Positions 1-64,000 of a stretch of 64,000 nt of DNA are shown here, piece after piece (the stretch's first letter is position 1; the number at the start of each line of letters is the position of its first letter). The stretch comes from Astropecten irregularis (lineage: Eukaryota > Echinodermata > Asteroidea > Paxillosida > Astropectinidae), in contig OZ020257.1 of NCBI GenBank assembly GCA_963971285.1, forward strand, positions 11,360,602 to 11,424,601, written 5' to 3'. The translations under genes and the position numbers were made by a program. Below the pieces are notes generated by a model that saw nothing but the letters and a program-made list of their open reading frames with translations, was not told the origin of the DNA and ran no database searches.

Positions 1-168
1 TTTTTATATTGGTTTAAATAATTATTAGTCTGTAAAAGGACGAGATGAATACACTTCAGCAACTGAACAGTTTTTACTTGAACTGTAAAGAGTTTACGAG
101 AATATCGACAAAGGAAATAACCATAAGCCAAATGATAAAACAAAAACCGTTGTGATAAATTCTGCAAT

Positions 169-369
169 ACACGGGTTTACACCATGGCGGCCATCTTGGA
201 TTTTGATCGCAACTTCAAAACGAGGCACTTCCACGCGTGCGTACTTTTCTAAGTGTAAGCCCGTCCATTGTCGAAGACAATACACGGGTTTACACTTCGG
301 CAGTTTTGATCGCGACTTCAAAACGAGGCACTATCACGCATGCGCTTTTTTGGAAATGTAAACCCGTGT
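169..369. repeat. Two adjacent small foldback elements
   Basis: Two units (169-266 and 282-369) each start with ACACGGGTTTACA and end with its inverted form, TGTAAACCCGTGT in the second and a decayed version in the first. Both share an inner segment including TTCAAAACGAGGCAC. They look like two tandem copies of one very short inverted-repeat element about 90-100 bp long. Confidence 0.6.
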
Positions 370-610
370 AAAGGATTTGCCCTGAAAAATCACCTGGGCC
401 CTACAAACATGTAGCTTTAAGCTGCCTAACTTGAAGCTATTGTGAAGTGCATGAATTCGGGCGTTTCACAATGGTACGCCACCATGAGTTTGCAACGCGT
501 TGGCAAATTTGTCGTGTCTTTCCACATGCGCAGTTTGTCGACAATCTGCCCTCAATCGTCTAAAATGCGACAGGTCAACAGAGCCATTAGTACATGCATA
601 TTAATGGGAT

Positions 611-743
611 ACTTTGGAGAACCGGTCTTCAAGGCAACAGCGCACGCGCAAACAATGCGCGCGCAAATGTGAGCATGCGCGCGTTGTTTTGCGCGTGCGT
701 GCGCGTGCGCTGTTGACTTGAAGACCTATACTCCAAAGTCTCC
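611..743. repeat. CpG-rich imperfect inverted repeat with alternating purine-pyrimidine arms
   Basis: The outer arms (GGTCTTCAAG with CTTGAAGACC, CAACAGCGCACGCGC with its complement) flank a centre of alternating GCGCGC and GCGTGC runs. The arms are unequal because the right side carries extra GCGTGC units. The sequence can form a cruciform and, from its alternating G/C pattern, is a Z-DNA candidate. Confidence 0.6.
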
Positions 744-804
744 AATTATTTTGTTGCAGGCGCGATGGAAAAAATAAAAGAAGGAATATGGATCTGCAGG
801 AAAG

Positions 805-3800
805 TTACTTCTCTTGAGTCGTTGGTGCCTGATGAGAAACCACTAGCTCTGCCTGGTCCTCGTGTCTAGAGTAAGCAGACTCGCAGTGCATGCCGATCAA
901 CAAGTAGTAGATCCAACCACCTATAGGTGCCCCGATGAAGGGAACAAAGGTGGGGATCAACCACCATTGAATTCCCCCTGGCCTGTAAGAAGGATAAAAA
1001 ATAATAATTACTCAAAAGAATGAATGGAAACAGATAACTTGACCGTCCAACGTTGAGCATGAGAATGACGAGCGAATTACTGCAGCATAAACATCGAAAG
1101 GCTTAAAGGTGCTATCATACGTTGGTACCATACGGAAACAGAATTATTCACAGAGTTACCTATAACTTAAATACAGGGTGTAAAGATGGTGATGGTAGAA
1201 ACATGTTGTTGTCCTTTAAAATGGAACCACGGCTGGAGCCGGTGTCTCAGCAGAGGCTATAGAAAAACTGCCTTCGTCGGCGATGGTCAGAACAAGTCTA
1301 GCCAAACACCATGGCATTATGCCCACGGAGGTTGACTGCAACCATCGCGATCGGCAAGTACGATGGCGACTTCCGTTTCGACGGCAATTATATGAATAAA
1401 ATGAGTAAGACTCTGTTTGGAAGGTGTGTGGTCCCGAGAAGGATCGATGAGAGTAGATTCTCGACGTTTCGACAAGTATGCTCTGGTCGTTCTCAGACGA
1501 GAAAGTGAGAGGCAACTATTGTGAACACAGACTAGATTGTTGCTCGATCGATTTGGGTTGATGCCCAGAGGTGTAGGCCCTACAAATCACATATACAACG
1601 GAGAAAACTTCCAGGGACTTACGCCCAGACGCCTGATCCGTAGCCGGCGATGGCTGTGAACACCCTGGGGCCGAAGTCTCTGGCCGGGTTGATACCGTAG
1701 CCGAAGTTATAGCCGAAGCTGACGCCCACCGCCAAGAATGTCAGCGCCACGAAGATCGGCTCCAGACCACTCGGTGGTTTGGAGTTCTTATTATCAGTTA
1801 CAGCCAGGATACCAGACATCAGGATTGCCGTACCAACGAGCTGCAGGTCAAAGATCATAGTTAGAATTATATTATTGCCAGATTACCGTCTTTTATTGCT
1901 CTGGAAACAGGCGAAGGTAGGCAGACTTCGTATACTGTCGTAGTACGGTTGAGTCTGCAAGGCAAAGCCATTCGCAATGTTCACTAAAAAGGAAAATTTC
2001 TCTCTCAAAAAAACAAAAAAACAGGGAGATATTCTACATCACAAGACAGAATATGCATTTAGACTAGTTCAAATGTACCTTATGTACCTTCTGATTACCA
2101 AGTGAACTTCAATCACTTCATTACATAAACAAAACGAGTTAAACAATACATTACGTGCATGTCTACGGAAGCCGTATAGTGTCAGTATGAATATTAGTTG
2201 GGTACACTTATCTGGCAGCCAGATAATTATGTGGCGGCCGCCAGATAAGGATACGAAAAAGTATTCATGCACTTGTCAGAAACCCTGGCACTACCGGGCT
2301 TCCGTACATGTTTTTCTATGACGTGAACGTAGAAAATTTTCAAGAAGATAAGTTTCATTACGGTACAAGGGAATCCACAGACACAAACCTGATCGAGGAA
2401 TCCTGAGCCCCACGTCAGATCAGCAGCCGGGTAGGTGGCAAAGATACCGGCCGTGCTGTACGGCTCCGTCACGGTCCGATTAGGGTCACGGGCGTCAATC
2501 GTATCTTCCGAGGAATACAACAACGATTGTACATGAATAAATTATCATCGGTATAAGGGATATGCACCGTGGATCACGCTATTAAGTATTGACATGAATA
2601 GACTTGTACCAAATTGGGGTTCGTAACAGCGCAACTACGCTAGCTATTTGCTTGCACATGTGCGCCCTCTGTTGTCCGCATCTGCTCCATGCCAGCTTGT
2701 TAGATCGCAAAACTGCGTGTTGCGAGACATGGAGCAGCTGCGGACAACAGAGGGGGCGCCTGTACAAGTAACTCGCTAACGCCGATACAAATTAAACCCA
2801 ACTTGGTACAAGTCTATGACAAGAAAGACATGAACGGGTTGCCTAGGCATACCGTAGTACACGGCGAACACCATAGCTGCAGCGAGAAACGCTCCTAGGA
2901 ACTGAGCCAGCATGTACACTGGAAAGGCCAGCCATTTCATCTTGCCCAGAGTACAGAACGCCAATGAGACGGCTGGATTCAAATGACCACCTGAAGACAA
3001 AGAAAAGATTCCCATCATCATATAATTGGAGAACATTTGACAGAAATAAACGAACAATGGGCAAGCCAGAACCGTCCTCGACCTAGAAATCTAGGGGCCA
3101 TCCATAAGTACGTACGCACGAGGGGGGGGGGGGGGGGGGGGGGGGAGGGGGGTTTACCGATGCGTACGCCATGCGTACAGGGGGGGGGGGAGTCAGGCAA
3201 ATGCGTACCGTACGCAAACGAAAAATTTGCATAGTCATATCGCGTGAGAAAATCGAGAAAAAAAACACCGGAATTGATATGTTTTTTGTTTTCTTTTATT
3301 CGTATTCAACATAATAAAAAATTGTAAAATACATGTGCAAATTTATAAAAACCTTTAGTCATTCATTTCAGAATTTGAAAGTGACGTCTCAATAACGGTG
3401 CCGGCCCGGATTACTGTGACATTTTAATGATGCTTAAGCAAGGTATACCAAGAGAAGTGAAAAACCTAATGTGGAATGCGTATGCGTACAGGGGGGGGGG
3501 GACCACTGCGTACGCCATGCGTACAGAGATAGGGGGGTTGAAAAAGTCGGCATTTCGTGCGTACGTACTTTATGGACAGCCCCCTACTTCCTGCTAAAAT
3601 TTGGTCGAAGTTTTCTTTACAAAACGGCAAAAATTAAAATGTCACATACACGAGTCACCTCCGGCACCCACGAGTCAAATTTTGTCATTTACCTCTTATA
3701 CAGTTATGTATATCAAGATGCTTGTTTGGGCATATACTGTAATTCGATCACAAGTTTCTGAATGGAACCCTCTTTTGAAAAAAAAAATGCGGTGGTGTTT

Positions 3801-5626
3801 TTCTATCTACATGCACTACAACCCCGGCTCGCGTCGGTAAGGGGTGCGCGATTTATTCCTTTAGGAATTAAGAACTTAGCAGAACATTCGGCATGAACAA
3901 CAGCTCCTGGATTGCTCATGACTATTAGCTTTCCTGCCTCTCAGATTTCAGTAAAAGATTATTTGGCAGTGTACAAAATAACATACTGACTCCACAGCAA
4001 TGTTGCAATCTGTGTGGCGCCACCAAGCGTCTTTATGTTTTCCTCTTTTAAAGGTAGAATCATACTTTGGTTTTTGTCAAAGAAATACAGATTCGTGGAC
4101 AAAAATATCAAGGACGATACAGTAAAAGTAATCTGTGAAAATTGCAGTCCCATACGTTGCCCATTAGTTGAGAAAACGGCGAAAAACGGCCACGGTATTT
4201 CTTAAGTGTTTTTTCTTTTATATTTGATCTTTTAAAAGATCAAAAAGATTTTCGGTCGTTGTTTTACTAATTTCTGGATAAATACACCATTTCAGGCGGA
4301 ACAATTTTAACAACATGTTTCTACCAGCACCCATATTCATACCCTGTAAGTTATAAGTAAATCTGTGAACATTTCTGTTTTGGTCTCAGTTACCAAAGTA
4401 TGATACAACCTTTAAATTACAGTGAGCTCAAGAAAATATAAGAAAGTTATGGTTATAGATAATATTCATGAATATGTACCTGACACCGAAGCCGTGAAAT
4501 AGACACCGATCATCAGAGCCAGTGCGTAGCCGAGGTTGACGTTCAGAAACCCAGCGCCGTTGGCTGAGCCAAAGAACTTGAACTGAGCGATGGCACCATC
4601 ACCAATAAACTTAGTGGAAACAGGGACACACAAGAAAACATACATTAGCCGTTGCAAGGGGAACATTTTGAGTGAGGAAAAGATGGGTCACAGTGGACAG
4701 GGAAAAGGACAGGAGAAAGACAGGTGGGTGGATTTGAGTACAGAGGCTGTTGTTTTAAAGGGCATAATACATACAGAATTGGTATTAAGGTGACAGAACA
4801 GCTTCAGACTGTTGATTTGTCATTGAATAAAAACAAACCTGTGAAATGCTCAGCTCATGTCATAATCGGAAACTGTAGAAAACAGTGACAAACGCTCACT
4901 GTATTTTCAAATCTCTTCACTGTAGTTTTGATCTCACCCCGAGATCAAAACTGTTTCGGTCGTTGTTTCTGGATAAATACAGCGTTTCAGCCGGAAATAT
5001 TGTAAGTGTATATATGTTTATGTACCAGCATCATCTACATATCATTAATGTTGCACGTAAATCAGTGAACATTTTGTTAGGTATGTTATCAATTCTTTAT
5101 TGAACCTTTAAGGAGTGGTTTAATCATCAGAGAGTGTTTGGTGGGGTAGGAATATAGCAATGCACACATACCACCAGCATGAAGGTTCCCAGAAGTTCAG
5201 CCGAGAACTGGCGAGCCAACTCATTCCTGATGTGGATCTTTTCCAGGACATTCTCCACGATCGTGAACCATCCTTGCGACATTCTCCTAGCTGGGGGCCC
5301 CTCCTGGGATTGACTTGGATCTTCTATAGAAAGAACAATAAATCACTGTGTCAGTCTAGCAACGTTTCTTTCCCAAATACATCCCGGTCCAATGGGCTGT
5401 ACAGTAAGTTATGTTCGTGATTTAATACATCAAAGGTAAATGAGCGATAGTTTTAGGTCATGACTGTCATATAAACATCCAAAGAAACATTTTTTTCGAA
5501 TGAGACACTCTGGCGAAATTATTCACAATGCCTCTGCAGTGATATTACATCTGAGCATTGTAGAATTGAAGTGCCTTGGTTCTCACTCCTTCTGTTCCTA
5601 CCTCTATGATCTGAGGGAGATTCCAT
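805..5626 (-). CDS. Aquaglyceroporin (AQP3/7/9/10 group), seven coding exons
   Basis: This encodes a plasma-membrane channel of the MIP family, expected to pass water, glycerol and other small neutral solutes. I assembled it from the minus strand as coding exons 5602-5626, 5172-5323, 4480-4609, 2853-2990, 2389-2504, 1623-1840 and 805-982. Every intron is GT-AG and every phase joins without a break, giving 318 residues. The first NPA box is at residues 107-109 (GGHLNPAV). The second is at 238-240 inside NPARDFGPR, and the Asp after NPAR marks the glycerol-conducting branch. The spacing between boxes and the six hydrophobic segments fit the family. The 25-nt first exon gives an eight-residue start. 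Met23 (5280-5282) is an alternative start closer to family length, and the first exon is the least certain. The introns hold several MITEs. Confidence 0.9.
1103..1219 (-). repeat. Shortened copy of the TTAA-flanked MITE family
   Basis: It lies in intron 6 of the aquaglyceroporin gene. The left end reads TTAA then AGGTGCTATCATACGTTGG, and the right end is TCCT followed by TTAA. It keeps one end and a subterminal segment (AACAGAATTATTCACAG, GATGGTGATGGTAGAAACAT) but lacks the middle, so it is an internal-deletion derivative. Confidence 0.65.
2654..2766. repeat. Inverted repeat with about 38-bp arms in intron 4
   Basis: The left arm (2654-2691) and right arm (2728-2766) are inverted copies sharing GCGCCC, CTCTGTTGTCCGC and TGCTCCATG, with few mismatches. 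They are separated by a 36-bp loop, and similarity seems to run about 10 bp further outward. It resembles a small foldback transposon inside the channel gene's intron. Confidence 0.65.
3094..3584. mobile_element. TA-flanked MITE with long G tracts
   Basis: The ends are inverted copies: GGGGCCATCCATAAGTACGT on the left, and on the right the complement of GGGGCTGTCCATAAAGTACG. A TA dinucleotide lies directly outside each end, as expected for a 2-bp target duplication. Inside are a run of about 24 G and two further G tracts, each following CATGCGTACAG. It lies in intron 3 of the aquaglyceroporin gene. No transposase is present, so it is non-autonomous. Confidence 0.75.
4048..4415 (+). mobile_element. 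Full-length TTAA-flanked MITE, intron 3 copy
   Basis: It begins TTAA-AGGTAGAATCATACTTTGG and ends ACCAAAGTATGATACAACCT-TTAA, so its inverted ends are flanked by TTAA. The centre holds a hairpin (GATCTTTTAAAAGATC) and the family segments TCAAAGAAATACAGATTC and AAATCTGTGAACATTTCTG. No coding capacity is visible. The TTAA target is typical of piggyBac or Kolobok transposases, and which one moved it cannot be told here. Confidence 0.8.
4870..5111 (+). repeat. Truncated copy of the TTAA MITE family, intron 2
   Basis: It matches the second half of the family: AAAACAGTGA, a GATC hairpin (TTTTGATCTC/GAGATCAAAA), CTGGATAAATACAGCGTTTC, a TCAGTGAACATTTT segment, and a right end ACCT-TTAA at 5105-5111. 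The left end is missing. Confidence 0.6.
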
Positions 5627-6313
5627 CTTTGATGATCGCGTCATCATTTATACTCAGGCTCAGACATCAAGCCTCCGTCTGGTTAAACGATCTTACCTTG
5701 ACCATGCAGATTTTGCTGGATTTCAGAGATTGGGGCTCATTCTCATGAATATTAAAGATGATTTGTCGTCGGGGAAATAGAACTATGCAAATTAGGCTTG
5801 CCCTTCCCTGTTGTAGATGAGCACTGGATACTCAGTGCTTGTTGAGTGCACATAAAATAATTATGAGCTGGCTCAGGTGGGATTCGAACCAACGACCTAG
5901 TGCTTAATAGTAGCAGGGTTCATTCTCGTTACACGTCCTTCACCGTATCTCTTTATCCAACATATTAATATATCGGTACAAGTGCACACGACTGCATCAA
6001 AAGCAACCCTTTTGTGCCAGCAACATTTATAAACATATGCCAACGTGTTAGTGCCCTGCAAATTTTTTCAGGTTTTTCTCCCATTTTGACAGATAAACAC
6101 ATTCACAAGACGTATATGAACAGTGCGACAAGGACAGACATCGACATACGAAGCGAGTTTGATCTTAATCAGGGAAGCAGGAACGCTAAACCACCCTTTC
6201 TCTATGGACGCACAGAATGTCCCTCGTATCCAACCTTCATGGGTATCATTTCCTCATCGCTGCGGTCTACCCCATCCCGACATCAGCGAGAACTTCCTAC
6301 AGGCCACTTGGTC
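5627..6313. other. Upstream flank of the aquaglyceroporin gene
   Basis: This should contain the 5' UTR and promoter of the minus-strand channel gene. A TATAAAT word (minus, 5646-5652) lies too close to the proposed start codon to be its TATA box unless another 5' exon exists. A tRNA-like SINE remnant occupies about 5866-5965. The rest shows nothing I can name. Confidence 0.4.
5866..5965 (-). repeat. Decayed tRNA-derived SINE head
   Basis: On the minus strand a perfect pol III B box (GGTTCGAATCC, 5880-5890) sits in a T-arm-like context. The upstream part no longer folds as a cloverleaf and I could not place an A box. It is best read as a tRNA-derived SINE remnant, not a tRNA gene. Confidence 0.5.
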
Positions 6314-6606
6314 AATAAAATTAAATTCCCGTCTTTGTTTGTCCCATCAGGGCCACCGTAAGATAAAATGATTGCACCATAAAATACGCAGTGGGCACAA
6401 TCACGAAACGAAACGGATACGACTGAGGGTTCAGCTTCAATTCGCACATCCATCATAACATGTATTCAAAATAAGAAAGCCACAACCTTTTGGATAAAAG
6501 ACACAAAACCGAAGCCACAATAACTCGTACAAACTGAAGTTCATAATACTCTACATGCACATGCACAGAGGTCGAGGACAACCAACGCCAACAAAGCTGG
6601 GTGTAT
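6314..6606 (+). repeat. Dispersed repeat, copy 1 (partner at 7367)
   Basis: About 290 bp starting near AAATTCCCGTCTTTGTTTGT and ending at CAACAAAGCTGGGTGTAT recurs at 7367-7655 in the same orientation with few differences. The two copies flank the 6607-7364 block like direct terminal repeats, but I see no TG...CA ends, primer site or ORF linking them. Confidence 0.65.
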
Positions 6607-7364
6607 CCAACTCAGAGAGATTGTAATAAGAATACGAATAACCGAGGATGGGACCTTAGGGAGACTTTCCCATAGGGTCGTGCACAAACTTTACTTACCG
6701 ATTTCCAAACATCCTCAAAACCAATGAACTTGAAATTGGCATATGTTCATATTGAGAGCATTCTCTGTCTTCTATTAAAATATGGACGATAAAAATTGGT
6801 CCTTAAAAGGTAGCTGGTACCTTTTATAGGGAGACATCCAAAAGTCTCCTTAAGTCCCGATGTCTCCCTAATGCCCACTTTTAGATGCTAACGTGTCTCC
6901 CTAATAGCATATTTGTAATTATACAATATAACCTTATTAACACTTCCATATCAATGTCATTCGACAAACAATACTATGCTACCATTCCACACAGGCTACG
7001 GATCCCTCGAATTGCCACGAATTGATACATGTTAGGATTCGTGAGGATTCGGCTCTATTCGGCTTAAATTGCACCAATATTTTCAAGGATCTACTAGTTG
7101 ACTACGATTTACAATACTCAATTACGATTGTGGTCATTGTTGTCAAAAATCAGTTACGAATCAGCAAGATTGCATCTACGATACTTGCTTCGTATCTGCT
7201 CTGGCATGGTGTGCATTTGTGTGATTCGTGACAGATTTGAGTAATATGGTTCGTGGCCCAAGTTGCGATTCAACGAATCCCATAATGGGGTAAGAATACA
7301 CACGAATGCCTACGATTCAGTTACGATGTCTGAGACTGCTCGACGAATTTGTTACGACTTAACT
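6607..7364 (+). repeat. 760-bp repeat, copy 1 (partner at 10157-10870)
   Basis: It starts ATCCAACTCAGAG and ends TTGTTACGACTTAACTA. A near copy lies at 10157-10870, with internal deletions in the second copy. From 6974 on it contains the left end of a foldback element (CTACCATTCCACACAGGCTA) whose complete form is at 10460-11083. Confidence 0.65.
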
Positions 7365-7366
7365 AA

Positions 7367-7655
7367 ATTAAATTCCCGTCTTTGTTTGTTCCATCAGGGC
7401 CACCGTAAGACAAAATGCTTGCACCATAAAATACGCAGTGGGCACAATCACGAAACGAAACGGATACGACTGAGGGTTCAGCTCCCTTTCGCATATCCAT
7501 CATAACATGTATTCAAAATAAGAAAGCCACAACCTTTTGGATAAAAGACACAAAACCGAAGCCACAACAACTCGTACAAACTGAAGTACATAAAACTCTA
7601 CATGCACATGCACAGAGGCCGAGGACAACCAACACCAACAAAGCTGGGTGTATAA
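7367..7655 (+). repeat. Dispersed repeat, copy 2 (partner at 6314)
   Basis: This is the second direct copy of the 6314-6606 repeat, diverging after AAAGCTGGGTGTAT. It abuts the truncated foldback element that ends at about 7364. Confidence 0.65.
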
Positions 7656-7924
7656 TTCAAAACTCCGTACTCCGTTCAAAAGAAGAGGCGGGGCAGGACA
7701 GAGGAAAGGGGGAGGGGTTGCAGACTAACAGCCAGTGGAAAGAGCGGTACTATAGTTACGTCTGCATGATTTGCTTATTCTACTAAGAATGCACAAGATG
7801 TCAGCATGCCCAACCACCGGCGATCAACCACAGCAGAAATGTGTGTTACTAAACGAGTCACAGGGCCTTTACGAAACCTGGATTGAGGCTATAGGCTTGG
7901 GACTTATTTCGCTACCGCAACTTG

Positions 7925-8225
7925 CAGGCGCGGTTCTACGGGGGGGCTAGGGGGGCTGTAGCCCCCCAAAAATTTTGTCTAGCCCCCCCAAAAAAATGCA
8001 AGTGAAAAAATAAATTCTTGAAAATACTGGATTTTGTTCAGTTATTAAGCGCCAATGACATAAAAACGCGTTGTGTGGGCTATAATGTGCATGTTTTTCG
8101 ACTCCTAATAAGACATAGCAGAAGCGAGTGTTAGAAGAACCCAAAATATTGGGTCTTCTAGCCCCCCCATAAAAAATAATGGCTCTTCTAGCCCCCCAAA
8201 AATTTGGACTCTAGAACCGCGCCTG
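7925..8225. mobile_element. hAT-type MITE with 8-bp target duplication
   Basis: Perfect 14-bp inverted ends, CAGGCGCGGTTCTA (7925-7938) and its complement (8212-8225), are flanked on both sides by GCAACTTG (7917-7924 and 8226-8233). An 8-bp duplication together with CAGG-type ends is the hAT signature. The 301-bp interior is non-coding and repeats the word TAGCCCCCC in both orientations near the ends, so the subterminal regions can also fold back. Confidence 0.85.
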
Positions 8226-8233
8226 GCAACTTG

Positions 8234-10156
8234 AGGTCCATCAGGTCCTGAGGCTCCAGTGTCACCATGTATCTCAGTTCCTTCATTTCATTTAGTACGC
8301 AAAACGGTGGTATAGCCAACAATATCCCAAGCCTAGCCTCAAGCCTCATTTCATAAAGGGCCACAGTTAACAGGTCACACAACAGCCACGGAGAAATAGA
8401 TAAAGGTCAATGACATACAAAGTGGATGCACCGCTTCCCAACAACAGATAACAGATAAATAAAATCACCCATTGACATGATCCCGTATTACAACTATCTC
8501 TACTCAGTCACAGACAGTGCATAGTTCAGAGCAAGCATATTACTATAGTGCCATCACCGTATTAGCAAGGCCTACCTACCGTTCAGGTACGAGGCACGTC
8601 GCTGATCAGGCGACAGCAGACTACTCTCTTCATTCTTGTCCATTCCCCCTGGAAATTACGAGCTGGATTTTTCAAATCGGTCGTAAACTTTATTTGAACA
8701 CAGTACGTGGCCGATAATCATATTGTGTTATTTGGCAGGACCTGGGCGGTCAAAGGTCGATATGACAGTGATGGTAACAGACGCTGGCAAGTTCAGTCGT
8801 AAAAAAAATCATTTTACGAATATAGACATGTGGATAATACTAGCAGTGATTAGCCATGTATTATCAGGGAACTCGTGACCGTCTCGTGACTGGTATCACT
8901 CAGTGCTGGAAAAAACTTTTGTTTGGTTTGTGTATCGAACCCAAGCACTTTGAATACCATAGCCCGAACCGTTGTCGAACATGTTGCGATGTGTTTGTAT
9001 CTCCATTGGCCGTGTGTTCGTGGGTTTGCATGCTTCTTTGTTTTGTTTCTGTGTGAGATTGTCGCTAGTATTGTAACAAGTTAATAGCAGATTTACTTAA
9101 GTCCCCCAGCAGTGCTTGCCATTCCTTAGTTCTTTGTGTGACCTCAGCCAGAAGGGCCCCTGGTTGGGACCGTGCAATGAATAACATAGTTTCACACATT
9201 ACCCAGGTTTATACACAATAGTGCATTCAAGCCCTTCCCTACCTGGCTGGGTTGGGATCCATTCATTATGCTTGATCATCCATTTACCAGGAGTTTTCTT
9301 TGTTCAGTACTTTACTATATAAACCCTGTTTGCCTTGATCCTGTGTGGATCTTGTGTCTGGGCGTTGGCCAGTGAACGTCTTATGTAGTCAATTAGGGTA
9401 TATGTAGGCCTGTACCGCTGTGGCTGGTGAAATGCTGTAAGTTTACTTTAGATTTCTTCTGTTTGTAGTTTTCATTTGGCTCCACCTCTGGCTATGATTT
9501 GTTTGGAATATTATTATTAAATTTGTTGAACACTATTTCTGGGTTTCTGTTTCTTTATTTTGTCTGAAGAATGGAAATCCGTTACAATATACTGTTCTAT
9601 TGTTTCAACAGTTTTGTTGCTCGAAACACTCAAATCTGCACGCTCGTTTGTTTTACATACCTTAGGTGGACTTTCCTTTGTTCTCATGTAGTGGCCAAAT
9701 GGACAACTTTAAACCATTGGTATTTGAACTGTACCCATCTTTTCATGATGGAATTTGGACCGAATATCCATCCCTTGAATGATAAACTTCAATTTGCGAC
9801 GGATGAAGACACATTGAAAATGTCTCCTTTTGGCATTTCCGTTGGCATCAAAACATTATGTGGACGTGTGCGAGTCCACATAACGTCCTACATTATGTGG
9901 ACGTTCTTTGTCATGAGGTCCACAGTGTTAATGCAACACAGAAACAGAATTATTCAACTCACGTCCCAATATGATCCACAATAACTTACTAGGCTTATGT
10001 GATTTACATAATGCATGATAATTTCGCAGACGTAGTAGCTCTACTACCAATGCACGCACATTTCAATTCAAGTTACATTTGAAGATTACCACTTCAAAAA
10101 TAAATGAACAGTTTTAAAAATGATTATAAAACAGCACAGCTGCAGAAAGCTGCAGG
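8234..10156. other. Gene-free interval
   Basis: I see no supported gene. The 414-nt open frame at 9571-9984 has no recognisable domain and runs through a repeat of TTATGTGGAC words in both orientations at about 9855-9910, so I do not call it a gene. No transposon ends were found in this stretch. Confidence 0.4.
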
Positions 10157-10870
10157 TCATCCAACTCAGAGCAATTGTAATAAGAATACGAATAACCGAG
10201 GATGGGACCTAAGGGAGACTTTCCCATAGGGTCGTGCACAAACTTTACTTACCTATTTCTAAACATCCTCCAAACCAATGAACTCGAAATTGACATATGT
10301 TCATATTGAGAGCATTCTCTGTCTTCTAATAAAATGTCTCCCTAATGCCCACTTTTAGATGCTAATTACGTGTCTTCCTAATAACCTATTTGTAATAATA
10401 CAATATAACCTTACTAACACTATATCATAATGATCAATGTCATTCGACAAGCATTACTATGATACCATTCCATACAGGCTACGGATCCCTCGAATCGTCA
10501 CGAATTGAGACATTTAGGATTCTTGAGGATTCGGCTCTATTCGGCTTAGATTGCACCAATATTTCCATGGATGTACTAGTACTACGATTTACAAGACTCA
10601 ATTACGAATGTGTTGCGAAAGTCATAAATCAGTTAAGAATCAGATAATAAAATGCCGGATGCATCTACGAGATTTGCTTCGGTACCTGCAGCTCTAGCAT
10701 GATGTACAGTATTTTTATGATTCGTTACAGATTCGAATATGGTTCGTGACCCAAAGTGCGATTTCCCGAATCCCCAAATGGGGTAAGAATACACACGAAT
10801 ACCTATACGAATCAACCACGATTCAGTTACGATGTGTGAGAGTGCTCGACGAATTTGTTACGACTTAACT
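10157..10870 (+). repeat. 760-bp repeat, copy 2 (partner at 6607)
   Basis: It matches 6607-7364 in order, including GATGGGACCT, GAGACTTTCCCATAGGGTCG and TCATATTGAGAGCATTCTCT, with one internal deletion around 10335. The right part is shared with the foldback element at 10460-11083. Confidence 0.65.
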
Positions 10871-11083
10871 ACGATTAGTTTAAGCGGGAATTCGTGGCCA
10901 AAACATTGAACAGCTCAAAACGTTTGCCATGAATTCCCGATCACTCCAGAATTAAAAGAACTGAATACGAATAAACAGTTAAGAGTTTTAAGAACTGATT
11001 ACGATTCAGATACGAATGCTAAAATTGATCATTCGTGGAAATTCATGGGATTCGTAGCCCGTGTGGAATGATGGTAGCCTATA
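10460..11083. mobile_element. Foldback element built of GATTCGT/ACGAATC words
   Basis: The left end is ACCATTCCATACAGGCTACG. The right end is the complement of GGCTACCATCATTCCACACG with similar subterminal sequence. The interior is dominated by the heptamer GATTCGT and its complement in many phases. No ORF is present. A truncated copy lies at 6974-7364. Confidence 0.65.
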
Positions 11084-11991
11084 ATAACCAGTAGGGCCTA
11101 CAGCGTAGATACGTCCTCAGACCTGGGGGTTATAATCCTGTAGCTTGGTCGTACTTCCATATGTTTGTGCACAAATACATACATTATATATACATAATTA
11201 TGTTAAAAATGAAAACCTGGAGGTGGTAAAAAAAACCTATCCCCGGGATCTACGCCCATGCATATCTATAGCCAAGGCTGTCCTAAATCCTATTCAAGTT
11301 CAACGATATCAGCAATACTAACGTACACCAGTACCTGAAACACAAATTACATTATTGGTTCACATTGCACCGAGTGCAAAATACAACGTCAAATATCTCT
11401 GTATACTTACAATGTTCAGGAACCAGTCAGTGAGACCGATCATGAAAATGGAGACACAACTGAAAACACCAATACAACCACTTCTGTAGGAAAACGCCCC
11501 AATATGGCTAGATCATAAAACCTGGATGTACTACAAAATAATGAGTACCATGATAATTATGCCACCATACAGTCAGTAGCAGGAGGCGTTCTGCTGTAGT
11601 GGAACACTTTACGAGGTCGCAGGTCGTAGTATATACACACTGCACGTGACGCTAAAGCCTTGTCACGTCTCGTCTGGGTTGACATGTGGGAAATCAGTTG
11701 ATCCATTGACCCGAAAGAAACAAGGACGAGAACGGTCTGTTTCATAACAATTTCATATAACTATTAAGTGAAAAAACATACCTCAAAAATCATTTTGGGA
11801 TAGATATTGCTGTTTCGTGTTTCATTGTAGGCCCTATAATAAATTTCTCGATGAATCTGTAATAAACCTTTTTCTTTTTTTTTCTTTTTTTTTCTTTTGA
11901 CAAATTGACAAGTCTTTTCAACTTTGCACAACTTGTTTCAAGCTGATAACAGTTCTCCATAAAAACAATGTGCCGGATATGACAGTTGTTC
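11084..11991. other. Gene-free interval with a shared repeat fragment
   Basis: About 11101-11162 (CTCAGACCTGG, GTACTTCCATAT) resembles a fragment inside another repeat at about 41852-41925, so it is probably part of a dispersed element. The rest shows no gene or repeat end I can name. Confidence 0.35.
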
Positions 11992-12380
11992 TTAAAGCTG
12001 ATATCATACTTTCTTTTTTCTTGTTTTCTATCTTTGTCAAATAAATGCAGATCATGAGCAAAAATATCAAGGAAGATACAGTAACAGCTAGTCATCTGTG
12101 AAATACCAGTCCCATTATACGGTGCCCACTTCTTTTTTTTAGAAAACAGTGAAAAACGCCTTCTTAAGTCAATTAATTCACCGTTTGTTTTTTTTTCATA
12201 AAAGATCAAATTATTTCTTGTGGTTTTACTCTTATCTCGATAAATACAGCATTTCAGGCAGACAAAAAATAAATGGTATGTTTCTCAGTACCATCACCAT
12301 CTTTATATACCCTTTAAGTTATTCGTGAATCTGTGAAGATGACTGTTTCGGTATGCTACCAAAGTATGATACTACCTTTA
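11992..12380 (+). mobile_element. TTAA-flanked MITE, diverged copy
   Basis: It starts TTAA-AGCTGATATCATACTTTC and ends ACCAAAGTATGATACTACCT. It keeps the family interior (TGCAGATCATGAGCAAAAAT, GATACAGTAAC, CATTTCAGGC) with extra T-rich tracts. The right TTAA has decayed to TTAT. Confidence 0.75.
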
Positions 12381-13728
12381 TTTCTTAGCTCACTCCAACA
12401 TAACATTGATCGACCTAGTATGACCAAAGGGCCAGTGACCTGGAGACGCAAATCAATTTAACGAAAGATAATGAAGTCGTCACGTGATCGATGAGGAAGA
12501 AACCTATTCAAGTTGGCTTAGCCTACATGTTCCTTTATTATTTTGTTTCCAGATTATGTGTACCATACACCAGCTTTAATTAAAAGCAACCCCGCACACC
12601 CCCACCCCTCCCCAAAAACGAGAGATGAACAAGATGACGGCATATAATTTCATTTTGAAATATGAAGGTTAATAGGATCGGTAAATAGGTGAATATACAA
12701 AATAAATATAGAAATTGGCAAATAAGCCTATTATATAATTTTATTATAGACCTAGATGAACTATATAACTGTTATCATCATGCAGTCGACCATTAAATTT
12801 TAGTGAACTATGAACCTGAGAAGTTATATTATAGAGCCTAATAGGTTTGCAAATAGTGATGGTACATAATGGTTTGGTGTATATGCATATAAGAATTGCG
12901 AATGATAGGCCATTATAATTATACTAACTATGCCTTTTTATCATAAAATTTCTCCCGTTCCACAAAATGGACCATATGTTTATCTATGCCTCCACAAAAT
13001 AAGTACATCATTAGTTTCCCGGTGACTTAGTTCGGGTGCAACGATCGAGTAGCCCCTGGGGCGGGGACTGGAGTATGCATTCTCCAAGAGGTACCCTGTG
13101 AATAAATTATTATGGTTTGTTAAAATTGTTACATCCTCCCCCCACCCCCTGCTCCCAAGAAAAGGACTGCAACATATAGGCCTAGCTGTAGCAAGTAACA
13201 TATTCTACCGTAAATATGCATATGACAGGTCAACCAATTGCCACAGTTTAACCTGAATATGACACCGGTAGCTCTCTCTCTCGTCTTATCCTCTTATGAA
13301 TGCCCCTACCCCAAGCTTTTGCATAGCGATACCTATCTCTGGAGTGGACTGGTTCCTTTGTGCCATTCTTATCCATTATGAACAGTGCATTGGTGCAAGA
13401 CGTCTGTTATGTAACTAAGTAAAAGCTTGCCCCGAATCATGTGATATAGCAACAGATTCTTTAGTCTGGGAAATTCAAACTGGGGTGTTTCTATGCAAAG
13501 AAAGAAGCCTGTGTACCAGATACGATTCAGATTTAACTCGCAAATAGCTTATTGTCACAGTGATGGAGTATATGACACCGGTATCGTAGCTCTCTCGTCT
13601 TATCCTCAATATGAGGATAGAATGTCCCTTCCCAACCAACTTGCAACCGATGAAAACCCCCAAACCTTGGGCCCACCAATACCTTCACCCCCCTGCCCCT
13701 GAAACAAGTCATTGGCTCCGATGTTGTA
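12381..13728. other. Gene-free interval
   Basis: There is no supported gene. A degenerate direct repeat (TATGACACCGGTA followed by CTCTCTCGTCTTATCC) occurs near 13260-13310 and 13570-13615. The rest is AT-rich sequence without recognisable features. Confidence 0.4.
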
Positions 13729-15302
13729 AGTACGTTTGGCTTATAGCCGTGTTCCCATTTGACTTATGGAACTCGTTTGGCCGAGTTCATGCTAGTATAG
13801 ATTCCCTCGTTCACTATGTAGAGTTGTAAGGATCGATCTTCTAACTTCAATGCGAATTTTACTGAACCTCTGTCAATAGCAAAACTGCTTTAAATCTGGT
13901 AAGGAATGTTCGGAATTTCACTTTTGAGCACGGCACAAACACATAGTTCAAGTTCGGTGTCAGGTAGCTATAGTATAGTTGTCTAAATGAATACAACCCT
14001 ATGAACCGCAACCACATTATGGAATAATGTCTCAATAGAGTACTACTTGATTCAATTCAGGACTGATTTTGTTCAAGGACGTTTATACCTGTCGCTGGAT
14101 GTTTGACAACTGTCATAATGGTATCCGAGTGTAGGCCTACTGTACGTGTACAGACGGTCCACACAACACGACACAGCATATAGCTCAGGATGCGATGATG
14201 TGCGACACCCCTAGTGGGCTGGAATAATGACGGTAGGCCTATTATGATAGAAACACATGTTCATATCATTTCACAGCCCCTGCTACTGCTAGCATGATGG
14301 GACTAAATGGGAACATCACATCATAGTTTCCATCCTTGCCAACATAATATGTTGGCATATTATGCTGGCTAATAACATAGCATAACAAACAGGTGAATAT
14401 AACATATACAGAACGAGCGGGAGTCGCATCAGCACAGCCGCTTGTTATTTTCATTGCTGATTCTGTTCTTCGTATAGTTCCCAATAATTTTCCCAACAGC
14501 GGTTAGAATTCAACAACTGTTCAGTTTTGGTTTGTGAAAGGTGTAGCTTAATTGGGCCATTCCTAAGTTAAGGTTAAGCAAAATTATGCCGATGAGTAGA
14601 GAAAGGCACTTACCTCTCAATTCAGCCTGCTTATGAATTAAGCCGACGGACTCCTCTTCGTCTTTCACTTGACTTTTTAGGATCACATTATAGCGCCCTC
14701 TGTCAGAAAAAAATAACAACTTTAATACGAAGCCACGCGAGTGTTCGATCTCAGTGTATGGCGCCCTCACCCTATACGAAGCTCTGACTAAGGCTTTGTT
14801 AGACTAGTTTGGCTATGGCTGACAATTGCACACTGACCTCTGAAAGGTTGCTCCAGTCACTACCATAGCCACGGGCTTATTTGTAATTTCATGCATGCCA
14901 CACGGCCAAGGTTTGCTTTAGGATGTAAGGTCATAGCGCCACCGCGCGTTCCGAGGAGTGAGCATGCAGCCGCGACAGACGATTGCTGATTCTTGATCTT
15001 TGCCGAAGAATAAAGATGTGCACTTCGGACGGAGTTGATGAAAGTTGGTCTCTAATCTTTTCGTCTTTTGGAGGCAGAATTTCCATATTTTCTCATTTTT
15101 GTCCCTAGCTAAGATACATTTCGGTGGTGATGATATGAACTGAAAGTTTGGTCGCTCGTTTGGAGGCCCGGAAACACGTCCACGATTCACAATAGCCTTA
15201 CTGATCTTAACTTCTAATGAATGCACCTTATTAACTTCGTATCCATATCGTCACCTTCCTTGTACTAAAAGTACTAAAGAGAAGGAATAATCATACTCCA
15301 AT

Positions 15303-15505
15303 TGTGTTGATATCCTTACACATACAAGTTTTATCACATACAGTGTTATGCTACATGTAATATGTTATAGCGCCCTCTGGTGACAAGACCAGACTGTTCT
15401 ACAATATGGCTGACAATCAGTAGCCCAGTAATAAATACATGGACCATTCTATAAGCCTTAAATCCAATCTCATCCTTGCCATCCTGACTTAATAGAAACA
15501 ACACA
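15303..15505 (+). repeat. 5' LTR
   Basis: It begins TGTGTTGATATCC and ends AAACAACACA, and is 203 bp with no difference from the 3' copy that I could find. It contains AATAAA near 15431 as a probable polyadenylation signal, and a CTCF-like word (minus strand, GTCACCAGAGGGCGCTA, 15368-15384). Confidence 0.92.
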
Positions 15506-15518
15506 TGGTGTCAGAAGT
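15506..15518 (+). promoter_or_regulatory. Primer binding site, tRNA-Leu type
   Basis: TGGTGTCAGAAGT follows the LTR directly and is complementary to the CCA-bearing 3' end of tRNA-Leu. The match stops after 13 nt. Confidence 0.8.
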
Positions 15519-15813
15519 CAAACAGATTCAGGAACTCAATATTTTGCAGCATATTTCTACAAGGTGAGGAAGAATTTCTACTGTAAAAGTGCTCAAGAAA
15601 CTTTTGAATATACATAGCAACGTATAGGCCTACATTAAGATACCATTGAAAGTACAGTGTACTGTTATTGAACTTGTACTGTAGAACTGATCTTGATAGT
15701 CGGGGGACGGGCTCAGCCCCTCCTTTGTGAAGCATTTATTAGCCTTACATAAGGGGTAAGTACCTGACAGAGATCAAAGACTACAGAACAGATTAGGCCA
15801 ATCTTGAGTCAAC

Positions 15814-18800
15814 ATGGCACAACTGCCACATTTGTCGCAGCCGCCACAATTGGAAATGAATGGTAACCTGGCAGAGAACTGGAAGAGGTTCAAGCAGAGA
15901 TATACGCTCTATAATATAGCGTCGGGTTTGTCAGAGAAAGACGACAAAACGCAAACATCCACACTTCTCCACATCATAGGAGAACCAGCCCTTGACATCT
16001 ATAATGCATTTACATTTGAGGCTGAAGGAGATAATATGAAGCTGGATGTTGTTCTACAGAAATTTGAAGCATATTGTATGCCCAAGAGAAATGTGACATA
16101 TGAGAGGCATCGATTTTTCACTCGGTCTCAGCAACCTGGTGAATCCATTGACCAGTACGTAACAGAGTTGCGCACCCGCAGCAAATCATGTGAATTTGGG
16201 GACCTTAGGGATTCGCTCATTAAAGATCGAATCATTTGTGGGATTCCTGATGACCGTCTAAGGGAACGGCTCCTGAGGGAAGATAACCTCAACCTAGACA
16301 AGGTTATGCAACTCTGTAGAGCAGCTGAAACTACAAAAGTCCAAGCTAAAGAGCTTGCAGCTACAGGAAAGCCAATAGATGCTGTGAAAACCAAAGAGAA
16401 AATGGGAAAACCAGGAAAGCCACAACATGCAAAGAAGTCATGTGGGAGGTGTGGGCGCACACACGCTTTTGGCGCATGCCCTGCCCATGGAAAGACATGC
16501 TCGAAATGTGGGAAGGCTAACCATTTTGCTCAAAACTGCAAAACTCCAAGCTCATCTGCAACGAAGGGGAACACCAATAAAAACAAGCGTGTTCACAACG
16601 TGAATGAATTCCCTGAGGACACAGAGGAATTCTTTGTGGATGCAGTAGACAGCGCAGAAACCAATGATGAATGGAAAATTCAACTTGATACGAATGGAGT
16701 AAGAATCCCGTACAAGTTAGATACGGGGGCCCAAGCTAATCTACTCCCCGAAAGGCTGATCAAAAGGATGAAGCCTCGACCACAAGTACACCCTAGTAAA
16801 GTTAAAGCTACTGGGTACTCCGGGGCAGACATACCCATCACAGGCCGGTGCATGGTAAAGTTGCAACACAAAGACCAGAACTATCACATAGCATTCCTCA
16901 TCACACCAGGAGATCATCAGCCACTACTTGGTTTGAAATCTTGCGAAAAGCTGAGCCTAGTAAAGAGAATCCTTAACATAAAGAGGATTTCTTCAGATCT
17001 AGAAGAATATGCCGATGTATTCGACGGGCTTGGCTGCCTACCAGGACAGCGACAAATATCAATAAATGAGAATGTCACACCAGTCCAACATGCATGTAGA
17101 AAGGTCCCTTTCCCGTTGCAAGATAAACTACAAGAGGAATTAGACCGCATGGAGCGTCTAGAAGTTATCACAAAGATTGATGAACCAACAGATTGGGTGT
17201 CATCACTTTGCATTGTTGACAAGAAAAATGGCAAATTAAGAGTGTGCCTTGATCCACGAGACCTCAACAAGGCAATAAAACGTGCACACTACAAGCTCCC
17301 ATCTCGAGCTGAAATCACTGCACACTTTGCTGGAGCAAAGATCTTCAGCAAGTTAGATGCATCAAGTGGATTCTGGCAAATACAGTTAGATGAAGCCAGT
17401 TCCAAGCTATGCACATTCATCACACCGTTTGGGAGGTATCGCTTTCTCCGTCTGCCATTCGGAATCAGCAGTGCACCTGAAGTCTACCACAAAATCATCC
17501 ATGATCTCTTCGCAGAAGTAACAGGTGTTAACACGATGATGGATGACATTATCGTCTGGGGATCGACTCGAGAAGAGCATGATCAACGACTCAGACAAGT
17601 ACTAGAGATCGCACGAGGCAACAATCTCAAACTCAACAGAGAAAAGTGTGAGTTTGGAGTAAACAGTCTCACTTTCATAGGTGATGTCATCAGTGACCAA
17701 GGAGTCCAGCCAGATCCTAAGAAAGTCACTGCAATCCTCAATATGGAAAGACCAACAAATCGCAATGATGTTCAGAGATTCATGGGGATGATCAACTACA
17801 TGGGAAAGTTCATCCCAGATCTGTCTTCTAAGTCAGCCCCTCTCCGAAGCCTACTGGATAAGAGAAACCAGTGGACATGGCAAGAAGCACAGGAAAAGGC
17901 CTGGCAACAGCTAAAAGTGAAACTGACAACCGAGCCAGTCCTACACTTCTATGACCCAGCCAAACCATGCAAGCTGTCTGCAGATGCATCACAAAAAGGA
18001 ATTGGTGCAGTCCTACTACAGCAGCACGATGATGCGTGGGCACCAGTGGCATATGCATCTAGAGCCATGACAGAGGCCGAGGAACGATATGCCCAGATAG
18101 AAAAGGAACTGTTGGCAATAACATATGCCTGTGAGCGATTTCATCAGTACATCTATGGACAGCAGGTCGAAGTGGAAACAGACCATAAACAACTCGTACC
18201 ATTGTTCATCAAGTCACTCAGTGACTGCCCCCTGCGAGTCCAACGATTGCTCATCAGAGTACAGCGCTACGACTTGAAAGTGTCGTACACTCCAGGAAAG
18301 TTCATGTACACAGCAGACACACTTTCCAGAGCTGTAGATCCAAAAGCAGAGACAGACAGCTCCAAAGAAGATGACATCAAAGCATATGTAGATGTCATCT
18401 TGACATCAATGCCTGTATCATCAAACAGAAAAGAAGAAATCATCAAGGAAACACGACATGATGAAACTCTTCAAGCACTGACTAAAGTGATACATGAAGG
18501 ATGGCCTGACAACAAGAGCATGTGCCCAGCAACAGTACGAGACTTCTGGATCGTACGTGATGAACTGTCTGAAGCAGGAGGCATGCTGTTCAAAGGCAAC
18601 AAGATCATCATTCCAGCCTCACTACGTACAACCATGCTCAAGAAAATACATGAGGGCCACCTTGGCATTGAAAAGTGCAAGAGAAGAGCCAGAGATGTAA
18701 TGTACTGGCCACACATTAACCAAGATGTATCAAATATGGTGAAGAATTGCAACTCGTGCCTGACATACCAGAGGAAACACAAGGCAGAGAATCTTCAGCC

Positions 18801-18816
18801 ACACCCCGACTCCTAA
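15814..18816 (+). CDS. Gag-Pol polyprotein of the Ty3/gypsy element (through integrase zinc finger)
   Basis: One 1000-residue frame. A gag region (1-205) is followed by two zinc knuckles, C210-C213-H217-C222 with a short CX2CX3HX4C spacing and C229-C232-H237-C242 with the standard spacing. An aspartic protease follows (DTGA, 303-306), then reverse transcriptase with the catalytic pair D577-D578 in MMDDI, RNase H (D724, E765, D790), and the start of integrase with its zinc ligands (H946/H949, C979, C982). The frame stops in TAA at 18814-18816. The integrase core continues in the +1 frame, so pol is broken here by a frameshift or joined by recoding. Gag and pol share one frame, as in several Ty3/gypsy groups. 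Confidence 0.93.
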   Translation: MAQLPHLSQPPQLEMNGNLAENWKRFKQRYTLYNIASGLSEKDDKTQTSTLLHIIGEPALDIYNAFTFEAEGDNMKLDVVLQKFEAYCMPKRNVTYERHRFFTRSQQPGESIDQYVTELRTRSKSCEFGDLRDSLIKDRIICGIPDDRLRERLLREDNLNLDKVMQLCRAAETTKVQAKELAATGKPIDAVKTKEKMGKPGKPQHAKKSCGRCGRTHAFGACPAHGKTCSKCGKANHFAQNCKTPSSSATKGNTNKNKRVHNVNEFPEDTEEFFVDAVDSAETNDEWKIQLDTNGVRIPYKLDTGAQANLLPERLIKRMKPRPQVHPSKVKATGYSGADIPITGRCMVKLQHKDQNYHIAFLITPGDHQPLLGLKSCEKLSLVKRILNIKRISSDLEEYADVFDGLGCLPGQRQISINENVTPVQHACRKVPFPLQDKLQEELDRMERLEVITKIDEPTDWVSSLCIVDKKNGKLRVCLDPRDLNKAIKRAHYKLPSRAEITAHFAGAKIFSKLDASSGFWQIQLDEASSKLCTFITPFGRYRFLRLPFGISSAPEVYHKIIHDLFAEVTGVNTMMDDIIVWGSTREEHDQRLRQVLEIARGNNLKLNREKCEFGVNSLTFIGDVISDQGVQPDPKKVTAILNMERPTNRNDVQRFMGMINYMGKFIPDLSSKSAPLRSLLDKRNQWTWQEAQEKAWQQLKVKLTTEPVLHFYDPAKPCKLSADASQKGIGAVLLQQHDDAWAPVAYASRAMTEAEERYAQIEKELLAITYACERFHQYIYGQQVEVETDHKQLVPLFIKSLSDCPLRVQRLLIRVQRYDLKVSYTPGKFMYTADTLSRAVDPKAETDSSKEDDIKAYVDVILTSMPVSSNRKEEIIKETRHDETLQALTKVIHEGWPDNKSMCPATVRDFWIVRDELSEAGGMLFKGNKIIIPASLRTTMLKKIHEGHLGIEKCKRRARDVMYWPHINQDVSNMVKNCNSCLTYQRKHKAENLQPHPDS

Positions 18817-19774
18817 CCGTGCTTGGGAGAAAGTTGGAGCAGATCTCTTCACAGTCCACGGCAAGAACTACATGGTCATCGTGGACTACTTTTCACAGTT
18901 TATCGAGGTCTGTACACTAAGTAGCACTACCAGCAGCACTGTCATAAAGCATATGAAGTCAGTGTTCTCTCGACAAGGAACGCCTTGTGAAGTATTCAGT
19001 GACAATGGACCACAGTTCGCAAGTGCTGAGTTTAAGCACTTCTCAGCAGATTGGGATTTCATCCACACAACATCCAGTCCACACTATCCACAGTCAAATG
19101 GACTTGTCGAATGTGCCGTGAAGATCATCAAGAACATCATATTGAAGGCAACTCACAGCGGCCAAGATATCTACAAAGCATTGCAGATCTATCGCAGCAC
19201 ACCACTAGAATGCGGACTCTCACCAGCAGAACTGCTGTACAATCGACGCATCAGAGCCAATCTACCCATGGCTGATAGTTTGTTGGACTTCCATCCTCTT
19301 GACACTCAAGCCTTCAGAAAGAGAAAGATGGAACAGAAGAACAAACAAAAGGTGCAGCACAAGAAACAGACAGGGTCATGTGACCTACCACCACTACAAA
19401 TCGGCGACCCAGTCAAACTACGGAGCACAGTCAACAACACCTGGTCTCAAGATGGAATTGTGTCAGCCACACTGCCACATCGCTCATATCTGGTTCAAAC
19501 AGAATCGGGTACCCTCCGCAGGAACCGACATATGCTAAGGAGTGTTCCCGCCCAGCAACAACGCCATGAATCCAGTTTCACACTCTCGGAAACACTAACA
19601 GCGAGTGACACCTCAGCCACTGAGACTACAGCTGCAGGAGACCCTGGAAAACACAGTAATGACAGCAACATGGTTGACCCACCTGTCACATCTTCAAAGA
19701 AAGCCAGCACAGTATCACCCATGACAACCAGGAGTGGTCGTGTCGTGAAACCACCTACAAAACTGGACCTGTGA
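18809..19774 (+). CDS. Integrase core and C-terminal part of the Ty3/gypsy Pol
   Basis: This frame is +1 to the upstream gag-pol frame and overlaps its end by a few codons. The first ATG is at 18872, but this is probably not an independent start. Numbered from that ATG, the catalytic triad is D5, D44 and E80 with the D-35-E spacing, in contexts VDYFSQF, SDNGPQF and NGLVECA. A C-terminal region follows with a basic stretch and a GxxVKLRS-like segment, with no chromodomain visible. The catalytic residues are intact, so a single frame change separates it from a complete pol. Confidence 0.85.
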   Translation, partial: TPNRAWEKVGADLFTVHGKNYMVIVDYFSQFIEVCTLSSTTSSTVIKHMKSVFSRQGTPCEVFSDNGPQFASAEFKHFSADWDFIHTTSSPHYPQSNGLVECAVKIIKNIILKATHSGQDIYKALQIYRSTPLECGLSPAELLYNRRIRANLPMADSLLDFHPLDTQAFRKRKMEQKNKQKVQHKKQTGSCDLPPLQIGDPVKLRSTVNNTWSQDGIVSATLPHRSYLVQTESGTLRRNRHMLRSVPAQQQRHESSFTLSETLTASDTSATETTAAGDPGKHSNDSNMVDPPVTSSKKASTVSPMTTRSGRVVKPPTKLDL

Positions 19775-20071
19775 ACATTATACGCGGACTAAGAGACTGA
19801 ACTGAAACCTGTTATTAAGTTGCTTGTTCTCTTAAAGGTTTACTAGTTTTAGTGCTTGAAACATCAGTTAAAGTGTTAAATGTTTTGATCGAGTTAGTAT
19901 GGATCGGACAAAGCATTTGTTTAATAATTGTTTGTTTTTAAAGAAATGGACATGAACTCAACCACGGATTGGATTGCTACATACACTTGCATTTATGGAT
20001 TGACACATGAACATTCTTCTCGGAAAATTGGTGCCAGAACATTATGCGTAAGCTTCATTTAAATGAACCTT

Positions 20072-20085
20072 TAAAGGAAGGAAGA
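20072..20085 (+). promoter_or_regulatory. Polypurine tract
   Basis: AAAGGAAGGAAGA, a purine run, lies directly 5' of the 3' LTR and is the expected plus-strand primer for reverse transcription. Confidence 0.75.
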
Positions 20086-20288
20086 TGTGTTGATATCCTT
20101 ACACATACAAGTTTTATCACATACAGTGTTATGCTACATGTAATATGTTATAGCGCCCTCTGGTGACAAGACCAGACTGTTCTACAATATGGCTGACAAT
20201 CAGTAGCCCAGTAATAAATACATGGACCATTCTATAAGCCTTAAATCCAATCTCATCCTTGCCATCCTGACTTAATAGAAACAACACA
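20086..20288 (+). repeat. 3' LTR
   Basis: It starts TGTGTTGATATCC and ends AAACAACACA. By eye it is identical to the 5' LTR over 203 bp and is followed by the target repeat CCAAT. Confidence 0.92.
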
Positions 20289-20747
20289 CCAATGACACAA
20301 AATTTGCTTTCTCTGTAAGAACAAAACTGCAAACTGGCCTGGCTTATCAGTACCGTCCTGCTATCTGATTTCACTGGCCAATAGCTACAATAGAATGTAA
20401 CGGGTCTGCCTGGCCAATAAACTGTTTAACCCTGTTAATTTTGACCTCTTTTAAGGATTCGTACTTCAGTGCTTCCCCGCACCTTGACGATTTTCAACTT
20501 GTCAATGATATAGGTTTATTCTTCATGATCAACAAAGTTAAGTCAATCCGCTCTAGGTTATCGAGCACTGATCAGCTAATAAGTTGTATGTCTCAATGAT
20601 GTAACTGCTAATCTGTCTGGATTTCCTTGTTTTTCTGAATTTGATCTCGTCACTGGGGATTATGTATAAATACCTCCTCTAAGAAATCTTGTTTGTTGGA
20701 TCCAATTGCAACTTATCTGTTGGTTGATAACTTGGACGTTTTGTTCA

Positions 20748-21510
20748 ATTCAATTCAATTCAATTCAATTCATTTATTCATCATGATGACATGAACATTG
20801 TCTTCCCGGTGATAAAACGTTAAAATGACATACGTATACAAAGGTAAAATGTAACATCACAGTAAATACAAATAAAACTTCATATTCACAGCAAATATAA
20901 AGTTATAAAATTATGACATCACAGTAAAACACATACAACTTCCAAAACACAAATAAAATATTAAATTGTGAGATTACAGTTAAAACACATAGAATTTCCC
21001 AAAACTAATCAGAAACGCACAGCATAAGTCAAGATACATGTAAATGCCCTTATTATTCCTCCCACCCAAGAACCCAACCCCAGAAAATGAGTTGTTATAT
21101 TGTTTACTGGCTGATGGCAATAAAGAATCCCTAAAACGGTTTGTTTTTACTCGAGGATATCTAATTCTACCCGGCCTATTAAAGGTAACACTGGAATGTA
21201 AGGGGTGATCCTCGTCGGAAATAATGGTCAGGAATTTCTTTTCCATAGCACTATTGCACAATGAATCTAGATGTTTGACATCAACACCAACCAACCTACT
21301 CGCAGATTTGATAATTCGATTATATTTTTGAATATTTTCAGAAGACAACCCATTGAACCATGCCACACTACAAAATGTTAAAATAGACTGAATAGCTGCC
21401 TGATAAAACAAATATAAAATGTCATTATGAACATTAAATGATTTCATGCGCCTAAGAAAATACAAACGTTGGTTGCACTTAGCGTAGACTTTTCCAGTAT
21501 TACACTTCCA
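20748..21510 (-). pseudogene. Non-LTR retrotransposon 3' part (L2/CR1-like), copy A
   Basis: On the minus strand an open frame (21465 down to 20980) has the C-terminal layout of L2/CR1-type ORF2 proteins: YFLRRMKSF, an SILTFCSVAWF segment and a tail with RVKTNRFRDSLLPSA. It is followed by a 3' end with GATGAATAAA and a (GAATT)n tail at about 20748-20770. The 5' side is cut by the duplication junction at 21510. No reverse transcriptase core remains here. Confidence 0.8.
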
Positions 21511-24301
21511 AGTACGTTTGGCTTATATAGCCGTGTTCCCATTTGACTTATGGAACTCGTTTGGCCGAGTTCATGCTAGTATAGATTCCCTCGTACACTA
21601 TGTAGAGTTGTAAGGATCGATCTTCTAACTTCAATGCGAATTTTACTGAACCCCTGTCAATAGCAAAACTGCTTTAAATCTGGTAAGGAATGTTCGGAAT
21701 TTCACTTTTGAGCACGGCACACACACATAGTTCAAGTTCGGTGTCAGGTAGCTATAGTATAGTTGTCTAAATGAATATAACCCTATGAACCGGAACCACA
21801 TTATGGAATACCGTCTCAATAGAGTACTACTCGATTCAATCCAGAACTGTTTTTGTTCAAGGACGTTTATACCTGTCGCTGGATGTTTGACAACTGTCAT
21901 AATGGTATCCGAGTGTAGGCCTACTGTACGTGTACAGACGGTCCACACAACACGACACAGCATAATAGCTCAGGATGGGATGATGCACGACACCCCTGGG
22001 CTGGAATAATGACGGTAGGCCTATTATTGATAGAAACACATGTTCATATCATATCACAGCCCCTGCTACTGCTAGCATGATGGGACTAAATGGGAACATC
22101 CCATCATAGTTTCCATCCTTGCCAACATAATATGTTGGCATGTTATGCTGGCTAATAACATAGCATAACAAACAGGTGAATATAACATATACAGAACGAG
22201 CGGGAGTCGCATCAGCACAGCCGCTTGTTATTTTCATTGCTGATTCTGTTCTTCGTATTTCCCAATAATTCCCAACAGCGGTTAGAATCCAACAACTGTT
22301 CAGTTTTGGTTTGTGAAAGGTGTAGCTTAATTGGGCCAGTCCTAAGTTAAGGTTAAGCAAAATTATGCCGATGAGTAGAGATAGGCACTTACCTCTCAAT
22401 TCAGGCTGCTTGTGAACTAATTAAGCCGACTTCCACATCGTCTTTCACTTGACTTTTTAGGATCACATTATAGCGCCCTCTGTCAGAAAAATACCAACTT
22501 TAATACGAAGCAACGCCAGTGTTCGATCTCAGTGTATGGCGCCCTCACCCTATACGAAGCTCTGACTAAGGCTTTGTTAGACTAGTTTGGCTATGGCTGA
22601 CAATTGCACACTGACCTATGAAAGGTTGCTCCAGTCACTACCGTAGCCACGGGCGTATTTGTAATCTCATGCATGCCACACGGCCAAGGTTTGCTTTAGG
22701 ATGTAAGGTCATAGCGCCACCGCGCGTTCCGAGGAGTGAGCATGCAGCCGCGACAGACGATTGCAGATTCTTGATCTTTGCCGAAAAATAAAGATGTGCA
22801 CTTCGGACGAAGTTGATGAAAGTTGGTCTCTAATCTGTTCGTCTTTTGGAGGCAGAATTTCCCTATTTCCTCATCTTTGTCCCTAGCTAAGATACATTTC
22901 GGTGGTGATGATCTGAGCTGAAAGTTTGGTCGCTCGTTTGGAGGCCCGGAAACACGTCCACGATTCACAATAGCCTTACTGATGTTGACTTCTAATGAAT
23001 GCACCTTATTCACTTCGTATCCATATCGTCACCTTCCTTGTACTGAAAGTACTAAAGAGAAGGAACTTAGTAATCATATTCCAATAACACAAAATTTGCT
23101 TTCTCTGTTAGAACAGAACTGCAAACTGGCCTGGCTTATCAGTACCACCTGCTATCTGATTTCACTGGCCAATGGCTAAAATAGAATGTAACGGGTCTGC
23201 CTGGCCAATAAACTGTTTAACCCTGTTAATTTTGACCTCTTTTAAGGATTCGTACTTCAGTGCTTCCCCCGCACCTTGACGATTTTCAACTTGTCAACGA
23301 TTATAGGTTTATTCTTTATCAACAAAGTTAAGTCAATCCGCTCTAGGTTATCGAGCACTGATCAGCTAAGTTGTATGTCTCAATGATGTAACTGCTAATC
23401 TGTCTGAATTTCCTTGTTTTTCTGAATTTGATCTCTTCACTGGGGATTATGTATAAATACCTCTTCTAAGAAATCTTGTTTGTTGGATCCAATTGCAACT
23501 TATCTGTTGGTTGATAACTTGGACGTTTTGTTCAATTCAATTCAATTCAATTCTTTTATTCATCATGATGGCATGAAAATTGTCTTCCCGGTGATAAAAC
23601 GTTAAATTGACATACGTATACAAAGGTAAAATGTAACATCACAGTAAATACAAATAAATTTTCACATTCACATCAAATATAAAGTTATAAAGTTATGACA
23701 TCACAGTAAAACACATACAGCTTCCAAAACACAAGTTAAATATTAAATTGTGAGATTACAGTTAATACACATAGAATTTCCCAAAACTAATCAGAAACGC
23801 ACAGCATAAGTCAAGATACATGTAAATGCCCTTATTATTCCTCCCACCCAAGAAACCAGGCCCACCCTATCTAGAAAATGAGTTGTTATATTGTTTACTG
23901 GCTGATGGCAAGAAAGAATCCCTAAAACGATTTGTTTTTACTCGAGGATATCTAATTCTACCCGACCTATTAAAGGTAACACTGGAATGTAAGGGGTGAT
24001 CCTCGTCGGAAATAATGGTCAGGAATGTCTTTTCCATAGCACTATTGCACAATGAATCTAGATGTTTGACATCAACACCAACCAACCTACTCGCAGATTT
24101 GATAATTCGATTATATTTTTGAATATTTTAAGAAGACAACCCACTGAACCATGCCACACTACAAAATGTTAAAATAGACTGAATAGCTGCCTGATAAAAC
24201 AAATATAAAATGTCATTATGAACATTAAATGATTTCATGCGCCTAAGAAAATACAAACGTTGGTTGCACTTAGCATAGACTTTTCCAGTATTACACTTCC
24301 A
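21511..24301. repeat. Tandem duplication, copy B (uninterrupted)
   Basis: This copy follows copy A directly, with the junction at TTACACTTCCA/AGTACGTTTGG, and ends at 24301 where the same TTACACTTCCA is followed by GTTTAG. It keeps the unoccupied site of the LTR element: CCAAT occurs once at 23081-23085. It shares the short frames at 22049-22399 and 22696-23013 with copy A. I do not recognise their products. Confidence 0.85.
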
Positions 24302-24400
24302 GTTTAGTTTATCATAAATGTGTACACCAAGATATTTAATGCTCAGATACAATGTCAACATAACATTCAACAGCAACAACATCATGACATGTAACGACTC
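23533..24400 (-). pseudogene. Non-LTR retrotransposon 3' part (L2/CR1-like), copy B
   Basis: The same element as in copy A, but extending past the duplicated unit to about 24400 with additional upstream coding sequence (YLGVHIYDKLNW, the end of the reverse transcriptase region). The (GAATT)n tail is at 23533-23553. An in-frame stop and a frame break split the frame. It is 5'-truncated where it meets the plus-strand element at about 24400-24430. Because copy B holds the longer version, copy A's 5' break is the duplication boundary. Confidence 0.8.
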
Positions 24401-24570
24401 ATGACTGCTCCTGTTTTTGTTACCTTTCCGTACCCAAATCATGAATGCCTCCTTAGAATCAGGCTGTTTTCCATCCCTTTGGAAGACAGCAGTTGTTCTC
24501 CCTCTCCTGAAAAAAAAAACAGGATTGGAGGCCAAGGTTGAAAACTATCGTCCAGTAAGCAACCTACAAT

Positions 24571-25067
24571 GGGAGACTTTTGGAGCGGGCTGTCGATAGA
24601 GGGCAGCAAACTACCGCTAACATTAAATTCAGGCAATTAACAATAGATTTTTAGCTTCACATTGCCACCCACCCCAATTGTAATGCCCAAAAAACACAAC
24701 ATTTGGTGAAATTCCTATGTTTGGAGAGGAATTATGTGTTCAGGTCTCGCTTGCCAAAGTAAAAACTTTGTGCACGAAACACTATGCTGTTTGCCGTGGG
24801 CCACCATGATCGTTTGTAACCCGTCCTTTTGATGGCCAATTTCCACATATTCTGCATTTGTTTGTTCTTGGGGAACTCATGTCCTCCCTTGCCAACAAAA
24901 TTGGTCACTGCACAGTATGTACCAAGCATTCAGGAGATTATTTACGCCGGTTGTGTTTACGACGAATATTCGTGCACAACAGCAATGGTAACACAATCGA
25001 CACACTTTTCCCAAGACTGATGAAGCGCGCCCTCTTTAGATAAACAATGGTTAGGCAAAAGTCTCCC
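24571..25067. mobile_element. DNA transposon remnant with THAP domain, inserted in a retrotransposon
   Basis: The ends are 12-bp inverted copies, GGGAGACTTTTG (24571-24582) and CAAAAGTCTCCC (25056-25067). They interrupt a reverse transcriptase frame that is contiguous once the insert is discounted, so the borders are exact. The only possible target duplication is AT. The interior carries a decayed THAP domain on the minus strand. THAP domains occur in P-element and Kolobok transposases. The element is far too short to encode a full transposase. Confidence 0.75.
24732..24929 (-). pseudogene. Decayed THAP zinc-finger domain
   Basis: The frame has the THAP layout: YCAVTN at the start, HEFPKN, then W-K-L-A-I-K-R, a TANSIV segment and a QSFYF stretch where C-x2-HF should be. 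THAP fingers use C2CH ligands. Here the second Cys of the first pair reads Phe (NFVG) and the C and H of the last pair are Phe and Gln (VFRAQ), so zinc binding is lost. It is probably the N-terminal DNA-binding domain of the transposon in which it lies. Confidence 0.65.
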
Positions 25068-25264
25068 ATTTGTCTGGAAGCTGCTTGAGAAAATTGTTTA
25101 TGACAATTTCAATCGCATCTAACCTTGCATAAGCTATCTCCAGCATCTCAGTCAGCATATCGAAAGTTCCACAGTACTGAAACTGCACTGTTGAGGGTTA
25201 AAAATAATATATTATTGGTCATGAACAACAAACAGGTTCCCTTGTTAGTCTTGCTTGACTTAAG

Positions 25265-25396
25265 GGTTTACTATAATCCAAATTAGTATAGGGGTGAAAG
25301 AGCTTTAAATGTATTGCTTAATGCATAATTAATTACAATTTAAATTTACATTTTTATGTAAGTACTTAATTTTGACTAATTTTTACAGTAAACCTT
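25265..25396. mobile_element. 132-bp MITE with exact TTAA target duplication
   Basis: The ends are GGTTTACT with following AT-rich sequence and the inverted AGTAAACC. TTAA flanks both sides (25261-25264 and 25397-25400). Reading across with one TTAA continues the host reverse transcriptase frame through DLSSAFDTLDH, which fixes the insertion borders to the base. Confidence 0.8.
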
Positions 25397-26640
25397 TTAA
25401 GCTCTGCTTTTGACACACTAGATCACAATATCCTTTTGCACACATGTTATAACCACAAAAAATGTGGATAACAACAGAGTAATTTATTTCATACTGCTGA
25501 CATGGGCGCAGCCATCTTAGAACAACCACATACTCTCTAATAACGGTCACAAGAGGGCGCTATAACGAAATCGCCAGACATCAAGTTACTACAACACATT
25601 AAAAACAAAGTTCGGAGTCAGTGGTAAAGTACTCCAACGATTTCAGTCATACTTATCTGGGAGATCTCAACGTGTTTTGGTAAATGGTAAATATTGTCTG
25701 ATAAGCACGACCTTCAAAGGGGCGTTCCACAAGGTTCCTGTTTAGGCCCATTGTTATTTATTCTATATACCAGTGAATTGTTTGACATTGTAAAAGCTCA
25801 TAATCTTCATGTTCATTGTTATGCTGATGACACACAGCTATACCTCTCATCTTCACCTGATGTAGCTGGGAGTCAAGCATCTGCTTTGTCTGCCATGGGA
25901 TCATGTATTAGGGATCTACGTTCCTGGATGTCTGTAAGGGGGTTAATTTTAAACGATAGCAAATCCGAACTTTTAGTTGTTGGCACTCGTCAGCAGTAAT
26001 TAGCTAATAAAGTTAACATAGATGGGATACAGGTTGGGGATACGGTGGTCTGCCCTGTGACTCTTGCCCGGAACTTGGGAGCGTGGTTTGATGTTAACTT
26101 ATCTATGAATGACCATGTGATTAAAACGTACAATTCAGCTTTTTATTATTATTAACACGTGTTAGTACTGAAATACTTGTCCATGTATTCATTAAATCCA
26201 AGCTGGATTATTGTAATTGCTTACTGTATGGTATAATATGATTTTATCATTTGTGCATTTAAACCGTCTTCAACGTGTTCAAGGCTTGTATGTACAAGTT
26301 CTGTCATGTCACGCTTGTCTTTATTGATCTTCACTGGCTCCCAATTAAGTTTAGAATTGTTTTTTTTTAAGATTGTTTTATTTGTTTAATTACTCATAAT
26401 GACTAAGTGTCCTGGATATCTGACTCGGCTTTTTACTGTTCGATCCTTATCTCATTATCGTCTTCGTAGTTTTAATCAGAACAATCCTTAAACCTCCTAC
26501 CACTCATAGCATAACTTCCTTAGGTGTTCAGGCTTTATACTACTACTATTGCAAAAAGTCTCAATTGTTTCAAGACGCGGCTCAAAACACATTACATCTT
26601 TTAAAGCTGCATTAATCTGTAAGTTTTAATATTATTTGTT

Positions 26641-27639
26641 TTTTTCTAATAAGCTACTCGCGATATTATTAAAGGGAGCATATATGATTTGCAAGGCCTC
26701 CAAAAAAATGATTGAGTTTGAGACGTGGACTCAACAGTTCGTAAACAGTGCAAACAATCACCATGGGAAATCTTGGTTCATCAGATGCTGGGTTCAGTTT
26801 TCAAGGAAATCAAGATTTAGTGTCTTTGCCAAAGATACCCACTTGAATTGTTTTAGTTATCCCCTTTCACTCAAGGTATGACGATGGGGCTGGTCGAAAT
26901 TAAACAGGCCTTTAAAATATTTCCACCTTAAAGGCTGTATTTATCAAGAAAATTGTAAAGCAAAGACTGAAAACAGCTTTGATCTCGGGGTAAGATCAAA
27001 ACCATTCTTCATTTTTTATAAGAAAAAATGAGACAGGTTTATTATTTCATGCACATTATTGGTTAGACAAAGTATGAGTGCTTTTTAGAATTTATTGATT
27101 TTACTGCTTCATCTGTTCTAATCTGTAGTACTTTTTATGTAATAATTGCTTAATTAACATAACTTTTGTAATTTATTATCAATTCTGTAATTTATAGTTG
27201 TAATCAATTCTGCATAGCTTTTTATTTTGCATATGTTTTGCTTTGATCTTACTGGTTTTGTATGTTCTAATTTTGTGGAAGGATAGCTGCTTTGCACATT
27301 TTTAAATCCTGCTTGTACAGCGCATTTGAATATGTATGTATAGAATCTGTGCTTTATAAATTCTTATTTATTTTTTATTATAAGGCTTTTCGCTTACGCC
27401 AAAAATCCAAAAATCAGAACAAAACTAAACGCTTTTCGCTGACGCGGAAAAGCCAATAAAATGAAATATGAGCAAAGGAAAACAAAGAACAAACAAAGAA
27501 AAGGAAAAAAAAAACATCATCAAATGTAACATAGGCAAAATAAATTGACAAGAGTCAAGCCAGAAGCGTATGAAGATGGTGGTTGAAGTGGGCATGAAGA
27601 TGATGGAAGCATGCAGAAATGGAACAATTTCTTAATGAG
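26641..27639. other. AT-rich gene-free interval with a partial MITE
   Basis: 26928-27095 begins TTAA-AGGCTGTATTTATC and contains the GATC hairpin (TTGATCTCGG/AAGATCAAAA) of the TTAA MITE family, but lacks a good right end. Around 27372-27455 a short direct repeat occurs (GCTTTTCGCTTACGCC, GCTTTTCGCTGACGC). No gene is visible. Confidence 0.4.
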
Positions 27640-28100
27640 CTTATTATTACTCGGAAAAAGGGTCACTTTTCAGCTGCGGGGACCTTTTTTGATTCTTTCC
27701 ATTGTCAAAGAGATGTCGCCTGAATGATCGTGAATTTGAAATGTTGACGTTTTGCCGTGCTGTTTATATAAGGCCGGATCAGCTATACCGGGGCTCGCTA
27801 TAACCCACGGGGCCTGCTGCATTCTTTCCCGACATGTGTAATAACATTTGCGTATTGACGCTGAGAAAACCGAGTTTGTTATAAGACCATTGAGCCCGTA
27901 TGATTCTTGTGTCCGTGCCGTTGCGGTGTATTGAGGGCGGTGGGCTTTGAACGCGGGCGGGCTGAAAGGGAGGGAACAATGGTTTGATTTGGCTGTTGGG
28001 GGCTCAAGGGTGAGACGGGGCCGCCCTCGCCCTGGATTGTAAGCACCGTAACGAGCCAATAAACAGTCCCCCTGGTACCTATAGGGTGCACCCTTGTCTA
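27640..28100. other. GC-richer repeat-poor block, candidate cis-regulatory DNA
   Basis: It is clearly GC-richer than its surroundings, with no match to any repeat in the window. It contains overlapping open frames on the minus strand (27670-28059 and others) without recognisable domains. Open frames of this length are expected in GC-rich DNA, so I read it as possible conserved non-coding sequence and not a gene. Only comparison with related genomes can decide. Confidence 0.3.
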
Positions 28101-29739
28101 ATCAAGGAGGTATTTCTGACCTGATTTGAGACCCATAATTATGGCGGGAAACTTTAGCCTACCTGAGACTTTGCAGGTGTTCGTCTTTAGGCCTACCGTC
28201 TGATAAGCCGACAGATACACCTGTGGCTATTCCATTTACTAATAGGGGTGGGCGAAAAGGGAATCTGATATGGGAGGGACGGATCTATAATATTCTATAC
28301 AGCAAAATGATGTTACCAACACGAATTTGGGAGAGAATTAATAATCCCTCTTTTCCTTGAGTGATACAACAATCATTACCAAAATGATCTGCGCAAATTA
28401 ACAATTTAACAAATTAATAGCAAAGTTCTTTGCCTTTGAGAAAGATCCTGCTAGGATCGAAACGCGCCAGACCCTACTTACTCCAAGCATATGATATATT
28501 TCAGGTAATTTTGGCTGATGAGCAGTTTGCAGCAGTTTATTATTTGCATCAAATTAACTTTAGATAAAAAAGGAAAAACAATATCCTAAATGAGTTTACA
28601 TGAAGTAAATTTGTGTTCAAATAGGCTGATGCAGGTAAATTGAAAAAGATTAGTTCCTTTGCAGTCTTGAAGTTAAAACACATTCCTGTGTTTATCAAGA
28701 TGTTCCAGAAAGGTGAAACACTCAGAATGTGACAATACAGACCCTGTCGACAGAGGGCGCATGAGATTTATAGAATCGCCCCAAATCTACCTCACATAGG
28801 AGGTAGCACCGATAACGTAACCGTAACCAAACTCACAGGATTAAAGGATTCACCAAAACACACACACAACAGTTAATAACACGGTGCCAGTAATACGAAA
28901 ATATAACACTTTAGGTTTTACCGTAGTAAATATTGGATCAAATATCGAGATTTAATGTTATCTTCCAAATATCGTTCGATGGCTCTTCAGGCCAAGTCGG
29001 GCGGCGGTGCTTATTCAGTCAAAGCTTGTTCGGATATTAATATAATCTTAAGCACTGCGTCTCACACTGTCTACAATGCGAATGACCTGTAGTTTACCAA
29101 AGGTACAAACAAAATTACTTTTGAATATAATGTTTTGCAATATTGTCACCCCCTTGTGTGTGTAGTGCAGTGCCCGTTAATCCTATAGCTCCCTGTTGCC
29201 TGGAGGGACAGGCAAGGAGGCCATTGCCACTTACTTTTTTTGACGCGACGGACAGATTTGAAAACCGCAGAATGACAAAAAAAGGAACAAAGCCGCCCTC
29301 CAAAATTGAAAAATGCCGAACCAATCAGCGGGACAATGCTATTGTAAATACGGCAGGTAATCGGCGGGATTGCTCAATTGTCAGCCCCCCTTTCAAATCC
29401 ACTTTAGGGCTGTTTTTTCACCCTGCCTTTTTCCCTTTTTTTCCCTTTCTTTCTTTTGATTCTTTTTTTGTGCGGTGTTTTTTTGGAGGGGAGGAAGGTG
29501 TTTTTGGAAGTTGCCTGGGTTGTGCAAACACAAATTAGACCGTGGTGAGAGCGGACAATGGAGAGGGGCATCGGAGCGGGGATAATACCGGGCACCTGGG
29601 TCCCGGCTCAGCCTGCCGGTGATGACTCGCATCGTTGAACTCCAAGCCCCCGCGACAACCATCACCTGCATGCAACAACCGAACAGCCTCCCCGAATTCT
29701 GTGTCATTCCCCGACCAAAGTTTAGTCACACCTCCCTCC
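28101..29739. other. Gene-free interval with a gatcGAAACGCG motif
   Basis: Near 28436-28545 it holds a repeat unit with GATCCTGCTAGGATCGAAAC followed by GCTGATGAGCAG, shared with 41290-41440 and partly with 32660-32700. The 29540-29740 part is GC-rich without repeats. An open frame at 29143-29538 shows no domain and is compositionally biased (F/P-rich), so I do not call it. Confidence 0.4.
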
Positions 29740-29885
29740 ATCTATAAAGAATGTTCATAGCTATTTTTGTCGATGTGATATCCAAGCAAACAAGAGTGGT
29801 AACCTCACAAATGTTCCAGTTAATTGTGATGTTACATTACAGAGTTGGAAATAAATGTGCTATTGAATTGAATTGAATTGAATTG
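29740..29885 (+). repeat. 3' tail of an L2-like non-LTR retrotransposon
   Basis: A short segment ending GGAAATAAATG followed by a (GAATT)n microsatellite (29863-29885). This is the same tail type as in the minus-strand elements at 20748 and 23533, here in plus orientation. Confidence 0.55.
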
Positions 29886-30174
29886 TTGGGAGGTTATTTC
29901 TCGGTCTCCTATTAACCAACATTGCCGGGTTAATATTTTCAAATACTCAAGAAACAGGACCTTCATCTTCAGTGGTGAGGAAACTTGTCCGAAATCTTAG
30001 ATAACCTACTCAGCAAACCATATAAGTAAAGATTTGATGGATGCAAATAGCGTATTGTCCATGTACCCGTGCTGATCGTAAGCATGGAAAGTTCAGCATC
30101 ATTATATATCCATATTTTTAAATGTTCTCCATAATCACGCATACACAATTCCTTAGAAACTTAAACGTACATAC

Positions 30175-30540
30175 AGGATTTGTAACATACGCAAACAGAA
30201 ATGTTCACATATTTACGTAGAACTTTCGGGGTATGAAGATGGTGCTGATAGAAACATACCGTTAACATATTTCTGCCTGAAATGATGCATTTATCCAGAA
30301 ATAAGTAAAACAAAGACCGAAAAGTTTTCATCTTGTGCCGAGATCACTCCATTCCTTATGTTTTATAAAAAAAAATCAGTCTGGTTTTCGCTATTTTAGC
30401 GTGACTCAGATGTCTGATTGAGCTCAAATTTTCACAGGTTTTTCATTTTATATACCTGTACATTCTTGATCAGACAAAGTGTGAGTACTGCTGTTCTGTG
30501 ACCTTTACCAATCATGTATTATACCTTTAAACTGAAAGTA
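30175..30540 (-). mobile_element. TTAA MITE family, diverged copy
   Basis: In reverse orientation it contains AACAGAAATGTTCACA, GGTATGAAGATGGTG, GAAACATACCGTTAACA, ATTTATCCAGAAATAAGTAA and a right end ATTATACCT-TTAA. The left terminal repeat is eroded. Confidence 0.65.
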
Positions 30541-32200
30541 CACCAAAAGGAAGATACTTCGTTCAGAATCGACCACAAGAAATATCACAAGTAGACAAAC
30601 TGGGTGAAAATACAATTTCGTTGTCAGTGTGCCAGTAATTTAATGAAGGACAAAACCTTTATTTCATTACGATGTTTGAAAAAAGATACTTAAAAATGAT
30701 CACCTATCAAACAACACATTGCAAAAGGAGAATGTGAATTTTGCAATATTTCGGTTTTCATTGCTTTCCTTTTTCTTTTCTTTTTTCCTTTTCTTTCAAT
30801 AACTATATTACTCAATCGATGATTGTATTTTTTTTTGCCTTATTGTCTTAATAATGTTGTTCTTCCTAGCTCCATGACATGGTATTGTTTTGCTTTTGTT
30901 AGTTTTATTCATTTATTTTATTAATTTTTCGAGGGTAATTTTGTTTACATGTGACTAGTATGCATGTTTGTTTGTTTTTGAGGGTATTTAGGCTTGTTGC
31001 CAAGTAAGATATGATACAAAATTTAACAATTTGATTTCTTTTAATGGGTTCTTTTGGAAAGTGAGGCCACACATAATGGGGGACCGGGCATGATGTATAT
31101 TATCATCCGAGTACAAGCAGAAACAGCGGGTAGTCCGTAGCTGTCAGACCACGCAACATTGTACGGCTAATTCTTGTCAGTTCAACGACCCTTTTGATCC
31201 AACCGATTAAAAACTGTAACTCCACAGAGCCCCCCGAAATCTATCCGAGGTCACTTGAGTTTAAATCATCGCGTATGTTCCAAATAAAACCCTAATCAGT
31301 CTGTGCATCTCAATTCAGATGTATTAAATTTTTAAGAGCCTTAAACTTGTGTATTTTCGTTGTAAATTCGCGGGGCTAGATCGCCGGTGAGGCCCGGGAC
31401 CATGGCCCGGGGTAAGTTTGGGCGGGCCGCGTACCGCTAAATTGGGTGCTTGGGGAATTGTCAGACATTGACCGGGGCGGGTACAACAACCGTTGCCGCT
31501 CCAGCTGGGCAGCACACGGCCCAGCTTCCCCCTGGAGCTACGGTGCTGGGGTCGGCTCTCCGTGCGCCTCCCCGCGGTTACCCATTATCATTAGCGTTAG
31601 ATCGGATTAATAGTCAGACTAAAATAGGGATTAAAGTTTCAATTGGTGAGTCTACAGGCTCAGTAGTGTATAAAGACCAAAAATTGTATATGTACATTTT
31701 GTCAATTTCCTACCGAGAATTTATGTGACGGTTTGGCCCCTACGGTCAAACGGCTATATTTCTATAGGTCTATGACCTTGCGTTCAATTACAAAATAATT
31801 CTAATGATCACATTCATTTGATTTGCTTCCTCTCTTTCACAGGAATGAATCATACTTAGATTACATGAGCAAAGCACTGTGATTTGTCCGGGTAAAGATG
31901 TCTGTATAAGACGCAAACAGGAATAATGTGCCAGCAAAATAGCCCAGTGGAAGATCGTGTGGCATGATTACCAAAGTTAAGCAACGTCGACCGTGGAACA
32001 GTACTTGGAGGGGAGAACAATCATGACTAATTAATGACGATGTTCGTGGGATGTTGATTTCTGGGAATAAAATTCCGTACCATTAAAAAAAAAAAAACAT
32101 TCAAGAAGGAATAGTCACCGTAAGACCAATGAAATCATCAAACAACCACAAGGGAAAATGACTTAATTTAAAGTCGTTGAAAAGTGAACAAAGAAAAATT
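30541..32200. other. Gene-free interval with a CpG-rich block
   Basis: 31360-31610 is strongly GC- and CpG-rich (GGCCCGGGACCATGGCCCGG and CCTCCCCGCGG), in contrast to the AT-rich flanks, and matches no repeat in the window. It could be a regulatory island. The open frame across it (31450-31728) has no recognisable domain. Nothing else is identifiable. Confidence 0.35.
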
Positions 32201-32272
32201 GACTGGAGCGGGATTCGAACCGGCGACCTCCTGAATACCGTACAGGCGCTCTACCAACTGAGCCATCCAGCC
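32201..32272 (-). tRNA. tRNA-like sequence, probably a SINE head or tRNA pseudogene
   Basis: The minus strand folds as a 72-nt near-cloverleaf. It has a 7-bp acceptor stem with one G-U, D arm GCTC-AGTTGGTA-GAGC, and a T arm with loop TTCGAAT (one stem mismatch). Both pol III boxes are present (TGGCTCAGTTGG and GGTTCGAATCC). The anticodon arm is defective: position 33 is C, not U, and the closing pair is U-U. The nominal anticodon GGT would be Thr. No CCA or T-run terminator follows. The 3' extension (AATTTTTCTTTGTTCAC) fits a SINE body. Confidence 0.6.
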
Positions 32273-33930
32273 CTACGTTGGTAGTGACCCCAATAGTCAA
32301 TTATCTTCGTTTGAAACCACGCACACACCGCCATAACCCAAGGATCGTTTCCATGATATACGCAGCAATGCTGCAACCTGGGAACGGTACATGGAGGATC
32401 ACTCAAAGAGGATACGGCTTTTTAATTAAGACTAATGAAATAGATAATTTATGCAGACAATGGTTGCAAGAATTGAAGATTATAGAATATCTAAGATTAT
32501 AGTGAATCAAATCTATAGGACCAAGTTTTATAGGGGAAAACGATGGAACATTTCCATCGTATCAACTTAATCTGCATACATTCACAGTATAGTTACTCAA
32601 GGTTATTCAAGGTTTTGGAAGTCTTGTGCGTTAATAAACCCAGCCTTCCCTGAACTTAAATCCTGCAAGGATCGAAACACGTCAGGCCTTCCAACTCCAA
32701 ACATTTTATGTGTTATATCATATAGAGTTAGAAGTTTCCCTCGCAAGTGAATGTCACACAGCGAGTATATCAAAGATAAATAGGCTAATACGATGAGAGC
32801 AACGGGTTTGGCGATACGGTCAAGAAGGAGATGCGTACCGACAGTGGGTAGATGTGAGATGGGTCCTCGGATGTCCGCGGCGCCAGTAAGGGCTCCTGAC
32901 GACGCCGTGAGCGGTGCCGAGCTGCCCCCGGCTTGGGGGTAATGCCTGGATGATAAAATGCCACTGGAGTTTCTCGAAGAACCTTCCGTTATTAAACAGC
33001 GAGAAGGGGTGTACCGTGCCATTTGTATACCCAGTGACATCGAGAGGGTTTAAAGATGAAGCCTCAACGAGATGGTCAAGATGAAGCCATCTCAACGATA
33101 TGGCTTGCATCTTGATATCCCTACACATGCTATCACAATGGGCATTCCCTGAGCAATAGTGTTAAAGGTAGACTCAACAAAATTTTACAAGAACTTGAAT
33201 TTGATTTGTTGCATTCTTGTAGTAGGATAATGGTGAGAGCATTAGGCCTATACTGTCTCTAAGACGATATGATTTGAGAAGCATATGCAGACTCTGGTTC
33301 AGGTTATTGTTTTCAAAGATCAAAGACACCCAAGCTCTCCAATCGGCCCTGTTTTGACAATAGGATGTACCTCGAAAAATCATGATTTGAGAAAAGCGGC
33401 TTTGGCTGTCTAATACCATGTTTGGCAAAAGGGTGTATAGGCCTGTGCCATCATTGCTCATGTGGAATGCATTGTCTTAGCAAAAGGATGTAAATCCATG
33501 TTACGCTAACTCACTGCCAATGATCTGTAGGGCACTGAAGGGACGGTGAATCTCGTCTTACGCAATTAATATTGCGTGTTTCTGTTTTAGCAAAGAGAGG
33601 TATCTGCTTGAAATGGCGGTGAATGACCTTAATGAGATAGCACATTCTAGCTTTAAGACGATGCATCGTATAAACGTGGGAGATCTCCTAGTGGAAAAGG
33701 CGCCCTCACGTTGCCCAGACCCGTTTTTATCTCAAAAAGTGACAAAATGAGTTACACCTTTTGCCAACAAGGTACGCAATGGCGTAACTTAAGGACACAG
33801 TGTACCAACTCAATGCCCTCTATTGCTCAGCAAATATAAGTTCAGTAACGGATGTCTTTTGGTGAGGGAAAAATGTAGTGGAAAGGATGAGTTTTTCAAC
33901 TTTCGCTCAGAAACATTCACAACACGCAAT
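32273..33930. other. Gene-free interval
   Basis: It contains a short repeat unit at about 32655-32705 (AATCCTGCAAGGATCGAAAC) shared with 28445 and 41350. The open frame at 32603-33040 runs through this repeat and has no recognisable domain. I see no other feature. Confidence 0.4.
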
Positions 33931-34060
33931 GGGGTCGATTTCACCTCATTCGAACTTACTATCAAACGTGTGAGTTACTGCAGCCACACGTAGAACACGA
34001 TGAGTTACCCTCCGTAAATTGAGTATGATCGATCGTATAGGGATTCGTGAAATCGACTCC
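33931..34060. mobile_element. Foldback element with GTCGATTTCAC ends (type 1)
   Basis: It starts GGGGTCGATTTCACC and ends GGATTCGTGAAATCGACTCC. The interior holds partly complementary CGAACTTACTATC and GAGTATGATCGATCG segments. It abuts the next hairpin element with only a T between the two units. Confidence 0.65.
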
Positions 34061-34061
34061 T

Positions 34062-34210
34062 GGGGCCGATTTCACTAACGCTTTGCGATCATCGTAAAGC
34101 CCAAATCCATCGCTAAACAGAAAATCGATCGCTACTTTGCGTAGCAATTTTCCGTTTAGCGATGGATTTGGGCTTTACGATGATCGCAAAGTGTTAGTGA
34201 AATCGGCCCC
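34062..34210. mobile_element. Near-perfect 149-bp palindrome (type 2 foldback)
   Basis: The left arm from GGGGCCGATTTCACTAACGC and the right arm ending GTTAGTGAAATCGGCCCC are complementary over about 60 bp with one or two mismatches, through AAAGCCCAAATCCATCGC. The short centre contains a second hairpin, GCTAC-TTTGC-GTAGC. The whole unit can form one long hairpin. No coding capacity. A diverged copy is at 35800-35947. Confidence 0.85.
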
Positions 34211-34211
34211 T

Positions 34212-35054
34212 GGGGCCCATTTCACTAACGCTTTTTGATAAAACGGAAAATCCATCGCAAAGTAGCGACCGATTTTAAAGACGGATTTCACTAAAACTTT
34301 GCGATGAATTTCTCATCGCAATGGGTCCACTTAGCGATGAATATCTTGCGATGACCATTTAGTGCCCGCAAAGCTATAAATTCATCGCAAACAAATTACG
34401 TCAAGGTGATAAGTCACGTCATTTTAACTAATATTCGTTTTTCTGTATCGTGTTAATAATGAAATAGGAATGTCTATACATCTATTGTGCATAAACAATG
34501 CTCGGGCTTTACACGGAGAGCGGGTTTTCATGGATAAAGCAAGGTTTTGTTGCAGTTCGCTCAGTTGCCACGGACCGTATGGAAAAAGTGACGTCCTCAT
34601 GGTCCTCGAAATCGCGAACATAGAAGGACCAAATGTTAAGTGGCGATGGCCTAGCTACTACACATAAAGCCGGCCTATGGGATTTCGTGTACAAAACTTA
34701 AAGTGAAACGAATTTCTCCTAAACCTTCACTGCACTGTTCTGGCACATCCAAAAATGGGTCTATTATAAACAACTGTAAGTTTTCTCTGTCGTATGAAGT
34801 AGTCATGCCGGAAAATGTGCAAATCAATGGTGAAAAGTGACATTGACGTCGCGTAATTTAAAGTAAAATGTCAAAGGTCACGTTTTTAGCCTCGAACAAA
34901 ATGTTTATTTTCGTTTTTATGCCATCGCAATTGCGATGACTTTAGTGAAACGTAAAATCAACGCCATCGCAAGTGCGATGGATTTGCAGTTAGCCATCGC
35001 ATCGCTAGCTCAATAGCGATGATCGCAAAACAGGACTTTAGTGAAATCGACCCC
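34212..35054. mobile_element. 843-bp relative of the foldback family (type 3)
   Basis: It starts GGGGCCCATTTCACTAACGC and ends TTTAGTGAAATCGACCCC. Near both ends it repeats ATCGCAA and GCGATG words that can pair (CCATCGCAATTGCGATGAC near 34920). The middle (34390-34900) is unique within the window and non-coding as far as I can see. It may be a longer parent of the short hairpins. Confidence 0.6.
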
Positions 35055-35799
35055 TGGTCCTTTTCACAAAAAAATGATTGCGATTTCATCATCGCCTCTA
35101 AAGCAAGGTCAATCTCTCACGGTGATCTTGGTGAGGCTGCTTGGTTTAGTCATAAGAAACGACATGCCCTATAGGACTGCTTGGGAGTGGCGGACCTGTG
35201 CAATAGCGGAAACTTTGACTTGATCTTCTTATAGTCCACTTATAGAAATAATATCAGGCAACACCGAGGAGTCCGAGATTAAAGGGGGAGGCATGCATTG
35301 CGACTCCGACAGCCTCCCGTGGGATGCAAGTACAATCATGGGTGTCGATCCCGGGTGGGGGTGGGATGGGGCGGGTGGGGGATATATCCCCCCAATATAT
35401 GGGGGAATGGTGTGTATATCATTTTTAAATGCTCTAAAGTGCGACTTTTTGACTCTGTTTTGATTAAAAAGTCCCTGTTTTGGTAGGGTGGGGGGGGGGG
35501 TGTATTCCACCTCCCACAGTCTTCCCGCTCGGTCGCTTCGCTCCATCGCATAGGACACATAATTACATCACCAATCATCTCCCCAACCATGACAAGAAAT
35601 GGACACCTTTGGATGCAAGACTATTTCCCGATGATGAAAGCCACTGACAAGTTGATCCGAAAATGGTTGGAGATTCTGGGCCCACAGGATCCCACCTCGA
35701 GTTATGAAGGATAGCCCATCGTATCCTACGGAGGACCGCAATGCAACACACGTCCTACGATTGATTACGATGAGTTTGGTGAAAATCGACCCGGCAGGC
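35055..35799. other. Gene-free interval between foldback elements
   Basis: It holds a G-rich stretch (35341-35400, with runs such as GGGTGGGGGTGGGATGGGG) and a G run at 35491. It ends in a fragment of the type 1 foldback (CGTCCTACGATTGATTACG ... GGTGAAAATCGACCC) next to the type 2 copy. No gene seen. Confidence 0.4.
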
Positions 35800-35947
35800 T
35801 GCGATTTCACAAATGTTTTGAGACCATCGCTAAAGCCCAAATCCATTGCTAAACGCAAATTTGCTACGCAAAGTAGAGATCGATTTTCCGTTTAGCGATG
35901 GATTTGGGCCTAAGCGGTGATCGCAAAACGTTAGTGAATTCGGCCCC
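35800..35947. mobile_element. Second copy of the type 2 palindrome
   Basis: The arms GCGATTTCACAAATGTTTTG and ACGTTAGTGAATTCGGCCCC enclose AAAGCCCAAATCCATTGC and GCGATGGATTTGGGCC, matching 34062-34210 with scattered changes. Confidence 0.75.
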
Positions 35948-38900
35948 ATTGCACTTATAGAGAAGACCCTCTCATCAAAATGTCATAATTTTCCATCTGG
36001 AAAGAAATTCGAAAATCCTATGTTTATTGCGTGTAGGCCTACATGTACATTGTATTTCATTGAGAGTAACAGGACTACATTGTATCATATTTCAAGTTCG
36101 CAGCAAGTCAGCGTGACAGCAAACACACAACTTTCAGGAGAATCCGAATAATAAAATCCGGAATAAGAGGACCAATTGCCGCAGGGGCAACTCAGACTCC
36201 GATATAGGATTGCAAAACGGAGCCCTTTAACCGGAGCTGAAAAGTAGCTTTATCTGAAGAATCTTTTACGAGGACATTGCACAGTCGATGATTTGAAGAA
36301 TAACTTTAGTCCTGCTGAGAAGTACAAAAAAATCATCGCGACTCGAGGGTCGTAGTGAGATGGGTAATTGATGTGGGGGCACCTGTCATGATTCAGACGC
36401 GTCTAATGCAAGGAAGGAAGAAACAAATATTAGAAGTCCATTACCGCATCCATTCCACCCTCGTGCCTACTTGGCCAAGAAAAAAAAAGGCTTTCCTCTT
36501 TTTTCCCCCTCTCTCTCTTTCACTTCAGTCTTCTGAGCTGCTTGCTTAGCTACGGGGGGAAAAGAGCCCTCCATCATGCACTCATGATCAATATTTATTC
36601 GCTAGTCCAAATTGACATGTAAACCGCCGTAACGCGGAAGTAAAATGGTTTTGATCGGCCTCGCTACGGAATTACCGTCCTGTCATTAATTCTGCTGTCG
36701 GATCTTATGTCCCAACTTCTTATTAGCCGAAGGGGGGCCCCGGTATTCTGGGTGAGGTGCTCAGCAGCTCAGCGCGCGCCGGCCGATCCAACCAACCGGG
36801 CCTGGGGGCGATCACGCCGGGGCTGCATCAAGCGGCCCACAGACGTCTTACCTTACGCCGGCCCGGGATATCGTGTAACTGATTAATGTCTTAATTTCCC
36901 AGCTAGTCTTTTATCTAATTAGAGCCAAGTCTGAAGTCATGTTTTCCCCGAGTCGATTATTGATATTCCCGCTAGCCTCGTTTCGCCTTGCGACGGGAAA
37001 AGCACTTTGGCAAATTTTCTGTCCTTGTTACAACACCATAAATCAGCCATCAGCGAGAAATAAGGGGGCAGCGTCAAAATCTTAGGGCACTCTCCGACTG
37101 AAGAACTCTTCTGACTTGTCTTGTTAGATTTCGGAATGCCTGTCACTACCCCTGCTCGTCCGATGTCTCCTCGGAAGGAAGAGAAAGAAAAAAAATACCC
37201 AGACTTGTTGAATGCATCTTGAGCACTCCGCCTATACCGTTTGTTAGCGCTGCGGAAAGTTTGAAGTTCTTGTAAATTTTACAGTTGACATGCAGTGTTA
37301 TTGTTCAAGCACCGGGACTGAGTCAAATATTTCCACGTGACTTGTTTGCAAGTTTTCTGCCGAGATAACAACGTGTAAACACGGGCCGGTGGGTGTGAAG
37401 ACCGAGCACTTGACAGAAACGGGAGTTGAACCGGAGACCATTGATAATAAGGCTTGTATACAGGTACAGTTTTCTCCAATATACTGACGCGTACAACTTC
37501 ACACGCGTGTTCGGTACTATCAACTGCCCCGACGCACATCTAAGCAAGTGGTGAGATTCGAACCCAATACCGTCAAGATGTCCTTGGCATCGACTCTATT
37601 ACGCCGGATATAGAGTCGGCTTATAATTCAAATCCGGGCCCATGTTAAACAACGGAAATGCATTACAATAATTTGTCCAATACGGAATAGTTTAGTGAAT
37701 AATGTAACTAATGTGAATTCATGTAATTGTATTGTTTCATACTAATTATATACATTTGCCAAAATGCCAACAAAAGGAAACCAAACTTTGTCAAACAGGT
37801 AATTAGTGTAATGACTTTTGCAGGTAAAGGGAAACCATGCATAGTAGTTTGGCTAATAATTATTAATATACCTTTTTACTCGTATAAATAATGGTCTCCC
37901 TCGTCAAGCCTGTTAAACCCGAATGACATTATCCAGAGAGTTACTAATTTGCGTCATATTTTTAATCGACTTAGAGACCGCCGTATATTTACATGAAATT
38001 AAAACAATCAAATGGACACAGGTGACTTTGTTTAGAAATTAGAGAGTCGAGTAGCTGAAAAAGAGAATACACAAACATTAATTAATGAATAAATGTTTGC
38101 AACATTATATATATGCAGTCTAATTAATCATTTATGCAATTGTTTTAGTTTCTTTCTTTATAACTTAATTGTATTTTAACTACAGGGAAATGACTTCATT
38201 ACACGCACTTTTGTTGAAGTCACTCAGGGACAAAAACGTTCAAATATCCCGAGTCTGAAAGTGAATACACGATTTAATTTCGGAAATGAAGGGAAAAACC
38301 ATTTGTGCTTTTAGGAGAGGCGATTCCCTCCCATTCCTAGTAATTGAATACTCAATTCATTAATTTTTCCCATTTTCAGAGACAGAGCGAGAGAGAATGG
38401 AAATACAGAAGGGGTCCATCACATACGTTACAGCATGATGTTTCCTGTTGCCTATCCCAGACGATATTAATATGACACAAATCGTTGGCAGTGAAATACA
38501 TCTCAGCTTGGGTTCCTATATACGGCCCAAATGCAGCGCATCAATTTCCCATAGCTTTCCGGCGTATTAATGATGGCCTATTTTTTTCTTTCTCTGTCTT
38601 CTTCCTTTTTCTGTTTTGATTTTTTTTTTGGTCATGAAGCAGATAGATGGGGCTGATCATGACGCCTCATTTCCCTTTAGTTGTACAATCAGAGAGACTC
38701 ATTACGCTCCAAACAGGCAATAATATCCCTCCCTCCCTGTCTGGCTACCACTCCAGACTAGCCAGCCACTCCGAGCCTGGACTGCTGAAGGGGGATCAAG
38801 AGCGAAAGAGAGAGGAGTTACTCATATAACCCAATCGTCAATGATCATCACAATGATTGCAATACCTAATGATACAATTATAATGATTACTGTCGGTATT

Positions 38901-39305
38901 TCTGGAGCATAAATTCAAAGCATAATCTGTTGCAGAACAAATTGGGAGAATAATATAGTTGGTGATTTAATTCAGAAATTTGGATTTGTGGGCATTTTGG
39001 AAAGGTTAAGTATGCGCATAATTAACAACGCGAGTATATTTTTACGAGCTCTGTGAAGGTCGTGTTTTATGTCGTTGTTAATCACGACCCAGTCATGAGG
39101 AAAGCGCACAGCTGATGACTGCGTCCACTAGGCCAATGGTTTGAAGCATTTATTTCATTTGTTACCGAGGATGGTAGTTATGTTGTGTGTTTTTTGTTAC
39201 AAGTTTGCATATGTGAACTTCATTTGAATGCTGTATCGAAAAACGGTATTCGAGAACCAGTATTCGGTATATTCGGTTTCCGTTCGTCCAGCGACGTATA
39301 CATTG
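35948..39305. other. Gene-free interval with GC-rich blocks
   Basis: 36580-36880 is GC-rich (GGCCTGGGGGCGATCACGCC, GCGCGCCGGCCG) and free of the window's repeats, so it is a candidate regulatory block. 38330-38560 is similar, though less GC-rich. The rest is AT-rich. Two tRNA-like remnants at 37415-37610 are listed separately. No supported ORF. Confidence 0.35.
37415..37610 (-). repeat. Two tRNA-derived SINE heads in the same orientation
   Basis: On the minus strand two B-box-like segments occur 120 bp apart: GGTTCAACTCC (about 37424-37434) and GGTTCGAATCT (about 37555-37565). Each sits in T-arm-like context, but neither forms a full cloverleaf. They look like decayed tRNA-derived SINEs. Confidence 0.45.
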
Positions 39306-39455
39306 GTCGATTTCACGAAACACTATATGATTAATCTTAACATTGAGATGTCACTGTTACCATAGTAATTTATATTGTGACGTCACACTTTGCTTAGCAA
39401 TTAAGATTGATTCACGGATTTAAGATCAATCTTAGTGCTTCGTGAAATTGGTCCC
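39306..39455. mobile_element. Foldback element with GTCGATTTCAC end (type 4)
   Basis: The arms GGTCGATTTCACGAAACACT and ATCTTAGTGCTTCGTGAAAT are inverted copies, continuing through GATTAATCTTAA and TTAAGATCAATC. The short middle contains GACGTCAC. This type differs internally from types 1-3 but has the same terminal word. Confidence 0.75.
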
Positions 39456-40887
39456 CGATGCCAATGAAAAAAAAACACCTGAGAATTTGAAATTGGAAAA
39501 TTTCTTTGTTTGTTTATTGGATTAGATTTCCAACTTCACCCTTTCACTCTGTCTTTGCCTTTGCGTTTTTGTGCCCACTAAAATGTCGGGCACCCGGGGC
39601 ATGTGCGATACTTGCCCCCTCCCAGATATACCACTGCCGTCATCTTAACACACTGATCCGGGGACAAGTCTTGTTGGAAATGTCCTTCACGGAATCGATC
39701 GGTTATTCGGTTGCTGCTGATATTCAACTGGGTGTCATATAATTTATTTTCAACCTTCACGTTTCTGTGGCAAGAGGACACTTGCCGCTTCTGAGTCACA
39801 TATTATATGTGTAGATTTGTTTTCGTTATAATTATAAATCTTCATTATTTACGTATATACGGATGCCATCTTGATTGTATAAGTGGAATAGGAATTGACA
39901 GTCTGCGTAAACGCATTCTTTTTAATAAAACCGTTATTGTCTTAATACAGAGAGTTCGCTGTCAGCTAAAATGCATGTTTGTTTGGAAGGAAATACACCA
40001 GTGTTTATGTTTCGACAGCGAGATGATCATAAATACCACTTAAAAGAGACTCCCCCGTTGACTGGGGTCTTTGGTGAGCTTGCGACTCTGAGGGGGGAAA
40101 AAAAAGAAGCGTCGGTCGAAACGTAATATATTTATTGCCGAAAAGGAAATGTGTCGCACGTGTCCGCGTTGTTTTATGAAATTATAGCTCCCATTCCGGT
40201 CCATCCCATCTGTAGATTGCTGCTCTCTGTGATATCATAACCACCATCATGGAAGGTGACTTGTTTCGCCAGTCTGTAACCCGAGACAGCCGGTTGAAGG
40301 GAGCTCTAGTGCCCGGTCCAGCTTCCGAGTGGCACGCGCAACTGGCGACAACCCTGGGTGACTTCCACCAAAAAAAAAAAAACTGGCCGGGCGTGGCGAC
40401 GTCTTAATTAATTTGTAATAATGAAAATGGTGTTCTGCTTGGGATGGTCCCGTCGTCATTATTCTATCTGCTGAGCGCGCAAAGCGTGAAGATTTGACGG
40501 GATAATTTCATAAACTGATCGGGTTGAGGCGCTGTGGTTTCCGCAGGTGAGTATCGTGACGGTCTCGCTTGGTGGAACCCCTCATGCGTATAGGCATAAT
40601 GCACTTAAAATTACACAGTGATAACAGAGGCGAGTCAGAAACTCTCTCTTTGAGAGCAACTGTCTGGCTATGCAAATATAATTGGCTTTCTTTGTACTAG
40701 GCAAGTAACGTCTTTCTTGTCTGCTTCTCCAAGTGGTTGTCTTGAAAGATTATTGTTTTGTAATTAAGGATTTGTATTTACTTTACGAGAACAAAAATAA
40801 ATTTAGGGAAGAAGAATGAGATAAATCAAATATTTTCTGAACAATCAAATTTTGAAAAGGAATGCCATCTCATAAATTGAATCTATG
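39456..40887. other. Gene-free interval
   Basis: No gene or repeat end is recognised. 40180-40480 is somewhat GC-richer and repeat-free. Confidence 0.35.
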
Positions 40888-41132
40888 TGCGTTTACGACA
40901 CGGATGCTCAGGCTCCGTCTCAGGCTCCGGCTTCATTTTCATGAGTTCATTTAGAAAATGGGTATCAAAATAGAGGCTTTTGGCTGCGGTTCGGAAGTTG
41001 ATTCTCTGGTTTGAAAAGAAAAACAGAGCTTCAGCTTCAATGAAAAACCACAACCTATATTTTCAGCATATGGATTACAGATAATTATGAAGCCTGAGCC
41101 GGAGCCTGAGCCTCCGTTTCGTAAACGCCCTA
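40888..41132. mobile_element. GCGTTTACGA-ended MITE, copy 1
   Basis: It starts GCGTTTACGACACGGATGCT and ends GAGCCTCCGTTTCGTAAACG. The subterminal CAGGCTCCG and CGGAGCCTGAGCC are inverted. The interior has AATAGAGGCTTTTGGCTGCG and GCTTCAGCTTCAATG, shared with copies at 44943 and 49580. Confidence 0.75.
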
Positions 41133-41289
41133 TGCACTGATGAGAGGACGGACTTTTCACGCGGTCACGGGGTGTGTCAAGTCAATTTGTCCCTTTTAAT
41201 TATATTACTTTCTTGTACTGAATGGGATATTTAAATTCACCAAACCAAAATAAAACGCATACAAGTAATAAACTATACAGGTAAGAAAC

Positions 41290-41440
41290 TGCTGCAAGCT
41301 GCTCATCAGCAAAAATAATAACCTGAAATTGATAAAAATGTTTGGTATTAGGAGGACCTGGCGCGTTTCGATCCTATTTTAAAGATCAAAGCGTTTAGAG
41401 ATCGAAACGCGTTAGGCCCTCCTAACTGCAAGCAAAATAA
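41290..41440. repeat. Inverted pair of gatcGAAACGCG repeat units
   Basis: Two units face each other: GCGCGTTTCGATCC (41360-41373) and GATCGAAACGCG (about 41400-41411), each flanked by AGGCCCTCC or its complement. The outer left part (GCTGCTCATCAGC) matches the complement of 28517-28545. See the finding on a possible hammerhead-derived motif. Confidence 0.5.
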
Positions 41441-41789
41441 AATCCGTGAGAATGTTTTTCTTTTCTTTTCGACCCCAAGCGGCCTACATTGCGGATTCGC
41501 AGAGGTGTTTAATTTGCTTCTCTCTTAGTTTTACCAGAGTATCTGGATTTTTCTTTTTACCAATACATGTAGTGTCGAATCGATCAAAATAATTCAACTT
41601 GTAAAAGAAATAGCAGGGTATGAGTAAGGTTTTCTTCGGAGACATTTTCAATGTTATTTCGGTGTCACAACTGAATTAATTCTCAGTTGTGATGATGCGT
41701 GTTTTTGCTTGTATATAGCCCTCAGAATAATTTCTACGAAAAGTCACAAGTGAATTAAACACCGAGGTTTCACAGCAGTTGATATCATA

Positions 41790-42197
41790 TTAAAAGGTAA
41801 TATCACACGTTGGTTTGTGTCAAAGAAATACAAATTCAAGGGCACAGTTACGCGTAGACACGTACTCAGACCTGGAGATAATTATGATCTTATTGCTGGA
41901 TATAGTACTTCCATATACGAAAAAATTTCATACATTTGAGTCCCACACGGTGTCCACTTATTGAATAAACAGTGAAAACGCCCACAGTATTTTTTAAATC
42001 TTTTCTTCCATTATTTTTGATCTTCCGAAGATCAAAATTGTTTTGAGTTCTAATAAATACAGCATTTCAGGCAGAAGAAATTGAACGGTATGATTCTACC
42101 ATCACCATCTTCGTACCCTGTAAGTTAGGCCTATATAGGTAAATCTGTGGACATTTCTGTTTCGGCATGCTACCAAAGAATGGTGTAGTACCTTTAA
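41790..42197 (+). mobile_element. TTAA MITE family with an internal foreign segment
   Basis: The ends are TTAA-AAGGTAATATCACACG and ACCAAAGAATGGTGTAGTACC-TTAA. The middle contains a segment (41852-41925: CTCAGACCTGG, AGTACTTCCATAT) shared with 11101-11162, suggesting an insertion or a recombinant copy. Confidence 0.7.
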
Positions 42198-43712
42198 GTG
42201 ATTATGTCTTTTCATGGGGAATGTGTTATTTGTAATGGAATAATATCTTGAAGATACCTCAACTATTGTGACCATCTGCAGTGTACATGGTGAAAGACAT
42301 TTCAACTTCTTCCCTTTGAAATCATGAGCAATTGTAGTTGGTCTACTATTTTCATATCTAAACCATAATATCAATCTTCTTATCTCAGCCTTTCACAAAA
42401 TTAGCCGACAGATAATCGCTGAATTTTTTATTTACGCCATTCTGTCACCGTGTTGACCCAACTACCATCCCCCTTTATCCCTTGACATGTCCGGTCAATC
42501 ATGCTCAAATTGACCCCCTTTCCCACAGATAAAAGAAAATCACAAATGGAGAAGGGACCGCAGTGGCCTGCAACACGATGGTCGCTACGCACTCTGCACA
42601 CCAGCTCCCAACGAGCTCCCGACCTGTGTAAATTAAAATCTAAAAAAAGTCTGACAAGCACACTGGCATGACAGCTCAATTCTCGAAATGACAGATGAAG
42701 ATGCGCTTAAGAGCCACGGCAATTGAATCTCCAAATGTGAAGGTAAACCATGCGTACGGGGGTAGGTATACTAACAATAAACACACGGGGTAGATTAGGA
42801 TAACAGGTAAATATATAAATACCTGGCCCTTTTTCTTTTTTTTCTTTTTTACTGTGTGTGGGACTGATTTGATGGTGCATTAGTGTGATTTATTGTCCAG
42901 CCTAATGCGAGAGAAACAAAGCAAGATAATGGTGAAATGTTTTCACTATATAGCCTACCTGTGTTGAAACTAGCAAATATTGAATGGATTTTAAGATCTG
43001 GAGTTACGCACAGCAGCAGCAGCGAGCTAGCATTGAGGTTCATCAATCACGGCGGGAAACGACTGCGGGAATATACTAGCATCTCAGTGCTTTTATCCAT
43101 ATTTATCTTGCCCCATGACGAAGTCTGACAAAAGTGTCTCACCGTGCAGTATGGACTTCGTAACTGGGAGGGGGTGATGAGAATCCATAAAAGTCGGGGA
43201 TGTACATATAGGCCTATGCGTGTGCTGCCCACGAGGGAACTGGGGTATGGGCGTGGCTAAGCTGTATGGCACATCTTCTTCAGGTGTAACATCTATCCTC
43301 GGTTTCCATTAAACAACCCATAGACCCAATATACAGTATGACTCCTCCCATCATGAAAGGTTTAAAAGACGCCCCTCAACCTGCCACGCCCACCACCTCC
43401 ATTCCTCCTGCTCGGACAGTGATTACCAGCACAGATTTACTACGCATCTTCTGAACAACTTCTTACAAGAAGAGAGTACGTTCTGAAAGAAAGAACTGGA
43501 AGCATTTACATGTTGTCCCAACAGTTGGCCGCTCTACGGTGGCCCTGAGAGCACGTACTGGGCCGCATTTAGTGTCTCCACATAAACTAGCATGTTTCGT
43601 GCCACTTGCCACTACCATCTGTGTCTCTGAAATTATTTTCACGATTACGGTTGTAGATCCTCTACTTGCAGTATATAAATATGAATTCATTTTTATCTGT
43701 ATACAATATTAT
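42198..43712. other. Gene-free interval
   Basis: There is no supported ORF and no recognised repeat ends. Short purine- and pyrimidine-rich tracts only. Confidence 0.35.
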
Positions 43713-44038
43713 ATAAAAGGTAATTTTATACTTTGCTTTCTATTGTCAAAGAAATGCAGATTCACGTGCACAAAATATCAATAATACAGTAACAGACATC
43801 TGTGAAATTCCCAGTCCCATACAGTACCCACTTTTTGAGAAAGCAGTGAAAAATGCACGCGGTATTTTAAAATTTCCCCCCAGATTTTTTGGTTCATCGG
43901 TTTTACTTTTTTCTTGACAAATACAGCATTTCAGGCTGATGTTTCTACAACCGCCATCTTCCCACCCTGTAATTTAGGAAAATCTGTGAAGTTTTCTCAA
44001 TTGTTTTTTTTTTTTCAAAAGTATGATAGGACCTTCAG
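43713..44038 (+). mobile_element. TTAA MITE family, eroded copy
   Basis: The left end is ATAA-AAGGTAATTTTATACTTT and the right end AAGTATGATAGGACCTTCA. It keeps TCAAAGAAATGCAGATTCA, CAGTCCCATACAGTACCCAC and CAAATACAGCATTTCAGGC. The flanking TTAA has mutated on both sides. Confidence 0.7.
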
Positions 44039-44942
44039 ACTGACACCACAGTGTTACACCCAAAGGCACTGTATGGAATTGTTTTAGAGGCGCGATGTTA
44101 TAGACGTTATAACTGGGGAGTTAGAAATCTGAAGATTGAATGCTGGGAGCGGATAAAAAGCAAAGGCGTAAGAATGTTTGATCGAAGATGTCTCCATCAC
44201 AATCCGTCCAAATGTTTCCCAAAAGATCACACATCATGATTGCTGTTAACACGATTCATCAGCCCATCGGCAAAAGAATATCAACATGTTGTTCACACTC
44301 CATCAGCGACGTGGCTGACTTACGACGGGGGTAGGTGGTACCGAACCTGGGATATTTTATCCGGCCCTGAACTCGAGCTTAATTAAAAAAAGAAGAGTGA
44401 AGCGATCGACACCCAAAACGACATCAGGTAACATCAATCCATCAAGCACTAACGAAACCTGACAATAATATTATAATCGGCATATGCACCAAGGATGTTA
44501 TTTCAAACTTCAAATATCAAACTGGCGATTCGCATCATTGCGCGTCTGAGGATTTTGTGCTCGTATCATGTTCTCTGATTTTGATTCATAATTACAAAAA
44601 CATTCTGTCAGGTTCAAATGAAACGCCACAGCCGTTATTTTTCAGTAAACAAGACAGAACGTCCAGACGCGCGGGTATTATCCCAAATGTTCCATCTCAA
44701 ATTACTTCATTAATTTGTGACAGACTTTAGGGATATATTGTTGTCATTGTTAAGGGTATGTATTGCTTTTATTTTGGGTGTATCTGTACTTTGATGATTT
44801 CCATCGTATATATACAAAAAACTATATGTTTTCAGTTATAATTTCATGTTTCTGCTTAATGTTCATGATCATGTACTTTGCACTGGGTTGGTATGTTGGT
44901 ATGTTTGTCTGTTGGTTGTAGGTTGGTCGGTTAGCCAGTTAT

Positions 44943-45137
44943 AGGGCGTTACGAAACGAATCCATCCTACAATAACGGGTACCAAAATAGAGGCTTTTGG
45001 CTGTGGTTCGGAAGAAGATTGGTTGGCTTGAAAAGGGAAACAGCTTCAATGAAAATCCACAACCTGTATTTTCAGCGCATGGATGGCAGAGCTGGAGCCT
45101 GAGCCTATATAGCCCGAGCCCCCGTTTCGTAAACGCC
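44943..45137. mobile_element. GCGTTTACGA-ended MITE, copy 2
   Basis: It starts GGGCGTTACGAAACG and ends CCCGTTTCGTAAACGCCC, with the family interior (AATAGAGGCTTTTGGCTGTG, AGCTTCAATGAAAAT). Shorter than the other copies because the left subterminal GGCTC segment is lost. Confidence 0.75.
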
Positions 45138-45420
45138 CATAATTAGATAGTCGAATGAGAATCAATGTTGCTGACGTATCCCATGTCACGTCTACGTGTG
45201 GAACTGCCAGTTAACTGACACATTGACCACTCCAATCACTATCAATTAATGTTTTACCAAGACTATAGACCATGGCCTGTGTAGTTGCTGGTTCTGTCGG
45301 TCGAGTCGAATCGAGTGCTCACTGCTTGGCACAGATAAACAGCTAAATGAATTTGGACAAACACTTCACAGGTTGTGCTGTGAGTTTGAATCAGTAAAAG
45401 CTAAGCACAACATGATTGTT

Positions 45421-45655
45421 CTAGCCTCAAGAATGTAAGTAACATAGAGCTATATTAAAATTACTAGAGCGCTAGCTCCGCGTTCTCCGTGCGTAGACGC
45501 TTTGAAGCCGTCCTGGGCGCAGTCATTTTGAATTTGAGTGCTGTCTGTAGAAAAAGAACACTTTGACTCAAGAATGTAAGTACCATAGAGCTATATTAAC
45601 ATTAATTCTAATATAGCTCTATGGTAAGTACTCACTTTGTCTACAGCGCATGCCC
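45421..45655. repeat. Inverted and direct repeat cluster
   Basis: CATAGAGCTATATTA occurs at 45443-45457 and 45583-45597, then inverted as TAATATAGCTCTATG at about 45608-45622. The outer parts CTGTAGAAAAAGAACACTTT and CACTTTGTCTACAG are also inverted around the 45600 centre. A small foldback element of unknown family. Confidence 0.6.
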
Positions 45656-45892
45656 AATCAGGCACACCAACATGGCACACACTGGTTTCATTTCGACGCA
45701 ACGATATACACTTATTGGTCAATTATACAATTCGAATCACTCCGGCACCAGCCTAATTAAATGCTACGCTCCGTCAGTTTGCTACAAGCGAGGCCGATAC
45801 TATAACAAGATACTCAATACGCATATCATGAGAAATCCCATACTTTCAGGGTAGTCCACCCAACAAGCGACAGATGGGAAAGACATTTGTGA

Positions 45893-45912
45893 CACGTGAC
45901 ACGTGACACGTG
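45893..45912. promoter_or_regulatory. Three CACGTG E-boxes in a 7-bp tandem array
   Basis: CACGTG occurs at 45893-45898, 45900-45905 and 45907-45912 within repeats of GACACGT, followed by GACGCGTG. It could be a microsatellite or a bHLH-site cluster. Confidence 0.4.
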
Positions 45913-46239
45913 ACGCGTGCGCATAAACATGGCCGGCTTCCTTTAAAGGTGTATTTTTTGTGAACTTGGCAAAGCCCCAGGATCGCAACATAAGTTGTGA
46001 TTAATCAGAGCCGTGACTGGGATTCCAAGGCATGTGATGCGGAAATTATAGGTCAAGCATATTATTTGTAACATGACCTTATTTTTCTCAATGGTTCAAA
46101 ACAATCTCAACGACAAAGGGTCTTGAGCAATCTACCTTAATATCAAACACATATCTATTAAAATTAATTATCAATCCTTGGGGTATAGCGGTATGTGCGT
46201 AGTTTCATGGCTTTCGACTGCCAAAGCGAACAAAGATAG

Positions 46240-46599
46240 TTAAAGGTAATATCATGCTTTTTGTTGTCAAAGAATTACAGATTGATTGGCAAAATCAAGG
46301 AAGATACAGAAACACTATCTGTACAAATTTCAGCCCAATACGGTGAGAAAACAGTGAAAAACTGCCACAGTATTTCGTAGGTTTTTCTCTTTTATTTTAG
46401 ATTCTTAAACGATAAAAAAAAAAATTGGTTACTTGTTTTACTCTTTTCTTGATTAATACAGCATTTCAGACAGAAGATTTTTAACGGTATGTTTCTACAA
46501 TGATCTCAGTCCATTTTTATACCATGTAAGTTATACGTAAATCGGTGAACATTTCTGTTTTGGTTTCCTACCAAAGGATGATACAACATGTACCTTTAA
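46240..46599 (+). mobile_element. TTAA-flanked MITE, full-length copy
   Basis: TTAA-AGGTAATATCATGCTTTT at the left and ACCAAAGGATGATACAACATGTACCT-style right end followed by TTAA. The interior matches the 4048 copy throughout. Confidence 0.8.
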
Positions 46600-47459
46600 T
46601 GTGATGGCGTCTCTTTAACACAGCAAAACCTAAAAAAAAACACCATTAACAATGATTCTCAAATGTTATTATATTATTACCAATATAAGAACTATTTTCA
46701 CTATCCCCGTTACCCCGTGCACGTAGATACAACCACCCACCAGTCTGTGTTTGTTACATGGCAATAGGCCATACTATACTTTGGTCGCGTGATTTCCTGA
46801 AGGAAGTGAAGTTGAAAAGAAACAAATGGAGAACACATGCCCGTATATGAATATGATTTCATTTTAGTCTATTTTGTATGGCCTATATAATACACCGTAT
46901 CCTTAGCTTAGAGGAAAAGGCGCCACGGCCTGCACAATTTATACACTTAAGTGCCTCTCGTGCTAAAAACTGCACTGGTTCGGCTACGGGGGAAGTTCGT
47001 TTCCAGCATTCGGTTACCACGCTCTCTCGTTTGTATTATTTTTACAGAGTGCCAGAAAAATCACAAATTTGGGGATCTTCACAATTGTCCTCGGGGGATT
47101 ATTTTATTCACTCATAAAAAAAAATGTATTTGATATTTTTGTTGGTCAGTGCATGCGACGACGCGGATGTGCTGTTATTCTGGTCAGTGTGTTAAATATA
47201 CGGCAGCTATAGAAGAGAGTGCATCGCATTGCCACGGGTTAGGATAACCTGAGTCTGCCGTCACAGCTCGTCAATATGCGTCTCGCGTCTGATAATGCGC
47301 ACGTCAGAGTCCTGACAGGTAAGTGGACATGTTTTTGGACATTCGACTTTTTGATGTCTGTGAAGTACTTTACGATGTGTTCCGTATCTGCCCAGAGCGT
47401 TTACTGGTCCTTTTTCATTTTTCCAATTTTAAAAACTGCGTAATTATTATCTGTTCCAC
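46600..47459. other. Gene-free interval
   Basis: AT-rich with no recognised gene. The 47140-47330 part is slightly GC-richer. No repeat ends found. Confidence 0.35.
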
Positions 47460-47764
47460 TTAAAGGGCATGTGCAACGTTGGTAAAGGTTACATAACAGC
47501 ACACACACTTTATGCATGTACATGAAATAATAAGCCTGTAAAAAGTTTGAGCTCAATCGGACATTTGAGTCCCGAGAAAATAGCGAAAACCCGACACAAT
47601 GTTTCTTATAAAACATAAAGGATTTTTAATCTTGCCAAGATCACAATGTTTTTGTGATATATTTTAACGGTATGTTTCTTTCAGCACCATCTTCATACCC
47701 TAAAAGTTAAAGAATGTGAACATTTTAGTTTCGGTTTGTTACCAATGTTGTGCATGCCCTTTAA
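47460..47764. mobile_element. Related TTAA MITE subfamily with different terminal sequence
   Basis: The ends are TTAA-AGGGCATGTGCAACGTTGGT and ACCAATGTTGTGCATGCCCT-TTAA, perfect TTAA on both sides. The terminal sequence differs from the main family, but the interior shares GGTATGTTTCT, CACCATCTTCATACCCT and GTGAACATTT. This marks a subfamily with its own ends. Confidence 0.8.
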
Positions 47765-49579
47765 TACCAGAAGGTATTTGTGATAGCGCCCTCTTGTGAA
47801 TCAATTTCGAGGCAAACATGTTCACGTTTTTTGTTTATCTCTACCCTTTCCCAAAATATCATCGAATTTGGAATTGTCGGCAGTTGGAATACTATGAAAG
47901 AGCGCGAACGTATGCGAAGCATTTTGAAACGGCAGTTATACCGGATTGATAGTGATGCATGGTTTTATGCTGGGGTTGGAGGCCTTGAGAACCTCCTTTT
48001 GGTTTCGAAGCTTTTTATCATCGAGCTTAAAAATGTATGGACTCTATAATGGCAGGACGTGAAACTGCGCGAATGTACCGTAATCTTTGCAATGTATTGC
48101 TGCCCCGAGTGTGTCTCACACAGTGACTTAGTGAGAGTACATGTATGCCTATATCGTTGAGTTTATCACAGGGGCACGGTATAGTCCTTTAAGAACTTGG
48201 CCAAGTGGACACGGGTTTGCCGCCAGAGGGCCTCTCTGTGATGGATAACTTCTTCAGCGTGTTGATAATAGTGGAAGGAACCGACATGTCTGTTAAGATT
48301 AGACCAATCAGCTTCGCCCCTATTATGCGGTTCACCAATCAGCACTTGTGTTAAAGCACCAATCAGAAATCGTCTCTGTCAAGCAGAATGCAAAACGTCA
48401 ATAGTTCAAAACAGGTTAACTCTTCATTATCTACAATGATAGAGTTGACTGGAGTCGTATTAATAGAAATCATCAATGCTGAGTTGAACTCACCATACCA
48501 GTGCAACTGTTGCCGCAAACAAACGCCAATTTCACTCCTACAAACCTGCAGATAATTATTTTCCTTCAATTGATTACCTTTCCCAAAGTTTCCCAAACAG
48601 AATGACCGGTCAGTTGAATTGGTCATCAACAGAGGAATCCATCTCTTGATGAAAGTTCAAAGCAACAACTTCCTTTAGAAAATTCCTCAACTTCTACACG
48701 GCGAACAACTTCCAAGTGTGTTTATTGACGGGGTTCAATGTGACAACTAAATTGGCCACTTGCATTTTCATTGTAATTAAATTGAATTCAATCTTAATAA
48801 CTTGAAATTATCCGAACTTCTGCGTTCTTTTGTGGGAGCCTAACAAGGGGTCCCCTGTATTAGTGACGGTACGTGGCTTTAAATGAGCCCGCCGATATAA
48901 AGACGAACACCGCACGTACTTGGCATACCATTCACTGAAGAGGTACCGGGTTGCATTGTGGCAATGATCCCTTCAGAAGCTATAAGTCCGTGGATCAGTC
49001 ACTAGGCCCATGGTGTACCGTACAGGTATATTGGCCTTTATCGAGCCTGCTTTTAAAAAGAAAACCTTCAACGGGGTCTACCTTGACTCTCCACTGTAAG
49101 AATACGGTTTGAAAAGTCAATACTCAGTCCAATTACAATTACCGGGTCATCCATTTATCAACCGGAGTGTCAACACGGAGAAACGGCATTCACTTCCACG
49201 TCTAACTTGGTGTTATTTGCTCGTGCAGAACTTGTTGTTGCGCGCACGCGATACATTTTGCATTTGCAATCGTAAACAAAATTGGCATTGGCAGACGCGC
49301 AAAATCTATGATTGGTCTTTAAAACTGCAATTTATTACTAACGTGATCGGACATTTGCCAAATTGAAGATGGAGTTCAGTTCAGGTCATTGTGGTCTTCC
49401 ATGCAGCCGTCCAATTTTAGAAAAAGTATACATACATTTAAAATTAAAGTTTTTAAATTTAAGTTAAATCTTTGTGATTTCCGACACCAAAAGATGGTTG
49501 GCAAAATGCGCCTATCTTGAAAAAAAAGGTCTTGTCGATTACAATGAAGCCACGACTGGTCTCGTCATAATCATTTATC
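47765..49579. other. Gene-free interval
   Basis: The open frame at 47780-48049 has no recognisable domain. No repeat ends are visible. A GCGCCCTCT word is at 47786-47794. Confidence 0.35.
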
Positions 49580-49808
49580 TCAGGGCGTTTACGAGGCTCA
49601 GGCTCCGTCTCAGCTCCGGCCTCCATTTCATGAATCCATTCTGGTATCAGAATAGAGGATTTTGGCTGCGGTTCTGAAGTAGATTCTCTGGTTTGATGAG
49701 GAAAAACGAAGCTTCAGCTTCAATGTAATACAACAACCTATAATTATTTTCAGCACATGGATGACATAGCTGGAGCCTAAGTCTCAGCCCCCCCTTTCGT
49801 AAACTCCA
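49580..49808. mobile_element. GCGTTTACGA-ended MITE, copy 3
   Basis: It starts GGGCGTTTACGAGGCTCAGG and ends TTTCGTAAACTCC. Inside are AATAGAGGATTTTGGCTGCG and GCTTCAGCTTCAATG. About 230 bp, non-coding. Confidence 0.75.
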
Positions 49809-51329
49809 TCAGAGTCTCTTTAATACGCCAACAGCGCCCTCTATGAGAAATACACGTGGCCATTGGGAGATAATGTCAAGCACCACCCACATAATGCATG
49901 TTCATGTCACTCAACTTGTCAAAGGCACCGTTCCGTTTTATGATGTGATGCTTTATGGAGACCTGCCTTCAAAATGTCATACCTACCATAACTCTCCGTG
50001 TGTGTATAGTTTTAGGATAAAGTAATCCCACATTAACTTCGCTGCACACTCCCCCTTTTGTGTTCCAAAGCTCCTCCCCCTCTCAATTAGGATTCTGAAG
50101 CACCCCGATTATTAATCACCACGATGCGACGGGGCGCAAATCTAATTCATCCGGCCCGTGGCCCAATACGGTGTTTAACCACCCAATTTGTTATAATAGA
50201 GGAGCACACACGGTGCCTAGGTTGAAGTGCCATCCATCATTGCCTGAGCCCAGGCCTGGCTTTGTCATGTATTTTCCCCTATATAATGTTTACCCTTTGC
50301 CACTTAATTGACTGCTTGCCAGCATTAGCAAAACAAAACAGAGAAATATTCTTCTGACTGTTCCCCTCCCCTCGGGGGCTGGTATGGTCCCAATGTTGGT
50401 ACAGTTACTGACACCCTCTGATAAATGGGGATGTGCGACATCAGTTCACCCACCCACTAGGGCAATACGCTCAGATTTCAAGATGTGGAATAACTATACG
50501 GCAAAAAGCACAACACTAGTATATAATTTTGATTGGAGTCAATAAAATAAACACTGAACAGCCCAATAGAAGCACATAAAATGGTAGAATCTCAAAGCCT
50601 CGCATCCGGCGTACTATCCTATTCCTCTACTTGTTTTTCCATGCCCTCAACCAGTGAATTCAAACCGTTGGTCTTGGAAATCAAAACCTACGAAATTCAA
50701 TTTGGCAACTGGGATGTGTGACGGGGGCTCGGTATGAACCGACCGAAGGGTCACGAAGGTCAGAACTGGCACAATTTATGAGACCCTAGAAATTTACAGG
50801 TTTTGTACCCATATAAGACCGACCAGTTTACCATATGAAAGTTGGTCCACTCACAATTCATTCTTCAGCGTTTTGGATATTAATGAAAAGAAAGACACAT
50901 CGGGATACATAATGGCTGAGAACATTTTCAGGTCAAATGCGTAGGTGTGCGTGCTGTGGGGCTTGAACACCTTTCCTTTACGGTACTGCTGCATCAGTTG
51001 ATGTGGTTACCGTTGCACGGGATGGTTGAAGGGACAAGTTCTCGATACCTGGTTTGGATAAAAACTAATTGGGCTGATTGTTCTTGGCGTGCGCACAAAA
51101 TTGAACAATTAAATAGCACCGCGTGTCGTCTCGAATCATATATATTATGGTCATGTCATATTACATAAAATGTGAAACCACACTCTGTAAGCCCTGATGT
51201 TAACCATGACTCTCAAACAAAAATGTACAGTCCGGCGAAGGAGCTAGCTAGCAAAGCCCAGCCCAAACTTGATTGGTTGTTGTGGTGTTGACATACACAC
51301 ACTAGCTTGTTGACTTGTTTATTGTCCAC
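49809..51329. other. FoxB far-upstream flank with a candidate regulatory block
   Basis: 50050-50460 is free of the window's repeats and contains homeodomain-type sites (GATTATTAATCAC, CTAATTCATCC, TAATTGACTG) within otherwise mixed-composition sequence, 1.5-2 kb upstream of FoxB. It is a candidate enhancer on context only. No gene seen. Confidence 0.35.
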
Positions 51330-52005
51330 AAGGTGTGTGTGGTGATAATAAGATCACGGTACTTGGCCCGAGCGAGCGGCGAGATACGCCCACCGTGGCC
51401 CGTGATTGACAGGCGAGTCTGTCTGTAATACGCTGGCCGAGCACAACGGGGAGCCCGTTGCTTTATCAACAAGCGCGCCCGCCTACATTGGTGGGCCCCG
51501 GTGATGCCATGTCGTCAAGCGATTGGTACAGTGTCTTTTAGTCTCACTTGGCAGGTAGGGGAGTTCAGGCCCGTGCATCACGCTGACGCTGCCCTCCCTC
51601 GGCCCAACGGTTGGTTAAGTACCTGATCACCTCCAGCCTTCTTCTTGAAATTGAAAAGAGAGGCAATTCGTGGACGTGTGAAGTTGGTGCGTTGCTCTCC
51701 GATGCCCTCCGACATACACTCACATTCTGACAATTAGCCACATCAGAAGAGGAGCAAGTGTACGCCATGAACATGCTGGCAAATCCGCTGCATTTTACTC
51801 ACTCATCATAATCACCGGACCTCTTTCATCGGTCACCAAGCTTAACACCTCGGCCCGTTCGTTCTCTAAACCTGAACTAAAAACAAATAGATAAGTCAGC
51901 AGATTTGCCGTTTGTCGTCTCTACCTTTAATACGAGGATTCCTGATTGCCGGTTGTTTGGACTTTTTTTTGACCGAGGTGTTTGCTCAAGGACTTTGAAG
52001 TCGTC
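51330..52005 (+). promoter_or_regulatory. Proximal upstream region of FoxB
   Basis: GC-rich DNA at 51360-51560 precedes the gene. It holds an exact PBX-MEIS decamer TGATTGACAG (51403-51412) and GATA-type words (GATAATAAGATCA at about 51343-51355). No TATA box is obvious near the start codon. The 5' UTR must lie in the last few hundred bases, but the transcription start cannot be placed. Confidence 0.45.
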
Positions 52006-53004
52006 ATGCCTCGACCAGCTAGGAGCACGTACAGTGACGCCAAGCCCCCGTACTCTTACATCTCCCTGACGGCGATGGCAATCCAGAACTCCGGTGAGAA
52101 GATGCTTCCCCTGAGTGATATCTACAAGTTCATCATGGACCGCTTTCCCTACTACCGTAAGAACACCCAGAGATGGCAGAATTCTCTCCGGCACAATCTG
52201 TCCTTCAATGACTGTTTCATCAAGATTCCACGCCGACCAGACCGCCCGGGCAAAGGCAGCTACTGGGCCCTACATCCCCTCAGTGCTGACATGTTCGAGA
52301 ACGGTAGTTTCCTGAGACGTCGGAAGAGATTCAAGTCCCCCAGGATTACTGCCATCGACCACAATCTCCAGATCAAGCAGATTGACTCTGCCAAGATCTT
52401 CCAGGAGCAGGCGAAGATTGGACTGCCGCCGTTTGCCGCTCTTGGGTCCCTGTCACCGTACGCTATGCCCGTACCGAGCATGGCCATGACATGTTGCACG
52501 GCCAGCTCGCCTACCTATCCATCCAAACACAGTCTCATCCCATCTACCAGTCCCACCATGAAACAAGCTTTTACCATCGAGAACATCATCTCACCGGACT
52601 TCAAACCGTCCGCAGCCAAGCCTGCACCGCAGACGGCCAAGAGCGCCAGCCCAGCACAGCCGGCATTATCAACCACGACGTGCAGTTCAACCTTACCGAG
52701 TCCGACGTTTACGAGCAAGGGGGCATGGCCCTCGATCGCCTCGGTGGCCGGCCGGTGTGTCCCTCCCTTGTCTCCGGAAGAGCGGGCGTACCTGAGCGAG
52801 TACACGGCCCACTGCAGAACAATCTTACCGCCGTCCTTTCCACCGACACCTGCGTTCCCCCTACCGATAAAACCCACCGTTCACGGCCTGGGCATAACCT
52901 CACACGCCGGTGCAGCTCTGCCGTCACTATCCACATCCGGACCCATCCCAGTTGTGAATGACGGTGCGCTCTTATCAAAGTGCAATAGGCCAACACTTGT
53001 ATAG
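52006..53004 (+). CDS. FoxB forkhead transcription factor
   Basis: A 332-residue, single-exon gene, as is usual for FoxB. The start at 52006 gives the family N-terminus MPRP...[15 protein letters not shown]; a longer frame begins with TTG at 51982 and is not used. The forkhead DNA-binding domain covers about residues 13-110, with the recognition-helix segment [17 protein letters not shown] (57-73) and wing sequence PGKGSYW, ending in the basic RRRKRFK. An eh1-like Groucho-binding motif, FTIENIIS, is at 189-196. The linker and C-terminus are rich in Ser, Pro, Ala and Thr. It should bind forkhead sites in the nucleus and, through eh1, repress. In other animals FoxB acts in neural and ectodermal patterning. 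The stop is TAG (53002-53004). Confidence 0.96.
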
Positions 53005-54860
53005 CTAGACACTAAAAGAAGGTAACTCATTCTACCTAAACTCTCTCTCTCCTCACCATTCAACATGTGACAGTATAACCAAGAGTAATATTCTGAGATG
53101 CACTCAATTTGGTTGTGTTGGACCAAACCGTTAACGGAACACCGTTCCTTAAAGGTGTGTACATAAAATCATAATGTTTTCATTTCAGAATTTCAAGATG
53201 ATATCAAATTTGCCAGTAACTATGTATTATCATGCCTTTGTTGCAGATGTATTGATCATTTCCATCCAAGACCTTAACTTGCCTCTTTTTAAGACTTCCT
53301 CAAGTAACTTTGCAAACTTTTTCAAACTTCCACATCACAAGTTTTAGAAACAATAAGAAAATAGAAGATTGTGCGTCTTGCAGGTGTACAATCTACTTTA
53401 ATAATGACGTCAACCTGAGCATGCGCTCTATCAAAGATTCAAGTTCTAGTCTGTGCCAAACAACTAATCTCAATTTTCTCACAGAAATGAGAACAAACTC
53501 ACTGAATATCCTAGTTCGCAAACTATTATCAATTCACTGCGGTTAACCGTGAGGAAAATTGCATATTTTACACCAATGATGCTGATAAGTCCAGTTAACA
53601 AAAAAAAAAACCAGGAGAAATATCTCAACTGCTGTAAAGTTATGGAAATTGATTATATCCAGTGAATATCTGTGGGAAACTGATGATATCTGTGTAATCT
53701 TCTATCACCATCTGAATCAAATTGGCACTCAACACCGAGCAGAACTGCTCTTAAATAGTCGGCATATTTCATATTTCTTACTATCCACGATGACAACTGA
53801 ACTAACTTTCCATGAAATAATTTGTCACTTAACACATAAATCCCGAAGTTTGCCCAAACTATTTGCACTCGAGCTGTACACCATGTATTGTGATTCATTT
53901 ACCAGAAAGAGACACGATTAAGGAAATTGGCCTGTCAAATACCAGCAAAGTTTGGAAAAGAACTTTGCACATTGTGGAGTATTTTACAAATTTGGCACTT
54001 TAACTATAATTAAATTGTGGAAACAAGTCATTGATTAATATTGTTCACCACGCGTTCTACAATCGCTGTAAGCAGCTAGTATATTGTTCTTTGAATTATA
54101 TTCAATGTTAAAATTTAACAAAATCTTCTGACAAAAGAAGACAAAATTCTTCTCGCGAAGCTGAAATTGCTTTTCATAAACTTTAAAAGTTCACACAACT
54201 TGCAGATAATTCAATATTTTAGGGTTGTTTCTTTTTTGACAGTGTGATTTTCAATAATAATCATCAACAAAGGTAGAGATAATATGCCTGTATTGCAAAT
54301 ACTTTCACCGATTCCAATAATATTGTAAGATTTGATTCTTTCTTTCGCTTCGTGTATATTTGACTAAGAATTGTACATATACTATGCCAACTACTGGCCG
54401 TTGTATTCATTGTAAATTGACTGCTTTGTACAAAACAAAACCATTTTGACGGAACAACGAATTGTGTAATCTCCGATTTCGTTTTGAAATTTATTTTATG
54501 TTGATTTTTCCCACCGATTTTTGATCTCCGTTGGTCGCCACGGAGATAGTTTGTGCATGGACAAATCTTGTGATGTCTTGTTGACGCACACTGACCAATG
54601 AGAGAAATTGTAGTTTAGGGTTTTATTGGTAATTGGTCGTTATAGAGGATCTGTATTTTTTGTTTTTCAAATTTCGATCATTTGTCATCTTTAATTAATA
54701 TTCTTCACGATTTGAAAATTGGTCCATTCATGTTTGGCTTAAATACGAAACTTTACATCAAGTATGTGCATTACTACAGCAGAAAAGAAGCAAATTTCTC
54801 ATATTTGACGCGAAGGTGGTATACGTTGGCTCAAATGCAGGAATTATAACAATTTTGTCG
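53005..54860. other. FoxB 3' flank
   Basis: AT-rich sequence with no ORF of note, expected to include the FoxB 3' UTR. No AATAAA close to the stop stands out, and the first clear one is at about 54972 inside the duplicated segment below, so the 3' end of the transcript is uncertain. Confidence 0.4.
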
Positions 54861-54863
54861 AAA

Positions 54864-55223
54864 ATCGAATGCTTCTTTCTGATAAATTGCCAGTACTTCA
54901 TTGAAACACATCTTTGAACAATGTCTCTTTATTTAAACTGTTTCCAAACTTTGATAAGAGAAGAATTCGCCAATAAAATATGTAAGATGCACGATATTTT
55001 TTAACTATCCTGTACAAAGACAATGTCATATTTTGAGCACAAAAATTCAGATGCTTAGTTCTGTTAAATTGCCCGTCACTTCAATGAAACACATCTGATA
55101 AACAATGTTTCTTTATTTCAACCGTTTCCAAACTTTGGGGAGAGGGAATCGCCGATAAAATATGTAGTTTGCATGATATTTTGGAACTATCCTGTACAAA
55201 GACAACTTCATATGTTGAGCTCG
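54864..55223 (+). repeat. Tandem duplication of about 180 bp
   Basis: 54864-55047 and 55048-55223 are direct copies, sharing AATTGCC, TGAAACACATCT, CGTTTCCAAACTTTG-like, AATAAAATATGTA/GATAAAATATGTA and GAACTATCCTGTACAAAGAC. They differ at perhaps one base in six, so the duplication is old. Confidence 0.65.
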
Positions 55224-57097
55224 GTTTTGGTTCGTTTTGGACTTGACTGTTGTGAGCCTGGTCATATTTTATGTGAACATTTTACGCATTTGTCGACATA
55301 ATGTCAGCGGCTTTATGTTCACGCTTGGTTTGTTCGTTCCAGACGGACATCAATGTGTCTGCTCATACGGCTAGTTCAGCATTTCCTTTTCCGTGAGCTA
55401 TAGTTAAAATTCTCGTAACGTTCCTCAATACATATTGCATTAAAACATTTTTTCATCTAAAGTACAGAGTTATACGACCGTCAAGCTTTTTTTTAATCAC
55501 AACCAATTTGAACAGTTGTAGAAATTGACAACTGTACTCCGAACTGTTCAGGAATTAATGTACTAATTTATCGCAAATGTCATTTTCTAGTTTTAAAGAA
55601 TATTTTAAGAATGAAAAGGCAAGAGCATTGTTAAAGTCAATCACCATTATACACTTTATTATATCATCGATGTCCCATTGATATTCGGTTCATAATTTAC
55701 CATCAGATCAGAATGGAAATAAACACGTGTACAAATCCTATGTGATGATAATCCTCATATACTTTGGTGACTTTGATACTGTTTTGTGCCAGCAATATTT
55801 GGAATGCAAGAGTGTGGTCAAAGACAACATTTTGTATACTAACCTCCGCCCTGACCAAAATAATTCCTGCGAAATTCATGACCGCCATGATCAAGAGAGA
55901 ATTTTATGACGTGCTATGGCCCTCTTGTAATAGTTTCATTTTATGTAGTATTCACAGTTATGATATACCACATACCTCAACAGTTAGAGTTCAACATAAC
56001 AGAGGCATAAAATTCAACATTCATCGGCAATAAGCCATGAAGTTTCTGACGAATCCACTGGGTGCTAACCGCCAATTTTATTGGCCATACTTTTGGAGGG
56101 AACACAATTTCCCCGAAGACCTAAAGACAACTCCTGCGTTCGCCAATTCCCTCTTCGACCGTCCGTGTTCACACGAGGCGGTTTCGATACAGGCGCTTCA
56201 TCGGGACCGCTGTTTACTTTAGCTCGGTTTGAAATCCCGAGCAGACGGCCCAGTGCGAACACAACCTAGGGATATTTTCTCGGAGTCAATTGGTTTTACT
56301 GTATAAAATCCCTAAAATTTCCGTACTTTATGCCATGTTGGCACTAGAAAGTTATTACAAAATTGTCCGATACGTGGCTCGAAGATATTTCCCCTAGTGA
56401 CACGCATCGCCACATTGTTTAAAGTAAACAGAACACTGGAAATTGTTTTTGGAATCAATGTGTTTTGGAAATGATTTTAAAACTGTTACTCATTTCCACA
56501 AAAGACATGTGGAGGTGCCAATTTTGTGACATACCCAGTCGTTGATATATTTTGAAAACAGTTTAGAAAGCTCTCTTTTAATTTTGCCAAAGCCATGACT
56601 AGCTCAAATTGTCAAATGCAAAGCAAAAATGACTAGAGGAACAACCTTTTTTTTCATTCGGGAGGAGTTTAATGCACTTTACATCTGACCATTTAATTCT
56701 CACTTCAGGTTCGCTGTGCTCTTTGAAAGCAAATATGCGAACAATAGAATACAATGCGTACATTTTCTTTTTTGAAAAAAATAAAGAAAAATATATGCAT
56801 TATACTCATATTATTTCCCCCAAAAAAATATTGCAAGCATGGCCGAAGGTATATATCGAGATAGACTTGCAATTCACAATGATATCTCGGAAAACAACAT
56901 AAATGTAGACAAGTTCAACCAATTTCAAAATTTGAAAATACATGTACATAAATGAATAACTCAGCTAATTAGACAAATGCTATTCCGCCTGCTCCATTAC
57001 AACTTTGAGAAAGATAACGAGAACTTGGAAGCTTTCCCTGAGAGATGACGTGAACAATGCTTGTTGAAATTTTAGAAAGTTGAAAGGGAAATCTCTC
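55224..57097. other. Gene-free interval
   Basis: AT-rich; short open frames at 55700-56270 have no recognisable domains. No repeat ends recognised. Confidence 0.35.
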
Positions 57098-57463
57098 TTA
57101 AAGGTAGTATCATACTTTGGTAAGAAACCAAAACAGAAATGTTCACAGATTTACGTATAACTTACAGGGTATGACGATGGTGGTGGTAGAAACATACTGT
57201 TCACATTTTCCCGCTTGAAATGGTGTATTTATCCAGAAATTAGTAAAACAACGACCAAAAATCTTTTTGATCTTTTGATCTTTTAAAAGATCAAAAATAA
57301 AAGAGAAAAGACTTAAGAAATACTGTGCCCTTTTTTTCATGATTTTCTCAAAAAGTGGGCACCGTATGGGACTGAAATTTTCACAAATGACTGTAACTGT
57401 ATCTGTCTTGATATTTTTGCCCATGAATCTTTGATGAAAACCAAAGTATGATATAACCGTTAA
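57098..57463 (-). mobile_element. TTAA-flanked MITE, full-length, reverse orientation
   Basis: TTAA-AGGTAGTATCATACTTTGGT at one end, ACCAAAGTATGATATAACCG-TTAA at the other. The GATCTTTTAAAAGATC hairpin is in the centre. One of the best-preserved copies. Confidence 0.85.
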
Positions 57464-57964
57464 CAATGCTTTACAAAAGTTCAACAGTATCCATATTAAT
57501 TTTTGAATATGCATTCGTTTCTTTCGTTAACAGCATCTTTTAGGAAAATTATCATTCCAATGCATATCCACGTGAATGGGTATTTAGGTTGATTAATTAA
57601 CGTCCACACTTTTAACAGGTTGCTTAATTAACTTGCATACTTTTAGCAGGTTGATTAATTTAACACTTTTAAATCTAGATACTGACTTTGATTGTTTTGG
57701 TTTAACATTTCAAGTGGAAAGCTCTTAAAGTATTCCAAAATGCAATTTATCCTGTATTATGGCAAACCACAAGCCCTGAAGATGCATTCGATTGTCACAA
57801 TCTTCTTGTCCACGAAAATGTCCCATTCAAACGTCATTACCATAGAGTTCCTGAAATTGATTTCTCCCCTTCTGGAAAAAAATGGTTGAATTGAAATGGA
57901 ATTTGACGCGCTCTTGATAATAGCGATCATTTCTGAGGATCGTAAGTGACCAGTCAGAGTCAGG

Positions 57965-58060
57965 TTAAAAGGTAATATCATACTTTGGTCTTTATCAAAG
58001 AAATGCAGATTCATGGGCACAGATATCAAGACAGATACAATATAATTTTGAATTTGGCCC
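57965..58060 (+). repeat. TTAA MITE family, truncated copy
   Basis: It starts TTAA-AAGGTAATATCATACTTT and keeps TCAAAGAAATGCAGATTC and ATCAAGACAGATACA, then ends. It lies 46 bp upstream of a full-length copy in the same orientation. Confidence 0.65.
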
Positions 58061-58106
58061 TTGTTGCCACGGCTCATTTTTGGAAAATGAATTGACCGCA
58101 TGTCAC

Positions 58107-58466
58107 TTAAAGGTAGTATCACACTTTGGATTTTGTCAAAGAAGTGATTCATGGGCAAAAACATCAAGGAAGATACAGTCACAGTCATCTGTGAAAATTT
58201 CAGTCCCATACGGTGCCCACTTTTTGAAAAAAAAAAACAGTGAAAAACAGCCACAGTATTTCTGAAGTCTTTTCTCTTTTATTTTTTATCTTTTAAAAGA
58301 TCAACAAGATTTTCGGTCGTTGTTTTACTAATTTCTGGATAAATACACCATTTTAGGCGGAACAAATTTAACGGTATGTTTCTACCATCTTTATACCCTG
58401 TAAGTTATACGTAAATCTGTGAACATGTCTGTTTTGGTTCCTTACCAAAGTATGATACTATCTTCA
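58107..58466 (+). mobile_element. TTAA-flanked MITE, full-length copy
   Basis: It starts TTAA-AGGTAGTATCACACTTTGG and ends ACCAAAGTATGATACTATC. The right TTAA has become TTCA. Interior as in the 4048 copy. Confidence 0.8.
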
Positions 58467-59273
58467 ATGTATGATAGTCAAATAATCTCACAACTTAAAA
58501 GTTGGGCCCGTTCAAGAGTTTTGATAAGTTGTTAGTGAATTCTCGGTTTTAGGTTTTTATTCACTTCCGTGGCCAGCAGTATTATGCTTTATCTGGGTAT
58601 TTTAAATGGAATTAAAAGTACATTTGTATCAATTGTGTTTAAGTCAACGAACCATCAAGAATTTATGTAAGATCGCCTACTTTCTTATTTTCTTGGCATT
58701 TACCGTGATTGACTTTTTGATGCGAAATGTCGCACTATAGCTGTACACAATGAAAGTTCCGTGTTCAAACCAAATAAAGGTTCATGTCGACTGTTGCTTT
58801 CAAACTATACGAACCATATCGCAACAGAAAAGCGCTCCTCAATCAAAATCTGTCATTTTAATATCTGAAATGTAATTCCATTTCTTTGATTCTATTTTTA
58901 ACCAAATCCTCGCTGTGGTTATATGTTTCAGGTTCGGAAAGGGAAAAAAACCTAGTTGTCAAGTCAAATATTCAGCTTTGGTTGTGTATAGGGTCGTGTT
59001 CTTTGTAACGTGTAATAAATATTTTAACCAACAAAAAAAGGAAAACCCTTGTGTGGAAGGGTTCATAATGGATTATACATCGCCCGGAGTTCCGGAAATC
59101 TGATGTGCTGTACAATGCCAATAAATCCTCTGTGCGCATTTATGTTGTGAAATCAAGAAAAGAGTTTTGTGCGTGTGTGTGTATATAATGTGAATTTGTC
59201 TGACCATACACCTGATTACATACACCTTATTTTTGGTTCAGTTTACAAAGTTGATAGGAGCCAGGAGTCGATT
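58467..59273. other. Gene-free interval
   Basis: AT-rich sequence with no supported ORF and no repeat ends recognised. Confidence 0.35.
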
Positions 59274-59412
59274 TCACCTAACTCTTTGTAACTTACTATC
59301 AATCGTAGGACTTTTGATGCATTGAAGACCTACGTGGGATAGGTCCTTTACGATGGGTTATCCTTCGTAACTCGAGCTACGATCGATCGCAGGACTTCGT
59401 GAAATCGACCCG
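59274..59412. mobile_element. Foldback element with GTCGATTTCAC ends (type 1-like)
   Basis: It starts GAGTCGATTTCACCTAACTC and ends GACTTCGTGAAATCGACC. The interior has AACTTACTATCAATCGTAGG and TTACGATGGGTTATCC. The right part recurs at 61441-61513 within a larger duplicated segment. Confidence 0.7.
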
Positions 59413-59645
59413 GTCCTAACATTTCATCTCTGTCTGTTGTGTGACATAATCACGTTACATGTACTTCAAATTTCGTGGGCTACTCATGCAGCCAAACATT
59501 GTTTCTGAACAATATTTTCAGTGAAAATAGTGCGAAAGGGTGGGAATTTCATTTCCGACTCGATCAACACTAAATTATTTTCTAAGGTTTCATCTTGTTC
59601 AGTGTGAACACAGAAGTGGTGAAATAAAATCAAGCCAAAAACATG
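59340..59645 (+). repeat. 300-bp direct repeat, copy 1
   Basis: About 300 bp (from TACGATGGGTTATCCTTCGT to CAAGCCAAAAAC) recurs at 61441-61738 with few differences. It spans the right end of the foldback element and unique flank, so the copied block is not one transposon. Confidence 0.75.
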
Positions 59646-60146
59646 GGCGTCATTTTGTTCGAAACCGATGTGACTTCAGGGAAGATTCTTCAAAATGTAT
59701 TTTCTGAAATCCTGTAACTCTTTGTAGAATGCTGTTCACCTTTAAATATTCCACTTCAAAAATGTATGCCAGCATTCAATATTTATGGGTGTTGAAATAT
59801 CACAAAATTATAAATGTTTTTTGGTGTGTGATAGTGGTTTATTTATTTGTTTGGGCACACAGGATTCAATTTTCCTGTTTTGATTGCAATTTTCAGTTTG
59901 TTTTTCAAAGAGCAGTGAAGCGCGTCCCCCAAGCTTGACGTCGTGGGACATGCACGGGGTTTCACACTACTCGGCACGTTGATGAGATGAACTTACATGA
60001 AATACACTGTATATTCATTTCATACTGAACCAGGTTTTTTAGTGCCAAAACTTTCAATAAGAATGTAAATACAACGAATTAGAATTTATGATGTTAGATG
60101 TGCCAAAACCGTATATTGTCGATCGAAGTTTTTTTTCTGTAGGCCT

Positions 60147-60321
60147 AAATGATAAAGAAAATTATGGTAGCACTTAAAGACTCAGGAGAATACGTACATT
60201 AGCTTTCGTAGTAACAACTACTTCATCTAATGTATAATTATAAGTAGTTGTTACTGTGAAAGCATGTAGTAATTCTCCTACCTTGTCTTTAAGTGCTGCC
60301 CTAATTTTCTTTATCATTTCG
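60147..60321. mobile_element. Palindrome with about 75-bp arms
   Basis: The left arm (AAATGATAAAGAAAATTATG ... AGTAACAACTACTT) and right arm (AAGTAGTTGTTACT ... TTTTCTTTATCATTT) are inverted copies with small indels around an 18-bp centre. Weaker similarity (CTGTAGGCCTA and CTGTATAGGCTA) continues outside. A foldback element without coding capacity. Confidence 0.75.
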
Positions 60322-60503
60322 ATAGAGTAACACGGCTATCCTCGATTTTTTTCTGTATAGGCTACAGAGTTTTTGAAAATGTTTCGAAAGTCAAATTAAG
60401 GATTGTTTTAGGGACGTTTTGCATTTCATAAACCCAATACACACACCCTCAAACAAGTTTGCAATCATTTGATCTGTTAACGTCAATGATCAAACTTTGT
60501 CCA

Positions 60504-60762
60504 GACTCGAGTTTGGACAATTTTAACTTGACCAAATGTTCGTACCAGTTGTCTGATGGACATTTGGTGTCACTGCATGTTGACCGATTGGGTAAAATAA
60601 ATATACACCGTCACGGGTATCCACCCAAGTGTATAAGAATTACACAAATCCTAAAAATGCGCTTTCAATGCCATGGTATCACTTACGACATACAAGAAAC
60701 TGATTGCCTTGAAGTTAAGTATAACAATCCAGAAATTTGGGTCAGCAGCAATGGAGTGGGTA
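60504..60762 (+). CDS. Possible exon of an unidentified gene
   Basis: An open frame, 60459-60773, begins only with TTG. Inside it, a possible acceptor (TTTGTCCAG, ending 60503) and a donor (GG-GTATGTGG, near 60762) would bound an internal exon encoding residues such as KCSYQLSDGHLVSLHVDRLG and YNNPEIWVSSNGVG. The composition looks protein-like and no repeat overlaps it. I recognise no family. It could equally be chance, and no partner exon was found in the window. Confidence 0.25.
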
Positions 60763-60950
60763 TGTGGGTCTGACGGGGATCACTCATTCGGACCAAGCTC
60801 ACTTTACCAGCCTCAGAAGTTTGCTGTGGTCTCAGTTAAACCGGCAGAGGTCATGCATTTTACCGATTTTTCCGAAAGTTAAGCCTTTTGATGCCGTGCA
60901 GTAGGCCTAATTGCAAGTCCAATACTATAGCATGACCAGGCTGGGGTCTA

Positions 60951-61392
60951 TACAGGTTGTCCCAAAAAAACGCAACACTTGTGTCGAGAACTATTATTAT
61001 GAAAATTAAACTGTTTATCACTTCAACATTCAGATATGTTATACAGCAATGGCTTTGCTATCACCATGTAGAATTTGAGCAAAATTGAACTAAAATTTTG
61101 TGAAATATCTAAGACTGATTTACCCAACCTCAAAACCCGATTTTCATCTTTCTTTCATACACATTATGTGTGTATTGACCACTGTGCGTGTTATCCTTGC
61201 AAATTTGTTTTTAAGGAGTACTCTTTCAATTGGTCATATCTTCGCCAATTTCAGCCCGATTTTTCTTACATTTTACATGGTAATAGCCAAGACATGGTTG
61301 TATCACATATCTGAATCTTGAAGTGATGAACAGTTTAATGTTAACATAATGGGTCCCGACACAGTGTGGCGTTTTTTCTGGGACACCCTGTA
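60951..61392. mobile_element. Tc1/mariner-type MITE
   Basis: The ends TACAGGTTGTCCCAAAAAAA and TTTTTTCTGGGACACCCTGTA are inverted copies flanked by TA. The inverted similarity extends inward: AAACTGTTTATCACTTCAAC at the left, TTGAAGTGATGAACAGTTTA at the right. No transposase remains. Confidence 0.8.
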
Positions 61393-61440
61393 TAACTACT
61401 AAAGTAGTGGCATTTTTCAAGGAAACGGACGGGAATGAAT

Positions 61441-61738
61441 TACGATAGGTTATCCTTCGTAACTCGAGTTACGATCGGTCGCAGGGCTTCGTGAAATCGA
61501 CCCGGTCCTAAAATTTCATCTATGTCTGTTGTATGACATAACCATGTTACATGTATTTCAAATTTTGTCGGCTACTCATGCAGCCAAACATTGTTTTTGC
61601 ACAATATTTTCAGTGAAAATATTGCGAAAGGGTGGGAATTTCATTTCCGACTCGATCAACACTAAATTATTTTCTAAGGTTTCATCTTGTTTAGTGTAAA
61701 CACAGAAGTGGTGAAATAAAATCAAGCCAAAAACGTGG
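61441..61738 (+). repeat. 300-bp direct repeat, copy 2
   Basis: It matches 59340-59645. It is inserted between two copies of a 108-bp segment (61336-61443 and 61747-61854) that contains the right end of the mariner-type MITE. Confidence 0.75.
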
Positions 61739-61746
61739 TTAATGTT

Positions 61747-61854
61747 TAATGTTAACATAATGGGTCCCGACACAGTGTGGCGTTTTTTCTGGGACACCCT
61801 GTATAACTACTAAAGTAGTGGCATTTTTCAAGGAAACGGACGGGAATGAATTAC
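61747..61854 (+). repeat. Second copy of the MITE right end and its flank
   Basis: It repeats 61336-61443 almost exactly, from GTTAACATAATGGGTCCCGA through the CCCTGTATA terminus to GGGAATGAATTAC. Confidence 0.8.
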
Positions 61855-64000
61855 ATCTTTCATCAATATTTGTGTTAATGTGTAGGACTTGATTAACTTG
61901 GGACTCTTCAAACTTCTTATACCTATATACCCAACGAACTCACAACTCCTTATTATTCATTAACCCCATACCATAATATGCAAATGCTCAGTATGCAAAT
62001 CACAATTTCATTTATATAAAACATATTTGTATTCAAATGAAACAGTAAATAACGAAGACACTTCCGATGGAACAACCGTGGGGCGTTTTATACACAGAAG
62101 GCTTAAATTCAATATCATTTGGTGCAAAAACTACACGCATGGTGAGTCTTGGGATGATTCAGTCATTATTTACTGACAACTTTTCCGCCGTCCAAAGTCA
62201 ATTTCCCCGCACGATTTTAATTTAATTTATTGACTCAAATGTCATCTTCTCTCAATAATCTTGCCATCCCGTAGCGATGACTGCACAGATGACATCTCTA
62301 TATAAACCGGCGGTCTCAGTCCGTGGAACCGGGTTATTATTGCAATAAGTCCGCCAGCCGAGCGTTACCGGGGCCAAACTATCGGATTTGCGGTGGGTGC
62401 GCGGTCCCGGTAACCACGGCAGCATTCAAGCGAATCTTATTGCAATTGGCTCACAGAAAATGAAGGCTTGGCTTTAAATACGTGTTGTATACCCCCAAAG
62501 GAGGGAATTGGGAACACTTTCCTTGAAACTGTAAATACAAATCAGAAACCTCATCCATTGATAAAGCTGTTAAGCAGATGGTTCAGCGACAGTCATTGCA
62601 CAGGTGACCGCTGCAGTTCCCTGCACATCGTGCAAAAAAGCAATATTGGTGTTGGATACGCTACTTGACTTGCCAACGATGCGTTTCATTGTTAGCCTAT
62701 GCCATTGCACTGGGCCAGCCGGCCCCGTAGGTGGACTTGTACACAAGCCGCCTCACTCACTATACTCGGAACGGGGAACCTGCACCGTAGATCATGTAAG
62801 GATTGACGATCTAATTAGGAATGGAACTATGCGTCTGGAGTGAAATTGAGTGAGTTTTGGGAGAGTGGGCTGATATAAATCACACCAGTGAACAAATGGC
62901 CCGTGCCTTAATTAAAGATTGAGATTTAGATGTCTTTATAAATGATGTATATGATTCTTGAAGTTATATGCGTTCAAATTAGGTGTCTGGCAGACTGGCA
63001 ACAACATACATACCTGAATAGCGGATGAAAAATCAGGCGTAGGCCTATTAGTGAAATGTTCTTTTGTGACAAACAGAAGGTTAATCTTAGTGCTGTATCG
63101 AAGTGATGATTTTGGAGAAAAACAAAGTATCAGTATGTCAGTAATAAGTAAATGTGTTTCCTTTAGAATTCGGCAAACGTGGAGCAGTTATTCGATTTGT
63201 GAACCCAATGTTACACACCTTATCACATCGTCGTGTCTTGTGATGGAGAAGACTGATTTCACACATTCGCAATTATGGTTTACATGAAAACACTCATAGA
63301 CCAGATGGATTATCATTTATTTGGGTACATGACGAAATCACTCACTTAAACAAGAAACCAACATTTCTTTAGTCCGACCCAAATTCATTACGAACCTATA
63401 GGGAACACCTCTCCTTGCCATAGAGAAAAGAAAAAACCCAAACAACATCATATAAAAGGACAAAAACGTACAGCATTGCCGTATTAGCGTCTTTCATTTT
63501 GGAGAAGAGATTTTGAAGATTTTTGTAAAAGAGAAATGCAGAATGAAAACAAATTATGACATATATCAGCACCAAGAGGGTCAATAGTTATACTGAGCAG
63601 GAAAGCGCAGCACGAATGAGCCCTCTACGGGCCGGTATAGGAAAGATGTTTTTCCAATATCTTGACCACCAACATGTTGCATGCTCTGAAACACAGTGAG
63701 CAAATTTGGGTCAAACTAGGTCAGAGTGGTGTGGCAGTACATGATTCTTGCCGACTCGACTCGTAACCTAAGCAATTTATTTTTTCGGGCGGCCTTACTC
63801 GCGTTACACCTCGAGTACCTCTGAGCGGTAGACGGGTCTGGGTTTATGGGGCGAGCACGCTCCGACTGTCTGGCCGTGAAGCTCTTCCCCCCGTCATGTT
63901 TCCCCAAAACATGGACATCACTTGCCCAGACAAGACTGCGATTTGTAACACTACACGGGTGACGGTATTACACTATACGTGTATGAGTTTTATTATCATT
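61855..64000. other. Gene-free right flank
   Basis: 62160-62460 is repeat-poor and rises in GC content. It contains TATATAAA (62299-62306) with a TCAGTC initiator-like word at 62316-62321, closer than usual for a TATA-initiator pair. It may be a promoter or regulatory block, but no ORF of note follows. Beyond this I recognise no feature to the window end. Confidence 0.35.

Follow-up and report, generated by a model that had tools for sequence, protein, structure and literature searches.

How do short inverted-repeat elements with different interiors come to lie end to end, with a single triplet between them? The question is raised by a cluster in a 64-kb window (the whole stretch of DNA that was analysed), in which the original prediction had placed three abutting foldback units at 33931-34060, 34062-34210 and 34212-35054. 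Our analysis bears out these coordinates and the termini of the three units. The boundaries can be set one base further in, which gives elements of the form GGGYCGATTTCAC...GTGAAATCGRCCC with a single CTG between neighbours; unit 1 thus extends over 33931-34060 less one base of supposed target duplication per side. All frequency statements refer to this one window, which holds the following features.

33929-33931, no strand: triplet flanking the cluster on its left, ATG, one base off the expected CTG
33932-34059, plus strand: unit 1, type 1 MITE (BLAST pieces to 59264-59306, 59350-59409 and 61442-61501 at 79-81%; ends aligned)
34060-34062, no strand: CTG common to units 1 and 2, taken to be a target site duplication under the NuwaI rule (PMC4482050)
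34063-34209, plus strand: unit 2, type 2 MITE, a near-perfect hairpin (arms with 67 identical positions, 4 mismatches and 1 gap)
34210-34212, no strand: CTG common to units 2 and 3 (flank tabulation and inverted-pair scan)
34213-35053, plus strand: unit 3, long and type 2-like, its ends complex and rich in CATCGC, without a coding match; possible composite
35054-35056, no strand: CTG flanking unit 3 on the right (flank tabulation and inverted-pair scan)
35057-35100, plus strand: start of a weakly terminus-like sequence, GTCCTTTTCACAAA, immediately beyond unit 3
35688-35792, minus strand: type 1 remnant that lacks its left part and ends GTGAAAATCGACCC (BLAST and end alignment)
35795-35797, no strand: CAG flanking the second type 2 copy on the left (right-side counterpart CAT, 35947-35949)
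35798-35946, minus strand: second type 2 MITE, matching unit 2 at 88% when inverted; its hairpin is the older one
39304-39454 (pattern span 39303-39455), plus strand: type 3 relative, isolated
59265-59411 (pattern span 59264-59412), plus strand: type 1 MITE, isolated
61440-61504, plus strand: partial type 1 copy, lying in a duplication in which 61440-61732 matches 59348-59640 at 94%

Units 1-3, the second type 2 copy and the type 3 and type 1 copies are non-autonomous inverted-repeat elements (MITEs): they are short, have inverted ends, gave no Pfam transposase in the 4 of 6 frames scanned over 34200-35800, and occur in several dispersed copies (near 33.9, 34.1, 35.8, 39.3, 59.3 and 61.5 kb of the window). 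Five two-ended units span 128-151 bp; unit 3, at 841 bp, is longer than the usual MITE. Part of the segment holding the partial type 1 copy (61440-61732) duplicates, 2 kb away, a piece beside the 59-kb element, and the segment as a whole is bracketed by an exact 44-bp direct repeat (61400-61443 and 61811-61854).

The window has a GC content of 40.7% and resembles animal DNA in its gene and repeat content (LTR-retroelement, forkhead and aquaporin sequences); the LTR-retroelement reading frames, at 15814-19774, are Gypsy-like by domain order. Retroelement-like fragments were also seen at 20980-21522 and 24131-24544 (minus strand) and at 25691-25996 (plus strand); two similar pieces match ALKBH8_N (Pfam) and one matches RVT_1. 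An uninterrupted forkhead reading frame of 340 aa occupies 51982-53004; its best solved-structure match is HNF-3-beta, and it looks FoxB-like. An aquaporin-family (MIP) gene is present in two pieces on the minus strand (1622-1882 and 2779-3090), and a tRNA gene lies at 32200-32272, also on the minus strand (Rfam, 52.8 bits). Other repeats include a tandem duplication at 54869-55220 (182-bp unit, 1.9 copies, 83% matches) and an inverted-repeat element at 60955-61395, presumably mariner-like, with arms at 61002-61097/61247-61342 and ends like CAGGTTGTCCCAAAAAAACGCAAC...GGGACACCCTGTA. Among the 25 of 69 repeat pairs listed there is another dispersed family (4089-4387, 30179-30432, 42053-42143, 46416-46592, 47542-47708, 57098-57430 and 58146-58467), some of whose copies are inverted relative to others; 57098-58467 holds a large inverted pair.

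Ends and relatedness of the elements

The units had been predicted to share one terminal word and to differ in their interiors, and both statements hold in part. Within units 1-3, exact copies of the 11-letter word GTCGATTTCAC are confined to three termini, the two of unit 1 and the right-hand one of unit 3; unit 2 carries the variant GCCGATTTCAC and the left end of unit 3 the variant GCCCATTTCAC. When 13 of the 14 known ends were aligned (the partial 61-kb copy, a duplicate of the 59-kb one, was omitted), all 13 could be aligned over one terminal core with at most 1 mismatch or 1 inserted base, followed by a looser subterminal motif. As judged from this alignment, types 1-3 have one terminal core in common. 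Across the window, there are 10 exact matches to the core CGATTTCAC, and the pattern GGGGYCGATTTCAC with up to 3 mismatches has 19 matches, compared to a mean of 6.48 and a largest count of 16 in 100 shuffles. The interiors do differ, and about 35 bp at the ends of types 1 and 2 are related (score 31 versus shuffle maxima of 29 and 30; 0/2000 as good in each case), with the common sequence GGGYCGATTTCAC.AA...TGCGATC.ATCGTA. The ends of type 3 are tied to the others less firmly: 1/2000 shuffles were as good against type 2, and 7/2000 against type 1.

The foldback nature of the units is likewise uneven. Unit 2 folds at -78.4 kcal/mol versus a shuffle mean of -17.5 (z -22.46; 0/200 shuffles as good), and the second type 2 copy reaches a z of -8.6, whereas unit 1 folds essentially by its terminal repeats alone (z -2.6; 4/200 shuffles as good). 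The arms have diverged at 1 of 57 first stem positions in unit 2 versus 12 of 69 aligned positions in the second type 2 copy, so the two copies were probably inserted at different times. They are not adjacent, and they match better in opposite orientation.

Unit 3 is the least regular of the three. Its left 65 bp are a rearranged type 2 fragment, and its right end pairs slightly better with a second, internal terminus at 34283 (score 30) than with the outer one (score 26), each with 0/2000 shuffles as good. A reading of the unit as one long foldback was rejected, as the whole-arm match is barely beyond chance (1/1000 shuffles as good), and the rearranged fragment and the pairing suggest that unit 3 may be a composite and not one element. 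This matters for the possibility, raised with the original prediction, that all units are one family split by later insertions. Such a history is possible for unit 3; unit 1 is complete at both ends, and the same two ends are found in its 59264 homologue, which argues against it for units 1 and 2.

The type 1 remnant had been said to abut the second type 2 copy at 35800. The two are close neighbours, but 5 bases (GGCAG) intervene: on the reverse strand, the remnant matches 59267-59384 at 72% over 35688-35790 and terminates with GACCC at 35792. A further unit beginning at 35057 was also considered and dropped, as its similarity to the terminus is not significant (132/2000 and 87/2000 shuffles as good).

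Junction register and adjacency

The junction between units 1 and 2 is CTCC-T-GGGG (34057-34065) and that between units 2 and 3 is CCCC-T-GGGG (34207-34215). In the CWG register, CCCCTGGGG reads as end-CTG-end, with the duplication common to both neighbours. At both exact junctions and at the right flank of unit 3, CTG follows CTC or CCC, and the sequence to its right opens with G. We tabulated 32 duplication models (4 registers by 8 lengths) over the 6 two-ended units. The best were 1 bp in register 5 (4/6 positions), 3 bp in register 4 (11/18) and 5 bp in register 3 (17/30); at 8 bp, all four models stay at 10-15 of 48 positions. As the three best models have one palindromic centre, C-C-W-G-G, with the same W and different lengths, the sequence alone does not settle the length of the duplication.

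In the CWG register, the flanks are CTG/CTG for units 2 and 3, ATG/CTG for unit 1 and CAG/CAT for the second type 2 copy, and the isolated units follow the CWG rule only on the left (59265, CAG/GGT) or not at all (39304, CAT/CCG); identical CTG thus stands on both sides in 2 of the 6. Window-wide, there are 23 GGG...CCC inverted pairs (overlapping registers and cross-pairs counted), 3 of them with identical CWG flanks (34063-34209, 34063-35053 and 34213-35053), versus 0 in 30 shuffled windows. All three lie in the cluster, so the perfect CTG pairs are not independent of the adjacency. GGG stands directly outside YCGATTTCAC in 8 of the 13 ends in this register; the other five have GAG (u1R, c59L), TGG (c39L), GCT (u5L) or a shifted arrangement (c39R). 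Three type 1 ends (the 59-kb copy, its 61-kb duplicate and the remnant) read CCGGGTCG, with CCGGG, instead of CWGGGTCG, and the junction of the remnant with the type 2 copy has two extra bases, GG. An extended CC..GG target was not evident at the outer flanks, where 2 of 6 bases fit a C/G preference at the only three informative sites (the block of units 1-3, the second type 2 copy and the 59-kb copy). The outer flanks of the whole cluster, GCAATG (33926-33931) and CATTGC (35947-35952), are exact inverted copies of each other, which we judge to be a coincidence, perhaps due to chance.

The abutting itself was compared with chance within the window. The window has three gaps of at most 5 bp, namely the two exact junctions and the 5-base gap next to the remnant. 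When eight elements of these sizes were placed at random in 200000 trials, at least one such gap arose in 954, at least two in 3 and at least three in 0. The adjacency in the 64-kb window is non-random, and abutting is commoner than expected. Insertion confined to particular targets was also considered: for 8 insertions into the 1866 CWG sites of the window, at least two shared junctions have P 0.0003 and at least three arose in 0/100000 trials; for the 72 CCWGG sites, the corresponding values are 0.144 and 0.020. CWG specificity is therefore too weak for the observed sharing of junctions, and an additional preference for element ends would be needed.

Assignment to a superfamily and rival explanations

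The original prediction knew of no named family with this terminus. In the papers searched, no transposon family with the exact word was found either, and PMC9179366 mentions neither Nuwa nor CWG, while CWG in PMC12595863 stands for author initials; but GGG ends combined with a CWG duplication are a described pattern, that of NuwaI. In PMC4482050, NuwaI is placed in the PIF/Harbinger (PHIS) group, with ends that usually begin GGG, a CWG TSD and a TIR of 12-61 bp; it is reported there from animals only (fish, a beetle, a crustacean, a mollusc and an anthozoan), and most autonomous candidates encode a DDE transposase and a Myb/SANT protein. Members of PIF/Harbinger have a 9-bp insertion preference that comprises the TSD and 3 bp per side (PMC2836001). 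This equals the length of CCC-CTG-GGG; element ends would be prime targets if the preference were CCC-CWG-GGG. Membership of the cluster elements in NuwaI is probable. No transposase was found in the 25 ORFs scanned among the 172 stop-to-stop frames of at least 70 aa besides the long Gypsy-like ones, nor in a Pfam scan of 34200-35800 in 4 of 6 frames. Exact junction, terminus or type 2 interior patterns had 0 or 1 match in viral contigs and 0 or 3 in bacterial and archaeal genomes, collections that hold no animal genomes, so that absence there is weakly informative. The four loci concerned were taken as chance, as none has a facing inverted partner with at most 2 mismatches (at one of them, the neighbour is direct).

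We consider it moderately probable that the cluster consists of MITEs of one superfamily, moved in trans, most probably by a PIF/Harbinger transposase of the NuwaI kind that duplicates CWG, and that the stacking came about by insertion into flanking CWG. Each element, GGGYCGATTTCAC...GTGAAATCGRCCC, would on insertion leave two flanking copies of CWG, and each copy would again be an intact target. A later element entering such a copy would duplicate the triplet anew and yield element-CTG-element-CTG-element, with nothing else gained or lost. The second element would spare the first, and the two would then have one CWG in common, resulting in clean, non-nested stacking. What we infer is which transposase acted, that the duplication is 3 bp long and that element ends are preferred; this preference might reflect an extended target, CCC-CWG-GGG, or a transposase already bound to resident ends, and we regard these as equal possibilities. 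Beyond mobility, the elements probably have no function, and nothing pointed to a host role. A more general proposal, which we offer tentatively as possible rather than probable, is that in animals a PIF/Harbinger-like transposase favours the 9-bp palindrome formed by its own inserted ends (CCC-CWG-GGG), giving rise to stacked, uninterrupted arrays of unrelated members with single shared triplets. Such a self-seeding and non-nested process would resemble the plant SaTar arrays in its outcome but would operate by ordinary cut and paste.

Other origins have to be weighed against insertion into flanking CWG. The original prediction offered two routes to the adjacency, insertion of elements at or next to each other's ends and copying from one another. 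The former is the best reading of the data, given that the complete units 1 and 2 are of different families, that the type 2 copies differ in age and that each exact junction has one CTG. The latter is not supported by the neighbours, which are different sequences and so were not made by tandem duplication or slippage. Besides tandem duplication, one split element and a plain 1-bp spacer were weighed and not preferred. Local rearrangement, replication slippage or template switching could in principle have made the array from one foldback, and this would suit the scrambled interior of unit 3 and the coral precedent, in which tandem arrays of full MITEs are put down to slippage (PMC2872659). We give this little credence, as neighbouring units differ in family and size (130, 149, 843, about 105 and about 150 bp), and the type 2 copies differ in age, match better inverted and are not adjacent. 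Comparably improbable is that the whole block 33931-35948 moved as one ISL2EU-type composite with an AT duplication, bounded on the left by the outer end of unit 1 and on the right by that of the second type 2 copy. The outer flanks, GCAAT|GGGG...CCCC|ATTGC, fit the ISL2EU target A|AT|T exactly, with a 6-bp inverted flank (rule from PMC4482050). However, AT fits only these outer ends, and across registers 3-6 not one of the 6 two-ended units carries it on both sides; the inner junctions are CCCC-T-GGGG without AT; and the two ends of the block are not of one family. For a pairwise comparison of about 10 ends, we estimate that a 6-bp coincidence would arise roughly 1 time in 100.

Mutator, hAT and P elements have duplications of about 7-11 bp, and Tourist elements, or PIF/Harbinger in the narrow sense, have TWA. 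TWA flanks were found at no unit in registers 3-6, and the 7- and 8-bp models match 6-15 of 42 or 48 positions. That the units are MITEs of another superfamily (e.g., hAT, P, Mutator or piggyBac), with the duplication obscured by age and the CTG fortuitous, is unlikely, if less so than the two histories above. The isolated copies without CWG on both sides and the CCGGG at some ends would be explained by it. However, 4-8 bp models in registers 4-6 match at most 0.31 of positions; register 3 gives higher fractions (0.38 at 4 bp, 0.57 at 5 bp and 0.33 at 6 bp) with models that include the same CWG centre; and identical CTG flanks are present in two units.

Comparison with known systems

The elements resemble NuwaI, which comprises animal DNA transposons with the GGG ends, CWG duplication and TIR length given above (PMC4482050). 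The difference is that only non-autonomous copies are seen here, with no transposase in the frames scanned, and that CWG is perfect only within the cluster. mPing and Tourist-like MITEs are similar in their PIF/Harbinger affiliation, 3-bp duplication and 9-bp insertion preference, but duplicate TAA/TTA and not CWG (PMC2836001). The inverted-repeat structure also recalls the foldback elements Galileo and Tetris; the present units, in contrast, are short MITE-like hairpins in which no 7-8 bp duplication was found. Galileo and Tetris duplicate 7-8 bp. Nested MITEs in rice and maize were reportedly the subject of a study by Jiang and Wessler in 2001, cited in PMC2836001, so stacking like that seen here may already be on record.

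If the reading of a shared CTG holds genome-wide, it offers a simple route from short transposons to clean composite arrays. It would also suggest a possible origin of composite elements and satellite DNA, and target duplications could be inferred cheaply from junctions alone. If it fails, the locus is an ordinary MITE cluster whose families can be added to repeat libraries.

SaTar elements, non-autonomous MULEs of guayule and rice, form linear end-to-end arrays of unrelated elements in which none interrupts another (PMC5907723); the authors in 2018 called this non-nested multimer architecture previously unreported. Those arrays are tied to microsatellites, of Mutator type and from plants, whereas the junctions here consist only of CTG, with no microsatellite. 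The coral CMITEs are full-length MITEs lying side by side in a marine animal, but they are piggyBac-like (TTAA), and their arrays are made of closely similar copies and attributed to slippage (PMC2872659), in contrast to the different families and the CTG of the present cluster. The plant SaTar and coral CMITE arrays are thus the closest in arrangement, and the noteworthy feature here is stacking on a shared triplet.
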